A DNA stretch of 64,000 nt from Candidatus Poribacteria bacterium (GTDB taxonomy: Bacteria; Poribacteria; WGA-4E; WGA-3G): positions 62,001 through 126,000 of the forward strand of contig JAJEIE010000018.1 in NCBI GenBank assembly GCA_022827625.1, read 5' to 3'. The position numbers and the translations under genes were made by a program. Shown here in pieces: positions 1 through 64,000 of the stretch (the first letter of the stretch is position 1; each line of letters begins with the position of its first letter). Below the pieces are notes generated by a model that was not told where the DNA came from, made no database searches, and saw nothing but the letters and a program-made list of their open reading frames with translations.

Positions 1-250
1 CTCCTTGTTGAGCTTCCTTTGGATAATTAGGTTTCACGCGTTCCTTGTACCGAGGTGGAACAACTTCAACAGGCGGAATTTCGAGTAGTATGTTAGGTAC
101 ATCAGGGACTTTTTTAGACACGCTCCCTTGCAGTGCAAAAACCACCCCCACTTGTTGTGCAAGTAGTTGTTGTGCGGAAACAACCTGATAACTCAAAAAG
201 AGCATCAACAGACAAACGATAGCAGGGAAGATGCTCAGGTTTCTATTCAT
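1..250 (-). CDS. TonB-C-domain-like secreted protein, 3' end cut by window
   Basis: The reading frame opens at an ATG at 250 and runs off the left edge. The first ~26 residues form a signal peptide (MNRNLSIFPAIVCLLMLFLS, then a VVSAQ cleavage region). The last visible residues (ERVKPNYPKEAQQG) resemble the start of a TonB C-terminal domain, which typically begins with a P-x-YP-x-x-A motif. A strong Shine-Dalgarno AAGGAG lies 6 nt before the ATG and supports this start. A TATAAT hexamer lies just upstream (265-270, minus strand), but no convincing -35 was found. The family call rests on a short motif only. It could instead be an energy-transduction-like periplasmic protein without the TonB function. 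Confidence 0.6.
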   Translation of the reverse strand, partial: MNRNLSIFPAIVCLLMLFLSYQVVSAQQLLAQQVGVVFALQGSVSKKVPDVPNILLEIPPVEVVPPRYKERVKPNYPKEAQQG

Positions 251-429
251 ACTTTCTCCTTAACATTATACCATTTCCGAAAGCCCATATCGCATGCACG
301 ACTTTCCTGAAGAGATACACGGTAGCACAAACTAACAGTTTATGCTACAGGTAATTCTTCATAAGCGTACCTGCTATTGGCTACGGCACACGGAGCGTGC
401 CTGATCCGGATTACAAATCCCTTCTACAA

Positions 430-1218
430 TTAATTCCAGCCAACCGATTGCAAGTACAAACGCCAGAGGCTATCTCCCCATAAAAGCACAAGCACGGCAG
501 CACCGGCGAGAAAGGGACCATACGGGATAGGACTTTGACGATTTTTTATGCCAAAGATAATAAGGGCAGTCCCAACAATCGCACCACTGAAAGCAGAAAA
601 AGCAATCACCATCGCCAGTTCGGGCCACGCACCGAGAAACAATCCGTTGAGTGCCATCAGTTTAATGTCTCCACCGCCCATCGCTGTTTTACGTAAGATT
701 GCACTCCCAATCACGGCAATCAGCCATAACACCATCCCACCAGCAACAGCACCAATCAGTCGTATGAGCAGATACCAGACATCGCCGCGCTGATACGCAA
801 TCCCAGAGACGATGCCGAAACCGAGAATTAACCCTGTAACAATTAGAACGTTTGGAATAATATAGTGCTGTGCGTCTATGACGGAAATCGGGACGAGCAG
901 TGAAACAAAAACGAGCGCAAGTAGACCTTCGAGGGTTAACCCGAAGCGATAATACATTAGAAGAAATAGGAGTCCCGTTGCGAGTTCAACGCACGGATAT
1001 AACACCGAAATTCTCGCTTCGCAGTGCCGGCACCGTCGGCGTAAAAATAGGTAACTTAAAAGTGGGATGGTGTCAAAGGTTCTTATTGTCTTTTGACACA
1101 TTGGACAAAAGGAGCGACGCGGCGAATGAACCGATATGCCGTCGCGCGGGATGCGATAGATACAGACGTTGAGGAAACTACCGATGACCACACCCAGCAA
1201 AAAAATAAAGACCCACAT
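430..1218 (-). CDS. Prepilin peptidase / N-methyltransferase (A24 family, PilD/GspO-like)
   Basis: Membrane aspartyl protease that cleaves, and usually N-methylates, type IV prepilins and type II pseudopilins at the cytoplasmic face of the inner membrane. The 262 residues show the N-terminal cytoplasmic domain with two zinc-type cysteine pairs (C38-x2-C41 and C63-x2-C66). The two catalytic aspartates also appear: D115 in VIDAQ and D184 in the GGGDIKLM (GxGD) motif. Several hydrophobic membrane segments follow from ~75 onward. It lies downstream of a GspG-like pseudopilin (1363-1812) on the same strand, so substrate and processing enzyme are neighbours. A repeat-rich 144-bp gap separates the two. 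The start at 1218 has only a weak AGAAG ribosome site. Complete and apparently functional. Confidence 0.93.
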   Translation of the reverse strand: MWVFIFLLGVVIGSFLNVCIYRIPRDGISVHSPRRSFCPMCQKTIRTFDTIPLLSYLFLRRRCRHCEARISVLYPCVELATGLLFLLMYYRFGLTLEGLLALVFVSLLVPISVIDAQHYIIPNVLIVTGLILGFGIVSGIAYQRGDVWYLLIRLIGAVAGGMVLWLIAVIGSAILRKTAMGGGDIKLMALNGLFLGAWPELAMVIAFSAFSGAIVGTALIIFGIKNRQSPIPYGPFLAGAAVLVLLWGDSLWRLYLQSVGWN

Positions 1219-1228
1219 ATTCTTCTAT

Positions 1229-1362
1229 AGTTGTTAGTTGTTAGTCGTCAGTTAAGAGGTTTTGATGTAATAATTGACAGCCTCTTGAAGTACTCCAAAC
1301 TGCGGGAGATTGTTACCAGACGACTCTTAGCCAATAACCAACAACTAACAACTGATAACCAA
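1229..1362. repeat. Heptamer-flanked palindromic repeat, family A, copy 1
   Basis: On the left, TGTTAGT-type heptamers (TTGTTAGTTGTTAGT). Next comes an imperfect ~80-bp palindrome with arms GTTAAGAGG...GTAATAATTG and GATTGTTACCAGACGACTC around a self-complementary centre (TTGAAGTACTCCAA). On the right, complementary heptamers (ACCAACAACTAACAACTGA). It fills the gap between the pseudopilin and prepilin peptidase genes and ends at the pseudopilin stop codon. Related copies lie at 23641-23763, 40335-40515 and 50140-50295. Confidence 0.85.
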
Positions 1363-1812
1363 TCACCACCAATACTTCTCACCGAGACGGGCGTCGGCAT
1401 GATAGACTCTACTGATCTCCGCGACACCACCGACGCGATACTTTTCTGGCACGCGGGGGTGGTCCCTCGCTATCCCAACCTTATAGATGTCTTGGAGCAG
1501 CACGTAGCTGCCTCCCCAAGGTGTTTCAGGGATAGACTCCAAGTAACTTCCACGCCAGCCTTCAAGACCAGGGTCTGTCATCAAGGCGTCCAAACTCGTT
1601 GGATAATGTTCCGTGTGTCTGAAATACTTTTTAATAGCAACAGCAATGGTTTCGACATCTATATCCGCCGTGCCGACCTTACGATATTCTAACCATGGTG
1701 GAAAAGAGAGTACCCCAATCACAACGACCATTACAACAAGAATAAGGAATTGAAGACGAGTTATTCCACTGTTTTCGCTGATGTGTTTCCGTAGCATCGT
1801 CAGTCTAAACAC
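1363..1812 (-). CDS. GspG-like type II secretion/pilus pseudopilin
   Basis: Predicted pseudopilin of 149 residues starting at a GTG at 1812, or 144 residues from the ATG at 1797. Neither start has a good ribosome site. A short basic leader ends in SG and is followed by a ~20-residue hydrophobic stretch (ITRLQFLILVVMVVVIGVL), the N-terminal helix of type IV pilin-like proteins. The C-terminal part carries the GspG-type pattern: YPTSLDALMTDP, then a Trp/Gly turn, SYLESIPETPWGGSY, and a VGGVAEISR tail. Position +5 of the mature protein is Gln rather than the usual Glu. This is unusual for a major pseudopilin and more typical of divergent or tip subunits. The prepilin peptidase gene follows on the same strand. 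Confidence 0.8.
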   Translation of the reverse strand: MFRLTMLRKHISENSGITRLQFLILVVMVVVIGVLSFPPWLEYRKVGTADIDVETIAVAIKKYFRHTEHYPTSLDALMTDPGLEGWRGSYLESIPETPWGGSYVLLQDIYKVGIARDHPRVPEKYRVGGVAEISRVYHADARLGEKYWW

Positions 1813-1853
1813 CCCATAAGTTGTTTAATTCGTATTCCAGCCTTAATCAACGG

Positions 1854-1883
1854 ACGCAGCACCTCATATTTAATCGTTAGAAA
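1854..1883. repeat. Short 3'-flanking repeat, family C, copy 1
   Basis: The core GCAGCACCTCATATTTAATC plus TTAGAAA recurs with few changes at 51526-51553. In both places it overlaps the stop codon of a minus-strand gene (here the NtrX-like regulator) and is preceded by a related GTATTCCAG/GGAATACTG block. Two copies only. Confidence 0.5.
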
Positions 1884-3285
1884 TATTTGGGCGGGAAATG
1901 CCGTATTTGTTCATCTTTTTGTACAAGTTACTCCGCTCAACCTCTAACACTTCTGAAGTGCGCCGGATGTTCCACTTATTTTCTTCCAAAGCCGCAAGGA
2001 TACATTGCGCTTCGGCATCATCCACCATCTGACTCAGTGCCATTCCCGGCTTGTAGAGGGGCACCCCCATGGGAGACTCTAAGGACGGTGCAGTTGCCGC
2101 GTATAGTGGAGAGGGCTGAGGGGTCAAAGACAATGCTTCAGCGACATCAGGTGCCATCACGACATCGCGATTCACCATAATGAGGAGACGTTCAACAATA
2201 TTCTTCAGCTCCCGGATGTTTCCGGGCCAATGGTAACTCTGAAATACGACGTAAGCTGCTGGATCAATGACTTTCGGCGTGGACCCCATATCGAGCTGCA
2301 AACGTTCAGCAAAATATTTGACTAACAACGGGATATCTTCCATCCGTTCGCGCAGTGGGGGTACTTGAATAGGCACAACGTTAAGTCGATAGAAGAGATC
2401 CCTTCGGAATCGTCCGTTCTCAATCTCTTCGGGCAGTCGCTTGTTAGTTGCGGCAATAATTCGGACATCAACCGTCCGAATCTGGTTGCCGCCGAGGCGT
2501 TCAACTTCGCCGGTCTCGATGACGCGGAGCACCTTGGCTTGCGCCTTTAGGCTCATATCGCCAATTTCATCGAGAAAGAGGGTGCCGCCGTGTGCGAGTT
2601 CAAAGCGTCCCTTTCTTTGGGAATCTGCACCCGTAAACGCGCCGCGCTCATGTCCAAAAAGTTCACTCTCAATGAGTTCATCGGGAAGGGCGGCACAGTT
2701 GAGCGGGATAAAGGTTTTCCCAGCGCGTCTGCTCTGTTGATGAATGGCGTTAGCAACAAGTTGTTTACCTGTGCCATTCTCCCCAGAAATCAGAACTCCG
2801 AGCTCGCTGCCAGCGACCCGTTTAATTTGTGAACGGAGATACGAAACAGCGGCACTCTCACCCACCATCTTATCAGCTATCGTGATTTGCGATTTCAGAA
2901 TCTCGTTTTCTTGCGATAAGCGCGCTATTTCCAAAAATGGTTGGACATTAGACAAAATTTTATCAATACTAATGGGTTTGGTGATGTACCGTTTTGCACC
3001 GAGTTCCATCGTCTTAACAGCGATCTCGATATCCTGTTGCGCCGACATCATAACAATATTCAACGTCGGATAGAGTTCCCGGAGTTTTACAAGTGTCTCA
3101 ACCCCGTCCATACCGTTTCCCATTCGGATATCTAAGAGCACAAGATTGACTTCGGACTTGGCGCACTGTTGTAATGCCTGTTCACCACTGGCAGCCGTGA
3201 GGGCTTGATACCCTCGCATTTTGAGGCCCTGGGACAACATCTTAAGCGTATTTTTTTCATCGTCTACAATCAGAATAGTTTCCAT
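1870..3285 (-). CDS. NtrX-like sigma-54-dependent response regulator
   Basis: Cytoplasmic transcription activator of 471 residues. The N-terminal receiver domain (1-120) has acidic pocket residues near 8-10, phospho-acceptor D52 (VLLDIRMG) and K103 (ITKPIS). The central AAA+ sigma-54 interaction domain has Walker A GENGTGKQ, the sigma-54-contacting GAFTGA loop and Walker B LFLDEIGD. The C-terminus is a Fis-type helix-turn-helix (NIRRTSEVLEVERSNLYKK). An upstream in-frame TTG exists at 3312. The ATG at 3285 fits the receiver-domain boundary and has AGGA 8 nt upstream, so it is preferred. It lies 40 nt downstream of the cognate histidine kinase gene and is very likely co-transcribed. GENGTGK is the Walker A form usual in NtrX rather than NtrC. 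Targets cannot be seen here. Confidence 0.92.
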   Translation of the reverse strand: METILIVDDEKNTLKMLSQGLKMRGYQALTAASGEQALQQCAKSEVNLVLLDIRMGNGMDGVETLVKLRELYPTLNIVMMSAQQDIEIAVKTMELGAKRYITKPISIDKILSNVQPFLEIARLSQENEILKSQITIADKMVGESAAVSYLRSQIKRVAGSELGVLISGENGTGKQLVANAIHQQSRRAGKTFIPLNCAALPDELIESELFGHERGAFTGADSQRKGRFELAHGGTLFLDEIGDMSLKAQAKVLRVIETGEVERLGGNQIRTVDVRIIAATNKRLPEEIENGRFRRDLFYRLNVVPIQVPPLRERMEDIPLLVKYFAERLQLDMGSTPKVIDPAAYVVFQSYHWPGNIRELKNIVERLLIMVNRDVVMAPDVAEALSLTPQPSPLYAATAPSLESPMGVPLYKPGMALSQMVDDAEAQCILAALEENKWNIRRTSEVLEVERSNLYKKMNKYGISRPNISND

Positions 3286-3325
3286 TTTACTTATCCTAAT
3301 CAAAATCTCCAAAGCGCGGATTTAC

Positions 3326-5419
3326 TTAGGTCTGAGGGTCTATCGTCTGTTCCTTGGTTTCGAGTGTTGTTAATGCTTCTGGTTTCTCGGCGACGGGCGC
3401 GGACACCGGTGCTGCGGCTAAGTTTTCAGAAGGCGCACTGGGGTCATACGGAAAACGGATACGGACTGTCGTCCCAACGTTCTCAGCACTTTGACAGTCC
3501 ATCTCGGCACTGTGCTCTGTAACAATCCGCTTGACAATCGGCATCCCCAAACCTGTTCCATTTGTTTCCACCTTCGTCGTGTAATAGGGAACGAAAAGAT
3601 TTGCCATCGTCTCTTCAGACATACCGCGGCCGGTATCTTGGATTTCAAGCGAAACTGTCCCTTTAATAGCTTTCGGTTCTCGGTTTTTAGCGTCCGGCGG
3701 TTGCGTGTTACCTTCTACGACAGACGCCGCTTGCTGATTGCTATTCCCGTGACTGCCATTTGGTGTGAAATAGGTTTTTACTTTCAACATCCCACCATCA
3801 GGCATCGCTTCAATTGCGTTCTTGAAGAGATTGCCGAGTGCCTGGGCAATCTGTTCGGGATCAAGTGAAAGCTGCGGTAGCGGTGCTAACTCGGTTTCAA
3901 CCTTAATTTTGGAAACATTTTCAAGCCAAAACTTGTCCATAGAATTCTGTAGTGCAGTATCTTTGGACATTATATCAGTCACTGCAGCTTCGGCGTCCTG
4001 CTCGAGGTCCGGTATCTGTCTACCCGTGTATAGGTTTAAGACGGATCGGACAATACTATTAAGTTGGCTCGGTTTCTTTTGTAGTTTCGGCATCCGAGCG
4101 AATTGATGGAATTCATCTATTAACTTTCCAATCCGATCGACTTCTTCAATGACAGTGTCGGTACATTCCCCAAATATTTGCTCAAAGACTTCTGGGTTCG
4201 ATTTCGCCTGCTGGAGATTCTCAACGGAGAGCCGGATGGGGAACAGCGGATTTTTGATTTCGTGTGCGACCTGCCTCGCGACATCCCGCCACGTCGCTGC
4301 GCGTTCCGCCGCCATCCGCTCCTCTAAACTCCGTTTTAACTCTTGTGCCATGTGGTTAAAACCTTCAGCAAGCTGCCCTATCTCATTGAGAGATTGGATT
4401 TTAACGCGATGATCCAGATCACCAGCAGCAATATGACTGACCCCTTCTCGGAGCATCTCAACAGGACGGGTAACGAGGCGACAGATAATATAACTGATGA
4501 GATAAACCAGCACAAGCCCACCCAGTCCACTCAAAATCAGCGTGAGCGTCAGGCGTTGCTGCCATGCCATTTGACGCTTATGGGAATACGCGACAATCAG
4601 ATCAACAGGGGTTGCTTCACGCGCTATGGCAAACGGTGAGTTAAAAGGTGTTATCCGAAAAGCGGTATATGTACTCCCCCCGTTTTCTTCGGTTTCCTGT
4701 AAAAACACCTCGCGCGCCGATTGCGAATCGGCAAATGCTTCAGACCACCCATCTCTGCGGGTCTCTCGGGACGCATTATTTAATGGGAGCCAATTTTCTA
4801 CGTCCATTTCCGGTTCGGAACTAAAGGACGCTGAATTTGGTATGTGCGGCTTCTCGACAAGAAAGATCGGATGCTCGTCGGACTGGATATTCGTCTGGGC
4901 TTCTAACCACGTCTGTAATCGGTCTCCACCTGTAACAAAACCCCATTCTCCCACTTCGGTTGCCTGTACCACAAACTGTAGACCTACATCACCTTGTTGT
5001 GGGATATTTCTGAGTTGTATGTGTCCGTCTTGGTTTTCCAGCGGATTATATGTCCGTGTGATTCTCCTCACTCCGAAGTCGGGATACAGCAGTTTTCCAT
5101 CCGGGGTCCCGTACGCTAAGAGATCAAATTCTGTTGCCGGTAAATAAGGAGCGGAAGACTGCCGCTCTATAGCACGATGCAGTCTCACGTCAGTGGCTGC
5201 GGCGTGTACTTTCTTCTCAACGGTTTCAACAAAAGCCCGGTACTTGTTTGAAACTTGTGCCTGAAGGGTTTCAACATAATTGTCAATTTCCCTTTTAAAA
5301 GCAAGTCGAATCAGGAAATTGGTGCTACCAAAAATAACGCCAAACATCACGAGGAAGACGAAGCCGTAGGCGATAAATATTTTATCCTGAAGCCGTAAAG
5401 CGGAGAATTTATTCCTCAT
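3326..5419 (-). CDS. NtrY-like membrane sensor histidine kinase
   Basis: Inner-membrane sensor of 697 residues and presumed partner of the regulator at 1870-3285. Transmembrane segments near 14-38 and 290-315 enclose a ~250-residue periplasmic sensing region without a recognised fold. A HAMP linker follows (~315-368, RLVTRPVEMLREG... NEIGQLAEGFNHMA). The dimerisation domain carries phospho-acceptor H386 in VAHEIKNPLFPI; the preceding WRDVARQ is typical of NtrY. The catalytic ATPase domain has the N box (LGNLFKNAIEAMPDGG) and G boxes (DTGRGMS, GTGLGMPIV). The C-terminal ~35 residues are a Pro/Ala/Glu-rich tail. The start ATG abuts heptamer repeats upstream and lacks a clear ribosome site. Confidence 0.92.
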   Translation of the reverse strand: MRNKFSALRLQDKIFIAYGFVFLVMFGVIFGSTNFLIRLAFKREIDNYVETLQAQVSNKYRAFVETVEKKVHAAATDVRLHRAIERQSSAPYLPATEFDLLAYGTPDGKLLYPDFGVRRITRTYNPLENQDGHIQLRNIPQQGDVGLQFVVQATEVGEWGFVTGGDRLQTWLEAQTNIQSDEHPIFLVEKPHIPNSASFSSEPEMDVENWLPLNNASRETRRDGWSEAFADSQSAREVFLQETEENGGSTYTAFRITPFNSPFAIAREATPVDLIVAYSHKRQMAWQQRLTLTLILSGLGGLVLVYLISYIICRLVTRPVEMLREGVSHIAAGDLDHRVKIQSLNEIGQLAEGFNHMAQELKRSLEERMAAERAATWRDVARQVAHEIKNPLFPIRLSVENLQQAKSNPEVFEQIFGECTDTVIEEVDRIGKLIDEFHQFARMPKLQKKPSQLNSIVRSVLNLYTGRQIPDLEQDAEAAVTDIMSKDTALQNSMDKFWLENVSKIKVETELAPLPQLSLDPEQIAQALGNLFKNAIEAMPDGGMLKVKTYFTPNGSHGNSNQQAASVVEGNTQPPDAKNREPKAIKGTVSLEIQDTGRGMSEETMANLFVPYYTTKVETNGTGLGMPIVKRIVTEHSAEMDCQSAENVGTTVRIRFPYDPSAPSENLAAAPVSAPVAEKPEALTTLETKEQTIDPQT

Positions 5420-5420
5420 T

Positions 5421-5500
5421 TTTTGGTTGTCAGTGGTCAGTTATCAGTGGTCAGTTAACGCTTGTGCCAGCTGCGCAATACTTGAATTCCCCAACTAACT
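5421..5500. repeat. Heptamer repeats with family-B-like core
   Basis: Tandem heptamer variants (GGTTGTCAGTGGTCAGTTAT and repeats) are followed by TGCCAGCTGCGCAATACTTGAAT. That segment resembles the family B core at 9995-10055 and 54345-54400 (TGGCAGTTGCGTAG, then a TTGAATGC block). It lies directly upstream of the histidine kinase start. The rest of the gap to 5561 shows nothing recognisable. Confidence 0.6.
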
Positions 5501-5561
5501 CTTGCGTGAAAACCGAATGCCGAGAGTGAGCAAAGCAAGCACCCCCGAGTGCTAACAGCCT

Positions 5562-6974
5562 CTATAAAAAAGATCGGAAATTCTGCTTATAACCTTCAAC
5601 CCCATCTTGGAGGTATGTTAGTTCGTTGCCACCCTGATTGTCAAGGTGTAACCCTTGGAGCCTGCCCTTCACAGCGACGGTGTCCATCAAGATACGCATG
5701 AGTTGACAAACAGACTGGATGTCTCGTTTTAGAACGGTTAGCGTCGCGTTGGACACACCGTTGTTCCTGAAATCCAAGGCTGTGCCGCGATAGGAGGCTG
5801 CCTGCATGTGCGTCATAGACATCCCTTCAAACGCAATCAGTTTGCTGTCCACGCCGGTATCCGTTGGAAGGACTAAATCCGTTCCGAATTCCTCCCAGTG
5901 AAGAAAAAGAACGATTTTATCTCTCGGACCGGCGATGATCCCGTTGAGGATCGAGTGGTTGCTCGTAGGTCCCTTCGCCGGTATGACGTTAGCACCGCCG
6001 CCGCGTTCTTGAATAGATTCTGTATACAGTTGGACAAACCACTCACCAAGGCAGGTATTATCGGCATAATTGTAAAAAATAATAGTGCCTTTTCCGTCCG
6101 CCTCCTCAGCGAGATGAATCCAACGTGCAAGTTGATAAGCAATGTTGTCTTGATGTCCATGGGGCAGTTTGAAGTCGTCATGTGCTTGTCCAACACCGTT
6201 TAATGCCGAACGGATTCGGGTATCCGGGGTCTCCCCTTTCCCCGCTGTCGCGGCAAGAAAGAACAGACCGACCGGTGAAAAGGCAGAAAACCTTCCGCCA
6301 ACGCCATCAGGAACAGGCAGTAGCGTCTCGCCATAGAAAGGCGATTGTTCGTGCATTCGGAACAAGACACTGTCAGGTGTCAATCCGGTAGTCGCAAGCA
6401 CCTGTCGCTGCCAGTCTACGCTGTTAAGTACGCCGCGGATAATCATCAGCGTAGCCATCGTCTCAGTGGTTGTTCCGGACTTGCTGATGACGTTGAAAAG
6501 CGTTTTGTGGAGAAGATTTCTCGCTTTGAGCATCTCAAGTAAGCCAGCGAGTTTGCGAGGGTCGAATGTATCACCGGTAAAATACACCTCCGGGGCACCG
6601 CTGCGTTCTTCAGGCGACAATAAATTGTGATACGGATGGTTAAAGGAATCATGGAAGACCCGCGCACTTAAGTCAGAACCGCCTATACCGACGATGACGA
6701 GCACCGAAAATTCTTCACGGGCACGCGCTGCTAACGCAGCGACCTTGGCAATATCTTCGTTCTGGAGATGGCTTCGAGTCCAAGCACGAAGTTCGTCTTC
6801 CAACGTTGAAAGCGGTGCTGACATCTCTTCCTGAAATAAGGCGTGAATCTTTTGTAAGGCGATGTCAACCTCTCGCTCCGCGGATTGTTTGTCCTCTGTA
6901 ACCGATCGGGATTCCCCAAGCGAAAGATAAATTCTGCTATCCAACAAAATCTCCTCTGGATTAAGCCCTTCCAT
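5562..6974 (-). CDS. pgi: Glucose-6-phosphate isomerase
   Basis: Cytosolic interconversion of glucose-6-phosphate and fructose-6-phosphate. The 470-residue protein shows the two SIS-type sugar-phosphate binding halves. Signatures include LVIVGIGGSDLSARV, the phosphate-binding ISKSGTTTET loop, GGRFSAFSPVG, and ERGGGANVIPAKGPTSNHSI. The open frame extends upstream to 7055. However, the ATG at 6974 overlaps the preceding cupin gene by only 14 nt, is preceded by GGA, and begins at the family-like N-terminus (MEGLNPEEILLD), so it is chosen. The overlap implies translational coupling with the cupin gene. Divergent within the family but with complete motifs. Confidence 0.88.
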   Translation of the reverse strand: MEGLNPEEILLDSRIYLSLGESRSVTEDKQSAEREVDIALQKIHALFQEEMSAPLSTLEDELRAWTRSHLQNEDIAKVAALAARAREEFSVLVIVGIGGSDLSARVFHDSFNHPYHNLLSPEERSGAPEVYFTGDTFDPRKLAGLLEMLKARNLLHKTLFNVISKSGTTTETMATLMIIRGVLNSVDWQRQVLATTGLTPDSVLFRMHEQSPFYGETLLPVPDGVGGRFSAFSPVGLFFLAATAGKGETPDTRIRSALNGVGQAHDDFKLPHGHQDNIAYQLARWIHLAEEADGKGTIIFYNYADNTCLGEWFVQLYTESIQERGGGANVIPAKGPTSNHSILNGIIAGPRDKIVLFLHWEEFGTDLVLPTDTGVDSKLIAFEGMSMTHMQAASYRGTALDFRNNGVSNATLTVLKRDIQSVCQLMRILMDTVAVKGRLQGLHLDNQGGNELTYLQDGVEGYKQNFRSFL

Positions 6975-7326
6975 ACTTGTCCGAAAGGCGGACGATGTCT
7001 TCTTCGTCAAAGTCTCCGAACGCAATTTCGAGGATCCGGTAATCCTTAGATTCACCGATGAGTTGGTGTTTCGCGCCTTGCGGAATGAAGACGGGTTCCA
7101 TAGGTTCAGGACGCTGAATCGTGCCGTCCAACTTCACGCAAGCCCCCTCATCAAGCGGAATCCACAACTCGCTCCGATGGTGGTGATACTGATAGCTCAC
7201 CTGCTCGCCCGACCGAATCTCTAAGATTTTGACGGTAACGGGTTGATTGAGTACATACTGTATGAAACCACCCCAAGGCTTTTTAGTTGTTATTATATCC
7301 TGAATTTCTTTTGGCAGTAACGCCAT
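6961..7326 (-). CDS. Stand-alone cupin resembling C-terminal domain of type II mannose-6-phosphate isomerase
   Basis: A 121-residue single-domain cupin. It begins with a KPWGGFIQYVLN segment. It has the metal-binding cupin motif (SYQYHHHRSELWIPLDEG) and a second motif (FIPQGAKHQLIG), and ends with EEDIVRLSDKYGR. This pattern matches the cupin half of bifunctional ManC/type II phosphomannose isomerases, here without the nucleotidyltransferase half. It sits directly upstream of, and overlaps, glucose-6-phosphate isomerase. A sugar-phosphate isomerase or epimerase role is likely but inferred. Mannose-6-phosphate specificity is not demonstrable from sequence alone. Confidence 0.8.
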   Translation of the reverse strand: MALLPKEIQDIITTKKPWGGFIQYVLNQPVTVKILEIRSGEQVSYQYHHHRSELWIPLDEGACVKLDGTIQRPEPMEPVFIPQGAKHQLIGESKDYRILEIAFGDFDEEDIVRLSDKYGRA

Positions 7327-7633
7327 GATCTACACTCCGAGCCGCCAGATTCCCGCACTGGACAATGTATGGAAAGATAAGTTACAATCTACTCTTAAGT
7401 CAAAAAATGCTTATCAAAATATAACAAATAGTGTATCATATATGTAATTCAGCAGTCAACTAAAAACTATTGCTTCCACAGGGTCGTTTGGTTCTCCAGT
7501 AATTTACATAAGGATACCCAAACTTGTTTGCGGATACAGCGCAAAAAACCCGAATAAAAATGTAATACAAGGCACGGATTTAGCCTCTCCCCAGACTAAA
7601 TCCGGGCATCCAGATAAGAGGCATCTTTCACAA
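7327..7633. other. Intergenic divergent region
   Basis: Divergent spacer between the minus-strand cupin/pgi pair and the plus-strand muropeptide salvage genes. It is AT-rich around 7385-7450, where minus-strand promoters would be expected. A TTGACT is visible, but its -10 partner is poor. The frame of the plus-strand serine hydrolase stays open through part of this region without an ATG, GTG or TTG before 7634. No RNA gene seen. Confidence 0.4.
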
Positions 7634-8662
7634 TTGTTAAAAGAATCAATTTCGAGGCTTATTGAAAATGGCATTGCAGAGAAGGTTTTTCCTGGTGCTG
7701 TTGCCCATATTCTCATGGATAACAGAGTGCTTTACCACAAAGCATTCGGCTTCCGATGCGTAAAGCCAAAACGGCTTCCGATGCTTCAGACGACGCCGTT
7801 TGATTTGGCATCGCTGACGAAACCTATTGTTGTCGGAACGCTTTGTATGCAGTTAGTTGAAAGCGGTGTCCTCTCCCTTAATACACCGGCGGCGAAATAC
7901 CTGCCAGCGTTTAAACACGCAAACGTAACGCTTGCTCACCTACTGACACATACCTCAGGACTCCCTGCTTGGCTACCGCTCTATTTGCGAGCACCCTCAC
8001 GCGAGCATATAATTCCCTACCTCGCTGAAGTTGCATTGGAATCTCAACCGGGTGAGAAAGCGGTATATAGTTGTTTGGGATATATCGTGTTAGGGAAACT
8101 CTTGGAAAGGGTAACTGGGGAATCCTTAGATACATTGGCACAGAGGCGTATCTTCGCGCCCCTGGGCATGGCAGCAACGCAGTTCAATCCACCGCAGGCT
8201 TGCCGTGAGGATTGCGCGGCAACGGAAGATTCCAATAGTTTTGAACGTAGGATGGTCGATTACGAACGCTACGACTGGCGAGAAGGCGTAATTATTGGGC
8301 AAGTCCACGACGAGAACGCCCATTTCTTGGGTGGTGTTTCGGGCAATGCGGGACTTTTCTCTACATCAACGGATCTCGGAAGATTTTGCAAAACACTGAT
8401 GGATAACGGTAGTGCCTTGCTACGTCCAGAGACCCTTCAGACCATGCGACAGGTCGCTTCAGCAGCAGGGGAACGCCGATGCATCGGATGGGCGGTAACG
8501 GACGATGGGTGTCTCTATCACACAGGTTTCACAGGCACGTCAATACGGATATGCCTGAAAAGAAAACGCGCAGTAATCCTGCTGACGAATCGGGTGCACC
8601 CTGACGCTGACCGGCGCGGTATTATCGAATTTCGGAAAATGTTCCACAGTCTGATATTTTAA
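7634..8662 (+). CDS. Serine hydrolase of class C beta-lactamase fold (possible AmiE-like muropeptide amidase)
   Basis: The 342-residue enzyme has the penicillin-binding/beta-lactamase catalytic triad motifs: S60-LT-K63, then Y145-S-C147 where most relatives have Tyr-x-Asn, and H296-TG298 in place of KTG. No signal peptide is apparent, suggesting a cytoplasmic location. The start is a TTG at 7634 with no closer alternative. An AGAGG lies ~13 nt upstream, so the N-terminus is uncertain. NamZ and AnmK follow on the same strand. In Bacillus subtilis a related beta-lactamase-fold protein (AmiE/YbbE) works with NamZ in cell-wall fragment recovery. Removal of the peptide from muropeptides is therefore the best guess here, by context. 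Confidence 0.82.
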   Translation: MLKESISRLIENGIAEKVFPGAVAHILMDNRVLYHKAFGFRCVKPKRLPMLQTTPFDLASLTKPIVVGTLCMQLVESGVLSLNTPAAKYLPAFKHANVTLAHLLTHTSGLPAWLPLYLRAPSREHIIPYLAEVALESQPGEKAVYSCLGYIVLGKLLERVTGESLDTLAQRRIFAPLGMAATQFNPPQACREDCAATEDSNSFERRMVDYERYDWREGVIIGQVHDENAHFLGGVSGNAGLFSTSTDLGRFCKTLMDNGSALLRPETLQTMRQVASAAGERRCIGWAVTDDGCLYHTGFTGTSIRICLKRKRAVILLTNRVHPDADRRGIIEFRKMFHSLIF

Positions 8663-8725
8663 TGGTTGTCGGTTATTGGTTAAATAGCAGCTCGACGGTT
8701 TGTAACCGACACTGCCTACCGTAAG
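8663..8725. repeat. Partial heptamer repeat
   Basis: GGTTGTCGGTTATTGGTTAA directly follows the serine hydrolase stop codon. A short GGTTTGTAACC segment like the family A arm comes next. It appears to be a truncated copy. Confidence 0.5.
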
Positions 8726-8750
8726 GGTGAGGTGAACTCGTCCCTAAACT

Positions 8751-9980
8751 ATGAGAAACCAGATGTCTTTCACAGAACGATCCCGTACAATTGAATTAGG
8801 GTTGACCGTCTTACTCACGGGAAAACGCGACTGGATTCAAGGGAAATCAATCGGACTTATTACGAATCACACAGGCGTTGATGCTACCCTACAGAGCAAC
8901 TATCGGCTTCTCGCAGAAGATGCCGATTGCCAACTTGCCGCGATTTTCTCGCCAGAACACGGACTCTGGGGTGCAGTCCAAGACGGTATTGCTGTCGATA
9001 GCGCGCTAACTTCACCGAAAACCTGCAAGGACAACGGACGCAGCAGCTCAGATTTAATCGCTGAAAAAGTTTTCAGTCTGTATGGTCAATCTATGCGTCC
9101 GACCCCGGAGCAACTTGAAGGCATAGATCTGCTTATCTACGATATGCAGGATGTCAGTGTGCGCTACTATACTTACATTTCGACACTACTCTATGCCATG
9201 GAAGCCGCAAGCGACCAAGGCGTTGAATTTATCGTTGCTGACCGACCGAATCCGATAGGCTGCACGACTGTAAAGGGTCCTGTGTTAGCAAACGGATTTG
9301 AATCATTCGTTGGGATACACGCGGTTCCGATCCGCTACGGTCTGACAATCGGGGAACTGGCGATGCTCTTGAAAGCAGAACGCGTACCGTCGTGTCGGTT
9401 AAAGGTGGCGTGGATGCAGGGATACGAGCGTTGGATGTGGTACGACGATACAGGTCTGCCGTGGGTGCCGCCATCACCGAATATGCCGACCCTCACGACA
9501 GCGACGCTCTATCCGGGTTTATGTCTATTTGAAGGGACAAATATGAGCGAAGGACGAGGCACAACGAAGCCGTTTGAATACATCGGTGCCCCTTGGTGCG
9601 ATGGTGAAAGATGGGCAGAAACGTTGAATGGATTGCGGCTTCCGGGTGTCCGATTCCGATCGGTCGTTTTTACACCGGCTCCTGCCACGGAAAGCACAAA
9701 ACACGCCAGACAGACTTGCGGTGGGGTCGCGATTCACGTTACGGATAGGGAACATTTCCGTCCCATAGAAACGACTCTTCACATGTTATCTATTCTTACA
9801 TCCGAATACAGCGATCACTTTGCGTTCCGAACCTCACACTTTGACAGATTAGCAGGAAATAGCCGGCTCCGAAACGCTCTTATGAATGGAGAATCTGTGG
9901 ACGAAATTCAGAAGCGGTGGAGTGCGGAACTCCAGTCTTGGGTTGATAAGGCAAAACAGTATCACGCGTACAGCGAATAG
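8751..9980 (+). CDS. namZ: Exo-beta-N-acetylmuramidase NamZ (DUF1343)
   Basis: The 409-residue protein matches the DUF1343/NamZ family, which removes terminal N-acetylmuramic acid from peptidoglycan fragments. Conserved stretches are GLITNHTGVD, IFSPEHGLWGAVQDG, IYDMQDVSVRYYTYISTL, FIVADRPNPIG and EGTNMSEGRGTTKPFEYIGAPW. Many family members are exported, but no signal peptide is visible here, as the N-terminus MRNQMSFTERSRTIELG is polar. Either ATG (8751 or 8763) could be used. The gene lies between the beta-lactamase-fold hydrolase and AnmK. Together they would release and then phosphorylate MurNAc, a complete salvage logic. Family assignment is firm; location in the cell is inferred. Confidence 0.92.
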   Translation: MRNQMSFTERSRTIELGLTVLLTGKRDWIQGKSIGLITNHTGVDATLQSNYRLLAEDADCQLAAIFSPEHGLWGAVQDGIAVDSALTSPKTCKDNGRSSSDLIAEKVFSLYGQSMRPTPEQLEGIDLLIYDMQDVSVRYYTYISTLLYAMEAASDQGVEFIVADRPNPIGCTTVKGPVLANGFESFVGIHAVPIRYGLTIGELAMLLKAERVPSCRLKVAWMQGYERWMWYDDTGLPWVPPSPNMPTLTTATLYPGLCLFEGTNMSEGRGTTKPFEYIGAPWCDGERWAETLNGLRLPGVRFRSVVFTPAPATESTKHARQTCGGVAIHVTDREHFRPIETTLHMLSILTSEYSDHFAFRTSHFDRLAGNSRLRNALMNGESVDEIQKRWSAELQSWVDKAKQYHAYSE

Positions 9981-10066
9981 TTGTTGGTTGTTGGTTAATG
10001 CTTTTGGCAGTTGCGTAGGATTTGAATGCCACAAGGTCTCTTGACCAGTAACCCTCAACCAATAGT
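9977..10066. repeat. Heptamer-flanked repeat, family B, copy
   Basis: TTGTTGGTTGTTGGTTAATG is followed by the core TGGCAGTTGCGTAG, a TTGAATGCCACAAGG block and TCTCTTGACCAGTAACC. The same core with a few substitutions is at 54345-54400. The repeat begins at the namZ stop codon and ends 7 nt before the anmK start. It therefore fills the whole intergenic gap and displaces any ribosome site. Confidence 0.8.
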
Positions 10067-10072
10067 AAAAAA

Positions 10073-11260
10073 ATGACAGAATTTTACAAACTCCTCAACA
10101 GAGATAAAAAGTACATTATTGGTCTGATGTCTGGCACCTCAGTTGACGGTATTGATGCAGCCATCGTCGAAGTTAGTGGGCACGGATTGGAAACTGCAGT
10201 CAGTCTCATCGCTTTTGATACCTTCCCTTTCCCGCCCGGCGTGTCGCAACGTATTCTTGCCCTCTGTCACCCCGATACCGGTCGCGTTGACGACATCTGC
10301 GAGATGAACTTCTACATTGGACACCTTTTCGCAGCGGCTGCTAAACACATCCTTCAAAAGAGCGGAATGCCTTCCAACGACATTGCACTCATCGGCTCAC
10401 ACGGTCAAACGATCCACCATCTCCCCAGAGAGCCTAACACGACTCGTTACCCGTCAACCCTTCAGATTGGCGAGCCTGCGGTCATCGCACACGAAACGGG
10501 GATTCCAACCATCGCTGATTTTCGGGTGGCAGATATGGCAGCAGGTGGGCAAGGTGCACCGTTAGTCTCGTATCCAGACTACTTATTGTTCCACAACAGC
10601 GTTAAAACCGTAGGGCTTCTGAACATTGGAGGGATTGCAAATCTTACAGTGCTCCCAGCAGACTGCTCACCTGATGCTGTCTTGGCTTCGGATACAGGTC
10701 CCGGGAACATGTGTATTGATGCAGTCATCAGGGAGATCACGGAAGGAAGGGAACGCTATGATAAATCAGGTATGCGCGCCGCACACGGCACACCTTATCA
10801 ACCGCTTGTCAATGAATGGTTAAAGCACCCGTTTTTTCAACTGCAACCGCCGAAGACAACGGGGCGTGAAATGTTTGGGAATACCTTTGCAATGGGATGT
10901 CTAACGGCATGCCGTAAACATGGACTGTCGGATAACGACTGTATTGCGACGCTCACTGAATTGACTGTCCGGACGATTACAGACTACATTGCGCAATTTG
11001 TAGGGGAACGGAACCCGATAGACGTGCTTTACGTGAGCGGTGGGGGTGTCCACAATCGAACGATTATGCAGAGACTCAGTGAACTGTTGACCGATACAGC
11101 CGTTGAACCGGTGGATAAGTCGGGTATCTCCTCAGATGCCAAGGAAGCGATTGCGTTTGCAATTCTGGCGAATGAGGCACTCCATGGACAGGCTGCAAAT
11201 CTGCCTTCTGCTACTGGTGCGTCTGTTCGGAAAATTTTAGGGAAGTTTGTGTGTCCGTGA
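10073..11260 (+). CDS. anmK: Anhydro-N-acetylmuramic acid kinase
   Basis: Cytosolic sugar kinase of 395 residues. It cleaves the anhydro bond of 1,6-anhydro-MurNAc and phosphorylates it to MurNAc-6-phosphate during wall recycling. It has the family N-terminus (IIGLMSGTSVDGIDAAIVEV), IGSHGQTIHHLP, TIADFRVADMAAGGQGAPL, LLNIGGIANLTVLP, ASDTGPGNMCID and VSGGGVHNRTIM, with length as expected. It closes the plus-strand salvage cluster with NamZ. A murQ etherase is not present in this window. A family B repeat lies immediately upstream, and no clear ribosome site precedes the ATG. Confidence 0.96.
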   Translation: MTEFYKLLNRDKKYIIGLMSGTSVDGIDAAIVEVSGHGLETAVSLIAFDTFPFPPGVSQRILALCHPDTGRVDDICEMNFYIGHLFAAAAKHILQKSGMPSNDIALIGSHGQTIHHLPREPNTTRYPSTLQIGEPAVIAHETGIPTIADFRVADMAAGGQGAPLVSYPDYLLFHNSVKTVGLLNIGGIANLTVLPADCSPDAVLASDTGPGNMCIDAVIREITEGRERYDKSGMRAAHGTPYQPLVNEWLKHPFFQLQPPKTTGREMFGNTFAMGCLTACRKHGLSDNDCIATLTELTVRTITDYIAQFVGERNPIDVLYVSGGGVHNRTIMQRLSELLTDTAVEPVDKSGISSDAKEAIAFAILANEALHGQAANLPSATGASVRKILGKFVCP

Positions 11261-11466
11261 TTTATAATAAACGGGAGTTTGAGGCTAAAATAGGGTATCA
11301 CAACCTTGGTTGAAATAGTGGTCTAAATTTCCGAGGGCATTATTGTGCTATCTTGCATTGCAACGTTGTAGCGAAAAAACCATGTATTGCCAGTTCATCG
11401 GGTATTAACCGGACACGGCACTCGAGGGCAAACGTGAAAGAATTACTCTAAAAACTGGATAAAATG

Positions 11467-12645
11467 CTAAGGGGCTGTAGGGACTTGGTACTTACTGTTG
11501 CCGTGGGCACGTCGGGGAGCAGGAGATGGACAAATATATCGAAAATCACAAGCAACACAAGTATCTTCGTCCCCTGACGGGACCCACTGATCTAAAATAT
11601 TTCCGGCTACAACTTCCTGATTAACACAACTCTCAATATCTATAACTACCCTATCAAAGCGTTTTGCTGCTTCTTCTGCCCCTTCTGAATCTACCGGAAT
11701 AACTCGGATCGCGCGGGCAAAACGATAATCAAGAGAAAAATCGGGGATACTGTTTCCTGACTTCCACATGTTTAGCAAAGATTCATCCTGACTACCCGGT
11801 TTCGGTATAACATCAGTCTGTACATTTCTCACTGCTTTTTTAAGATCCTCAAGTTCTCGAGCGGACGGAGCAAGTTCGTTGATATATAAAAGCACACCCG
11901 CGGCAACAGGCAACGAGTCTGGTTGATTATTCCGTAGCCATGCGTATGTTTTTACTTGCCACTCCCCTTGTTTCCAATATTCATGATCTGTGGTTGGACG
12001 TTGTGAACCTTTGTAATCAATAATGACTTCAAAATCGCCTGTAAGGTCTGGGCACACCTTTTGAATTGCTTGACGAATGACGTTAGTGTTTGGAACTTCT
12101 GTGAGACTAACGTTTGTAACGACATCAATTATTCCGTGAAGTTCATATTTTTCAGCACGTATCGGGACTGAGTGGTCCGCTAGCACAGGAACATCTCGAG
12201 TTCCAATAACTTTTTCCTCTGCCAGTTGAATTAGAGGAAATAGGTGTTGTCCTAAATTGTTAACTGCTTGCTCTGCTCGTTCATAAGCAGATCTACGCGT
12301 TTCCGTACTACGCGGATTTTTACCTCCGGCTCTTAGGGTACTCTCTACCATATCACCGATAGTCCCTATGTCGTGAAGTTCCCGGTCTGCCGGAGGGTCT
12401 CCTTGATATGGCGTTGGATTTGAAGGCCAAGGAAACAGTGGGGCATCAGATTTCCAAATTCTATAGGCGTTCTCCATAACGCCGTGAATAAATTCACCAA
12501 ACCAGAGTTGAACAGGACGCGATGGTGGAAGGGAGCTCTGGTTATGGTACCGGTACTGTAGTCCGCACCTTAAGAAAGAGATGAGATCTCCAGTTAAACT
12601 ATAGGAAGGAATGATAGGATTTTCGGTCTTTCGCGCAAGTTCCAT
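11467..12645 (-). CDS. Fe-S cluster PD-(D/E)XK nuclease (AddB/Cas4-like)
   Basis: Predicted 392-residue nuclease with the RecB/AddB/Cas4-type fold. A motif-I His lies in GEFIHGVMENAY (H54). D174 is in HGIIDVV, the core motif is D210-Y-K212 in VIIDYKGSQ, and motif QxxxY follows in WQVKTYAWL (Q230). Four cysteines, C27 and then C363-x2-C366-x5-C372 (CVACDFRYIC), match the split iron-sulfur ligand pattern of AddB and Cas4. The helicase stop codon lies 5 nt upstream of the ATG at 12645. A GGGAG ribosome site sits within the helicase gene end, giving strong coupling; an in-frame TTG at 12660 is less likely. With the UvrD-family partner it should make a helicase-nuclease machine, but it lacks the inactive-helicase half of AddB. 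Last gene of the NurA-HerA-TGT-UvrD operon. Confidence 0.85.
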   Translation of the reverse strand: MELARKTENPIIPSYSLTGDLISFLRCGLQYRYHNQSSLPPSRPVQLWFGEFIHGVMENAYRIWKSDAPLFPWPSNPTPYQGDPPADRELHDIGTIGDMVESTLRAGGKNPRSTETRRSAYERAEQAVNNLGQHLFPLIQLAEEKVIGTRDVPVLADHSVPIRAEKYELHGIIDVVTNVSLTEVPNTNVIRQAIQKVCPDLTGDFEVIIDYKGSQRPTTDHEYWKQGEWQVKTYAWLRNNQPDSLPVAAGVLLYINELAPSARELEDLKKAVRNVQTDVIPKPGSQDESLLNMWKSGNSIPDFSLDYRFARAIRVIPVDSEGAEEAAKRFDRVVIDIESCVNQEVVAGNILDQWVPSGDEDTCVACDFRYICPSPAPRRAHGNSKYQVPTAP

Positions 12646-12650
12646 ATAAC

Positions 12651-15035
12651 TTACTCCCAAATCAGATGAATAGGTAAATTATTTGCCTGTACCGGATTGC
12701 TCCCACTAACTGGAGTTTTCCAACTCCATTCGCTGTTGGATTTCCATCCCATAGCTACATGTTTTATAGTGGTGTTGTAACTGAGGCAAGAGTCCAATCC
12801 GACCAACAGTAATATAGATTGTGGACGACTATATGCCACGTAATAAAGTCGAATGAGGTCATCGAATGTTCGTGCTAATGATCCACGGTTCATACGCAAT
12901 GGACCAACCTCGCAGTAAGGTGCCAAGTCATCTTCCAAGTTCTGCACAGCAGATGCTCTTTCTGGAAAACGTCGAAATCGTTGCGCAGGATGGTTTCTTT
13001 TATAATCGGAAGCTACATCAACAATGACTAATGGATATTCTAACCCTTTGGCTTGATGAACTGTCATAAAAGGAAAATGGCTCCGAGGCACATGAGGCAT
13101 GATGTCTTCATCAACTTCAACACTCCCTTCAGCTATTGGCACAAGAATATCAGAGATTGCTCTTCGAATGCTTCGTTCTTCATGTTCCGACTGGTCAAAA
13201 AAGATTTTAGAACGGTAGGACGAGAAGACAGCAGCATTTGAAATACAACGAGCAACGGCTTCCATGTAGACCTGCCCCTCTGGATCATCGTGCAGTTCAG
13301 GAATCCAAGTGATAATCGCGAAACACAGTTCTAAAAGAGGCCATTCACTTGGCCATCCATTTAGACGCTGTGTTTTTCTAAGTTTCCAATTTTGAACATA
13401 GTGAGAAAGTCCCGTCGGTTGGTTCGGAATTGGGTTGGTTCCAATAAAATTCCGAGCGGCCTCGCGCCAGCGATCTAAGGTTCTCGCTTCATGGCGAAGA
13501 TAGCGAAGTCGATCTTGTTGTTCACTTTCAGGGTCTATGCACTCTAAAATGATGCCGAGCAACTGTTGAATTACCGGTATATCCCTTAAGGAACGGCCCC
13601 GGGGGTTGAACACATTAATTCCGCGTTCCTCAAGGCGTTGTCGTAAGAGAAATGGTAGACGTTCTTTTTCCCTACTGGAAAATTCATTTACAGTATGAGA
13701 AAGAAAAACGCTATCTCCAAAATCTCCGCTATCTTTGTTTTTCATTATTGGGTACTGCTGCCCCCCAACTTCTATATGATAGCCATCTCCCCTAAACACA
13801 TCCATTAAAAATGATGCTAAGTTGTCAGCAAGCGTTTCTTGGTTAGAGCGGAACATACCCAGCACAGGCATCTGATTAGATGGATTTTGTGCAATTATTT
13901 GCGGTTTTTGGGAATGAACCCGCGCGGGGGCGAAATCTGGATCGTTTGTGACAAACTCGTTAAAAAATTTGACAATCTCCGGTGTCGATCGGTAATTTTC
14001 CACAAGATATTTGACTTCTGGTGCCTGAGATTTGTCAAAAACTTGATTGAAGCGCGCAATAAAGTCCCTAAACAGTTCTACCGTAGCCCCCCTAAATCGG
14101 TATAGCGACTGATCGTCATCACCCACTATCGTAAAAGAAGCACCGGAACGGCGAACGAGCTCAAAGTAGATACTTTCCTGTAATGGATTTGTATCTTGAT
14201 ACTCATCAACAAGTAATGCCTTTAGGTTTGATGTGAACCTCTCATCGAATTTACCTTGTACAAGTTGTTGAAAAAAAAGCTCCTCCAACTGGGCATAATC
14301 CAATTGATTGTTGTTATTCATGTATTCACGGTACGATTCAAAAGCACTGACGATTGCACTTCGAGCTTCACTATCTTCGGTAGATTGCTGATATTGCTGT
14401 AAATTGACTTGGTCATGAACAAATCGATCTATGATAGTCCGGCAGATGTCAAGTTTTTCCTTGAAATTTCTCGGTTGGTTGCTAAAAAAAGTAAAATTAG
14501 ACAAATATTCCGCCAGTTCGTCGTTGTTGTGAGCTCCTGTTGCGAATAATCCTTGATTCCTGAAAAGTGCGTTGTTAACGAAACCTTCCACAATGACCGG
14601 GACCGGATCAGATGGAGAGCGAACAGTTGTTAATACGTCGTTGCAAATGCTGTCCAATGTTCCGGTTATGAATTGATTTATGTCAATTGAATCCAGTAGA
14701 TTCTGAGAACCTAATATCGGGTAGGAGGAAGTGTTTTGGAGGTAAGAGATGATGCTTGATCCCCATTCGATTAAACGCGCACGAATTTCTGCTGCTGCCT
14801 TCCTTGTAAACGTTGTGATTAGGATTTCTTCAGGACGAAAGCCTTCCACGAATACCAATCGTAATGCCCGAAGAACAAGTACTGTTGTTTTTCCACTTCC
14901 TGGTCCGGCAACAATCATTAAAGGCGTTTCTGCGGGATGTATAATACATTGCTCTTGATTTTGGTTTGAAGGAGAGGTTTGAAATCGGGGAATTGCCTCC
15001 TGGACAAGTGAGACGAAACCTTTCGATGCAATCAT
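12651..15035 (-). CDS. UvrD/Rep/PcrA-family DNA helicase
   Basis: Superfamily 1A 3'-5' DNA helicase of 794 residues with the full motif set. These are the Q-like QNQEQCI segment, Walker A AGPGSGKTTVL (~43-51), motif Ia TTFTRKAAAEIRARL, Walker B LLVDEYQDTN, motif III VGDDDQSLYRFRGA, motif IV VENYRSTPEIV, motif V TVHQAKGLEYPLVIV and motif VI YYVAYSRPQSILLL. It is not the housekeeping form by context. It lies 57 nt after the transglycosylase gene and 5 nt before the Fe-S nuclease gene on the same strand. No nuclease domain is fused; the neighbour supplies it. Likely role: unwinding or resecting DNA within this gene cluster's pathway. Confidence 0.93.
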   Translation of the reverse strand: MIASKGFVSLVQEAIPRFQTSPSNQNQEQCIIHPAETPLMIVAGPGSGKTTVLVLRALRLVFVEGFRPEEILITTFTRKAAAEIRARLIEWGSSIISYLQNTSSYPILGSQNLLDSIDINQFITGTLDSICNDVLTTVRSPSDPVPVIVEGFVNNALFRNQGLFATGAHNNDELAEYLSNFTFFSNQPRNFKEKLDICRTIIDRFVHDQVNLQQYQQSTEDSEARSAIVSAFESYREYMNNNNQLDYAQLEELFFQQLVQGKFDERFTSNLKALLVDEYQDTNPLQESIYFELVRRSGASFTIVGDDDQSLYRFRGATVELFRDFIARFNQVFDKSQAPEVKYLVENYRSTPEIVKFFNEFVTNDPDFAPARVHSQKPQIIAQNPSNQMPVLGMFRSNQETLADNLASFLMDVFRGDGYHIEVGGQQYPIMKNKDSGDFGDSVFLSHTVNEFSSREKERLPFLLRQRLEERGINVFNPRGRSLRDIPVIQQLLGIILECIDPESEQQDRLRYLRHEARTLDRWREAARNFIGTNPIPNQPTGLSHYVQNWKLRKTQRLNGWPSEWPLLELCFAIITWIPELHDDPEGQVYMEAVARCISNAAVFSSYRSKIFFDQSEHEERSIRRAISDILVPIAEGSVEVDEDIMPHVPRSHFPFMTVHQAKGLEYPLVIVDVASDYKRNHPAQRFRRFPERASAVQNLEDDLAPYCEVGPLRMNRGSLARTFDDLIRLYYVAYSRPQSILLLVGLDSCLSYNTTIKHVAMGWKSNSEWSWKTPVSGSNPVQANNLPIHLIWE

Positions 15036-15092
15036 GTAATCGAATTATCCTTTCATAGTTTTAACAAAATTTTATGGCACTATGTGGGGAAA

Positions 15093-16838
15093 TCACGTAC
15101 CTGACTTCTTTGGAGATTTCTTAGATTTTCCATGCAAAATTTTATGATAAAATACCCAAGTGTTGTGAAATCCCCTTCGTCTGTTACGATTTGCCCCCCT
15201 GAAGACTACAACATTAATACCTAATTCCTTGCAAATGTGGCACCTACATTTTTTCCAAGGTTGATCTCTCATTAATCGCTTATGTTCATGAATAAAATGA
15301 TTACCTTCCCCTTTCCGTTCAAGGAGTGGTCCATATTTTTCAACACTATCAAGGACCTTCTTTTCTGATTCCGGCGTTCCATCAAAATCGTCAAGGTTTG
15401 ACAGACACCGATTTTCTAATTCTTCCAATTCTTTAATGGACATTGAATTAGATTGTGCAGCAGCGCGCATCGCTTTTGATGTACTCATAGGAACTCGTAT
15501 GGTCCCGTACCAATCACCTTCTCCATCAGGGGCTAGGTAATTCCGATCCGAACTCAGCCATGCTTTCCTCAAATAAGACGCGCTATCAAAACTGGAAACC
15601 CCTAGATTCTGAAAACTGCCTTGAAGATTCGGTCGAAGAACACCAAAAAGGTGAACCCAAATATTCTCTTTTTTACCACAAGTATGTTTTTGCAAGGTCT
15701 CACGAACAGCAGCCACTATTTCCAGAATCTCAGAATCTTTTCTGCGGACAAGTCCACCGAGTGCAACATGCTTATATCCCATTTCAATGTACCTTCGGAC
15801 ATAAAACACATAGTCGTCACGAGTCACACCTTGTATGGAACCAACCGGGGCAAATTCATATTTATTCTCTTTACAAATTTTTAAAAATTGTTTAGCATTC
15901 TTTTCGGTTAAGTCCATCCGTTCTTGTTTTTCTTCGGAAGTTATTGATGGAATCGGAATATGATCGACAGATGCCCCTAGATTAAAACCAAATTGACTAT
16001 AGAGAGATGCTGCTTTTTCGGGGCTAATCGGAGGCTCAGAATCTGCGGTGTATGAGAATGCTCCAGGGTCTCCAAACAAGAGCATATCTTCAGGCATTCG
16101 CCTATCGTCGCGCAGATTGAATGTGCCTTTTTGCTTAAGGCGACTCAGGGGACCCTTCCCAGTTTTCAGTTGAGCAAGACTAAAGAGTAAACCATCATAA
16201 GGGGGTGCCTCCTCAAAAATCTCGTGTGCATAGCGTCTGTTAATGTAATGTCTATCTTCAGGTGTTTCATTCCCTCTAAAGGGTTCATAAACGTAATCAT
16301 CCCAATCCGGAAAGAAGTAGAGACAAGAATGCTTGTTTGCACCTTGAATAGGAATTGCGGCGGTACTATTTGACAAATTATACAACCAGTTTTTCATCGC
16401 TTGCTGTTTTCTTCCAATCCCACCTTCAGCATAGATAATTTTGTCAGAACCAAATAACGTTGTAATGCAGGAAATTGCTGGCAGATAATCTTTGCCCAGA
16501 TTGACGAAAACGGATGTTGGTAACCCAATTTCTTTCAAACTCTGCATGACCTTTGGACGTATTTTTTTCGCTGCTTCCTTATTCAAACGCTCGTCGTAAG
16601 GTTCAATGAGTGTAGTAGCATCAATGATCTCATACTTAGCAGAGATAATTTTTATCATGAGGCCGGGAGGCCATCCGTTCTCCCTGAGAAACTTTCGTAA
16701 CACTCGGTAGTTGGGTCCGTCATAAACCTCAAGAGCTGGAATTTGACCGAAACTCTCAATTTTCTTATTTGAACACCCTAAAATTAGTAAACACCCCGCC
16801 GCAGATTCTTGAGAGTTAGGTTGCAAACATTTCAACAT
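15093..16838 (-). CDS. TGT-superfamily base-exchange enzyme, DpdA-like, with N-terminal DUF6884-like domain
   Basis: Predicted 7-deazaguanine transglycosylase of 581 residues. N-terminal part (~15-150): a DUF6884/YaaA-like domain (LLILGCSNKK, IPALEVYDGPNYRVLRKFL, IKIISAKYEII). Middle: a TIM barrel with tRNA-guanine-transglycosylase landmarks. D257 in FGDPGAFSY and D292 in SVDHIPIP lie at the base-recognition positions. VGSIQGVTRDDY and VALGGLVRR follow. The presumed nucleophile is D418 in SSFDSASYLRKAW. C-terminal: an intact TGT zinc site, C531-x-C533-x2-C536-x21-H558. Bacterial DpdA enzymes of this superfamily insert preQ0 into DNA. The ATG at 16838 follows the HerA stop by 5 nt; a GTG at 16862 would overlap it. 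No preQ0 biosynthesis genes lie nearby. DNA rather than tRNA as substrate is inferred from the helicase/nuclease neighbours. Confidence 0.82.
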   Translation of the reverse strand: MLKCLQPNSQESAAGCLLILGCSNKKIESFGQIPALEVYDGPNYRVLRKFLRENGWPPGLMIKIISAKYEIIDATTLIEPYDERLNKEAAKKIRPKVMQSLKEIGLPTSVFVNLGKDYLPAISCITTLFGSDKIIYAEGGIGRKQQAMKNWLYNLSNSTAAIPIQGANKHSCLYFFPDWDDYVYEPFRGNETPEDRHYINRRYAHEIFEEAPPYDGLLFSLAQLKTGKGPLSRLKQKGTFNLRDDRRMPEDMLLFGDPGAFSYTADSEPPISPEKAASLYSQFGFNLGASVDHIPIPSITSEEKQERMDLTEKNAKQFLKICKENKYEFAPVGSIQGVTRDDYVFYVRRYIEMGYKHVALGGLVRRKDSEILEIVAAVRETLQKHTCGKKENIWVHLFGVLRPNLQGSFQNLGVSSFDSASYLRKAWLSSDRNYLAPDGEGDWYGTIRVPMSTSKAMRAAAQSNSMSIKELEELENRCLSNLDDFDGTPESEKKVLDSVEKYGPLLERKGEGNHFIHEHKRLMRDQPWKKCRCHICKELGINVVVFRGANRNRRRGFHNTWVFYHKILHGKSKKSPKKSGT

Positions 16839-16843
16839 AATTC

Positions 16844-18745
16844 CTATTCCGGTTTCCGCCACTTGTTTTCTATTGGGCGGGGTCTCTCAGCTCCAGGTTC
16901 ACTATATCTGTTTCTAATCTTGACCAGTGGAGACATTCTGGTTTTCAGAGCATCACCTGTGACAATAGCAACCCCTTCTTTAACAGTCTTCAATATTTCC
17001 AAATCTGGGTTGGATAGAGATTCACCAACATCTCGGATATAAGACTGATCATCTGGATTAATAACACGGTGCAAAATCAACGTATTGGCTTGCGAAGTGG
17101 TTAACGAATCCACTGAAGCAGGCTTTTGTGAGATAACAAGCATGCCAAGACCCATTTTCCTTCCCTCGGTCGCAATTTGCTGAGCAGCAAACCGGGCAGC
17201 CTTTGTGGCAGGATTTATTTCTCCGCTACTACTACTTTCCTCTTGGCGTGGGATCAATGTTCTTGCCTCCTCAAGAGCAAATAAAATGGGATGTGCATTT
17301 TCCCCCATGATAAAATGCTTTGATTTATACCGATCAAAAGCAAATTCCATAACTGCCCACACCAAGGTTCTTCTTACCTGATTGTTTTCTAAATCTGATA
17401 AATTAAATATTGCTGTTGATACATTTGTCATCTTACCATCTGTAGAGCAGAAAAGATCTACAAAATCCCTAATATCCATTGACCCACAATCACGAACTCT
17501 TAGATTCTCAACAGTCTGTATTGCTCGTCTCAGTATTCGTTCAATCGGGGGTCTAGACACAGATTCGCCCATATTATTGGCTCTTCGCATAAGGTGATTA
17601 AGAAGGCTAATATCTTGTAAATTTTTTCGCTGTTCTTCTGTCAAACCTTGGAGCCAAGGAATAACAAAACCCGTTTGTGCATCTCTGAAATTTTCTCGTG
17701 CCATTGCTTCGATTAATCTCATTGTGAAGTAAGGACCCTGATCTGGATACATTTTAATCTTTGGATAAGCATTAAGATTAAGGGCTAACATTCGATTAAC
17801 CAACTCTCGCGGTAGAACATTTTCATTTTGCCAGTCAAGTTGCTTGATTCCGTCAATAATATCATTCAATAGTTGTTCGGGAATCGATGCTGAATCAGCC
17901 GAATCAACCATTAAATGGCGATTTTTAATTAAACAAAAATTAAACAAGCGATAGAAAATGTTCTCATCCATCAACTCAGTTTCGATTTGCTCAGAATAAA
18001 AATCATCGAGATTTGGCAATTTCTCACGTAAGTATCCCTTATAATCCGATATTTTTTTTATTAAATCTTCATCATTTTCGATCTTCAACTTGAACTCATC
18101 ATACAACTTACGACGGATTTTGTTGAGATTTACATAGTCCCCGTGTGGATCGAATACAATAGTTTTCGCTCCACGGAACATCAATTCCTCTAATATTACA
18201 GCTGTCGTGGTTGTTTTTCCCATTCCCGTCATACCAAAAACACCAGCATGCATTGTTACGATTGAGTCCGCGTTTAAAGATACTTGTGCTTGTGTTTCCC
18301 GGCCAGGAATCTCAACATGTCCGAGGGAAAGATACCACGGTTCACTCTCTGAGAATAGTTTTATCAGAATATCATCCGATAGCAGATTTACTGGCACACC
18401 GGGTTGTATCGCTTGCGTTAAGGGATCTATTTTGTTCTTTGTGCTATTGTATACCCCCATCACTTCACATTTGGCTTGATACAGTGTGAATCGGTGCGAT
18501 ATTATATCAGGAACCGAAAATCCTAATGTTTCGTGCTCTGAATAAAATTTTGCAGTGTCTTTTGCCAAAAGTGGGTTCTCTGTATTCACATCAACAACCT
18601 TAGCAACAACCTTATCGTCGCTTTCAGGTAAATCAACTTCAACATAGGAAAATTTCAATTGATTTTGATGCTCGCCATCTATATCCCCAAACAAAAAAGA
18701 AAACTCTTGTGTTGATGTTTCACCAAAGATTATTCCTAAAGCCAT
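16844..18745 (-). CDS. HerA-like hexameric DNA-translocating ATPase
   Basis: The 633-residue FtsK/HerA-superfamily ATPase has an N-terminal HAS-barrel-like region (~1-140). Walker A follows at 171-178 (GMTGMGKT) with the HerA-type FDPHGDY stretch shortly after. Walker B with adjacent glutamates appears late (ILFALEEARTLIP). It also carries the sensor/arginine region (RKMGLGMLVISQKPASVD) and a C-terminal SNPDLEILKTVKEG... GDALKTRMSPLVKI segment typical of HerA. Start ATG with GGAGG 7 nt upstream. It lies between a NurA-like nuclease gene (14 nt upstream) and the transglycosylase gene (5 nt downstream). HerA-NurA pairs are known from archaeal end resection and from bacterial defence systems. 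Coupling to a transglycosylase is the unusual feature here. Confidence 0.9.
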   Translation of the reverse strand: MALGIIFGETSTQEFSFLFGDIDGEHQNQLKFSYVEVDLPESDDKVVAKVVDVNTENPLLAKDTAKFYSEHETLGFSVPDIISHRFTLYQAKCEVMGVYNSTKNKIDPLTQAIQPGVPVNLLSDDILIKLFSESEPWYLSLGHVEIPGRETQAQVSLNADSIVTMHAGVFGMTGMGKTTTTAVILEELMFRGAKTIVFDPHGDYVNLNKIRRKLYDEFKLKIENDEDLIKKISDYKGYLREKLPNLDDFYSEQIETELMDENIFYRLFNFCLIKNRHLMVDSADSASIPEQLLNDIIDGIKQLDWQNENVLPRELVNRMLALNLNAYPKIKMYPDQGPYFTMRLIEAMARENFRDAQTGFVIPWLQGLTEEQRKNLQDISLLNHLMRRANNMGESVSRPPIERILRRAIQTVENLRVRDCGSMDIRDFVDLFCSTDGKMTNVSTAIFNLSDLENNQVRRTLVWAVMEFAFDRYKSKHFIMGENAHPILFALEEARTLIPRQEESSSSGEINPATKAARFAAQQIATEGRKMGLGMLVISQKPASVDSLTTSQANTLILHRVINPDDQSYIRDVGESLSNPDLEILKTVKEGVAIVTGDALKTRMSPLVKIRNRYSEPGAERPRPIENKWRKPE

Positions 18746-18759
18746 TGCATTTCCTCCAT

Positions 18760-20382
18760 TTACCCTCGGTTATGAAAATCTCTTGTTAACTTATTGGTTA
18801 CCATTAAAAAAACTTCCCTTAAACTGCTACCATTTAATCCACGTTGATGAAAAGTTCGATTTACTTGTTCAACTAAGTGCCATTCAGTGACCGTCGAAAT
18901 AATTTTCTTCGGCATTCTTACCATTTTATCAGCATAATATAAGAAGATAGGTAAACCGTAACTGCTGTATGGAAGACTGGCAACATAAATAGAGGCTAGC
19001 ACATCGTTCCACGTTTCCGCAGTTCCTCGCTTTAAGAATTCAACTCGGATAGGGGCTCTTAGTTCACTTGTCCGTACGAAACTCATTAACATTTTGTAGT
19101 CACGAAAAGGAAACAACCTATTTATAATATCGGAAATGTAGCCCTCTCGTGGATCTCCTGAAGCAGATGATGAACCAAACGTAACGTTAAATATACTGTT
19201 ATTGGTATCAGTGGTAAAGTATCTTCGGATCGGCACAGGGTTAGTAAATTCTGATTCAATCGAATGTTCACCATCAAACTTCAACGAAAAAGATTGAATC
19301 ATCTCATCATCCCATCCTGATTTGATAATGAATTCCTGAAATTGATCCACGAAATTTTCTTCGCTGAACTCCACATCGTAAGTTTCAAACAATCGGCGAA
19401 GGATTGTCTGGTTATCAGAATTTTCTTGTCCGAAACGTTCGATTTGGTACTGGACATACAGTCTTGAATATTCCGTTGAATGAGCAGTTTCGACACAACC
19501 AATTATGGGATAGTTCCTCTTATCGGCTAAATCTGATAACTTTCTGAGCAGTGAAAAATAGATACATATCCCTGGAATTTCCCCTTCATTAATTCTCCGC
19601 TCAATTTCATCTTTTTTTTCCCTAGAGGCATCAAAGAAATGAACAAAACGGTCTACACAAAATTCATAATCCGCTTCTTCGACTATCAAATCCAATAGAC
19701 TACCGTCCGCAATAGTTCTCACTTCAGCATCAACATTGGGGGGTGGTTCAATATCCGCGGTGAGGAGTTCCTTTATATCTTCTTTCCGAAAGAGAAGGCT
19801 CAGAAACGGGCCGATGTGTCGAATTAGTGGTCCGTGGAAAATAATAGAGTATATTGATTCACCTTCAAGGATTTTTGCAGTATAAAAGGCAACATATAAA
19901 TTAAGAAGGTAGGGCAAAAATTGCATTTTACGTTCAAAATCCTCTTCATTTTCATCTTGAAGACGAAGCATTGACGAAACTGTGAGTATCTTTTCCGTCT
20001 TGGGCGTTTGTGGATCAGGGATCTTATATCCGAACGCGCAACTATGCCTATACGCAACTTGACCCACAAAACTCTCATTGTCAACGATAGATTCATCCAC
20101 CGAAATTATCCACTTTCCTTTCATCTGGGAACAAACTTTCGACAAGATATTTCTATCAAATTTCGACCTTCCTATAGTATACGTGTCGGGTCCTATGTCC
20201 TTTTCACAAGATATACCAGTAATTTTCCTAATGTAGTCATTTCCTAAAAACTCAACACTTGTGTCAATTTTTGCTCCAAGTTCATTTCCAGACAATGCTT
20301 CAAATTCTGCCAAAAGGTTTCTTATCACTCGGTTTCCAGCATCTCTAAATGCAGTATCGGTTAGAAATTGTCGTCCGTTCAT
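18760..20382 (-). CDS. NurA-like nuclease, putative HerA partner
   Basis: Assigned mainly from context and sparse motifs. The 540-residue protein has an acidic strand motif D96 in WIISVDES, comparable to the NurA VDGS site. It also has IIFHGPL, where NurA proteins usually read hhDGPL, so the Asp is His183 here. A later IIGCVETAHSTEYSRLY resembles the NurA basic/helical segment. The frame opens at a TTG at 20472, but the ATG at 20382 is preceded by AGGAG 8 nt upstream and is preferred. The HerA-like gene follows after 14 nt. A missing metal-binding Asp could mean a divergent or inactive nuclease, or that the alignment used here is wrong. First gene of the five-gene operon. Confidence 0.6.
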   Translation of the reverse strand: MNGRQFLTDTAFRDAGNRVIRNLLAEFEALSGNELGAKIDTSVEFLGNDYIRKITGISCEKDIGPDTYTIGRSKFDRNILSKVCSQMKGKWIISVDESIVDNESFVGQVAYRHSCAFGYKIPDPQTPKTEKILTVSSMLRLQDENEEDFERKMQFLPYLLNLYVAFYTAKILEGESIYSIIFHGPLIRHIGPFLSLLFRKEDIKELLTADIEPPPNVDAEVRTIADGSLLDLIVEEADYEFCVDRFVHFFDASREKKDEIERRINEGEIPGICIYFSLLRKLSDLADKRNYPIIGCVETAHSTEYSRLYVQYQIERFGQENSDNQTILRRLFETYDVEFSEENFVDQFQEFIIKSGWDDEMIQSFSLKFDGEHSIESEFTNPVPIRRYFTTDTNNSIFNVTFGSSSASGDPREGYISDIINRLFPFRDYKMLMSFVRTSELRAPIRVEFLKRGTAETWNDVLASIYVASLPYSSYGLPIFLYYADKMVRMPKKIISTVTEWHLVEQVNRTFHQRGLNGSSLREVFLMVTNKLTRDFHNRG

Positions 20383-20579
20383 AGATTTTACTCCTATAGA
20401 TGGAATATTTAGTACCACACCTGCAGACAAGTTGACAGCATGGGTATCTGCCGGAGCTTTAGATTTTATCAAGTCAGTAGATTAAGGCTACGAATCGCGA
20501 TAGAAACTTCGTGATTAGGCAGGGGAGTTTGACAAAATCCCTCCAAAGTTCATTTCCTTTGCATCTATCCTCTATCACA

Positions 20580-20678
20580 CTACTTCCATATCAGCGTCTT
20601 TCGCGTGGCAGTAAATTCACCAACTTTCAGTGTATAGAAATAGACACCACTCGCCATAGGCTCCCCGACTTCGTTTCG
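20580..20678 (-). pseudogene. C-terminal remnant of a FlgD-Ig/sorting-domain protein
   Basis: A 32-codon open segment on the minus strand reads RNEVGEP, MASGVYFYTL, KVGEFTATRK, TLIWK and then a stop. This is the characteristic last strand pair of FlgD-Ig-like or type-IX-sorting-like C-terminal tails (SGVYFYTL... TATRK). Two stop codons (TGA TAA) lie immediately upstream in the same frame, and no start is present. It is the severed tail of a larger surface-protein gene, left at the edge of the NurA-HerA-TGT operon. Confidence 0.75.
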
Positions 20679-20708
20679 TTATCAGAGACTCCTTTCAATG
20701 AGATCATC

Positions 20709-20717
20709 ATTATAGCA
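20709..20717 (-). promoter_or_regulatory. Extended -10 promoter-like motif upstream of NurA-HerA-TGT operon
   Basis: On the minus strand the sequence reads TGCTATAAT, a perfect TGnTATAAT extended -10 element. The -35 region is weak. It lies ~330 nt before the NurA-like ATG, with only the non-coding remnant between, so it could start the operon transcript. Confidence 0.4.
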
Positions 20718-20811
20718 CAATCTTGATTTAGACAGTAACCTAAATTTCTGATGACAGGACAACTTTATCTTTTCATCTATTTTTCCTATGGCAAGGAAGC
20801 GTGATAACAGT

Positions 20812-21504
20812 CTAAAAGTAAAAATTCATTCCACCACTAACAATGGGGTAGTATTTATCAAATTCACGCGATCCACGTATGAGAAAACTAAAGTATTCCA
20901 TTATTTGAAATTCTATACCACCTTCAATTCGCGGATTATTAAAATAAGAGTTAGACTTCAAATTAAATCTTAATGAGTGTGAGATAGCTACAAACGGCTT
21001 AATCACGTAAGTAGAAGAGGCAGGTGCTAAGTTCAGAAATATACCAGAACTGGTCGTTGTGAATAAATCTATTGAACGGATTCCCGAAAGATATGTCTGC
21101 CCACCTCCCCAGTCACTTTGAAAAAAATATCCAAGGTGCGGCATCCATATTTTACCTATATGCATAAACTTTGCTTTCAAACCAAACAATGGGAGGATTT
21201 GTGTAGTGGTCCCTGGATCCCAAGAGAAATCCGTCATGATGGATGTCTTTAAATCCGCAGTGTGGCCCCAATCAAGACTTACTACTATTGTGTGAAGTGT
21301 ATCGGATTCTTTATGGTACCTATTGTCATTCAAGCCATATCCAAAACTAAGTGCCGTTTTTCTCTCTGGGAGGTCATATAAATTCATTAATTGGGCAGAA
21401 GCCGGTTTAATGAGCAGCATGAAAAAAAAAGTAACAGTTATAATTGAAATGCGTCGGAAGCCTTTGAAATTTAGGATCCGCTCTTTCTCAGTTAGGACAA
21501 ACAT
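20812..21504 (-). CDS. Predicted outer-membrane beta-barrel protein
   Basis: The 230-residue protein has a signal peptide (hydrophobic IITVTFFFMLLIKPASA, cleavage near SAQ). Alternating-hydrophobicity strands rich in Gly, Tyr and Phe follow, and it ends in aromatic NFYF, the usual barrel C-terminal signature. An AAGGAG ribosome site precedes the ATG at a short distance. No specific family recognised. It is transcribed toward the NurA-HerA operon but separated by the remnant region. Relation to that operon is unclear. Confidence 0.65.
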   Translation of the reverse strand: MFVLTEKERILNFKGFRRISIITVTFFFMLLIKPASAQLMNLYDLPERKTALSFGYGLNDNRYHKESDTLHTIVVSLDWGHTADLKTSIMTDFSWDPGTTTQILPLFGLKAKFMHIGKIWMPHLGYFFQSDWGGGQTYLSGIRSIDLFTTTSSGIFLNLAPASSTYVIKPFVAISHSLRFNLKSNSYFNNPRIEGGIEFQIMEYFSFLIRGSREFDKYYPIVSGGMNFYF

Positions 21505-22613
21505 GGTTCTCCTTTATAGTTTATACTACTCCATGCAGGCGGTAGTTGGAAGCAGGGCAGGCCCCGCAGTGTCCCTCTAAATTCGGATTGTCAAATTTGA
21601 ACAACAAAACTTGTCTTACCTTATTGATTTTCGACCTAAGTTAACGGTGGCACTGCAGTTCGAGTAAATTGGTATCTCATGTAAGTTCTATGCCATGCCC
21701 ACGTTTGTGCGACTTACAAGACTTACCACCGATATATGATACCTCTATACCGATGCAAACGACAACCTCCTCAAGTACACAATGCCTACGGTTTTGCTTA
21801 CGCAGTGTGACTCGCGCAAGACCTTTTATAATTAAAGACACACTCTGCTGAGAGAAAGGGTGCAAAACATCAAAAATCCGAACCGATGCCATTAAACCTG
21901 CCACCTATTTTCGGCTTGGCATTGCGAGGGTTAGCACTATTTGCACCTTGTCTCTTGAAATTTACCAGCCCCAATCTTTTATCCGCTGCCCATGTATGCC
22001 AATGAAAGGCACACTGAGAGACATCGGAAGCGTATGATGCCCGATTTCGGCAGATGATAATTAGGTAGGTTTGGGCGTTCCAGCGGAGTTTGTGAATGAG
22101 GTGTGAATTGCTTTTGACAGCGGCACCTGAGACAAAACGGTTTTTTATCTAAATCAATTGACACGATGCCAATAAATAGTTGAAGAGAAATGCTGCTCTC
22201 ATTTGCATATCTTCTCAATAGAAAGATGGTGACAGTATAGCAGCATACGCTTTGGAACGTCGAGGATATGCGTGACACTAAAAATTAAAATTAGGGGATA
22301 CTTATAAAAACAAGCACAATTCGTGGATTGGATACCAAGGCGAGTGAGTTTGTCCAAGAACCCAGATGGGGAGTTGCTTCGGACGCAATTTTGTCGAAAA
22401 ATCGCGTTGGGTTCAGTGTTTATAACGATTTATCGGATTTGAGACTCGTCTGGGGCGAAAATAGGATGACTGAATGTGCCTTCCCATTCGTTGGGAATTG
22501 AAACTGCTGAATTACGCCTGCTCACAATTGAATACGAAGATGAGATACCTGATCTTTAGTAGGACAATTTATTACTGGCCCATACTTACGGCAAAACCCT
22601 CGCAGATTGCTAC
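21505..22613. other. Gene-poor region, 1.1 kb
   Basis: No convincing gene, RNA or insertion sequence in 1.1 kb. Short open frames on both strands (for example 21677-21904 minus and 22328-22501 plus) lack ribosome sites and recognisable motifs. They may be remnants. The region lies between the barrel gene and the PorV-like gene and looks like decayed DNA at the border of the NurA-HerA-TGT island. Confidence 0.5.
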
Positions 22614-23633
22614 CTAAAACCGAATCCGAAGAGACATACGATGGCTGCCGCCTAATGCTGGGTGGTTCGCAAAGGCATAGTCCAAGCCTGCTCCTGCACC
22701 GGTGACAAATCGGAGGTTCAAGCCTGCTCCTGCTGTTAATTGGCGGACACTCTCAAGACTCCCACTCCGTTCTGCAAGTCCGATCCGTAAAGCGAGTAGG
22801 TCAAAGAGTGTCCATTCCGCGCCGGCGTGCAGTTCAACGCCGTCTTTGATATAGGTATCCAAGGCAAGAATCAGCACACTTCGGAAAGCAGTGAGTTTAT
22901 GTGTCGTTGCGACACCAATTTTGAGGGTAGGGTCAACCGTTTCGGTGTGCGATGTGAGATTTTCCGATGGCGGTGGCGTGTTCCAATACAGTTTTGTCTG
23001 AAAGGCATCGCTCACTTGTAGACCGAGCGTCAGTTGATGCGGCTTTTCTGGGTTTGTCATTGCAATGAAACCGATGTCCGAACCCCCACCAATGGCGTTC
23101 GTGCTCCGATAGCCACTCATGTAGAGAAGTTTAAGTGTGACACCTCCCCGAAGATCCATACCGTAGAGAGACGGGAGCCGCAAGCCCGATGCGAAGAGGA
23201 AGGCGTTATCGGTATTGTTGAAAGTGCCTATCACTTCAGGTCGGTTCGTCGCCCCGATGGGACGGCTGGCAACCGGCAGTCCCGTGATCGGAATGTCGTC
23301 AACACCGACACGCAGCCAGCTCACACCAATGGCGCCTCGCTCTTTGAGCGGATGGACGTAACTGACGAAATCGTAAGCATCTTCCCCATTGAGTGTGGAA
23401 TGCATGAAACTGACTTCGTATCGGGTCAGTTGCCCCAATGCAGCGGAATTCCAGTACGGGGCGTAAGCGTCAGCACTCAGGGCAGTCCCTGCCCCCCCCA
23501 TTCCAAGAGCGCGGGCACCGACACCGAGGGTCAGGAAATCAGCCGTATATTTCGCGTCTGCGGATAGAAGTCCAATACAGAACGTAATTAGAGACGCAAT
23601 AAAGTGAAAGGTATTTTTTTTCTGATGTTTCAT
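22614..23633 (-). CDS. PorV/PorQ-like outer-membrane protein
   Basis: The 339-residue protein starts with a signal peptide (FIASLITFCIGLLSADA). It continues with the UPF0164/PorV signature FLTLGVGARALGMGGAG and AYAPYWNSAAL, then barrel strands, ending in SLRIRF. In Bacteroidota, PorV is the shuttle that hands type IX secretion cargo to the PorU sortase. Here a PorU-like gene lies directly upstream on the same strand (23765-30037), separated by a family A repeat. The pairing supports a PorV role. No ribosome site is seen before the ATG, where the repeat region begins. Exact PorV versus PorQ/FadL-like identity is not settled by eye. Confidence 0.75.
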   Translation of the reverse strand: MKHQKKNTFHFIASLITFCIGLLSADAKYTADFLTLGVGARALGMGGAGTALSADAYAPYWNSAALGQLTRYEVSFMHSTLNGEDAYDFVSYVHPLKERGAIGVSWLRVGVDDIPITGLPVASRPIGATNRPEVIGTFNNTDNAFLFASGLRLPSLYGMDLRGGVTLKLLYMSGYRSTNAIGGGSDIGFIAMTNPEKPHQLTLGLQVSDAFQTKLYWNTPPPSENLTSHTETVDPTLKIGVATTHKLTAFRSVLILALDTYIKDGVELHAGAEWTLFDLLALRIGLAERSGSLESVRQLTAGAGLNLRFVTGAGAGLDYAFANHPALGGSHRMSLRIRF

Positions 23634-23640
23634 ATTTTTA

Positions 23641-23763
23641 TCGTTAATGGTTAATAGTTGTTAGTCAGAAGGCATTTGTAACAATTTACCAATTCTTGGA
23701 GTACCCAAAGTACAGTGAAGTGTTACAAATAGCCTTTTAACCAACCACCAGCCACCAATAACC
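23641..23763. repeat. Heptamer-flanked palindromic repeat, family A, copy 2
   Basis: Left GTTAATGGTTAATAGTTG heptamer-like run. Palindrome arms GGCATTTGTAACAATTTAC and GTGTTACAAATAGCC flank a CTTGGAGTACCCAAAG centre. Right CCAACCACCAGCCACC run. It fills the gap between the PorU-like stop codon and the PorV-like start. Confidence 0.85.
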
Positions 23764-23764
23764 G

Positions 23765-26700
23765 TTACCGCAACTTCATCATTTTAAGTATTTCGGTAAT
23801 GTCTTTTTCACCGTCTCGCTTGATTTGGAGTTTTGCGTAGTAAACGCCATTCGCTACCTCAATACCATCGGCATCCCGACCGTCCCACTCTACCATGAGG
23901 AACCCTGGTGTTGCCGGCATCGAAAGTTCACGGATAAGCCGTCCGCTCAGTGTGTAGATTTTCACAACGAGCGAGTCAGCAGGTGCTGTTAGCTCACACG
24001 TGAGCGTCGTTTTCCGCGGGAACGGATTTGGATAGTTCAGGAATGATAGCAACTGCAAAGTATCGTGAACCCGGAATGTGATGCTTTCCGTGTCAGTGTT
24101 TCCGTGTACATCGCTGGCTGTGAGTCGAATCTCATATTCCCGCGGTTCGAGTTCAGGAGATAGATATGTTAAAACAAGCTGATTCGAGCCGGGATGATAG
24201 GTTAACTGATAGGCTTCGGGATTGATGGGTTCATACGAGAGCCCACTTCCAAGCTCCAACAAAAATGAACGGGTGAGATAGTCGATACCACTTGGATCCG
24301 TTAGCGTTGCTCCGATGAGAGGTTCAGCGTCCGTTGCATCGCCCGGGACAAAATGTTGCTGATTCCCAATCGTCAACTGTATGTCGGGGGGTACAGCATC
24401 GTCAGTATATAAAAGTGTGACCGTTCCGAGCCGATCCGTTGTGGCTCTAATGGTCCCTACAGGCCGGGTTTCAAACCGAAACCTGTCCCCCGGTTTGAAA
24501 GAACGCGTGCTTTGCGTAATCTGGAAACGTAAGCCGTAAGGTGCGTAGACAAAAGGTTGCCCGACTGTCCCGCGGAGGGGAGCATTTCCACCGGATTGAG
24601 ACCGTAAGATACCCGTTTTCTCTCCCTCAATTTGAAATTCTGTGTCAGTGAGGAAAAGGATAATCCACCGATCCTCTGGCATAGCGGTATCCGGTGGGAG
24701 TTCAATGGAACTGACAACTCCGGTGCCTCGGTTGACATCTCCGAATCCTGATGCATACCATCGGAGCTCTTGTTGGAAAGAGATGTCTGGATCAGTATCC
24801 AAGGGTTGTTCAAGCGCAGTAATGTTGAATGTCCAAACGTCGCCGAACCTGAAGGGCTTTTCTGGATCAATTTCCACGTTAACATCAAATCCGTGTCTGA
24901 AGTTAGGGAAGTCTGGACTAAAACCTGCGAGTTGCTCTCTCGGTGCAATAACTTCCAATTCTCCCAACGTCTGCGTTCCTTCTGTGAATGGGGCACGGAG
25001 GAGTCGATAGGTTTGCGGACCTGTGAAAAGCAAGACGTATTTTCCAGTTGGTGCGCCATCTGGATGGATGCGAACGTTCCGAAGTTCACCCTCGCCAACG
25101 TTTTCTGCCCCTATGTCGGTTCCGTGTATCCGTCGCTGCAATGTCCCCGCAGCATCAGTCAATAACTGCGAGGGAAGCCGAATCCAGTTGCTGAGCGTTG
25201 GACTCCACTGATAAACACCTATCTCACGTGCGCGGGACTCAACTGCAGTGCCAATTGTGGCGGCTGTATCCGAAACATCCGTAACCTCCTCTGTACTTCC
25301 TAACAGTTCTTTAGCGAGCTGCGTACCGAGCGCACCAAGATCGAAACCGAAGTCAATCGCTACCGGAGAAGCCAGAGAAGCAGTTGTCGGCTGTCGGCTA
25401 TCGGAAACCGTTGGTAACTCACTTGTGGCATTAAAAGTGTTTTCATCTGCGCCTGACTGCTGGTTGCTGATTGCCAGTTCATAGCCGTAAGCGTTACCGG
25501 GTAGCGGAGCACGTTTGGTGGAATGGCTGTCGGAAACCGTCAGGGCGTTCTGCTGCAAATTACTTGTGGTCTCAGGTGTCAGTAATCCATTGATAGCTGA
25601 AAGCGTAGCGACCCGAAGCACAGTTGGATTTTGAAGGACACCCGGTGGCGCAGTGACAACGCAGTTTCGATCCAAACTCGAAATCTGATTTGAAGAGGTG
25701 CCGCCTATCACACCCAGGTCAACAGAGATTTGTCGGTAGGTGATGTTATCGTCTTCCTCGTTTTCAAGGACTTTGCCGGATTGATCTGCTTCACCAAAGT
25801 TTGGATCCACATAGACAAATATATCGTGCATACCGGAAGGTAACCCGCGCCGATCAACATTTTCCTGTTGTCCATCGGTAAATGGAAAGTTCGCTGTCAG
25901 TGGAAGGGTAGCGGTCGCGATTGGCAGTGTGTTCAACGGATCGGGTTCATAAACATCTTTTTCCCCACGCCGACTTTCAGCATTCGCTAACGGCGTGCGT
26001 TGTATCCAATCTCCGGGTTGAATGCGAGCGGTTCCGAGGAGATTGGCACCATCATCAATAATCGTATCGTCGTCAACATCAGGATTACCGTAAAAGAAGG
26101 CGACTTCAACAGGCGTTTGTACCTCATCCCCCTCTACCTGAACATCTGCTGAGAGGGCCCACTGCTGTGCTTGAGTGTTGTAGCCGTATCGAATAACAGC
26201 GGTTCTGGCTACCTCTACAACAGAAAGATTCGGATGTACGTAAGGATAATACCGTAACACCTGACTTTCAACCGCATTGCCATCTGTGTCCGTGACTTGA
26301 ATACTGTATCGGATGAGAGAACCATCTACGGGGGCCTCAAGGGGTTCAGGGACCGTCCACCATCCCTCTGCTGCTAACGGCGGCGGGGCTTGGATGAGAC
26401 TCACATTTTCCCACTGTCGGCTTATCGGGTTACGCCAACTCAAGAGTGCTGAGGCTATCTGTTCTTTCTCGTCGGAAACCTGAACAGAGATACGGAATTT
26501 GTCTTCAGCGATTAACTCGGCCTGGACATCAAGAATTTTTGGAATATTAACAGTAAATCCATCACCCCCGACAGCGACCGTCGTGGGATCTTGTGCGTAG
26601 TACTCAACGTGTGCATCACCGCTGGCAATGTTTTGTGGAACAGTGAACGTCACCGCTGGATAGGCACCATTGCTAACATTAAGCATTTGCGTCAAAATTA

Positions 26701-29700
26701 CATCACCGGTGTAGTAATTAACGGGGCCTGAGATGCCTTGTGCGATGACTGTTTTCCCAGGGAATAAAGCCTTTACGATAAGTGTGCCATTAAAAGTGGT
26801 ATTTCTTACAAAACGTTTGCTCCGTTCCAATGGATCGTAGGTAGCAGTCTGAACGTATCCGGGAGCAACTCGGAGTGTATCGCCCGGCGCAACCGTTTTC
26901 GTCTCAATATTAGGCAGAATTTCGCCGTCAGCGATAGCAAGCTGTAAAGCGGGGTCTCCGAAAAGCGTATACTCCATCATGACATCAATCTGACCTGTGC
27001 CCTCTGTTATTAGCAGTTCCGTTTTTGAATCAAAACTCAAGGGCCCGAGTTGTCGGATGTTCCGTTTAAAAAGCATGTCAAAGATAATCCGATTGAGGGC
27101 ATCATTACCGCTTCCATACGTAAGCCGAGTGGCACTCAGCATACCAATGATACCGCCTCTCTCTTTTCGCAATAGCTTCTCCGCCATGCTGGGTTCACCC
27201 GGTTTATCAAAGTAGCCGTTATAACAGCTGAGTACCAACATGAAAGGGATCTTTGCTGTCTCCTCGACCTCCTCAACGTCTGCGTTGTCAAATATTGATT
27301 CGTGTGTCCAGACAGTCCTACCGCCATGACCGGCGTATTGCGCCAAGACCGCTCCTTCCCCGAGTGCCTTGATAATCCTGTCTCTTGCGATGTAGCGTGG
27401 CAAGATGTTTGAATAATCTGCTGGACGTGCCTCAACTTCGTCGATAACATCCTCAAGAAAGACCTCAATGGTTTCATAGCCCAAACGGGTATGGTCCTTC
27501 GCGATTTCGTTGAGACTCTTTTTGAAGATAAAGTCTCCTGAGTTACTAACTTCATCGTCAGCGACAGAGATAATCTTTCTACGCCAGTCGCCACTGGGTG
27601 GACTCTGTTCATAAGCCAAGATTTTATCAACAACAGTCTCCGATTGACTAACAGTTTCAACGCTGAGCCTCCCGATGTAGAAATCGGTGAACGCATCGTG
27701 TCCTGAAACCGTCGCGTACCAGTGATCGGCGGCAGTTCGACCAAATGAATCCGTGCGAAGATAGTGCGTCGGAATATAACCATCGAGTTCGGGGGGTTCG
27801 AGGTGAATTTCTGTGTCAACGCCGCGAAAATCAAACGTTCCGTCACCGAAAAGGACAACATAAGACAGTGCTGGCGGTGCCCAAGATTGATAAGCGTGTG
27901 TCAGAAATGCCTTGATTGCCTTAGGGCTGACCGCTCCGTTGTTGAATGTGTTGTATATTTCGTCAGTTGTAACGACCCTCGTACGATATCCGCCGCCGCC
28001 AGGTGTTGCGCGCCACGCCGCTAATCTTTCCGCTGCAGATAGGAATTTTGAATGTGTCACGATTAAATAATCGGCACCGTGATTGGCAGTGGCTAAGTCT
28101 GTTGGTGCGATAATTTCAATACGTTCTGGCTGCCGTAACGCCGTATCGGAAACAGCGATAAACTCGGCGTTTCGGGTGTCCAGCATCTGAAAAAGCGCGT
28201 TATATGAATGAGGGTTTTCTATATCTGTCTCCACTCTAACCCCTTGCATGCGAGCGGTGAGCACATTGCCATCCGTTTCAAAGATATGTACACCGGGATC
28301 GTCAAACGCCTTAATTTCGTACTGAAGTTTACGTCCACCTGCGGGTTTCTTCTGTGAAGTTGCATCTGGCGTAGGAGATGTGAACCACAATTCATCGGCA
28401 ACAGCGCGGAAGAGACGTGTGTACTCAACAGAAAAACGGTTGAGATAGACATGATAGGGATACCGGGTTGTGTCTTCGTCAACGTTATCATCAGCGCGGG
28501 CAAGGGAGAGGACATTTTGTTCGCCGTTCCTACTATCTTTGAGTGTATCCCATGCCCGTAAAGTCCGTTGAACAGTGAGCGTGTCCTGCTGTTCCCATTT
28601 TGCAAATTCTATTCGGACTCCGTTGATAGCGACTAAAATTTCATGGGATACCGGTGTGCCACCTTGCAAATCGACAGAGATGTGCAGCGGGTCAAAGCTT
28701 TTTGCGACATCATAGAGTGGAAACTCAAGGCGCATTTCGCCAACATCGCTACCGTTTTTGATGCCATCCCAGTACCAGAAATCCAGTGCTTCGAACCATC
28801 CGTGTTTGTTGCCGGGCGAAACGGTATTTGTATACACAAACTCGAGGTTATTTGTGAGGTAATTCTCTTCAAAGGTTAATTTAGAGCGGAAGGTAGGTAC
28901 CTGTGTCGCCGTTGGGTCTGTGGGGCTGACGGTCATCTGTGGGACCCGCGCAGAGATGCGCCGTCTACTGTCAAGCGTAAGCCAATAGATGCTCCAACGA
29001 CTATAGCGATTTTTCGGTTTATGTCCAAGGAAAAAGATGACATCTTCTGGATCAAAACGGCCGTCGCCCGCGCCGCTAATGTAGATAGGAATGTTTCTAT
29101 TCTCGTGCGTGAGTCGGAGTTGTGTTGGATCTGCTCCAATGAGCTCTATACCCCAGTCCTGCTGTAGCCCTCCTGCCGTCACAGCATAGACTCCGGTTTC
29201 TTCGACGAATAACTTATAGCGGACACTCTCGGAAGCCTCGTTAGGAACGAATGCTGGTGCCGCAGGTATTAAGGGACGGGGGACTCGGAAATTACGCGCC
29301 TGCTCAGCATTGAGAAGTTGATGGGACAAGGCACGTTCAAAGACTTCTGATTCTGAATGGTTGCTGGTTGTCAGTTGTCGGTTGTTAGTTAAAGCGGGAC
29401 TTCGTTCAAGGGATCCACTGTTTAACTGACCACTGATAGCCGATGACTGAGCACTGCTAAAACGGATGTTCACTGTCAGGTGTGAATACAGACGCAGTTG
29501 ACGAGTTCTCGGCAGATACTGCACTGGATACAACGCTAAGGCAATGACACGTTGGCTGCGGATGTAGCCTTCTCGGACGACGCGGGCAAGTGGGAATCCG
29601 GGATATAGAGCGTTTCCAGTCCTTGACTGATAGGCACTTCCGTTTTCCGTCCAATATTGTGTCGCTGCGTGTTGCGCGTTGCGTTCTTGCACGTCGAAAA

Positions 29701-30037
29701 CAGGAACTGGCACGAGACGGACACCGGTACGCGTTTCAGCGGGAGCGGCAGAAACATCAATCGCTTCGATTTCAACTGATGCCGGTATACCTAACATCAA
29801 CCGTGTGACTGGAACTTTGGGATTACCGGGTTCATTGGTAAAGCGGCAGTCGTCGTAATGGACTTCTTGATAGCCGACCCTGTCTCGGACTACCTCAGAA
29901 ATAGTGAGTTCCGGCAAGGTGAACTGAACAGTAATTCCACTCTCAGATGTGACTTGGGTAAGCCGCGCGTCCGCGCTACTTATTGATATAAAAAAAACAA
30001 TGAGAAAGAAAAAAAGGATGACGTAGATACTTCTCAT
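23765..30037 (-). CDS. PorU-like C25 (gingipain-family) cell-surface cysteine protease
   Basis: A 2,090-residue exported protein with a signal peptide at the N-terminus (SIYVILFFFLIVFFISISSADA). The peptidase C25 core spans roughly 670-1030 (YLIVTHSKFLSAAERLAAW, YVVLFGDGTFDF, FYIGRLSVET). Catalytic H904 lies in QYAGHGG and C938 in VLSCYNG. Ig-like and CARDB-like repeats follow, and a FlgD-Ig-like tail (LNYPNPFPRKTTL, IYTLSGRLIREL, VANGVYYAKLQ) ends the protein. Such tails serve in type IX sorting or surface attachment. Much longer than a typical PorU (~1,100-1,300 residues). Two stretches encoded by heptamer repeats interrupt it: ~195-230 (NNRQLTTSNHS) and ~1,495-1,555 (AISNQQSGAD, TVSDSRQPTTAS). 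A PorV-like gene follows. Confidence 0.82.
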   Translation of the reverse strand: MRSIYVILFFFLIVFFISISSADARLTQVTSESGITVQFTLPELTISEVVRDRVGYQEVHYDDCRFTNEPGNPKVPVTRLMLGIPASVEIEAIDVSAAPAETRTGVRLVPVPVFDVQERNAQHAATQYWTENGSAYQSRTGNALYPGFPLARVVREGYIRSQRVIALALYPVQYLPRTRQLRLYSHLTVNIRFSSAQSSAISGQLNSGSLERSPALTNNRQLTTSNHSESEVFERALSHQLLNAEQARNFRVPRPLIPAAPAFVPNEASESVRYKLFVEETGVYAVTAGGLQQDWGIELIGADPTQLRLTHENRNIPIYISGAGDGRFDPEDVIFFLGHKPKNRYSRWSIYWLTLDSRRRISARVPQMTVSPTDPTATQVPTFRSKLTFEENYLTNNLEFVYTNTVSPGNKHGWFEALDFWYWDGIKNGSDVGEMRLEFPLYDVAKSFDPLHISVDLQGGTPVSHEILVAINGVRIEFAKWEQQDTLTVQRTLRAWDTLKDSRNGEQNVLSLARADDNVDEDTTRYPYHVYLNRFSVEYTRLFRAVADELWFTSPTPDATSQKKPAGGRKLQYEIKAFDDPGVHIFETDGNVLTARMQGVRVETDIENPHSYNALFQMLDTRNAEFIAVSDTALRQPERIEIIAPTDLATANHGADYLIVTHSKFLSAAERLAAWRATPGGGGYRTRVVTTDEIYNTFNNGAVSPKAIKAFLTHAYQSWAPPALSYVVLFGDGTFDFRGVDTEIHLEPPELDGYIPTHYLRTDSFGRTAADHWYATVSGHDAFTDFYIGRLSVETVSQSETVVDKILAYEQSPPSGDWRRKIISVADDEVSNSGDFIFKKSLNEIAKDHTRLGYETIEVFLEDVIDEVEARPADYSNILPRYIARDRIIKALGEGAVLAQYAGHGGRTVWTHESIFDNADVEEVEETAKIPFMLVLSCYNGYFDKPGEPSMAEKLLRKERGGIIGMLSATRLTYGSGNDALNRIIFDMLFKRNIRQLGPLSFDSKTELLITEGTGQIDVMMEYTLFGDPALQLAIADGEILPNIETKTVAPGDTLRVAPGYVQTATYDPLERSKRFVRNTTFNGTLIVKALFPGKTVIAQGISGPVNYYTGDVILTQMLNVSNGAYPAVTFTVPQNIASGDAHVEYYAQDPTTVAVGGDGFTVNIPKILDVQAELIAEDKFRISVQVSDEKEQIASALLSWRNPISRQWENVSLIQAPPPLAAEGWWTVPEPLEAPVDGSLIRYSIQVTDTDGNAVESQVLRYYPYVHPNLSVVEVARTAVIRYGYNTQAQQWALSADVQVEGDEVQTPVEVAFFYGNPDVDDDTIIDDGANLLGTARIQPGDWIQRTPLANAESRRGEKDVYEPDPLNTLPIATATLPLTANFPFTDGQQENVDRRGLPSGMHDIFVYVDPNFGEADQSGKVLENEEDDNITYRQISVDLGVIGGTSSNQISSLDRNCVVTAPPGVLQNPTVLRVATLSAINGLLTPETTSNLQQNALTVSDSHSTKRAPLPGNAYGYELAISNQQSGADENTFNATSELPTVSDSRQPTTASLASPVAIDFGFDLGALGTQLAKELLGSTEEVTDVSDTAATIGTAVESRAREIGVYQWSPTLSNWIRLPSQLLTDAAGTLQRRIHGTDIGAENVGEGELRNVRIHPDGAPTGKYVLLFTGPQTYRLLRAPFTEGTQTLGELEVIAPREQLAGFSPDFPNFRHGFDVNVEIDPEKPFRFGDVWTFNITALEQPLDTDPDISFQQELRWYASGFGDVNRGTGVVSSIELPPDTAMPEDRWIILFLTDTEFQIEGEKTGILRSQSGGNAPLRGTVGQPFVYAPYGLRFQITQSTRSFKPGDRFRFETRPVGTIRATTDRLGTVTLLYTDDAVPPDIQLTIGNQQHFVPGDATDAEPLIGATLTDPSGIDYLTRSFLLELGSGLSYEPINPEAYQLTYHPGSNQLVLTYLSPELEPREYEIRLTASDVHGNTDTESITFRVHDTLQLLSFLNYPNPFPRKTTLTCELTAPADSLVVKIYTLSGRLIRELSMPATPGFLMVEWDGRDADGIEVANGVYYAKLQIKRDGEKDITEILKMMKLR
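25375..25545. repeat. Coding-region heptamer repeats inside PorU-like gene (segment 1)
   Basis: Runs such as GTTGTCGGCTGTCGGCTATC (25381 on), GACTGCTGGTTGCTGATTGC (25456 on) and a GGCTGTCGGAAACCG block (25520 on) match the intergenic heptamers. They are read in frame as Gln/Ser/Thr-rich peptide without stops. Confidence 0.7.
29355..29460. repeat. Coding-region heptamer repeats inside PorU-like gene (segment 2)
   Basis: GGTTGCTGGTTGTCAGTTGT and TAACTGACCACTGATAGCCG runs flank ~25 bp of unrelated sequence, as in the intergenic elements. The gene's frame passes through without a stop, encoding SSAISGQL ... ALTNNRQLTTSNHS. Confidence 0.7.
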
Positions 30038-30063
30038 AATTATTTTTTAACCAGACTTAATAG

Positions 30064-31047
30064 TTAAAAAACCTTCAAGAGGATTTTACCAAAATTGCGA
30101 TTCGCTTCCATATACTCATGCGCGTGCTGTGCTTCTGACAACGGAAAAACGGTGTCAATAATCGGCTGGAGCACGCCACGTTTTAACTCTGGCAACCATC
30201 GTTCAACGAAACGGTGCGTAATCGCAATCTTTTCGTCGATGGATTGCGGTCTCATGACCGATCCGATAATCTGGAGTCGGTTGCGCATCACCGCGCCAAG
30301 ATTAATTTCCGCAGTCGCCCCGGCGATCAATCCGACTTGCAGGAGTCTCCCCTTTGTTTTTAGGATAGAGAGGTTCCGTTCAAGGTACGGCGCACCGATA
30401 AAGTCTAAAACGACATCAACACCTTGTCCATCGGTTAAACGTTGGATTTCAGCGACGAAGTCGGTTGTTTTGTAGTTGATACCCTCTGTTGCGCCGAGTG
30501 CTTTGCATTTATCGATTTTTTTCGGTGTCCCGGCGGTGACAAAGACCGTGGCACCCGCATGCCTTGAAATCTGGATTCCGGCACTACCGACCCCACTTCC
30601 ACCGGCATGAATTAGGATCGTCTCACCGGCTGACAATTTGCCCAACGTAAAAATATTTTCGTTCGCTGTAAAAAAGACTTCGGGCACTGCAGCGGCTTGT
30701 TCAAAACTCCAGCCGTCAGGTATAGGCATCGCCATGCGATAATCAATAATAGCCTGTTCTGCATAACCACCGCCTCCGACAAGCCCAAAGACCCGATCCC
30801 CTTTAGAAATCCCGTCCGCGACAGCATCACCCATTTCTGAAACGGTACCAGCAATCTCCAAGCCAAGTACCTCAGATTCACCAGGCGGCGGGGGGTAGCC
30901 GCCTCGACGCTGAATCAGGTCGGCACGATTCAAAGCCGTCGCATGTACATCCACTAAGAGTTGTGTTGCTGTTGGCGTGGGTGCTGGGACTTCAGCCAAT
31001 TGCAGGACTTCTGGGCCACCATCGCCGGTTCTGATAATCGCTTTCAT
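30064..31047 (-). CDS. NAD(P)H:quinone oxidoreductase, PIG3-like MDR family
   Basis: Cytosolic zinc-free medium-chain reductase of 327 residues that uses NAD(P)H to reduce quinones or enones. Visible motifs are ALNRADLIQRRGGYPPPPG, LGLEIAGTV, VPEVFFTANENIF, the nucleotide-binding HAGGSGVGSAGIQ loop, and GVDVVLDFIGAPYLERNL. The order and the PPPPG motif match TP53I3/PIG3-type reductases. The frame opens at 31107, but the ATG at 31047 begins the conserved MKAIIRTGDGGPEVL N-terminus and has GGAG 8 nt upstream. It is chosen. It lies just downstream of the PorU-like gene start and is transcribed toward it, with no functional link evident. Confidence 0.9.
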   Translation of the reverse strand: MKAIIRTGDGGPEVLQLAEVPAPTPTATQLLVDVHATALNRADLIQRRGGYPPPPGESEVLGLEIAGTVSEMGDAVADGISKGDRVFGLVGGGGYAEQAIIDYRMAMPIPDGWSFEQAAAVPEVFFTANENIFTLGKLSAGETILIHAGGSGVGSAGIQISRHAGATVFVTAGTPKKIDKCKALGATEGINYKTTDFVAEIQRLTDGQGVDVVLDFIGAPYLERNLSILKTKGRLLQVGLIAGATAEINLGAVMRNRLQIIGSVMRPQSIDEKIAITHRFVERWLPELKRGVLQPIIDTVFPLSEAQHAHEYMEANRNFGKILLKVF

Positions 31048-31224
31048 CTTTTTCGCTCCGATTTGTTTTCTTTCATGTTTGTTTTCTTTTATGTCTGTTT
31101 TCTTCAAAAAAATGGGACGACTACGGAAGTGGGGAAAAAAGAAGATTACAACCTTTTGGGTTTGTCAACGTCTAAATAGGGAAGATAGAAAAAATTAAAA
31201 CTCATCTGAAAAGAGGAAAATACG

Positions 31225-31698
31225 ATGCAAAAAAGAAAGGCGAAAACGTCAAAAAAATCAGCCTCGCGTCGATTCAACCCAGTAAAGGCAAAGCTGGAAT
31301 CTATAAACGAATGTTTCGAGCAATTACGGTATGGGCTGCCAGCGAAGCAAGAAGAATATGTTGAGGGAGACCGAATTACGCACTCCTATGTTAAAAGTTG
31401 TTTCCTCATGATTATCCAACGTGCCGTGGATATCAATAACGCTATCATCGAATTTAGTGGGCAAACGCCGCCGTTGCAGAAGCATCACAGTTTTCGCGCC
31501 TTACATCAGAACAGCACTATTGATAGAGAAACGCTGGATTTTTTTCTTAAGGCTTTAGACTACTACGAAAGAATCGCTAATCCCTATGAGGAACTTCCAC
31601 CATCTGAATTGTACGATGCCTCCCGTGAATTGTTGGAATATGGTGAAGCCTATACCCACCAGATTGAGCGTTTCTTTTTGAACACTTCGCGTGCTTAG
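31225..31698 (+). CDS. HepT/DUF86-like protein lacking the catalytic motif
   Basis: A 157-residue basic-N-terminus helical protein. The middle (SYVKSCFLMIIQRAVDINNA, then HSFRALHQNSTIDRETLDFF) resembles the HepT/DUF86 fold of MNT-HepT toxin-antitoxin pairs (an IQRAVDIAN helix and a FxxL region). The expected RNxLVHxY active-site segment reads RIANPYEEL, so the catalytic His is absent. No nucleotidyltransferase (MNT) partner gene lies beside it. A good AGAGG ribosome site is 8 nt before the ATG. It may be a degenerate or repurposed HEPN-like protein. The family call is tentative. Confidence 0.5.
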   Translation: MQKRKAKTSKKSASRRFNPVKAKLESINECFEQLRYGLPAKQEEYVEGDRITHSYVKSCFLMIIQRAVDINNAIIEFSGQTPPLQKHHSFRALHQNSTIDRETLDFFLKALDYYERIANPYEELPPSELYDASRELLEYGEAYTHQIERFFLNTSRA

Positions 31699-31733
31699 TT
31701 TGTGCCTATGGTAAAGTTTGGGCACCCCGCATT

Positions 31734-31786
31734 GGCGAGGTTAGAATGCACGTCGCATTTAGGCGAGTACGCCGCAAAACCTCGCC
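31734..31786. repeat. GGCGAGGTT inverted repeat pair (long loop)
   Basis: GGCGAGGTT at 31734-31742 and its exact complement AACCTCGCC at 31778-31786 enclose 35 bp. The same 9-bp arms with a 4-nt loop occur at 63429-63450. It lies downstream of the HepT-like gene. Confidence 0.6.
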
Positions 31787-31916
31787 TACCAGGGGGGTTA
31801 TATGTTCGCAATCCATAGAATAGGCGCGGTTGCAAACCGAGGCTCCGCGCTTTCCTGCGGAAGCTCTCCCTTTTGAAGCAAAAGTTTGCGAACCACGCCA
31901 CAAATTGATGGTCTAT

Positions 31917-32690
31917 CTAATTAAATTCAACGATACCGCCCGTTCCCTTGAGAATGATATCCGGTTTAAGCAGAATCTGCTCTTCCTGTTCCGACTTTAA
32001 CCCACTTGGATGGAGCATATAAGCGATTCTGAGCGGAAGATATTTTCCCAAATCGGCGAGCCTATCTACATCGCTCTTAAAGATGATCTGTTCGCTCTGC
32101 TGCGTCTGATAGGCGTACCAATACTTGAGATAGGAACGAATGCCGTTGCTAAAGATCAGTTCCCCAGAGTTAGAATCAATCACCTTGACCCAGACACGAC
32201 CCAGTGCTGTGAGACGGGTACGGATATAAGTAGATGTCCCTGAAATTCCGCCCTGACTCCCCTGTTTCATCAGATGTTGGTCGTAATCCTGCCGAGTTAA
32301 TTTCGGCTTCTCGACCTCTCCGATAACAACCATATCAGCGTCAAGTGCTTGTCCAAGTTTCGCCGCTAACGCCGGGTCGGCGTAAATCTGATTCAAGGTC
32401 AACCCCAATTCTGTGAGTTTATCGTTGACCGGCTTAACCTTGTTTGAGAGATCATAAACCCACTCTGCGTCCTTGAAGATGAGTTCCATGCGGGTTGCGA
32501 GGTTAACGCTGATACGCGTCCCTAATTTGCTGATATCTTCAGTCTCGGCATTAGTGAAGAACGGCGTGACAGCAATTCGCTTTGCGTCGCTGATTGGCGG
32601 TGGCGTCGTGATCTTCGGTTGGCTTTCACCACAGCTCATCATTGCCAGGCAGAGCAGAGGTATAAGTAGAATTGTAAAGAAACGTGTCAC
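31917..32690 (-). CDS. Predicted lipoprotein, CsgG/penicillin-binding-lipoprotein-like
   Basis: The 257-residue protein has a lipoprotein signal peptide (FFTILLIPLLCLAMMSC, lipid-modified C20). The mature part resembles CsgG/LpoB-type lipoproteins: AKRIAVTPFFTNAETEDISKLG, GQALDADMVVIGEVEKPKLT, and GRVWVKVIDSNSGELIFSNG. Such proteins act at the inner leaflet of the outer membrane in secretion or wall synthesis, but the specific role here is unknown. No linked curli genes are present. Confidence 0.65.
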   Translation of the reverse strand: MTRFFTILLIPLLCLAMMSCGESQPKITTPPPISDAKRIAVTPFFTNAETEDISKLGTRISVNLATRMELIFKDAEWVYDLSNKVKPVNDKLTELGLTLNQIYADPALAAKLGQALDADMVVIGEVEKPKLTRQDYDQHLMKQGSQGGISGTSTYIRTRLTALGRVWVKVIDSNSGELIFSNGIRSYLKYWYAYQTQQSEQIIFKSDVDRLADLGKYLPLRIAYMLHPSGLKSEQEEQILLKPDIILKGTGGIVEFN

Positions 32691-33051
32691 TGAAGTGTGC
32701 CTCCTATAATTTTCGGTGTAGTTTTCAAGCCAAATTTTCTACCCATCAGAGTCAAAAACTTGTCTTAACTTTACATTATGTGCTCTAAAAAGTCTTTCCT
32801 TACTCCCGTGACGGAGCGTCCGATGTCTTGGGCTAAACAGGTTTAGGGTTGCCAACGGGCGAGCCTGTAGATTTTGCCCAACTTGTTAGCGCGATTGCTA
32901 AACCGCGCCGATATGCGTTGGAAACCGCATCGTGCTGTTGAAACACAACGTGTCTTTGCCTCACATTTGCTAAAAGCATACCAAAATTACAGAAATAGGT
33001 CAACTTTTATCCGACATCCGATCTAAGGTTATCCGTCGTTGTTGGGAAGGG
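32691..33051. other. Intergenic region
   Basis: About 360 bp without a gene. Short imperfect inverted motifs (GGGCGAGCC, GCGCGATTGC) are visible, but no terminator with a T-run and no RNA gene. Confidence 0.4.
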
Positions 33052-34023
33052 TTACCCGGAAGCGGCGATCGCTAATGCTCGGACCTCTCCGAATTCATGC
33101 GCGAGTTTTGTCCAAGAATCACCGGCATCTGTGCTACGGTAAAGCTGCCCACTAACGCTACAAGCGATAAGAAGGTCGTTCGCATTCGGGTTGTGAGCGA
33201 AACACCAAATCGTGCTGTTGGCAGTCCTACCGATGTCCGCTCGGTTCCATGATTTGCCAGCATCGCGCGTTGAGAAAATACCGCCTTGATCGCCCGGAGG
33301 TCCGTTTCCTGCTCCGATAAATACACGACCTGCATCACCGTTCAAAAAGAAGGCTGCACGGCAGTATGGCCATGGATAGTGCGCTTTAACATTCAGCGGT
33401 GTCCACTGTTGTCCCATATCCGTTGTCACACAGACATCGTTGTTCGTTGCAGCGACGATCGTCCTCGGTGAACCGGGGACTACACAAAGCCCGTGGATAT
33501 CCAAGCTACTGAGCCCCTCACTGCGTTCAGTCCATGTTTCCCCGCCATCCGTGCTGAGACGCATGCCATCAATTTCAATCCCGGCGTAGAGCGTTTGCGA
33601 ATCGTCGGGATCAATGACGAAAGTTGTGACCCGCGGAATAATGGGAACACCTTCACACTCTTCCGCCAAATCGACGGTGAGTTGCTTCCAGTTAGCACCG
33701 CCGTCAGTAGATTTGAAGAGTGCAGAAGGGCATGTTCCGGCATAGACCGTGTCCGGGGCATTTGGATCAATAGCGATCGCCCAGACCTCGCGTCCATCCA
33801 TGGGACTTGGAAGATGCTGCCACGATTCAGCAGCGTTGTTGGTCTGGAAGATGCCGTTTTCGGTACCGGCGTAGAGTGTGTCTGGATTACTGGGACTGAC
33901 GGCTAAAGCACGAATATCGGCTTCCGGAAAGAGTCCATTACTCACGCGACCCCAAGTATCTCCGTTGTCGGTGCTGCGCCAGACACTTTGTCCAATAGTT
34001 CCTGCATAAAGTGTAGGTTGCAT
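33052..34023 (-). CDS. BNR/sialidase-like repeat beta-propeller protein
   Basis: The 323-residue protein is built of BNR/Asp-box repeats (WRSTDNGDTW, FKSTDGGANW, LSTDGGETW, FSTRDAGKSWNRA, YRSTDAGDSW) alternating with PDTLYAGT-type strands, as in sortilin/VPS10 or photosystem-assembly Ycf48-like propellers. No signal peptide, so the location is probably cytoplasmic unless exported otherwise. The ATG at 34023 has GGAG 6 nt upstream and is preferred over the ATG at 34035. No catalytic assignment is possible from the repeats alone. Confidence 0.8.
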   Translation of the reverse strand: MQPTLYAGTIGQSVWRSTDNGDTWGRVSNGLFPEADIRALAVSPSNPDTLYAGTENGIFQTNNAAESWQHLPSPMDGREVWAIAIDPNAPDTVYAGTCPSALFKSTDGGANWKQLTVDLAEECEGVPIIPRVTTFVIDPDDSQTLYAGIEIDGMRLSTDGGETWTERSEGLSSLDIHGLCVVPGSPRTIVAATNNDVCVTTDMGQQWTPLNVKAHYPWPYCRAAFFLNGDAGRVFIGAGNGPPGDQGGIFSTRDAGKSWNRADIGRTANSTIWCFAHNPNANDLLIACSVSGQLYRSTDAGDSWTKLAHEFGEVRALAIAASG

Positions 34024-34039
34024 GTTTTTCTCCATTTTT

Positions 34040-34200
34040 GTAGCAGTTTGCTACTTGCAGTTCGTTGTTTGCGGTTCGCGGTTTTTTCGCCGTTAGTAGT
34101 TCACTATTCGCAGTTTGTGTATGGCAGTTGCGTGATATTTTCCACCACAAACCCGTTTTGCTGATTGCTAACTGCTATTGACTATTCGCTATCTGCTATA
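34040..34200. repeat. Heptamer-variant repeat block with family-B-like core
   Basis: Degenerate heptamers (CGTTGTTTGCGGTTCGCGG, then GCTGATTGCTAACTGCTAT) flank TGGCAGTTGCGTGATATTT, resembling the family B core. It fills the gap between the metalloprotease and BNR genes. Confidence 0.7.
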
Positions 34201-34203
34201 ATA

Positions 34204-35925
34204 TTACTCCGTTAGCGTCCCTGTGTCAACAATTCTTGAATCAAGAGAGATTTGGTATACGACAGATTCGGGATCTATTTCCGTTTCAAGCAGAAACGAG
34301 AAGCGATATAAATGGTTGTCCTGAGCGTCTCGCGTTACGGGGTACATCACTTGTGCTTCCCTATACAACTGTTCCGCCTTGGTGTTGTGGAGCATTAAGG
34401 TCACCATAGGCGTTAATCCGACGAGCGGTTCACTCGGTTTAGCGATGATGTCCCAGTAGCGCGGATGGACAGCGTTAGGGAGAGCCGTTGTCATAAATGC
34501 GATATGTGCCCCACGTGTCGCACTATATTGATATTTCTTACTCTCTGAATGGAAATTAGGGACATCCGCCTGTAGGCTGGGAACAAGGATTGCCTCCCTA
34601 ACGGTATTTGATAATACAAGAGAGCCCGTGTTACTCGTGGATAGTACCATCTCCCGAATCTCAACAGCTCCAGTGGTGTGGAATTCAATCGCATGGGCAG
34701 CAATATTCGACACAGAACCGCTGGAAAACCCTATTGTCAATCCGCCTGTATTTTCAAACCCGATGTAGTCCGCCGAAAAATTATCCAGCTCTCCATCTTG
34801 TGTGCCACTCGGATATGAGCGATGCCATTGACGAGGCGATAGAGAGAGCTTTACTGCTCGATAGTCAGACAAGTAATTGGCGAGCTTCCACGAAACAAAG
34901 ATATCGGAAACGGTTCGATGGACCCCTTGTGACGCAAGGGCATCAGCGATACCAGGAACGGATGTCCTGCGATTTTGAACGATTGCAGCCACTGTTGCTA
35001 TACCGCCGTGCTTCTCATGTAGATAGAGCATCCACAGGAAAGCGGCACCGTAGTGGGGCAGCAAATTACCGCCTGTGTCGGGCCATGTTACGAGTGAGAT
35101 AGTGGGTGCTTTCTCAAAGGCGGTTATATGTTGTTGGAGCGAGTATCCACAGAGAAATGAGGCGTACTCGGCACAGCCTTCATCGACCCAAGTCGATTCT
35201 TTGGGATCGTGCGTCCAATTGATAATATGCTGAAATTCATGTGCGATGACATTATGGGCGGTTTCACTATTCGGATTCAGCGGGTGTGTATCGATATAGA
35301 GTATTTCACCTTCGTTACTGCGAATCGGAAACCCACGAAATCCAGGGTGTCTGAGAACACCTCGGCTCTGGTCTGCTGGATTGAAAAAACCTGCCGTATA
35401 TTGATCGCCATTATCTTTGTCTCGAATATTGAGGAGCAGTAAGATAATCCTTCCATTTCCATCAATATCGGGCGGTGCACCGAAGATTTCCGTGAGTGTC
35501 AGATAAATCCCACGTTGTGGATTCGTTGGCACAGCCGTATCAAAAGCACGAATTATTGCCTGAACAGTTGCGGCAGTAACGCGTGTATTCCATTCGGTGT
35601 CCTCAACGAAAACATAACAAAAATTGCCTACACCGCGCAGGACCGCAGAAACGGCGTATTGCTGCATGCTCCTGAAATCCGGTGCGAAGAAGGTCCGCTC
35701 TGTCCCAACAAGTAGTGCCGGCGCAGCAGGTAAGCCAGGCGCCGTCATCGCTGTAGGTGCTTCGGCATCCGTCGTTGCAGCGGGTGAAGGCAGATGAAAC
35801 GTGTGGGTGTCTCTGAACGATAACTCCGGCGTACCGCAGACGTACGCCGAACTTCCGAGCGGCAAGCCTAAAAGCAATAGCATAGCGGTGAGAAGCAGGA
35901 CTATATGTTTCATTTTTTTTGCCAT
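34204..35925 (-). CDS. Secreted zinc metalloprotease, M30 (hyicolysin)-like
   Basis: A 573-residue exported protein with a signal peptide (MKHIVLLLTAMLLLLGLPLG, SSA cleavage). The zinc site is H229-E-F-Q-H233 in NVIAHEFQHIINW. A downstream STWVDEGCAEYAS segment supplies the third ligand, as in M30-like gluzincins. Preceding LTEIFGAPPDIDGNGRIILLL is shared with bacterial M30/M6-like peptidases. The ATG at 35925 is directly abutted by heptamer repeats; the ATG at 35913 is equally possible. Family number is a best guess; metalloprotease nature is firm. Confidence 0.78.
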   Translation of the reverse strand: MAKKMKHIVLLLTAMLLLLGLPLGSSAYVCGTPELSFRDTHTFHLPSPAATTDAEAPTAMTAPGLPAAPALLVGTERTFFAPDFRSMQQYAVSAVLRGVGNFCYVFVEDTEWNTRVTAATVQAIIRAFDTAVPTNPQRGIYLTLTEIFGAPPDIDGNGRIILLLLNIRDKDNGDQYTAGFFNPADQSRGVLRHPGFRGFPIRSNEGEILYIDTHPLNPNSETAHNVIAHEFQHIINWTHDPKESTWVDEGCAEYASFLCGYSLQQHITAFEKAPTISLVTWPDTGGNLLPHYGAAFLWMLYLHEKHGGIATVAAIVQNRRTSVPGIADALASQGVHRTVSDIFVSWKLANYLSDYRAVKLSLSPRQWHRSYPSGTQDGELDNFSADYIGFENTGGLTIGFSSGSVSNIAAHAIEFHTTGAVEIREMVLSTSNTGSLVLSNTVREAILVPSLQADVPNFHSESKKYQYSATRGAHIAFMTTALPNAVHPRYWDIIAKPSEPLVGLTPMVTLMLHNTKAEQLYREAQVMYPVTRDAQDNHLYRFSFLLETEIDPESVVYQISLDSRIVDTGTLTE

Positions 35926-35962
35926 TAGCAGATAGCGATTAGCAGTTAGGAATCAAAAGTTC
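35926..35962. repeat. Heptamer repeats abutting a start codon
   Basis: TAGCAGATAGCGATTAGCAG plus TTAGG: heptamer-phased units immediately upstream of the metalloprotease ATG on the minus strand, leaving no room for a normal ribosome site. Confidence 0.6.
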
Positions 35963-36029
35963 GCAAGTGTTCTAAAGTTTGCAAGTTCGGTTTGGCAATA
36001 CATATAACTTTAGGAATGCGACCTGACGG

Positions 36030-37769
36030 CTATTTAGTTTTGATGGCATCGAATTTTTGGCGGAGTTCTGCGTTGTCCGGTTCGAGTCGTACGGCTTGTT
36101 CCAAAGTTTGTAATGCCTTCTCCTTTAAACCCTTCTGCAGATAGGCATCGGCGAGATGCAAAAGAATTTCGGGCGTATCAGGGAGATAATGAATTGCGAG
36201 TTCCAGATTTTCTATTGCAGCGTCCAATTTTCCCTGTTTGAAGTATATAAACCCTAAACTATCGAGATACGCTCCAGATGTTGGTGCGCTTTTGAGTGCC
36301 CGACGCACGAGTGCCGCAGCCTCGTCCAATTTGATGCCTTGTTCAGCGTAGAGATAGCCTAATGCGTTGTAGGCATCTGGCAGCTCGCTTTTTGAAGATA
36401 ATTCAATAGCTTTGCGGAGGTAGTCTTCTGCGCGTTTCAGGTCGTCTAACATCTGATAAGCCATTCCGATCCCCGAAAGGGCTGGCACGTAGTTAGCATC
36501 GGTTTCCAGAATCTTTGCAAAAATGTTTATAGCCTTCCGCGGCACGCTGAATCTGAGATAGATCTGTCCAAGGGCGTGACGCATCTCTTGAAGACGCATC
36601 GTCAGCGTAACCCGTTCAGTACTTCTCACGCGCCGGGTTCCGCCTCGCATCGAAGCCGCTCGCGCTTCTAACAGACTGATGGCGCGCATAATATGGAATT
36701 CGGATTTCTCAAAATCGTTCTGCTCTTGATAGGCGATGCCGATACCGTAGTGTGCTTCGATTTCAACCTCAGTCGCCTCGAATGCTGCACGGGTTTCTGA
36801 TCGACTTGCGGGTTGTTTATTTTGATTGGTTGGGTCAGCCGCTTGTACTTCGAGTCGGTTCAGGATGACGAGAAAAGTCTTTATCGCTGCAGAATAGTCA
36901 CCCGTCTGCAGGTAGAGTTGACCAAGGCGGTTCCGCGTCCTCAACTGTTCTGGAAGGATGGTTACGACCCTTTCATAGGAGAGCAACGCCTCTTCAAGCC
37001 GGTTTTGCATCTCATAGAGTTCACCCAGTTCCGTATGAAATTGGTCGTCGAACGGCATAATTCGGGTAAGTGCCTTGAAGGATACAATTGCGGTTTCGAT
37101 CTCTCCGAGATCACGTGCCATGGTGCCGAGATAGTAATGCGCCCTGTGGTGGTCTGGATCCAGTTCAATGACCCGTTTTAAAACCGTAAGCATTTCCTCT
37201 TGTAAGGCTTGGGCGCGGGCATCGCGCCGATTTTCTTGGATGGATGCAAAGACTCTGCGTGTGAGTATTTGGGCGAGGAGCCATGTTGCTGGTACGCTTT
37301 CGGGATTAAGTTCAATGGCTTTTCTGACATCGTCCTCTGCTCCTGGGATGTTTTGCAGCACGTTAAATCGGAGCGTAGCACGTTCTGTGTAAATGAAGCT
37401 CAGGTCATGCGGAGACACAAATTCAACCAAAGCATCCGGAGATTCATCGTTAAGTCCAAACTCTTCTATTAGCACATCATAGGCGGCTTTGCTTTCACGG
37501 ACATTTCGTTCACTGGTGCCATTGTAGATTGCCCACATCACAGTGGCGTAGAAATTAGCAGCGTCCCTCATTTCAGCACTTAATTCTGTATTGGCATCGG
37601 TGGGCGCCACTAATTCAGGCGTTTCAAACACACCTACCATCTCAGAATTCAACTCGGTACTATCTTTTGTAGATGCTGGTGGAACTTCCTTATTTTGGGC
37701 TTGTAAGTTGTGCCCGAAGATGAAACACGTCATCAGAACAAGGATTATGAGCGTATTGAGGTATTTCAT
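36030..37769 (-). CDS. Secreted TPR-repeat protein
   Basis: The 579-residue protein has a signal peptide (MKYLNTLIILVLMTCFIFG, QAQ cleavage). It carries around a dozen tetratricopeptide repeats, for example PDHHRAHYYLGTMARDLGE, PFDDQFHTELGELYEMQNR, YVPALSGIGMAYQMLDDLK and DTPEILLHLADAYLQKGL. It probably acts as a periplasmic or surface scaffold. The frame is open to 37871, but the ATG at 37769 has a perfect AGGAGG upstream and starts the signal peptide. It lies 10 nt after the gyrA stop codon, so it is co-transcribed with gyrA, an unusual neighbour. Confidence 0.88.
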   Translation of the reverse strand: MKYLNTLIILVLMTCFIFGHNLQAQNKEVPPASTKDSTELNSEMVGVFETPELVAPTDANTELSAEMRDAANFYATVMWAIYNGTSERNVRESKAAYDVLIEEFGLNDESPDALVEFVSPHDLSFIYTERATLRFNVLQNIPGAEDDVRKAIELNPESVPATWLLAQILTRRVFASIQENRRDARAQALQEEMLTVLKRVIELDPDHHRAHYYLGTMARDLGEIETAIVSFKALTRIMPFDDQFHTELGELYEMQNRLEEALLSYERVVTILPEQLRTRNRLGQLYLQTGDYSAAIKTFLVILNRLEVQAADPTNQNKQPASRSETRAAFEATEVEIEAHYGIGIAYQEQNDFEKSEFHIMRAISLLEARAASMRGGTRRVRSTERVTLTMRLQEMRHALGQIYLRFSVPRKAINIFAKILETDANYVPALSGIGMAYQMLDDLKRAEDYLRKAIELSSKSELPDAYNALGYLYAEQGIKLDEAAALVRRALKSAPTSGAYLDSLGFIYFKQGKLDAAIENLELAIHYLPDTPEILLHLADAYLQKGLKEKALQTLEQAVRLEPDNAELRQKFDAIKTK

Positions 37770-37779
37770 ACTATTCCTC

Positions 37780-40302
37780 CTAATTAGATCCTCCTTCAAG
37801 CAGAGCAGAGAGTTCAATTTTGGCGGCATCAACAAGTGTTTCCTCCTTTTGCAGTGCCATAATACGAACACCTTGTGTATTCCGTCCGATACGCCGGATA
37901 TCCGAAACTGCCGTTCGGGTCACGTACCCGCTTGAACTAATGAGAACGAGCTCATCGGTTTTCGCGACGCGCATTGCAGCAACGACTGCCCCATTTCGGG
38001 TCGATTTTCCGATGGCAATGATCCCTTTGCCGCCACGTCTTTGGACACGGTAGGCGGAGACAGCCGTGCGTTTGCCGTATCCATTTTCGGTAACAATCAG
38101 CAGGTCCTCTTTAGCGGTACGGCTTCGTTTCGTTTGTTCTTCTTCAGGGGGCTCGCTTTTAACAATCACCATTTGCGCGACGAAGTCGTCGTCCCCGAGT
38201 TCTATGCCGCGGACACCGCGTGTGTTGCGTCCAAGAGGTCTAACATCTTTCTCACTGAATCGAATGGCGACACCTTTGTGCGTAACAAGGACAACATCAG
38301 AAGTCCCGTCTGTCAATTGCGCACCAATGAGTTTGTCCTCGTCATCAAGGTTAACCGCGATGATGCCACTCGACAAGGTGTTCTCGAAATTGGTGAGTGC
38401 CGTCTTTTTGACGATACCGCGATGCGTTGTCATAAAGACAAAAGTGTTCCTCGCAGTCCCGTTTCCATTCGTATCGGCAGCTTTCGCTTTAGGGGGAACG
38501 GGGACGTATGCGTTGATGTTCTCACCTTGTGCTAAGCGCAGTAGGTTAACGACTGCACGCCCGGCTGACTGTCTGCGCGCTTCTGGGATTTGGTGAACTT
38601 TTAGTGTGTAGCACTTGCCCAAATCTGTGAAAAAGAGAATGTTTTGGTGCGCGGTTGCTACAAAAATGTGTTCCAGAAAATCTCCATCTTTGGTTGTCGC
38701 CCCCTTAATGCCAACGCCACCCCGGTGTTGCTTCCGGTAGGTATCCATAGGGAGCCGTTTGATGTAACCGGCATGAGACAGTGTGACGACCATCTCTTCG
38801 TCAGCAATGAGGTCTTCAACTTCAAATTCTTTGACCTCACCCGTAATTTCGGTACGTCGCTCATCGCCGTATTTTTCTTTCAGCGTTTCGAGTTCTGTTC
38901 GGATAATATCCGTTACGAGCGTTTCACTGGCAAGAATCGCCCGAAGTTCCGCGATGCGGTCCAGCAATTCAGTATATTCATCGTGAATACGCTGACGTTC
39001 AAGTCCTGTCAACTGTCGGAGCGTCATCGTGAGAATTTCCCGCGCTTGTTGCTCACTGAGTTGATAGGTGTCCCGCAGCTCCTGTTCGGCTGCTTGCGGC
39101 GATTCTGCCGTCTGAACGAGTTCTATAATATCTTCAAGATTTTGTAGTGCAAGCAGGTATCCTTCAAGGATGTGGCTCCGACGTTCAGCGCGAGCAAGAT
39201 CGAATTGTGTGCGGCGGCGGACCACCTCGCGCCGGTGCTCAAGGTAATAGTTGAGAATTTCTTCAAGCGTCAAGACCTTCGGAAGTCCTTCAACAAGACA
39301 GAGCAAATTGGCACTGAAGTTCGTCTGCATCTGCGTGTGCTTATACAACTGATTAAGGATAACCTGTGCGATTTCCCCGCGCTTAAGCGGGATAACGATA
39401 CGGATTTCTTTGTCCGATTCGTCCCGAATATCAGAGATGCCAGTAATTGTTTTACTGACGACTAAGTTGTACATGCGCTCAAGCAGCTGATTTTTCTTTA
39501 CTTGATACGGGATTTCGGTTATAATGATCTGTTCCCGATCTGCTCCTGTACCAGATGTGGAAATCCTTTCTATGAACGCTTTCGCACGAACAGTGACGCT
39601 GCCTCTGCCAGTCGTGTACATCTGTTTGATCCCACTTGTGCCGACAATAGTTCCAGCAGTTGGGAAGTCGGGACCGATGATGTGTTCCATGAGTGTTTCA
39701 GTATCAGCGTCCGGATCAGCAAGTTTGCAGAGAAGCGCGTCAACAACTTCACCAAGATTATGCGGCGGTATGCGCGTTAAATAACCCACTCCAATACCCG
39801 TTGTGCCATTAACAAGCAGGTTCGGTAGAAGCCCTGGGAGGACTGTCGGTTCTTCGAGGGACTCCTTGTAGTTGGGTTGGAAATCGACGACCTGCTTCTC
39901 GATGTCGGTAAGCATCTCTGAAGCAATAGTGGCGAGTCGACACTCCGTATACCGCATCGCTCCGGGTGGATCGTCATCAATACTACCGAAGTTTCCTTGT
40001 CCGTCTATGAGCGGATAGCGCATGACAAATGGCTGTGCTAATCCTACGAGCGTGCCGTAAATGGGACCATCACCGTGTGGATGAAAATTTTTCATTACCT
40101 CACCGACGACAGCAGCACATTTGTCGTATGGACGGTTTGCGGTGAGATTGATCTCACCCATCGCATAGATAATGCGGCGTGTACTCGGTTTCAGACCGTC
40201 GCGGACATCCGGTATTGCACGGTTAGTATTGACGCTCATCGCATAGGTGAGGTACGATGTTGTCAGTTCATTCTCTATGTTGCGTTCTTGGATGTTTTCC
40301 AT
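37780..40302 (-). CDS. gyrA: DNA gyrase subunit A
   Basis: Breakage-reunion subunit of gyrase, 840 residues. N-terminal winged-helix domain with catalytic Y118 in GAMRYTE. C-terminal beta-pinwheel with the GyrA box QRRGGKG, which marks gyrase rather than topoisomerase IV. The quinolone-resistance-determining region reads HPHGDGPIYGTLV. The Ser and Asp/Glu that usually anchor the drug water-metal bridge (E. coli S83, D87) are Gly79 and Gly83 here. Separated from gyrB by a family A repeat and followed closely by a TPR gene. Only weak ribosome-site sequence lies before the ATG. Confidence 0.97.
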   Translation of the reverse strand: MENIQERNIENELTTSYLTYAMSVNTNRAIPDVRDGLKPSTRRIIYAMGEINLTANRPYDKCAAVVGEVMKNFHPHGDGPIYGTLVGLAQPFVMRYPLIDGQGNFGSIDDDPPGAMRYTECRLATIASEMLTDIEKQVVDFQPNYKESLEEPTVLPGLLPNLLVNGTTGIGVGYLTRIPPHNLGEVVDALLCKLADPDADTETLMEHIIGPDFPTAGTIVGTSGIKQMYTTGRGSVTVRAKAFIERISTSGTGADREQIIITEIPYQVKKNQLLERMYNLVVSKTITGISDIRDESDKEIRIVIPLKRGEIAQVILNQLYKHTQMQTNFSANLLCLVEGLPKVLTLEEILNYYLEHRREVVRRRTQFDLARAERRSHILEGYLLALQNLEDIIELVQTAESPQAAEQELRDTYQLSEQQAREILTMTLRQLTGLERQRIHDEYTELLDRIAELRAILASETLVTDIIRTELETLKEKYGDERRTEITGEVKEFEVEDLIADEEMVVTLSHAGYIKRLPMDTYRKQHRGGVGIKGATTKDGDFLEHIFVATAHQNILFFTDLGKCYTLKVHQIPEARRQSAGRAVVNLLRLAQGENINAYVPVPPKAKAADTNGNGTARNTFVFMTTHRGIVKKTALTNFENTLSSGIIAVNLDDEDKLIGAQLTDGTSDVVLVTHKGVAIRFSEKDVRPLGRNTRGVRGIELGDDDFVAQMVIVKSEPPEEEQTKRSRTAKEDLLIVTENGYGKRTAVSAYRVQRRGGKGIIAIGKSTRNGAVVAAMRVAKTDELVLISSSGYVTRTAVSDIRRIGRNTQGVRIMALQKEETLVDAAKIELSALLEGGSN

Positions 40303-40334
40303 ATTATTTTCTTCAGTTAATTACTCCTTTTTTG

Positions 40335-40515
40335 TGGTTAGTTGTTAGTACGTTCCGCTTCGCGAATCAACGGTATGAATGCCTTAATGGCATTCCCCGC
40401 ACTTTTAGTTATAAGTTAAAGAGGCATACTGTAACAACTCATCTCTTCTTGGAACGTTTCAGTACCAGTAGATTGTTACCAAACGGCTCTTAACTTATAA
40501 CTTATAACTTATAAC
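40335..40515. repeat. Heptamer-flanked palindromic repeat, family A, copy 3
   Basis: Left GGTTAGTTGTTAGTA. A nested hairpin GAATGCCTTAATGGCATTC follows. Family A arms GTTAAAGAGGCATACTGTAAC and ATTGTTACCAAACGGCTC flank a CTTGGAACGTTTCAG centre. Right CTTATAA x3. It lies between gyrB and gyrA. Confidence 0.8.
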
Positions 40516-40559
40516 CCAAAGGATTACGCAGTAATCCGTACGAACAACTATTAGAATCC

Positions 40560-43124
<2,565 letters not shown>

Positions 43125-43291
43125 CTATGGGTTGACCAGATGGAATGAACCATCGGTTTGGGTTGGGTGGACATGCGCTGTGGATTAGAACAGTTTATCG
43201 AAAAAAATATATATTAAGTATGACGAAATAAAGAGTGAAACGGTTTCAATACTGTAGGCAAAATCCCCTTTATTTTACTGGACACCCTTTA

Positions 43292-43306
43292 GTATTTACG
43301 TAAATA
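43292..43306. promoter_or_regulatory. Perfect palindrome TATTTACGTAAATA at gyrB promoter
   Basis: A 14-bp perfect palindrome just downstream of the -10 box of the gyrB promoter, overlapping the expected transcription start. This is a plausible operator site. No matching regulator identified. Confidence 0.45.
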
Positions 43307-43334
43307 GTATACCTTATTTTTATGACCTTGTCAA
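43306..43334 (-). promoter_or_regulatory. Sigma-70-type promoter for gyrB
   Basis: On the minus strand, TTGACA (43334-43329), a 17-nt spacer, then TATACT (43311-43306). The -35 overlaps the dciA stop codon, so gyrB has its own promoter besides read-through from recF-dciA. The leader to the ATG is about 195 nt. Confidence 0.75.
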
Positions 43335-43828
43335 GGGTTATCTTCGCTTTGTGTGGTGAATAATTGTCGAAGCGATTTTTTAAGTTTTGTATCTGTTACA
43401 TTGGCAAGTGTCTGCTCAATTCGTTCTAATTCTTCGGGAGTTGTACGACGAGTCGTGTCGGTGCTGACTGGTTGTGAGGGGTCGCGGGGGGATTTGGGCG
43501 GATTTGCGTTTGTGTCGTGAGGGGGTGCTGTCTCCAACGCACGCAATTCTATTCGCAGGTCTGTGAGAATGGGTTGTTCCAATGCTGCGTTCAAGTCGGC
43601 TATGATTTTCGGTTTCTGAAATAGTATCCCACTTTTGCAAGATGGATGTTCGGTATAGATTTTCAAGACACCACCCGAGAGTGACACCGGTGCTGCGTAT
43701 GTGTTGAATGGTGCCTCAATATGTGTTCGCCAGAGGTCAAAGACTCTCAGCTCGATCATCTTAGGTTCAAGGTCGTTTTTCCGGATAATTTCTGTGAGGA
43801 TATTACCTACGTTCTCTGTTTTCTGCAT
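43331..43828 (-). CDS. dciA: DciA-like DUF721 protein (putative replicative helicase loader/partner)
   Basis: The 165-residue protein has the DUF721/DciA N-terminal domain (~1-95). It contains VGNILTEIIRKNDLEP, LFDLW-type ELRVFDLWRTHIEAPFN, and LSGGVLKIYTEHPSCKSGILFQKPKIIADLNAAL with the expected basic and hydrophobic spacing. A charged low-complexity linker and a short C-terminal helix (LERIEQTLANVTDTKLKK) follow. DciA interacts with DnaB-type helicase at initiation in many bacteria lacking DnaC/DnaI. Its position between recF and gyrB is typical. It starts 23 nt downstream of the recF stop codon. Confidence 0.8.
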   Translation of the reverse strand: MQKTENVGNILTEIIRKNDLEPKMIELRVFDLWRTHIEAPFNTYAAPVSLSGGVLKIYTEHPSCKSGILFQKPKIIADLNAALEQPILTDLRIELRALETAPPHDTNANPPKSPRDPSQPVSTDTTRRTTPEELERIEQTLANVTDTKLKKSLRQLFTTQSEDNP

Positions 43829-43851
43829 TTGTGACCTCGTTTTTTTGATGC

Positions 43852-45168
43852 TTACTTTTCGGCATGGACTGATTGGCTAATCTGGGCGTTTTTAACGGTT
43901 AGGACATTCGCTTCACGGAGATAATGGACAAGCGGTTCAGCATGCGTCGCTGTGATGAAAGTCTGGGCACTCAGATTTTGGAGGACTCCTAAGAGGTAGC
44001 CTATGCGTTTATAGTCCAATTCCGAGGTAACATCATCGAGAAGTACGATCGGGTTTCGCCCGGTTGTGGCATGAATCAATTCTAATTCCGCCAGTTTGAG
44101 TGCTAACGCGATCGTCCGCTGTTGCCCTTGTGACCCGTAAGCGCGTGCGACTTCACGACATATCCCATTTTCTTCCGTGAGAAGGTCGTATTCACTATCA
44201 GTGCCTGAAACTTGCGAGTCGCTCTCGCTTAGGACCGTAGGTGGTTGATTCTCCAATTCGATGAGGAAATCGTCTCGGTGCGGTCCGACTAACGTTGTGC
44301 CTCTTTGTAGGTCCGCGGCGCGTGAAGCCTTTAACGTCTCGCGAAATTGATCCGTAATCTCGTTTTCGCTCGTAATTAGAGCCGGTTCAACTTCAGCTTC
44401 AGCCAACGAATTCGGGTCTGTAGCTGTGAATTCCGAATTGTTGTCTATCCCATTGTTCCTTGACATATCGACCTGCACGGATGCGGAACGATATGTCAGT
44501 GCCAAGTTTTCTCGACCACCGGTAAGTTTTTGATGGTTGTGCATGGCATAGTTTTTCAATCGGTCGAACACTTGTAAACGTTTTAGCGTAATAGCAGTGC
44601 CGTGCGTGAGCAAAAGTTTATCCCAAGCGTCTAACTGAGCCGCGTCGACAAAAGTTGTACGAATTTGTTTTAGCAGTTCGTTCCGTTGTTTGAGAACTAA
44701 CTGATATTTCTGTAAATGTTGTAGATAATTGGTATCAATCTGTGCAATCAGCAGGTCCAGAAATCGTCGCCGTTCCGCAGGTGCGCCTTTCACTAATATG
44801 AGAGATTCCGGCGCGAAAAATACGGCGTTGAACTGTCCGATCCACTCAGAGCGTTTCGTATGAAGAACGCCGTTCTTTATCAGCTTGAATTGCCCACGTG
44901 CACGCTTCGATGCTTCAAGAGATATTATATCATTGCTGCTATTTGTCAACACGCCTTTTAGGTAAAAACCGGGTTCGTTGTGTCGGATAAGTTCGGTGTC
45001 TCGCGTGGCACGGTGAGATTCAGCGGTGCAGAGAAAATAGATTGCTTCAAGCAGACTCGTTTTTCCCTGCGCATTCCCGCCGATGATCAGGTTAACTGGC
45101 TTGGAAAAACTCACTTCACAGTTGATATAGTTACGAAAATTACGCAGAAGGATGTTGTTTAAAAGCAT
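43852..45168 (-). CDS. recF: RecF gap-repair ATPase
   Basis: SMC-like DNA repair ATPase of 438 residues. Walker A GGNAQGKTSLLEAI, signature SQGQQRTIALALKLAELE, Walker B PIVLLDDVTSELD and the VGPHRDDF motif are present. It acts with RecO and RecR at stalled forks. It is ~70 residues longer than common RecF (about 365). Extra charged segments lie near 225-290 (NNGIDNNSEFTATDPNSLAE) and before the signature (ESDSQVSGTDSEYDLLTEE). It starts directly beside oriC and precedes dciA and gyrB. Confidence 0.95.
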   Translation of the reverse strand: MLLNNILLRNFRNYINCEVSFSKPVNLIIGGNAQGKTSLLEAIYFLCTAESHRATRDTELIRHNEPGFYLKGVLTNSSNDIISLEASKRARGQFKLIKNGVLHTKRSEWIGQFNAVFFAPESLILVKGAPAERRRFLDLLIAQIDTNYLQHLQKYQLVLKQRNELLKQIRTTFVDAAQLDAWDKLLLTHGTAITLKRLQVFDRLKNYAMHNHQKLTGGRENLALTYRSASVQVDMSRNNGIDNNSEFTATDPNSLAEAEVEPALITSENEITDQFRETLKASRAADLQRGTTLVGPHRDDFLIELENQPPTVLSESDSQVSGTDSEYDLLTEENGICREVARAYGSQGQQRTIALALKLAELELIHATTGRNPIVLLDDVTSELDYKRIGYLLGVLQNLSAQTFITATHAEPLVHYLREANVLTVKNAQISQSVHAEK

Positions 45169-45313
45169 TGGTTTGGGATAGATAAAAAATATTTTTGACT
45201 TGCCTGTAGATTTACGCGTAAAACACGATTGTGTGTGATGTGTGTGATAAGAAATACTGCCTTAGAATTTTTTCTTTTTCTTTGCCTTGTTAACTTATCC
45301 ACAATCCCTCCTA

Positions 45314-45385
45314 ATAGTACTAATTACGATATATATACAAATTTTAAATTAGTAGCAGTAGTAGGGGCTGTTGATAAGTGGATAA
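45314..45385. promoter_or_regulatory. Predicted DNA unwinding element with DnaA-trio-like repeats
   Basis: AT-rich TAATTACGATATATATAC and surrounding bases, then TAG-TAG-CAG-TAG-TAG (45350-45364), then GGGGCTG, then TTGATAAG and a minus-strand DnaA box variant. The order matches the basal unwinding system known from Bacillus (trios, GC spacer, box). Assignment by pattern only. Confidence 0.65.
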
Positions 45386-45488
45386 CTCTCTTAAACCCTT
45401 GCTGCCACTGGTAACTCCCCTGTTGATAGATTGTGGATAACTTTCCGAGTTATCAACAGGTTGTCAACAAAACGACAAAATATGTAAA

Positions 45489-45606
45489 TTATCCACAAGT
45501 TATCCACAATTGCAAAACAGTTATCCACAAGTTATCCACAAGTTATCCACAATTGTAAAAAGTAGTTATCCACAAGTTATCCACAGTTTTTTTGCAGTTA
45601 TCCACA
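45489..45606 (+). promoter_or_regulatory. Tandem DnaA-box array
   Basis: Eight perfect TTATCCACA boxes in one orientation within 118 bp, at start-to-start spacings 11, 21, 11, 11, 23, 11 and 21 bp. It lies immediately downstream of dnaA and so may also feed back on local transcription. Confidence 0.9.
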
Positions 45607-45722
45607 AATTATTAACACGGTTGAGGTGCAACACAAAGTCAAAATGCAGAACATCAGTCTCGTAAGAAGGCACGACATAGGGTTGAAGGACAGAGATTGG
45701 CAAGTAGGAAACGTTAGAGTGC

Positions 45723-47099
45723 TTAGTGGAATTGGTTGAGTAATATCGTAATTGATTCTCGCTCATCATCATTTTCGTTTATTATTTTTTCTATCTGCTT
45801 GCAGGCATGAATAACAGTGGTGTGGTTTCCCCTATTAAAGGCTTGTGCGATATTTGCGTATGACATTTGTGTGAGTTCTCTGCACAGATACATGGCAACT
45901 TGGCGTGGGTATGCTAATGCCTTGGTTCGCTTCTGAGAAATGAGATCCGCCGGTTCAATCCCAAAGTAGTCAGCAACGACTGTCTGTATACCCTTTGCTG
46001 TGGCGGTTTTTCGCTGGCGGAGTGGCGAGGTGGGGCCAACATCGCCAAGGATCTGCCGCGCAAAGTCTACACTGAGGGTTTCCTTAAGTATTGAGGCCTG
46101 TGCAACAAGACGCACGAGTGTGCCTTCGAGTTCTCGGATATTGGTTGTGACCACCTCAGCGATATAACTCAGGACCTCATTGGGAAGTTCTATTTCTTGG
46201 TCATAACACTTTTGTTGGAGTATCCCGATGCGCATTTCGTATTGGGGCCGGTCAATTTCAGCCACCATCCCCCACTCGAAGCGTGAGCGGAGGCGTTCCT
46301 CTAAGTTTTCGAGATTCCCAGGCGGTCGATCGCTGGTCATGACTATCTGGTTTGAGTTCATGTGGAGGTCATTAAAGGTATTGAAAAATTCCTCTTGTGT
46401 TCCCTCTTTGCGCTGCAAGAACTGTATATCGTCGATAAGGAGTAGGTCAGCAGTTCGGTATTTTGTCCGGAAGCCTTGTGCGGATGTACGGTTGACGATG
46501 GATTCTACGTACTCGTTCATGAAGGTTTCTGACGTAACGTACAACACTTTCTTTTCTGGCTGGTTGGCTGAAAGTCGGTTGCCAATAGCATGCAACAAAT
46601 GCGTTTTGCCTAATCCGACTTCACCGTAGATAAAAAGCGGGTTATAGTCGCGTCCGGGATTTTCCGAGACAGCCAAGGCAGTTGCGTGACACACGCGATT
46701 GCTGGAACCGACGATGAATCTGTCAAATCTATAGTTTGGATTAAGTCCAGTCTGAACTTGTCGAAGTGGCGTGGGCGGATCGTCAATTGCGGTATTATTT
46801 CGGTGGGTCGGTCTTTGAGGTTGTATCTCACTCAGGTCTTCGTCTTCATCGGCAGTTGATTCATCTACTGTAAGGATAAGGGCGCATTGGGCACCGATTA
46901 ATGTGGCTAATACCCGTTGGATATCGGCGCGAAACCGCTCCTCAATCCTTGCACGCGTGTACGCAGACGGGACAGCTATATTCAGGGCTTCTGCTGTAAT
47001 TGAGAGAGGAACTACTTGATGAAGGTAGACATCTTGTCGCGCTGCATCGCTGAGTTTTTCCAGTATTTCTAACCAAATTTCGTTTGGGGTCTGCCGCAT
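45723..47099 (-). CDS. dnaA: Chromosomal replication initiator DnaA
   Basis: The 458-residue initiator has domain I (IWLEILEKLSDAARQDVYLHQ) and an acidic/variable linker. AAA+ domain III carries Walker A GEVGLGKTHLL, Walker B LLLIDDIQFL and sensor MTSDRPP. Domain IV is a helix-turn-helix. The DnaA signature usually ends in GRDHTTV; here it reads NRGNHTTVIHA (residues 422-430), with the conserved Arg-Asp pair replaced by Gly-Asn while the following His-Thr-Thr-Val is kept. It lies beside oriC and is transcribed toward it, with a good promoter ~170 nt upstream (47272-47300). dnaN does not follow. Confidence 0.97.
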   Translation of the reverse strand: MRQTPNEIWLEILEKLSDAARQDVYLHQVVPLSITAEALNIAVPSAYTRARIEERFRADIQRVLATLIGAQCALILTVDESTADEDEDLSEIQPQRPTHRNNTAIDDPPTPLRQVQTGLNPNYRFDRFIVGSSNRVCHATALAVSENPGRDYNPLFIYGEVGLGKTHLLHAIGNRLSANQPEKKVLYVTSETFMNEYVESIVNRTSAQGFRTKYRTADLLLIDDIQFLQRKEGTQEEFFNTFNDLHMNSNQIVMTSDRPPGNLENLEERLRSRFEWGMVAEIDRPQYEMRIGILQQKCYDQEIELPNEVLSYIAEVVTTNIRELEGTLVRLVAQASILKETLSVDFARQILGDVGPTSPLRQRKTATAKGIQTVVADYFGIEPADLISQKRTKALAYPRQVAMYLCRELTQMSYANIAQAFNRGNHTTVIHACKQIEKIINENDDERESITILLNQFH

Positions 47100-47271
47100 A
47101 AGGTGAGTCCTAAATTCTACGTGGACCTTCCATTAATATTTGCAAGCCACGCACTACTTGCTTTACTTGCGAGCAATGCTTTCAGATTGTCTCTTTTTTG
47201 GATGCTTTATTATGAAATGTGTGTAAGTTTAACGTCCACTCAGGCTTGCTTAAGAATTAATACTAAAAAAT

Positions 47272-47300
47272 ATCATACCACTTTTTTGCAAAAATGTCAA
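47272..47300 (-). promoter_or_regulatory. Sigma-70-type promoter for dnaA
   Basis: On the minus strand, TTGACA (47300-47295), 17-nt spacer, TATGAT (47277-47272). It leaves a leader of about 165 nt before the dnaA ATG. Confidence 0.75.
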
Positions 47301-47418
47301 AAATTTTTATCAGGGTGAATCTGTAGTATGGATACTGTTGATAAAATATTCTGGACCGAAATCGAAATTTTGTCAACCTATTTTTTTCGGATTTCTGACA
47401 CAAAACGCGTCGAAAAAT

Positions 47419-47447
47419 TTGACAAACACGCAAAAATGGCGTATCAT
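47419..47447 (+). promoter_or_regulatory. Sigma-70-type promoter for rpmH
   Basis: TTGACA (47419-47424), exactly 17-nt spacer, TATCAT (47442-47447). It lies about 110 nt upstream of rpmH and diverges from the dnaA promoter. Confidence 0.8.
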
Positions 47448-47559
47448 TTTAAGACGCGTATAGTGCTTTCTGGCGCACTCACACTAAAGCGCACGAGGCA
47501 GAAAATAAGGATATAATTCCCCATTTGCTTGGTATCAAGACAGAGGAAAGGAGCTATTC

Positions 47560-47694
47560 ATGAAACGCACATATCAACCCCATCGTCGTAAACGGAAAAA
47601 TAAATTTGGGTTCCGTAAGCGCATGTCTACGCGATATGGAAGACAAACGATCTCGCGCCGCCGCGCGAAAGGACGAAAGGTCCTGAGTGCCTAA
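47560..47694 (+). CDS. rpmH: Ribosomal protein bL34
   Basis: A 44-residue very basic protein ([44 protein letters not shown]), a full-length match to bL34 of the large ribosomal subunit. A strong AAAGGAG ribosome site is 7 nt before the ATG. Its place next to dnaA/oriC is classical. However, rnpA, which normally follows, is absent and ispH comes next on the same strand. Confidence 0.97.
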
Positions 47695-47754
47695 GGATGG
47701 ACTTTAGTTAAAACGACACATCTGGCGGGCAGCCCAGGAGCAATAAAGTAAAAA

Positions 47755-49005
47755 ATGCCTCGAACTTTTGAACTGCCTCATTTCTACCACAGTCCGATCA
47801 TTTCCGTCGTAAAACACGCCCGCCGAGAAATTGATGCCCGAAAGCGGGACCTTTCCCCTACGTTATTGGACTTTGGACCTGTCCGCTTTAAGATAGCGCG
47901 CCACTTCGGTTTCTGTTACGGGGTCGAAAATGCCATTGAGATCGCCTACCGAGCGTTAGCAGAAAATCCAGACAAACGTATCTTCCTGTTGTCCGAGATT
48001 ATTCATAATCCGCATGTGAACGAAAATTTAAGGGAGCGCGGGGTCCGGTTCTTGATGGATACCGCTGGCGCGTCGCTACTTCCTTTCGACATTTTGATGC
48101 CCGACGATGTCGTTATTGTTCCTGCATTCGGGACGACGCTTGAAGTCGAGCAGTCTCTTAAAGAACGAGGCGTTACCCTCACTGCTTATAATACGACCTG
48201 CCCGTTTGTTGAGAAGGTGTGGCGGCGGAGTGAAGAGATTGGCAAACAGGATTATACCGTTGTTATTCATGGCAAACGGTACCATGAGGAGACACGTGCG
48301 ACGTTCTCCCATGCCCAAGCGAGCGCGCCCGTTGTCGTGGTCCGCGATCTTGCGGAAGCACAGGCTTTAGCGAAGGTCATATCTGGTGAAGAAGGCACTG
48401 CCTTCTTCTTTGAAAAATTCGCGGATCGTTTCTCTCCAGGCTTCGATCCGACCGTTCATCTCAAACGCATCGGTGTTGTCAATCAAACGACTATGCTCGC
48501 CACTGAAACAGAAGCGATTGCGGATTTGCTGCGAGAGGCTGTCAAGAAAACGTATGGCAGTGCTGAAGTGTCTACGCATTTTGCTGATACGAAAGACACG
48601 CTCTGTTATGCAACAAAAGAAAATCAGGATGCCACACTCGCTCTCATTGCCGATGGTGGTAATGTTGCCGTTGTTGTTGGTGGTTATAACTCTTCTAATA
48701 CCAGCCATCTTGTGGAGCTCTGTCAACAGCATCTCCCTACCTATTTTGTCCGAAATGCAGACGAACTGCTCAGTCCTAAACAGATCCGCCATCTTGACTT
48801 AGAAACGAAGACGGTGCAGATTACAGAAAGTTGGCTTTTTGAGACGGTCAAGGTGCCGAAGTTAGAAACACCTATTGACATCGTCCTGACTGCGGGTGCT
48901 TCTTGTCCGGATGTCCTACTTGATGAGGTGCTGCAAAAGATTGTTGGGTGGTTTCCAGGCACTCGTCCTGTTGAGGAGGTTTTGGCACCGTATAGCACGC
49001 TTTAG
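47755..49005 (+). CDS. ispH: 4-hydroxy-3-methylbut-2-enyl diphosphate reductase (long form)
   Basis: Last enzyme of the MEP isoprenoid pathway. It converts HMBPP to IPP and DMAPP using a 4Fe-4S cluster. The 416-residue protein has the three cluster cysteines: C54 (HFGFCYGVENA), C149 (YNTTCPFVEK) and C384 (AGASCPDVLLD). It also has substrate-site TTMLATETEAIA and VVVGGYNSSNTSHL. It carries ~40 extra N-terminal residues and an internal extension, like the long IspH of cyanobacteria and plastids, rather than the ~310-residue E. coli form. It is 60 nt downstream of rpmH and likely co-transcribed. Confidence 0.95.
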   Translation: MPRTFELPHFYHSPIISVVKHARREIDARKRDLSPTLLDFGPVRFKIARHFGFCYGVENAIEIAYRALAENPDKRIFLLSEIIHNPHVNENLRERGVRFLMDTAGASLLPFDILMPDDVVIVPAFGTTLEVEQSLKERGVTLTAYNTTCPFVEKVWRRSEEIGKQDYTVVIHGKRYHEETRATFSHAQASAPVVVVRDLAEAQALAKVISGEEGTAFFFEKFADRFSPGFDPTVHLKRIGVVNQTTMLATETEAIADLLREAVKKTYGSAEVSTHFADTKDTLCYATKENQDATLALIADGGNVAVVVGGYNSSNTSHLVELCQQHLPTYFVRNADELLSPKQIRHLDLETKTVQITESWLFETVKVPKLETPIDIVLTAGASCPDVLLDEVLQKIVGWFPGTRPVEEVLAPYSTL

Positions 49006-49024
49006 CGGTAGGTTTTCTAAATTT

Positions 49025-50122
49025 CTATAACGTCGATAGCGTTTTCAGCAATGCTGATGTTTGTGAGGGGGTGCCGACGCTGATTCGGACATGGTCGCGC
49101 AGATGGGGTGTGTCAAAATATCGGATGAGAATGCCCCGCTCGGCTAACGCTGCTTTCAATTCCGCCGCATTTCTTTCGATAACCCGCGACAAGATGAAAT
49201 TCGCTTCGCTCGGATACGGCTCCAAAAAATCAAATTCCTGTAGTGCCTGATAAAGCCTTCCGCGTTCTTCTACAATTTTTTGCACATTCTCCCGCAAGTA
49301 ATCCACATCCGACAATGAAGCCAATGCCGCTGTCGCGCCTGCAAGGTTTACATTGTAGGGCTGCTTAATCTTCAACAAATGTGAAAGGATCCACTGCGGA
49401 AAGATCCCATATCCGACCCTTAATCCTGCCAGTCCTGCCCACTTGCTGAATGTCCGAAGCACAATCAGGTTTTCGTATGCTAACACCCAATCCGCACGGC
49501 TTCTACCCGCGAATTCAATATAGGCTTCATCCAGGACAACGATTAATGGCAGCTCGAGGAGCCGCCGAAGGCAGGCGTCGTCAAGCGTCCCACCGTCAGG
49601 ATTGTTTGGACTGGTAATAAAAATGATTTTGGGGTTACTGGCGTTGTGAGTCAGGGCAACTATGGAGTCAAGGTCTAACGAAAAGTCTGCTTTTCGCTCA
49701 ATATTGATTGTGCTTCCACCGTTAAGTTCTGTATCGAAACGATACATTCCAAACGTTGGTGGACAGTTAATGACCGCATCCCCAGGAGCGATGAATAGCC
49801 TAATAATGAGATCAATGAGTTCGTCCGCTCCGTGCCCAACAACGATATGGTTCGCATCAATATCTGTGTATTGACTGAGTGCGTGACGGAGCGATGTACT
49901 GTCCGGGTCTGGGTATATGTGATAATAGGTTTCGTTTGCCAAGGCTTGATAGACACGCCGTGAGGGACCGTAGGGGTTCTCGTTCGCATCAAGTTTAATG
50001 ATGTTTTCAGAGGCAATACCGAGGCGTTTACTCAGGACATCAAACGGAACGATCGGCGTATAAGGTGCCATGTCTGCGATGTCTGGACGAACGAAATTTT
50101 GATATATTGTTTTTAAGGACAT
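49025..50122 (-). CDS. hisC: Histidinol-phosphate aminotransferase
   Basis: PLP enzyme of histidine synthesis, 365 residues, fold type I. It has LDANENPYGPSRRVYQAL, VGHGADELIDLI, FITSPNNPDGG, VVLDEAYIEFAG and the Schiff-base lysine in RTFSKWAGLAGLRVGYG. Length is normal for HisC. No ribosome site lies before the ATG, where a family A repeat begins. No other his genes are nearby. Convergent with ispH, only 19 bp apart. Confidence 0.93.
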   Translation of the reverse strand: MSLKTIYQNFVRPDIADMAPYTPIVPFDVLSKRLGIASENIIKLDANENPYGPSRRVYQALANETYYHIYPDPDSTSLRHALSQYTDIDANHIVVGHGADELIDLIIRLFIAPGDAVINCPPTFGMYRFDTELNGGSTINIERKADFSLDLDSIVALTHNASNPKIIFITSPNNPDGGTLDDACLRRLLELPLIVVLDEAYIEFAGRSRADWVLAYENLIVLRTFSKWAGLAGLRVGYGIFPQWILSHLLKIKQPYNVNLAGATAALASLSDVDYLRENVQKIVEERGRLYQALQEFDFLEPYPSEANFILSRVIERNAAELKAALAERGILIRYFDTPHLRDHVRISVGTPSQTSALLKTLSTL

Positions 50123-50139
50123 TTTTGTGTTAATGGTTA

Positions 50140-50295
50140 TCGGGGGAATGCTTATCGGTTGTCGGTTGTCAGTTGTCAGTTAAGAAGTTGGTTTGTAACA
50201 ATCTTCGTAGGAAACCTGGAATATTCCAAACAGGGGTCAATTGTTAGGGAACCGCTCTTAACCAATGACTGATAACTGACAACTGATAACTATTT
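50140..50295. repeat. Heptamer-flanked palindromic repeat, family A, copy 4
   Basis: Left GGTTGTCGGTTGTCAGTTGT heptamers. Arms GTTTGTAACAATC and AATTGTTAGGGAACCGCTC flank a CCTGGAATATTCCAAACAGG centre. Right ACTGATAACTGACAACTGAT heptamers. It fills the gap between the dehydrogenase stop and the hisC start. Confidence 0.85.
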
Positions 50296-50299
50296 GCTA

Positions 50300-51406
50300 T
50301 TAACTCGGGTTTGGTGAGGTTCGGACCTCAACTGCTTTCGGTGTCAGCGCGCCGAGTGGCGTTTCACCGTTTAGCACGCGCACAAAATCGTCTATCGTCA
50401 TATCCGCCACGCGTAAGTTAGAATCTTCCGTTCTACCGGCGATATGGGGTGTGTGGACGACGTTATCCCTGTTGCGCAATTCATCATCAATAGGGACGGG
50501 TTCGATGTCATAAACGTCGAAGGCACCAGCGAGTTCATCTTTTACGATCCGCTCCCGCAATGCTTCCATATCGACAGCAAACGCTCGCGTAATCACAACG
50601 ACCAAACTTCCTTTCTGTAGGCGATTGATGCGTTCTCGATTCAACAGATGTTTAGCTGAAGGTGTCGGTGGGACCGCCACGAACACAATATCAGAGGTGT
50701 CAGCGAGGGTGTCCATGTCGGTACGTTGCACGTCCCATTCTTCAAGGAGTGCGTCGGGTACATAAGGATCAAAACCCGTCACCGTTGCCCCGAAAACCCT
50801 GCACCATTTTGCTATTTTTCCTCCGATCTGTCCGAGACCGATGACCCCTATATTTTTCGTACCGAGATCACCGTTCACAAAGTCCGGGTCGTCGCAGAAT
50901 TGGTGTGCAGCGGGGAGTTTATCGAGGGGTGCGCCGCTTTCCCGTGCGTTGAGTGAACCCCACATCGGGTTTTCCCAATCCCAGAGTTTTTCACGGTTTG
51001 CCATCCGCAGGTGCCATTGTGCTGTCCGGCGCAGCGAGGAGAGCGCGAGACCAAAAGCGCATTCCGCCACGGATTGCGACCACGCTCGCGTTGATTCGAT
51101 AACAGGAATCCCGCGCGCTTGGAGTGCTTGGTATGGGATCCCGTGTCCGGAATTATCTGTCATCGCGCCGAACACCTTGAGTTTTGGGGCTGCTGCGATA
51201 CAGGCTTCAGTCAGGTTTCCACCGAAGTGAGATATTCCGATCGTTTCACTTAAATCGACCTGTTCGTGGATCGGGTCTCGGCTGTCGGTGTTGAGAACAA
51301 GCGTTACGCCGAGTTCTTCTAACCGCTTCACCATCTGTTCGTGTACGAAGGGCCAGGAAATCTCTAAGTTGGGATGACGTGTGAATACAAATTCAGGACT
51401 TGCCAT
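50300..51406 (-). CDS. D-isomer-specific 2-hydroxyacid dehydrogenase
   Basis: NAD(P)-dependent dehydrogenase of 368 residues. It has the Rossmann motif GVIGLGQIGGKIAKWC and catalytic residues typical of the family: Arg in ITRAFAVDMEAL, Glu in YDIEPVPID, and His in HTPHIAGRTED. N-terminal substrate lobe includes ISHFGGNLTEACIAAAPKLKV. Substrate unknown; in sponge- or sugar-utilising bacteria such enzymes often act on sugar acids. It sits between hisC and a GH2 enzyme on the same strand, a weak hint at carbohydrate use. Confidence 0.9.
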   Translation of the reverse strand: MASPEFVFTRHPNLEISWPFVHEQMVKRLEELGVTLVLNTDSRDPIHEQVDLSETIGISHFGGNLTEACIAAAPKLKVFGAMTDNSGHGIPYQALQARGIPVIESTRAWSQSVAECAFGLALSSLRRTAQWHLRMANREKLWDWENPMWGSLNARESGAPLDKLPAAHQFCDDPDFVNGDLGTKNIGVIGLGQIGGKIAKWCRVFGATVTGFDPYVPDALLEEWDVQRTDMDTLADTSDIVFVAVPPTPSAKHLLNRERINRLQKGSLVVVITRAFAVDMEALRERIVKDELAGAFDVYDIEPVPIDDELRNRDNVVHTPHIAGRTEDSNLRVADMTIDDFVRVLNGETPLGALTPKAVEVRTSPNPS

Positions 51407-51525
51407 TTTTTTAACTATTCCTCCTGGGCGATGCCTCCGTTGTCGGCATCGATCTAAAATTGGAACAAGCTGCTTTAGGTCATGAATGGTTTTTTAACAA
51501 TTGGAATACTGCAAGGACATCGTCC

Positions 51526-51553
51526 GTAGCAGCTCATATTTAATCATTCTAAA
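51526..51553. repeat. Short 3'-flanking repeat, family C, copy 2
   Basis: GTAGCAGCTCATATTTAATC plus ATTCTAAA overlaps the end of the GH2 gene. It matches the copy at 1854-1883, which overlaps the end of the NtrX-like gene. Confidence 0.5.
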
Positions 51554-54299
51554 AACAAATAAGCAGATGCGGTCCAGTGGGGTATCTGCCCATACGCGCA
51601 CCGTAGAGGGCGAATCCACCTTTCGCTTCATAACGGACTGTGAGCATGTCCGATGCGCCATTCAAGACGCGTGATGCTGCAAACTTGATGTTGTGAAGAT
51701 AACCATAGATACCGGGTTCTCCGTGGATGTAAGAAAGGACACCGCGGGCATCTGCAGGACAATCGGGGATGCGGATCGTGTCGATTTCAACGCCGTTGAC
51801 TGAGATTGTTACATCCGATGGGTGTTTCTCTGGCTCCGTTTGACGTGCACCGCCGTACGAACTGGACGCTTCAAAAATGAGTTCCATTTCTGTCACGTCT
51901 GCTGTGTTAAGTCCCTCTGGCAAGCGGAGCTCGTATTCCACATAACCGTTTCCGACTGCAGAGAAAAGGTGTTCGTTCTGTGTCGGTGCCTCCCAAGAGG
52001 ATGCGGATATATTGCCAGGGGCATAGTTGAGCGTAATCCGTTTTGGATCGCTTGATTCGATTGGGGCGACTGCCGCTACGAAGTGCTCGAAGTTGATGAA
52101 ATTACGGGCGACGACAACACCTGTGTCATCTGTTACCCAGATGTGCAATGTGCCGACTGCCGGATGGATGTCAGGCACGACAAGTTCGAGTTCATGCACC
52201 CGCTCCACCTGATATTGTGGGAAGGGAATCTCAACTTTTCCTGAGACACATCCGCGTGTGATGTGTCCGGTTGCTGACAGTGTGTCCAGTTGCCAGTGAA
52301 GGGTCGTCCCTGTAATGGTTTTATGTGAAAAGTGGCTTGCATAGATGTCGGCTTTTATCCCTTCACCCGGTACAACCGTTTTACCCGGTGGAGAGTCGAT
52401 GGCGATAAAGTCAAGCGTGTTGATATCCAGATAGTCGTATCCGAACGCCTTTATTGACCGGTCGTAGTTCATAAAACCGTTGTGCTCCCATTCGATGTCC
52501 TGCAGCTCCGTGTAGATGTAACCGCAGATTTTCGGATGGCGGCGAAGTTCATTGGTAAGGTATTTGAAACACCAAGAGACATCCTTATCGCCTGCACCGG
52601 CTGAGATACCGCCGTATTCACTATTAATCAACGGCGCGTCGGTCTGTACGTTACCGCCGGCATAGTTAAACGCTGAACCTGGATACGTCTCTTGGACGAC
52701 GTTGGCGATGTGTTCCTTCGCCTGTTCATAATCATTAATGTAGAAATGCCACGAGTTGATGTCGGTTTCCACGTGGTCGTATAGACATGGAGAGTTGTCT
52801 TCTATCAGGCGCGTCTCATCTAAGGATTTCGCGAGATGGTACATCTCACGTACCCATTCTTGGCGTTCCGGCATCTCCTTATATTCTCTGCTGCCAAGCC
52901 CCCAGGTTTCGTTGAAATTGCACCATGAGATGATTGACGGGTGATTGTAATCGCGCGCGATGTTCCCGTGAAGCGTCTCTACAAATCTTGCTTGTGCTTT
53001 CTCCGTGTAGCTGCCGAAGTTCGGAATATCACACATAAAGAGCATACCTAACTTATCAGCCCAGTAATAGAGGCGAGGTTCGTCTACTTTGATATGCAGA
53101 CGCAGGAAATTGAACCCGAATTCCTTTGCGCGTTCGATGTCCCGTCGGATTGCTTCGTCTGTGGGGAAGGTATAGACGCCTTCCGGATTGAAAGACTGAT
53201 TGAGAGCGCCGAGTAGGTAAATAGGACGGTTATTAAGATAGATATACTGATAGTCCCCACCCGGGGCTTTTGCCACCGAGACTTTCCGCATCCCAAAGTA
53301 GGTGAAGACTCTGTCGATAACGGATTCCCCGGATGTCAACGTCAGTGTGACGTTATAGAGGTGCGGTGTATCCACATCCCAGAGATGCAGGTGTTCCCGG
53401 GGAATATTAATAGGAATTGTAAGTGTAGTCCCCGTCCTTATGCCTTTCCCGGTGTTATCGGCTTCCATTCCGCTGACCGCTGACCGCTGACCGCTGAGCG
53501 TTATTTCTCCCACGGGAGAAACGCACTCCCAGTTAAGCGTGGTGCCGGCACTTACCTCTCCGCCAATGGAGATGTCAAGTGTGGCAGTGCTGTTGTCGAT
53601 GTCTGGGGTGATATGGCACTGCTTGATGTACGTTGCGTGCCTTGGTTCAAGATAAACCGTCTGCCAGATGCCGCTGGTGCGTTCATACCAACCTATCTGT
53701 TTTCCGACGAGTTGTTCGCTGTGGTCTTGGGCATCATACGCACGAACAACAATGACCGCAGATCCGCCGGGCGTGAGTGCGTCCGTGATGTCAAGTTCAA
53801 ATGGCAGGTATCCGTTCTCATGTTCGCCGATGTATTCACCGTTTACCCAAACTTTTGCGTGCCAGTCTACTGCGCCGAAATTCAGAATCGTCCGTTTTCC
53901 GTTCCATGTTTCTGGAACAGATACGGTTTTGCGGTACCATCCGCGGGTGTGTCGCGGTGCTTCACGATAATTGCCGCTCCGTTCAATGCCGCCGCAGGTG
54001 ACCGCTTCAGGTGTTAGATAGGCATTTTTACTCAGATAATTTTCGTTATCTGCTTGTTCTTCTGCTCCCCACGCTGCGAGGCTTTCCCAAGGGTACGGCA
54101 CCTGTATTTTCAACGTCCACGGTGAATCGGCAGTTGATTCGGAGGTGAACCACTTATCTTGTTCGCCGGTATCATCTGGATCAAAAGCGAACTCCCACGT
54201 GCCGTTGAGGCATATCCAGTCGATACCTTCTGATGTGCCGCGTTGAAAGTCTGGACGGGGATACTCTGGACGGGGTATGTCTGTATTGTTTCCTGTCAT
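51549..54299 (-). CDS. Glycoside hydrolase family 2 protein
   Basis: The 916-residue enzyme has the GH2 layout: sugar-binding domain (FELDITDALTPGGSAVIVVRA), Ig-like domain, and TIM barrel. The acid/base is E464 (WCNFNETWG) and the nucleophile E561 (INSEYGG). C-terminal beta domains follow. No signal peptide is seen, suggesting cytoplasmic hydrolysis of imported beta-galactosides, glucuronides or related glycans. Exact substrate cannot be read from sequence. A run of four GCTGACC heptamers (53472-53500) lies in frame inside the Ig-like region and encodes SGQRSAVSG, extra to the family. Family B repeat lies upstream. Confidence 0.92.
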   Translation of the reverse strand: MTGNNTDIPRPEYPRPDFQRGTSEGIDWICLNGTWEFAFDPDDTGEQDKWFTSESTADSPWTLKIQVPYPWESLAAWGAEEQADNENYLSKNAYLTPEAVTCGGIERSGNYREAPRHTRGWYRKTVSVPETWNGKRTILNFGAVDWHAKVWVNGEYIGEHENGYLPFELDITDALTPGGSAVIVVRAYDAQDHSEQLVGKQIGWYERTSGIWQTVYLEPRHATYIKQCHITPDIDNSTATLDISIGGEVSAGTTLNWECVSPVGEITLSGQRSAVSGMEADNTGKGIRTGTTLTIPINIPREHLHLWDVDTPHLYNVTLTLTSGESVIDRVFTYFGMRKVSVAKAPGGDYQYIYLNNRPIYLLGALNQSFNPEGVYTFPTDEAIRRDIERAKEFGFNFLRLHIKVDEPRLYYWADKLGMLFMCDIPNFGSYTEKAQARFVETLHGNIARDYNHPSIISWCNFNETWGLGSREYKEMPERQEWVREMYHLAKSLDETRLIEDNSPCLYDHVETDINSWHFYINDYEQAKEHIANVVQETYPGSAFNYAGGNVQTDAPLINSEYGGISAGAGDKDVSWCFKYLTNELRRHPKICGYIYTELQDIEWEHNGFMNYDRSIKAFGYDYLDINTLDFIAIDSPPGKTVVPGEGIKADIYASHFSHKTITGTTLHWQLDTLSATGHITRGCVSGKVEIPFPQYQVERVHELELVVPDIHPAVGTLHIWVTDDTGVVVARNFINFEHFVAAVAPIESSDPKRITLNYAPGNISASSWEAPTQNEHLFSAVGNGYVEYELRLPEGLNTADVTEMELIFEASSSYGGARQTEPEKHPSDVTISVNGVEIDTIRIPDCPADARGVLSYIHGEPGIYGYLHNIKFAASRVLNGASDMLTVRYEAKGGFALYGARMGRYPTGPHLLICF
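53472..53500. repeat. Tandem GCTGACC heptamers inside GH2 coding sequence
   Basis: Four near-perfect heptamers GCTGACC/GCTGAGC in tandem, in frame within the GH2 gene, reading as Gln/Arg/Ser/Ala/Val residues on the coding strand. No stop codon in the used frame. Confidence 0.8.
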
Positions 54300-54307
54300 A
54301 TTTTTCC

Positions 54308-54420
54308 TTTGCTAATGGTTGTTGGTTGTTGGTTGTTGGTTATTGGTTGTGGCAGTTACGTAGTACTTGAATGCTACGAGGTCTCTTGACCAAGAACCAT
54401 TAACCAAGAACCACTATACC
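54308..54420. repeat. Heptamer-flanked repeat, family B, copy
   Basis: GGTTGTT x3 and GGTTATT heptamers are followed by core TGGCAGTTACGTAGTACTTG, then GCTACGAGGTCTCTTGACC. Right AAGAACCATTAACCAAGAACC. Core closely matches 9995-10055. Lies between the SprA-like and GH2 genes. Confidence 0.85.
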
Positions 54421-54468
54421 ATAGATTGCTTTTCTTTTCAATTTTTTTCTGGGTTGTGCTGAGGATGT

Positions 54469-57400
54469 TTATTGAATCTCGCCGCGGATGGTCAGCGCGC
54501 TTGCGATGGAGAGGAAGTCCCTACCCTCTTCAACTCTATCGTGATTGTAGCTAACACCGAGATGGAGGTTTGCTGTGATATGCGTGCTAATTTTGTATCC
54601 GACGCGCAGCGTTGTCTCGTAGCGTTCCGAACGTTCTTCACGGTTTGCACCGAATTGCTCCCGCCGAATCGCCCAGGAGAGGGTGTTGGTTAACTCCAGA
54701 TCGTGTTTCAGCGGGATTCTGCCGAAAAACGGGAGGCGTATCCCGTTTTCTGTGTGGTAGCGGTAGTCAATGCTCAGATTTGGTGTGACAATAAAGGCGT
54801 TGCTTTCGATACCACTCCGCTGCTGATCTTGGAAGGTCGTGCGGACTCCCAATGCCGTCCGGGTCTCTTTCCCCCATGTATGTATCCAACTGAGTGATGG
54901 TGTGTGGGCGGCACTATCGCTGAGAGTCGTTTCCTGCGTTGTATTGTCTCGTTTCGTGAAGCTATAACGGAGTTGGAAACTGGTGGTTTCCCTCGCAGTC
55001 AGTTTGAGGTCGGTTTCATAAGATTCCGCGTGCGATGTATAGATACTACCCGAGCTCTTTCGGAAACTATCAGAGGTACTGACGTTTGCGCCGACGGATG
55101 CCCATTTCCACGGATCTACCGAGCTGCGCAACGTGTAACGGTTGCTCCGCCGCGAGTTCGTCCGTTCCTTTGCATCTTCCGCAAGCGCATAGATTTCTAT
55201 AATTGACTGACCGGATGCCAGCCGCCGATACGATTCAGTCGCTGTAAAGTTGGCGTTCGTGCTAACGGTAAAACTTTTTAGGATTCGGTTCAGAATGCCA
55301 TCCTGCTGTTGACTGTTGGAAACCATTGGCTGTTGGCTTTCAGCAGAGATGTTGCCTGATAAACGAGGGGCCTCTTGCTGATTACTGACTGCTGATTGCT
55401 GACCGTTGACGGCTGTTTTATCGCGTTCAATCCAATCACCACGTTTTTCTTCGAGTTCTTGGATTTGGGTCTCGTCGATACCACTTTCACGTAACTGTTC
55501 TGTAATAGTTGTCGGTTGTTGGTTGTCAGTTATCGGTAACGCCTTTGTAGCAGATACAGCGTTTTCTCCTGTGGCACGATCTACTGATTGCTGACTGCCA
55601 TTTAAGAGCCATCCGAACCATTTTTCGAGGCGTAGATTCATTCCGAGGCTGACGTTTCCGTTGAGTGAAGCATTTTTTTCTTCGCTGAACCAATTCTCAC
55701 GGAAACTCATCCGGCTTGTGACAGTAGGTCGCATCCCGAGCAAGTCTCGGTTGAGACGCGGTGTGAGCGACAAGCGATGTTCGCGCTGCGCAATTGAAAA
55801 GTCGGGTTCCGCCGCTTCTTCGGGTTCCGCCGTTTCTGGCTCTGTCGCTACATTACCACCAAAAGGTGATCTGGAACTGCGATCCTCTCGTCTTTCAAGC
55901 GTCCGGCTAATATCATAAGTTGGGCTTAGGCTGAAGATGTTTGTCGGATTAATATTTAGCGTGATTGTACCACTGTCTGTTTTTTCATCGCGATTTCTGC
56001 CGTAACCGTAACTATAATAGGAACTGGAGGTTGAAGCGGTATCCGTCGCGGTTTCCGGCTTTGCGAGTATATCCTCGTGACGATACTGGGCGTTAACACC
56101 GAGTTTTGACCCCAGATCGTAACGAAAGCTGCCGGTATAGAGGTGGCTGATTTGTGTTCCTTGGCGTTCGTTCCAGAAATCTTGGTAGTTATAAGCGAAA
56201 CCGAGGTTTGGAAGCGGGTTTCGGTTGAATTGGACAGAGAAGTCCCGGCTCCGAATTTCGCTTTTCCCACTCTGAAAACTGCTATACCCGCCGCGCTGCG
56301 TCTCAGTTTCGGTCTCTTGTTGTCGGATAGCATATCGGACGGGTAGCCACGGGAAGAGCGTAACATCTGCGTCGATGTTGAAATCGTTATTTGTGGTGCT
56401 ATATCCGCGTGAAGAGAGGCGTTGTCTACCGACTTCGCCAGCCCCGCTTTCAAAGTCTTTGTCTTGACTTGCGTAACCTCCGCGCAATTTAACGATATTA
56501 CCGAAACCGACTGACATGTTGCCGCGCCGTGCCCATCCGGCACGAACGAGCGGATCGCCGAGATGAATCTCGTTCACCCAAATTTCGCCGCTAATTTCAC
56601 GCTCGGTGTCATTACGAATACCCAATAGGATACCCCCGATGTTTTTAATCGAGAGTCGGGTGCTGTTTCTCCCACGAATCGCGAAGCCGTCGGGGTGTCC
56701 ATCGGGCGCATCATCTATAGGTTGACTATCGGAAACTGTTGGCTGTTGGCTATCAGTACTTGTGGGTGGGAGGATGTCTGTTTCCACAAGAAGCTGACCA
56801 CTGATTGCTGACTGCTGATCGCTGACGACTACATCAGGATAGGCGTTTCTGTGCAAGTCGCGTAGATCAATTTCAATCAACTTCCAACCGTCAAAGTCGA
56901 TCGGCACCGTATATTCATAGTAGTCTGTTAGGTTCTCAAAAACATTGACATCTTCTTCTTGTGTTTGATCGACAAAGGGGTCTGAACTGTAAAACGAGCT
57001 GCGATAACCCGTACGGACGGTCGGGGCGAGTTGCAAAACGAAAGTTGTATCGCTTTTATCTCCATAGAGCCAAAATCGGAGCGTATCGTGCTTGCTGAAG
57101 TCTTGCCCTTCGCTTTGCGTTAAACCTTTCAGTTGCTTAGAAGTGACACCGTAAGAGCCCGGAAAGAGGTAATACTCAAGACTCAGCGTCTGTTCACGTT
57201 GCTGTTGGGTTTGAAAACCGAGGGACGTTGCTGTAAATGGGTGCAGTTTTTTGAAGAGTTCATTGTCCTCAATGTCAAGATACGCGCTCTGATAATCATC
57301 GTAGCTAAAGTTGTCTTTTGTGCCAACGATGAACTTTTCGAGTGTATCCTCAACGATTGTGCTTGTTGAGAGTGTTTCACCTGTAGATGTGGGCGTCGGG

Positions 57401-60400
57401 TCGCTCAGGGTCGGCTCGGTCTCTGGATCGATTTGTGAGCCGGAACGGGTTATGATGCCCTGTTGCCATTTGTTTCCAACAATTTCGATGGATGCCCACT
57501 GCAAAGTGCCTTGTGCGGGACCGGGTGCGTTTTTGCTCAACCAGAACCGAAAGTGTTGTACGAATACAAGACTGGGAAGCCGCGAACCCGTCGGCGTAAA
57601 TTTCGAGAGCGGAATATTAAGGAACATCCAGTCATTGACGTTTTTGCTTTTGATCCATTCATTCGGGATGTCATTGAGTGGGATTGAGATTTCAAAGTAG
57701 GCATCGGTTCCATCGAGGACACCGTCCCCGTTGAGGTCTTCACTGTCGAGGATCTGGTTATCTTCACCGACAGAGATGCCGCCGAGGGGTCCGTCGTAAT
57801 TCCACCCTACGTCTTCACCGGTATCGAGTGCGCCGTTTCCGCGATAGCGGTCAAACTCTGAGAGGTTCTCCAAGTCCAAATCTAAAGCATCGACGCTGCC
57901 ATCGCCGTTTGTGTCTATGAGTGTGTCAGGAAGGTCTTCACTGTCCAATCGTTTGTCTTCATCGGTGTCTTCGTTCACGACGCCGAGGTTCAAGTGCAGT
58001 GTCACATTGTTGTCTCCTTGGACGCGTAGCCAGATTTCAAGGAACCCGCGTTCCGAGTAATCTACACCTGATGCGGATAGACCGTTTGAAAAGCCGCCCC
58101 ATTCCGCGACGACATCTCTGAAATCGTAGCCGAGTTCCATGATGAGGCGTTCTTCGGTCGAGAGAGAGAGCGGTTGGATTGAGGAGGCGGGGACATCTCG
58201 GTTCCGCATATAGTTCCCGATGGCTTCGGATTCGTTTTTATCTTTGAGGACAACTCTAAAAACGGCTCTGTTTTCATTGGTCGGTATCACCTGGTAATCC
58301 GATAGATTTCCGGCTGTCATTTGGTTTGGTGAAGTATAAGGGAGACTGCTATGTTTCCAGTTGTATTTCAGCGTAGGTACCGTTGTCGCTTCCTTCGCAC
58401 CTTCCATGCTATCAATGAGTGCGACACCTATGCTATTCGGGTTATTGTGTGAGTAAGCGGCTTCCCCACTAAAGTCGAGGGAGAGTGGGAAGTTTCGCAT
58501 ATTAATAAACGGCAACAGGTTGAAGAGACCGGCAATATTGAATTCTCTGCCGAAACTGGTGTTCACGTTGACGGCTTGTAAACGGTTGGGAACGCCGTTG
58601 ACATCTGGTATTTCCGCCGGTTTCTGTCCGGTATTCAGAATATAACCTGTTGATAATGCGAATCCTTTTTGGAAAACAGGGTTAAAGTAGTTCATCGTGC
58701 CGCCGTAATTGCCGTAACTCCGAGATCTCCCGCCAAGACCACCGTAGCTGCTGTAGCCACCCCCGAAACCGCCCCCGCCGAAGCCTCCACCAAATCCGCT
58801 ACGTCCAAAGCCGCCGAAACCGCTTCTTCCGAACCCTCCGCTTCTGCCTCTCGGAAAGGTTTCACCGAAAGCATCTTGTGGACCGGTTCCAAGCGTCGGG
58901 TCCATCGTTTGCATACCGCCTAATCGGTTGAACCTATCTTCAAGGCTCTGTTCTCTGCCCGATTTAGGCTTCGGTTTATGTGTATATTCTAACCAAGCCC
59001 CGACGACAGCCTGTTGCGATGCGCCGCCGAAAGGTGTCTTTTCAAATTCTACGACAATCTCATCAAACTCATCAAGCTGCCTGAAGAAACGGAGCGTGCC
59101 GACCTCATAAAGCATCATATAATCGGTGTCGCGGGTCAGGAGGCGACCGTTAAGGCGAACGGTTTCACTCTCTGGAATGACGAATAAGCCTACGTTGTAG
59201 GTCTCTGATTGATACGCGTAATCAGCGATAATCGTATAGATTTGCGCATCTGTGCGGACACCTTCAAGGTAGATGGCGTTGTTGTTGAGCGTGTCACGAT
59301 AGGCATAATATGGGTGGTCCGGATCTGTGATTTGAAAAGGATATATGCCGTAAGTTGTTGGGAAACGAAGAATACCTCTATCGTAGTCTATGAACTGTGC
59401 ATCGACATTACCGTCGCCGTTTTGATCCAATCCGAAGATTGCGATATAAGGTGCAGAACCACTACTTGTTTGGAACGTTTCACTTTGTCCTTGGCGAAGG
59501 ATGGTGAGTGTGAAGTCGCGCGGATTAATGTTTCGGTTGCCGAGACTGTAGACGTGGGTCGCCTCTGTGCCGCGGAAACCCTTCTCTTTTAGCACAACGT
59601 AGCCTACCGGTTCCCCTTCTTCATCAAGTGTGCCATCTTCGTTTTCGTCAACGAAAACCTCCCCAGGGTTCCCAACGCTACCGCCACCGCTGCCAAGATA
59701 TTCGTACGCGACAACGACGGTATAACTCGCCGAAATCGGCGTGAGGAATTCTATTTCGCCTGTCTCATAGTCTATGTTGTAGTCTTGCCCGGCGAACTGC
59801 GGGTTGAAATAACCTCGACTCGTCCGTTTACCGCCTTGGTTGTTTCCAACGACCCCATCATCAATGTAAATCTCTTCGCTCCCTGCTTTTATAGGCAGAT
59901 ATGCGTTATGGAGTGCGCCGTCTTCATCTCTGTGGATGTGATAGAACCTGTTTTTTACGTAGTTAGTATCTTGAATCTGAATCCCGCGTGGTCCGTACCC
60001 GTAACCCCCACCTGCGCGCCGCGATTGTCCACGGAAGGTACGGACCTCACGTATTCCCTTGCTGCGGGAGCCGAACGCTGTAAGACGGGCGTTTTTCCAT
60101 TCAAAAACGCCTTCAAGTCCGAACAAGTTCCGGTTGATATTCAAAAAACGGGTGTTCGGTAAGCTGAGTGTGATGTCGCCGAAGGAGATCGTTTTTATGA
60201 TACTGTCGGGTGTGCCTTCGTACCAGATTTTAATCTTCTGCTCCTTCGCACCCCCTATGCCGTATCCGCCGCCATATCCACCGCCGTATCCGCCATACCC
60301 ACCACCGCTGCCGAAACTGCTGCCACCGGCACTGTAATCTACAGCGATATGCGTCCGTTGTCCGACGCGACCGTGGAGACCAAACTGCTGAATCTGTCGC

Positions 60401-61242
60401 AGATTAAAACCTGTTGCGCGTGGGACACCCCCACTTCCATATCCACCATACCCGCTGCCATATCCACTGCTGTAGCCGCTGCCGTAGCTACTATACCCAC
60501 TTCCGAACCCTGAACCGTATCCCCCGCCAAACCCGCTGCTGCTATAGCCGAAATCCTCATAACCGTAAGACGATGTGAGTCCTAAGTCAAGTCCCGATGA
60601 ATACCCTCCATATCCGCCGCCATAACCGTATCCGCCATATCGGTTCAGGTCCCCTTCCCCAAAGTAATGGGTCTTGTTTGCCTCTATGGTTACCGATTGT
60701 AAGCCTGTAATTTTGAGGTTAGAATCCATCGGGAGCGCGATGCCTTCTTCGTCCCGCTTTGGCCTCGGTTTCCAATCGTAGAGTTTGCTGAGGTCGGTCA
60801 AGTCTGGTGGGTACCGCCATCTCTGGAGGCTGTCTAAGTAGGGTTGGATGAGCTGATCGCTGTCGGTTGGCTGTTGGTCTTCAGCGGGGCGTGTGCCTTG
60901 TTCCTGTGATGTGTCCGTTCGCCACCATTCTTGCTGACTGTGCTGATTGTCGCTTTGCCAGATGAAATACTTTGACGCACTACTGCTGTCAAAGGGATTG
61001 CGGTTGGACAATCCGAATTGGATAGGACGCTGATGTTCCTGAGGTGTCTCGGATGTGTCGGAATCGGAATTTGAGGCGCGTTGAAGGGGTTTTGTAGCGT
61101 CTGTTTGTGTTTCTGCTGTGGGTTCGGCTTCTTCTTCAGCGATACGACTCACAGCGACTTCGGATGTTGAACAGATTATAATGATAAAGATAAGTCCGAT
61201 TTTTAACAGTTCTACAAATTTTGACAAAGGATTTTCCTGCAC
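54469..61242 (-). CDS. SprA-like giant outer-membrane protein (type IX translocon-like)
   Basis: A 2,257-residue exported protein starting at a GTG with GGGA upstream. Signal peptide ELLKIGLIFIIIICSTSEVA. SprA-like features are the LHGRVGQRTHIAVDYSAGG, KIWYEGTPDSIIKTISFGDI and LFGLEGVFEWKNARLTAFGS repeats, YNIDYETGEIEFLTPISASY, and long C-terminal barrel-like stretches. SprA of Bacteroidota forms the type IX outer-membrane channel. PorU- and PorV-like genes lie elsewhere in the window. Unusual inserts: a Gly/Tyr/Ser-rich segment (~195-330, GYGGGYGGYSSG pattern) and a second Gly-rich block (~800-850). Several Gln/Ser-rich patches encoded by heptamer repeats (NGQQSAVSNQQ, SDQQSAISGQ, STDSQQPTVSDS) also occur. 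Family call is by pattern and moderately firm. Confidence 0.78.
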   Translation of the reverse strand: MQENPLSKFVELLKIGLIFIIIICSTSEVAVSRIAEEEAEPTAETQTDATKPLQRASNSDSDTSETPQEHQRPIQFGLSNRNPFDSSSASKYFIWQSDNQHSQQEWWRTDTSQEQGTRPAEDQQPTDSDQLIQPYLDSLQRWRYPPDLTDLSKLYDWKPRPKRDEEGIALPMDSNLKITGLQSVTIEANKTHYFGEGDLNRYGGYGYGGGYGGYSSGLDLGLTSSYGYEDFGYSSSGFGGGYGSGFGSGYSSYGSGYSSGYGSGYGGYGSGGVPRATGFNLRQIQQFGLHGRVGQRTHIAVDYSAGGSSFGSGGGYGGYGGGYGGGYGIGGAKEQKIKIWYEGTPDSIIKTISFGDITLSLPNTRFLNINRNLFGLEGVFEWKNARLTAFGSRSKGIREVRTFRGQSRRAGGGYGYGPRGIQIQDTNYVKNRFYHIHRDEDGALHNAYLPIKAGSEEIYIDDGVVGNNQGGKRTSRGYFNPQFAGQDYNIDYETGEIEFLTPISASYTVVVAYEYLGSGGGSVGNPGEVFVDENEDGTLDEEGEPVGYVVLKEKGFRGTEATHVYSLGNRNINPRDFTLTILRQGQSETFQTSSGSAPYIAIFGLDQNGDGNVDAQFIDYDRGILRFPTTYGIYPFQITDPDHPYYAYRDTLNNNAIYLEGVRTDAQIYTIIADYAYQSETYNVGLFVIPESETVRLNGRLLTRDTDYMMLYEVGTLRFFRQLDEFDEIVVEFEKTPFGGASQQAVVGAWLEYTHKPKPKSGREQSLEDRFNRLGGMQTMDPTLGTGPQDAFGETFPRGRSGGFGRSGFGGFGRSGFGGGFGGGGFGGGYSSYGGLGGRSRSYGNYGGTMNYFNPVFQKGFALSTGYILNTGQKPAEIPDVNGVPNRLQAVNVNTSFGREFNIAGLFNLLPFINMRNFPLSLDFSGEAAYSHNNPNSIGVALIDSMEGAKEATTVPTLKYNWKHSSLPYTSPNQMTAGNLSDYQVIPTNENRAVFRVVLKDKNESEAIGNYMRNRDVPASSIQPLSLSTEERLIMELGYDFRDVVAEWGGFSNGLSASGVDYSERGFLEIWLRVQGDNNVTLHLNLGVVNEDTDEDKRLDSEDLPDTLIDTNGDGSVDALDLDLENLSEFDRYRGNGALDTGEDVGWNYDGPLGGISVGEDNQILDSEDLNGDGVLDGTDAYFEISIPLNDIPNEWIKSKNVNDWMFLNIPLSKFTPTGSRLPSLVFVQHFRFWLSKNAPGPAQGTLQWASIEIVGNKWQQGIITRSGSQIDPETEPTLSDPTPTSTGETLSTSTIVEDTLEKFIVGTKDNFSYDDYQSAYLDIEDNELFKKLHPFTATSLGFQTQQQREQTLSLEYYLFPGSYGVTSKQLKGLTQSEGQDFSKHDTLRFWLYGDKSDTTFVLQLAPTVRTGYRSSFYSSDPFVDQTQEEDVNVFENLTDYYEYTVPIDFDGWKLIEIDLRDLHRNAYPDVVVSDQQSAISGQLLVETDILPPTSTDSQQPTVSDSQPIDDAPDGHPDGFAIRGRNSTRLSIKNIGGILLGIRNDTEREISGEIWVNEIHLGDPLVRAGWARRGNMSVGFGNIVKLRGGYASQDKDFESGAGEVGRQRLSSRGYSTTNNDFNIDADVTLFPWLPVRYAIRQQETETETQRGGYSSFQSGKSEIRSRDFSVQFNRNPLPNLGFAYNYQDFWNERQGTQISHLYTGSFRYDLGSKLGVNAQYRHEDILAKPETATDTASTSSSYYSYGYGRNRDEKTDSGTITLNINPTNIFSLSPTYDISRTLERREDRSSRSPFGGNVATEPETAEPEEAAEPDFSIAQREHRLSLTPRLNRDLLGMRPTVTSRMSFRENWFSEEKNASLNGNVSLGMNLRLEKWFGWLLNGSQQSVDRATGENAVSATKALPITDNQQPTTITEQLRESGIDETQIQELEEKRGDWIERDKTAVNGQQSAVSNQQEAPRLSGNISAESQQPMVSNSQQQDGILNRILKSFTVSTNANFTATESYRRLASGQSIIEIYALAEDAKERTNSRRSNRYTLRSSVDPWKWASVGANVSTSDSFRKSSGSIYTSHAESYETDLKLTARETTSFQLRYSFTKRDNTTQETTLSDSAAHTPSLSWIHTWGKETRTALGVRTTFQDQQRSGIESNAFIVTPNLSIDYRYHTENGIRLPFFGRIPLKHDLELTNTLSWAIRREQFGANREERSERYETTLRVGYKISTHITANLHLGVSYNHDRVEEGRDFLSIASALTIRGEIQ
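55302..55540. repeat. Coding-region heptamer repeats inside SprA-like gene (segment 1)
   Basis: CTGTTGG/CTGATTG/GTTGTCG-type heptamers at 55302-55345, 55374-55415 and 55506-55540. They are read in frame as ESQQPMVSNSQQQ, NGQQSAVSNQQ and ITDNQQPTTITEQ. Confidence 0.75.
56717..56826. repeat. Coding-region heptamer repeats inside SprA-like gene (segment 2)
   Basis: TTGACTATCGGAAACTGTTG and CTGATTGCTGACTGCTGATC runs flank unrelated sequence, as in intergenic elements. They encode VSDQQSAISGQL and TDSQQPTVSDSQ without a stop. Confidence 0.75.
60270..60660 (-). repeat. Gly/Tyr/Ser-rich codon repeat within SprA-like gene
   Basis: Imperfect GGN-TAT/TAC-GGN and AGC/AGT codon repeats encode a ~130-residue low-complexity segment interrupted by one conserved SprA stretch (FNLRQIQQFGLHGRVGQ). 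A second shorter block lies at 58690-58830. Confidence 0.75.
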
Positions 61243-61693
61243 GTATATTCCCGATTTTGCGTATTAACTACATTTCTATGAATGCTGGTGTCGCAGCGTG
61301 AATAAAGCCCTAAGGATGGGCTGTTTGCAGTAATACGGAGTATTTAAACTTGAATCTGCAAACGAAGAATTGAGTGTTTGTGTTTACACAGATTTTTCTA
61401 ATTTATAGTAAAACCTAAAAATAAAGAGACCCTTCCGCCCTCCCCCGGTAGGGTTTTTGCTTGGGGTTTTTGCTTGGAGTCTTTGCTTGGGTGTTTCTGC
61501 GGATTTCTGCGGATTTCTGCGCGGTTTCCTAACCGTGCTGGTGCAAAGTGTCTCATTAATTCTGGGATCCACTATAGTATATAGGTTGAGGATGTGTTAC
61601 TTAGAATCCTCGCCCCATACACTATTCGCTATGAAATCCAAAGCCGTTCCGCTGCTTATCAGAGGACTTTAAGAGGAAATACGTAAGTCCTAA
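61243..61693. other. Intergenic region between SprA-like and LamG genes
   Basis: About 450 bp without a gene. It holds a local direct-repeat cluster (61454-61523) and otherwise nothing recognised. The upstream promoter of the SprA-like gene should lie here, but no clear -35/-10 pair was found. Confidence 0.4.
61454..61523. repeat. Two adjacent local tandem repeats
   Basis: Three copies of a 13-bp unit TTTTTGCTTGGGG (61454 on) are followed by three copies of a 10-bp unit TTTCTGCGGA (61494-61523), with minor changes. Not heptamer-phased and not seen elsewhere in the window. Confidence 0.7.
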
Positions 61694-62446
61694 CTATCTT
61701 TCCTTAAGGTGTCCCCACGTTAAGGTTAATTTGTCCACCGCTTCCACCGATTGAAATTGTTTTGTAAGGCCCTCCATCACCTCCGCGAGTTCGTCTTCAT
61801 CCAGTGCCGTATTATAAACAGCAACCTCATCGATAATGCCTTTCAGAGGTCCGTTTCGTCCGTCGGGACCCTGTGCACCGATAATCATGGGAGCGTCGCT
61901 TGTTGCGGGTTTTCCAGCAGCACCGCGTGGATTAAATTGCTCGCCATCAACGTAAGGGATAAGGTTCTTTTCATCGTATACCCCGGCGACAAAGTGCCAT
62001 TGATCATCGGTGACTTCTTTACTACCCACTTGCAGATCTTGGGCACCGCCGGGGAGCGTGAACCCAAATGTCATCACGCCGGGACGGATCCACATCGTAT
62101 AGTTTCTATTTGGCCACGTTTCTTTGCCAACGATAACTTGGTACGGTTCAACAATCTTAGGCACTTTTATCCATGCCGTCATTGTCCACTGCCTGAGGTT
62201 CATAACGTTGTCATGTGGCACGCTCACATGTCCACCGTCAAATTCAAGTGCTTTCTCAAATTTCCCATCGACCCATGCGACTTCTCCAATAATTTCGCCA
62301 TCATGTCCGTTGCCTGAAACATCTTTAACGGTCTTCCCTACACCTTCGTCAAAGAGCCATACGCCAACGACTTCAGCATTGACACAGGCAACACCGAGGT
62401 AGCAAGAGATAGCCACTAAGAGCATCAAAACAGTTAGGTTTTTCAT
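61694..62446 (-). CDS. Secreted LamG-domain (concanavalin-like) protein
   Basis: The 250-residue protein has a signal peptide (MKNLTVLMLLVAISCYLGVA). It has a single LamG/concanavalin-A-like jelly roll: VVGVWLFDEGVGKTVKDVSG, NGHDGEIIG, LRQWTMTAWIKVP, QWHFVAGVYDEKNLIPYVDG and GIIDEVAVYNTALDEDELAEVM. The frame opens much further upstream (63091), overlapping the divergent neighbour gene. The ATG at 62446 has AAGGAG upstream and starts the signal peptide, so it is used. Likely extracellular glycan or surface binding. Divergent from a related LamG gene at 62589. Confidence 0.87.
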   Translation of the reverse strand: MKNLTVLMLLVAISCYLGVACVNAEVVGVWLFDEGVGKTVKDVSGNGHDGEIIGEVAWVDGKFEKALEFDGGHVSVPHDNVMNLRQWTMTAWIKVPKIVEPYQVIVGKETWPNRNYTMWIRPGVMTFGFTLPGGAQDLQVGSKEVTDDQWHFVAGVYDEKNLIPYVDGEQFNPRGAAGKPATSDAPMIIGAQGPDGRNGPLKGIIDEVAVYNTALDEDELAEVMEGLTKQFQSVEAVDKLTLTWGHLKER

Positions 62447-62588
62447 CCTTGTCTCCTTCCTTAATTTTTTTATTGCTTCTTTGTATTTTACCAGATTTAA
62501 CGGAAGGCTGCACACATTTTTTTCTCTTGACTTTTTCATATCGTTAAGGTAGGATGTCCACCAATTCCAAATGATGGAGGATGCTGGT

Positions 62589-63410
62589 GTGCGAAACCTA
62601 TCTATTTTACCGATAATCTGCTTAATGGTTCTCTCCATGATGGTTACACCCATGAGCGATGCGGCAATTGATACGAAAAACCTTGTTGGCGTGTGGCTCT
62701 TTGATGAAGCCAAAAACGATATGTCTCCTGATTCTACCGATAACGGCAATGATGCTGAATTGCTTAAAGGTGCCGAAGTGGTAGACGATGGAAAATTTGA
62801 TGGAGCGTTGAGTCTCGCTGGAGATAACCAATTCCAGATTGCAAGAGTCGAGAGTTCAAAAAGTTTGGATAGTTGTGCTGAGGAATACACCACGACAACG
62901 TGGGTGAAGCTAAAGAAAAAAGATAAAGTCGTTTTAGGGGGGTGTTGTAACGACGACCATGCCATCGTTAATTTTATGTATACCAACCTGTTGAACATCT
63001 TTGGACCTGGGAGAGGCGGTGGGCACGGTAAGGTTGAAATTGGCAGTGGACAACTCGCGCCCTCATGGGTTTCGGGTCCGACGCTCGTCAACGATGACCA
63101 GTGGCATCATATCGCTTTCACTTACGACGGAAAGAAGATGATCGCCTATGTCGATGGCAAGGTTGATGCGCAAGCCAATACGGGAGGCGTTTTTGGGTTA
63201 ACAGGGCAAGCCCTCAATATTGGCGGTATGCCCGGCGAGCGTCCCGGGTGGGGACTCATGGACGATGTCGCTATCTTCAATACCGCTTTAAGTGAAGCCG
63301 ATGTCAATGAGATCATGGACAAAGGGCTCGGTAGGCTCTTCGGGTTTACGCCTGTGTCACCAAAAGGACGTCTAACAACGGTTTGGGCAAGCGTAAAATC
63401 AAAACGTTAA
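62589..63410 (+). CDS. Secreted LamG-domain protein
   Basis: The 273-residue protein carries a signal peptide (RNLSILPIICLMVLSMMV, MSDAA cleavage). Its LamG domain is paralogous to the neighbouring protein: LVGVWLFDEAKNDMSPDST, DDGKFDGALSLAGD, DQWHHIAFTYDGKKMIAYVDG and GLMDDVAIFNTALSEADVNEIM. A GTG at 62589 has GGAGG 8 nt upstream and gives the best signal peptide. The ATG at 62571 has no ribosome site. Both LamG proteins end in a similar Thr-Trp/Val-Trp segment (LTLTWGHLK, LTTVWASVK), a shared C-terminal feature also seen as a motif in related proteins of this kind. Confidence 0.86.
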   Translation: MRNLSILPIICLMVLSMMVTPMSDAAIDTKNLVGVWLFDEAKNDMSPDSTDNGNDAELLKGAEVVDDGKFDGALSLAGDNQFQIARVESSKSLDSCAEEYTTTTWVKLKKKDKVVLGGCCNDDHAIVNFMYTNLLNIFGPGRGGGHGKVEIGSGQLAPSWVSGPTLVNDDQWHHIAFTYDGKKMIAYVDGKVDAQANTGGVFGLTGQALNIGGMPGERPGWGLMDDVAIFNTALSEADVNEIMDKGLGRLFGFTPVSPKGRLTTVWASVKSKR

Positions 63411-63428
63411 TTTTTGGGTCATATTGCT

Positions 63429-63450
63429 GGCGAGGTTTTCTAACCTCGCC
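63429..63450. repeat. GGCGAGGTT hairpin (short loop)
   Basis: GGCGAGGTT, loop TTCT, AACCTCGCC: a perfect 9-bp stem 18 nt after the LamG stop. No T-run follows, so it is more likely a repeat than a terminator. The same arms occur at 31734-31786. Confidence 0.6.
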
Positions 63451-63606
63451 CTAACAATTTAACCTATTGCTTCCGAGCTGCTGTGTCCGTTGTTTCGGCA
63501 GATACGGAATTCGTTAAAAGACCTTTTACAACCTAAAACAGGTTCTTTATCAATTTTAGATCGATGTTGACAACGGAAACATCGCCCAGACATAATCGTT
63601 AAAAAA

Positions 63607-64000
63607 ATGCCAAAATATCGGAGTGCAATCATCGGCTGTGGCGGTAGAGCCTACGGTCATGCGAATGCCTATCAACAAATTCCGCAAGCCGAGTTAGTCG
63701 CCTGTGCCAATCGTTCAGATACAGCCCGACGCGAAAAATTCGTTGAAACCTTTGGTATCACAGGTTATGCGGATGCTGCGCAGATGCTCCGTACAGAACA
63801 GCCCGACCTCGTCCATCTCGTCGCTATGCCGGACCAATGGCGTGAACTCATACCGATGGTCTCTGAACTGGGTGTCCCGGCGTGCATCGTTGAAAAACCG
63901 ATCGCTTGTGGTGTTTCAGACTGGCGTTTTTTGTGTGAATTAGAGGCGCGCACGCATACAAAGTTCGGGGTCGGAAAACAGTTCCGTTGGCATCCCGGAC
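63607..64000 (+). CDS. Gfo/Idh/MocA-family oxidoreductase, 3' end cut by window
   Basis: The N-terminal ~131 residues of a sugar oxidoreductase are visible: the Rossmann fold (SAIIGCGGRAYGHANAYQQI, LVACANRS), LVHLVAMPDQWRELI, and the EKPIA motif (ACIVEKPIACG) that precedes the substrate lobe. The frame runs off the right edge. Family acts on diverse sugars and cyclitols with NAD(P). Poribacteria-like genomes carry many such genes. Ribosome site before the ATG is weak. Confidence 0.88.
   Translation, partial: MPKYRSAIIGCGGRAYGHANAYQQIPQAELVACANRSDTARREKFVETFGITGYADAAQMLRTEQPDLVHLVAMPDQWRELIPMVSELGVPACIVEKPIACGVSDWRFLCELEARTHTKFGVGKQFRWHPG

Follow-up and report, generated by a model that had tools for sequence, protein, structure and literature searches.

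Dpd islands (dpdA–dpdK) depend on preQ0, mark the DNA of their host and restrict DNA that does not carry the mark. In the Salmonella island that has been studied, DpdB is listed among the genes for synthesis. Owing to the large number of genes in the known islands, little is understood of the restriction half of these systems. Several other described systems combine related components. The BREX-related capture systems (BRC) join a HerA/FtsK translocase to a TGT homologue with a proposed role in self-marking, require PglZ, DUF6079 (BrxC-like), a STAND NTPase and DUF4007, and are described without NurA or a UvrD-PDDEXK pair (PMC12839542). BRIGADE systems are Dpd-like 7-deazaguanine clusters, some of them with PD-(D/E)XK nucleases. 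Their defining feature is the presence of YprA-family helicases, as a rule two of them, and they have been reported from halophilic archaea only (PMC12458937). Pairs of an SF1 helicase and a Cas4-like Fe-S nuclease have been tied to modification-based defence, where the earlier links are to Type III R-M or Dcm; a term search of that text found no mention of a transglycosylase (PMC5704561). Finally, the anti-phage HerA complexes and the archaeal and bacterial HerA-NurA consist of a HerA motor with an adjoining nuclease gene and are without a base-modification enzyme. Both HerA-NurA and UvrD-nuclease pairs are classical repair machines.

The window analysed here is a stretch of 64,000 nucleotides on contig 31 of a 5.0 Mb poribacterial genome (G000), and carries an operon of five genes with features of several of these systems. 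Like the Dpd islands it encodes a DpdA equivalog with an intact site and a DpdC-homologous domain, and dependence on preQ0, self-marking and restriction of unmarked DNA would be expected. Unlike in those islands, DpdC is fused to DpdA, the operon holds neither DpdB nor dpdD-K, and restriction apparently proceeds via NurA-HerA and UvrD-PDDEXK; because the DpdB and dpdD-K features fail, we keep the locus apart from the standard Dpd islands. Surveys requiring both dpdA and dpdB (PMC11888242) would miss a locus of this type. With BRC it shares the HerA-type translocase and the TGT homologue, but none of the four components required by BRC is found among the operon proteins. The sole helicase of the operon is a UvrD-type SF1 enzyme rather than YprA, which sets it apart from BRIGADE. 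No description of this gene combination was found in the open-access literature, and it may have been described elsewhere.

The operon and its DpdC-DpdA fusion

Inspection of the open reading frames revealed a NurA-like gene, herA, dpdA, uvrD and a PD-(D/E)XK nuclease gene following each other in that order as a single run on the minus strand (20382-11467), where all genes and domains of the operon given below are located. With ATG starts at 20382, 18745, 16838, 15035 and 12645, respectively, the gaps of 14, 5, 57 and 5 nt between five consecutive same-strand genes, as given in the original prediction made from the sequence alone, were exactly reproduced; choosing alternative GTG/TTG starts makes two of the gene pairs overlap.

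The GC content of the operon is 41%, compared to 48.5% in both flanks. The site is bounded by anmK and a PorV/UPF0164-like gene (11261..22613, no strand assigned). A mere ~0.8 kb separates the two genes in a relative, G084, and in G057, G078 and G083 the same site has different contents. These differences mark the operon as an insertion into a variable site, as its GC content would also indicate. Adjoining the PorV/UPF0164-like gene, at 22614-30037, is a gene encoding a large C25 (gingipain-type) peptidase with a FlgD-like C-terminal domain, and this combination suggests type IX secretion in this lineage. Further along the window, at 54469-61242, an open frame of 2257 amino acids has zero Pfam matches at E 1e-5.

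The central gene of the operon (15093..16838, with an alternative GTG start at 16862) scores 326 bits against the NCBIfam DpdA equivalog (cut-off 200), 309 bits against the PADLOC DpdA model and 40 bits against Pfam TGT, and its product aligns lengthwise with the solved DNA-guanine transglycosylase 7ui4 (E 1e-61). In the DpdA/TGT catalytic domain (15117..16319), Asp265, Asp426 and the CxCxxC...H zinc ligands are invariant over 12 DpdAs and match those of the Salmonella-type DpdA. The scores against the tRNA families are below the cut-offs, both for TgtA (36 bits, cut-off 350) and for Tgt (16 bits, cut-off 307), and a separate canonical Tgt (546 bits) is encoded in the same genome. The equivalog score, the catalytic and zinc residues and the separate Tgt uphold the prediction of a DpdA-like enzyme directed at DNA rather than tRNA. 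Judging from its sequence, this transglycosylase should modify DNA and be distinct from the tRNA enzyme Tgt.

The first ~165 residues encoded by this gene form a separate DUF6884 domain (16470..16784; 34 bits with Pfam DUF6884), which the original prediction had missed. Its profile matches the canonical DpdC of the dpd island on an Enterobacter plasmid (L051) with a probability of 90% and E 1.7e-6. The PADLOC DpdC models give 470 bits on the L051 DpdC, and 32 and 46 bits on the free-standing DUF6884 proteins of loci L100 and L089, respectively. Furthermore, several DpdA N-termini match both DUF6884 and YaaA in Pfam, and the predicted structure of the domain (pLDDT 78) has YaaA from E. coli (5caj) as its top Foldseek match (probability 0.77, E 0.15). 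By hhalign alone the similarity to YaaA is weak (probability 18%); taken jointly, the Pfam cross-hits, the DpdC profiles and the top Foldseek hit weakly suggest that DUF6884 belongs to the YaaA superfamily. A survey has also named "DUF6884, e.g. dpdC" (PMC11888242). Since profiles, PADLOC models and survey all link DUF6884 to DpdC, we regard the gene as a DpdC-DpdA fusion encoding a putative single-chain modifier, the DpdC function being assigned by homology only. Comparable fusions are found in cyanobacterial plasmids, in IMG/VR contigs and in a Deinococcus dpd island.

A lack of preQ0 genes had been taken to distinguish the operon from dpd clusters. This distinction falls away, as QueC is encoded in 85/85 genomes of the phylum and QueD in the window's own genome. 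The operon does not need preQ0 genes because QueC and QueD are encoded elsewhere in the genome, and judged on these two genes preQ0 should be available to the fusion. The reported absence of dpdB-dpdK-type genes stands in part. DpdB, a DGQHR/DndB-like ATPase, is lacking from the operon, and no member of the dpdD-dpdK families was found among the five proteins and the immediate neighbours searched, but DpdC is present, in the form of the fused DUF6884. Two other genomes, G060 and G075, encode DpdA yet have no gene of the DndB/DpdB family anywhere, one of the two genomes being only 81% complete.

The helicase-nuclease modules and their linkage to DpdA

The HerA-like hexameric translocase/ATPase (16844..18745) is recognized by Pfam DUF87, the HerA central domain (81 bits), and by PADLOC HerA (138 bits), and has the Walker A motif GMTGMGKT. 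Its matches in the PDB are HerA-type chains, several of them deposited as HerA, and the closest solved relatives include what we take to be anti-phage HerA assemblies.

The NurA-like nuclease gene (18760..20382, in an open frame that reaches a TTG at 20472) is the weakest of the five assignments. Pfam NurA matches the C-terminus only, with 20 bits (E 5e-4) where the cut-off is 21. The protein has no match in the PDB, and its predicted structure, with an input of two sequences, has a pLDDT of 32. The predicted NurA-like identity thus falls short on the protein's own Pfam score. It is propped by the adjoining HerA and by locus L089, where the gene immediately 5' of a HerA gene encodes a divergent relative that reaches 35.7 bits with NurA; these weakly suggest a NurA. 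Unlike the NurA of the described HerA-NurA, it would be a divergent long form of 540-570 amino acids; D126 and an HGPL motif are invariant in this form. A second NurA type, exemplified by Picosynechococcus, is found in two plasmid records only, both with DpdA. The two groups fail to align by profile, and for that reason the suspicion, gained by eye, that His and Asp have traded places at the metal site of NurA was dropped. The L089 relative is part of one run (L089:7608-16666) encoding DUF6884, NurA, HerA, DUF6884, a second HerA-like ATPase, an unknown protein of 503 amino acids and a TGT, possibly a distinct subtype.

The second module consists of a UvrD/AddA-like SF1 helicase (12651..15035; Pfam UvrD 176 bits), in which every SF1 motif was found, and a Cas4/AddB-like Fe-S nuclease of the PD-(D/E)XK type (11467..12645; Pfam PDDEXK_1 48 bits). 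Full-length orthologues of the helicase, 38-50% identical, adjoin DpdA in plasmids and IMG/VR contigs. Over 12 homologues of the nuclease, the Fe-S cysteines C32, C368, C371 and C377 are invariant, as are H59, D179, D215, K217, Q235 and Y239. The four cysteines, the D...DxK and the QxxxY of Cas4/AddB-like Fe-S nucleases are all present in these homologues, which bears out the predicted Fe-S nuclease. The profile scores likewise confirm the HerA, TGT-superfamily, UvrD and PD-(D/E)XK assignments (81, 40, 176 and 48 bits).

Within the phylum, the distribution is patchy (10/85 genomes), and the window-type NurA is found in 8/85. The order NurA-HerA-DpdA is seen in 7/7 poribacterial loci with readable context, while the eighth contig stops inside HerA (Fisher p 1.9e-7 for the linkage, uncorrected for shared ancestry); NurA orthologues are located immediately 5' of HerA and DpdA in six genomes besides the window's. 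The complete five-gene order was found in two genomes with readable context, those of the window and G077, and is thus not unique to this contig; in G069 the contig begins inside UvrD. G057 and G060 lack NurA-HerA and have a divergent UvrD-PDDEXK pair (25-28% identical) 5' of a close DpdA. Rare as all five genes together are, both nuclease modules keep to the company of DpdA, and no window-type nuclease module without DpdA was found where the context is readable. The linkage of the transglycosylase to nucleases is conserved in relatives, in which the original prediction had proposed to test the five-gene order. Its notion of one operon joining a modifier with two machines holds in so far as the five genes are found together, but the two modules are exchangeable and do not form a fixed unit.

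Five genomes retain only a C-terminal stump of DpdA, 28-99 residues long, and all five are without NurA, which fits a joint loss of modifier and nuclease. Three or more of these stumps are located in a chromosomal hotspot flanked by genes for a tricorn protease and an acetate kinase, which elsewhere houses the intact triad. Nucleases that do harm in the absence of the mark would account both for the lack of window-type modules without DpdA where the context is readable and for the lack of NurA in the stump genomes. The loci at this hotspot (L034-L037 and L042-L046) carry NurA-HerA-DpdA or other cargo, often toxin-antitoxin-like genes.

Outside the phylum, the plasmid, phage and IMG/VR collections were sampled. 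Among 72,556 plasmid records, no more than five encode a relative of the nuclease, and in four of these, from Bradyrhizobium, Rhizobium, Picosynechococcus and the archaeon Halobaculum, a DpdA/TGT gene is located within about 11 kb (hypergeometric 2.5e-13 for the co-occurrence, uncorrected for relatedness and calculated on a pool of the 36 records that the DpdA-fusion query had found). The Halobaculum relative (L063) may be a BRIGADE member. Both Bradyrhizobium and Rhizobium encode a full dpdC-B-A-B and queEDC set beside the same UvrD-PDDEXK pair, in Rhizobium on one strand in the order UvrD-PDDEXK-dpdC-dpdB-dpdA-dpdB-queE-queD-queC. In the fifth record, from Nostoc (L064:11232-14461), a divergent UvrD-PDDEXK pair is located directly beside DISARM and not DpdA, which suggests that such pairs also serve another modification-based system.

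The two IMG/VR contigs on which this nuclease is encoded have DpdA as well, and one of them has DpdC-DpdA, UvrD and PDDEXK in the order of the window. One IMG/VR contig (L096/L100) carries two different UvrD-PDDEXK pairs, the first accompanied by a free DUF6884 gene and the second by DpdA. On a phage-derived contig, head and endolysin genes occur together with queD, queC, DpdC-DpdA, a NurA-like gene and an apparently truncated HerA; no relative of the window-type NurA itself was found in the plasmid or viral-contig collections. A tree of DpdA shows six or more changes of nuclease partner on branches with good support, and the modules are therefore exchanged.

Proposed function and alternatives

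We consider that the operon is probably, though with room for doubt, a compact modification-restriction system akin to Dpd, in which the helicase-nuclease modules for restriction are interchangeable and here both present. The host's ordinary queuosine pathway would make preQ0, which the DpdC-DpdA fusion would insert in place of guanine in the cell's own DNA and then hydrate to the amide form (dADG). Unmarked DNA, such as that of an incoming phage or plasmid, would be degraded by the two restriction modules, in one of which the HerA motor would feed NurA, the other being the AddAB-like pair of UvrD and the Fe-S PD-(D/E)XK nuclease. This proposal builds on what the sequences establish, namely the identities of the domains, catalytic residues that are intact, a linkage that is conserved and the swapping of modules; from these sequences we infer the chemical product and its sequence context, the reading of the mark, the self-marking, the anti-phage activity and the role in defence. 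Counted against it are the lack of DpdB in the operon, the repair-type nuclease pairs, the weak NurA with its pLDDT of 32, the pair linked to DISARM and the occurrence of the full five-gene form in two loci only. As a whole, the original interpretation of the operon is partly supported, and it is largely right once the fused DpdC and the preQ0 genes encoded elsewhere are taken into account.

It is unlikely, in our opinion, that the fusion acts on invading DNA instead, where the insertion or exchange of a base in phage DNA, or the removal of 7-deazaguanines of the phage, would create a mark or strand lesion recruiting the two nucleases, so that modification is the trigger. Both nuclease modules do resemble end- or lesion-processors needing an entry point, which base exchange could supply, and a DNA glycosylase acting as a direct anti-phage enzyme has precedent in Brig1 (PMC11078745). 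Brig1 was also considered as a TGT homologue and was rejected as such because it has a uracil-glycosylase fold (PMC11078745). The canonical dpd islands, however, mark host DNA, and in Rhizobium and Bradyrhizobium it is a dpdC-B-A-B and queEDC set that adjoins the same UvrD-PDDEXK pair. The phage-derived contig with preQ0 genes, DpdC-DpdA and NurA also fits self-protection.

Quite unlikely, too, is a DNA repair operon, in which both pairs would resect ends where DpdA had modified the DNA or stalled, and the mark would serve regulation or act as an anti-restriction shield, with no private restriction. The patchy distribution, low GC, variable sites, toxin-antitoxin-like neighbours and module swapping speak against it, as does the presumably anti-phage function of HerA assemblies among the nearest solved relatives. 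In its favour, HerA-NurA that have been studied work in end resection (e.g. PMC9960219), and certain unfused UvrD/Cas4-like operons are found in non-defence contexts (PMC5704561).

Although the genomic site is variable and gathers differing cargo, a chance gathering of a tRNA transglycosylase and unrelated repair genes in a defence hotspot is very improbable, given the DpdA equivalog score, the canonical Tgt located elsewhere and linkages that recur in Poribacteria, on cyanobacterial and alphaproteobacterial plasmids, on a haloarchaeal plasmid and in phage-derived contigs; the tRNA enzyme with random neighbours that the original prediction named as its refutation was not seen, as the TgtA and Tgt scores are below their cut-offs and the nuclease linkages recur.

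Returning to the Dpd-like modification-restriction system, we tentatively put forward a broader reading, to which we would give somewhat less than an even chance. Rather than a single system, Dpd marking may be a plug-in modifier, in which DpdC-DpdA works without DpdB and the restriction half swaps freely among dpdD-K, HerA-NurA and the UvrD-Fe-S nuclease pair. Helicase-nuclease end-processors that usually pass for repair enzymes would then read the 7-deazaguanine mark. The operon of the window would be the first described case in which two such machines serve one modifier, and by carrying the cassette the phage would protect its DNA. Reduced to two parts, a modifier in a single chain and helicase-nucleases of well-studied families, such a system could directly show which protein reads 7-deazaguanine and whether DpdB is needed. 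Machines resembling AddAB and NurA-HerA would thereby gain a role in self/non-self discrimination via base modification.

Further possible modification loci in the same genome

DndB-family genes elsewhere in the genome were considered as a possible DpdB and rejected, the copy on contig 25 adjoining a DndC-like gene and not DpdA. This copy belongs to an island (L118:7678-16601) that further encodes a PAPS-reductase/DndC-like protein, a protein of 1194 amino acids and a DUF4007-like protein. Judged by eye save for the DndB hit, the island resembles a BREX type 4 or phosphorothioation system. A second TGT-like gene, encoding 398 amino acids, is located on contig 26 (L047:9166-12435) beside genes for a BrxC/D-like ATPase and an unknown protein of 305 amino acids, near a DUF6884 gene and a gene for a large DNA methylase. 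The same trio of a TGT, a protein of ~300 amino acids and a BREX-type ATPase, with related TGT and ATPase, is found again in Halobaculum (L063:25782-28866).
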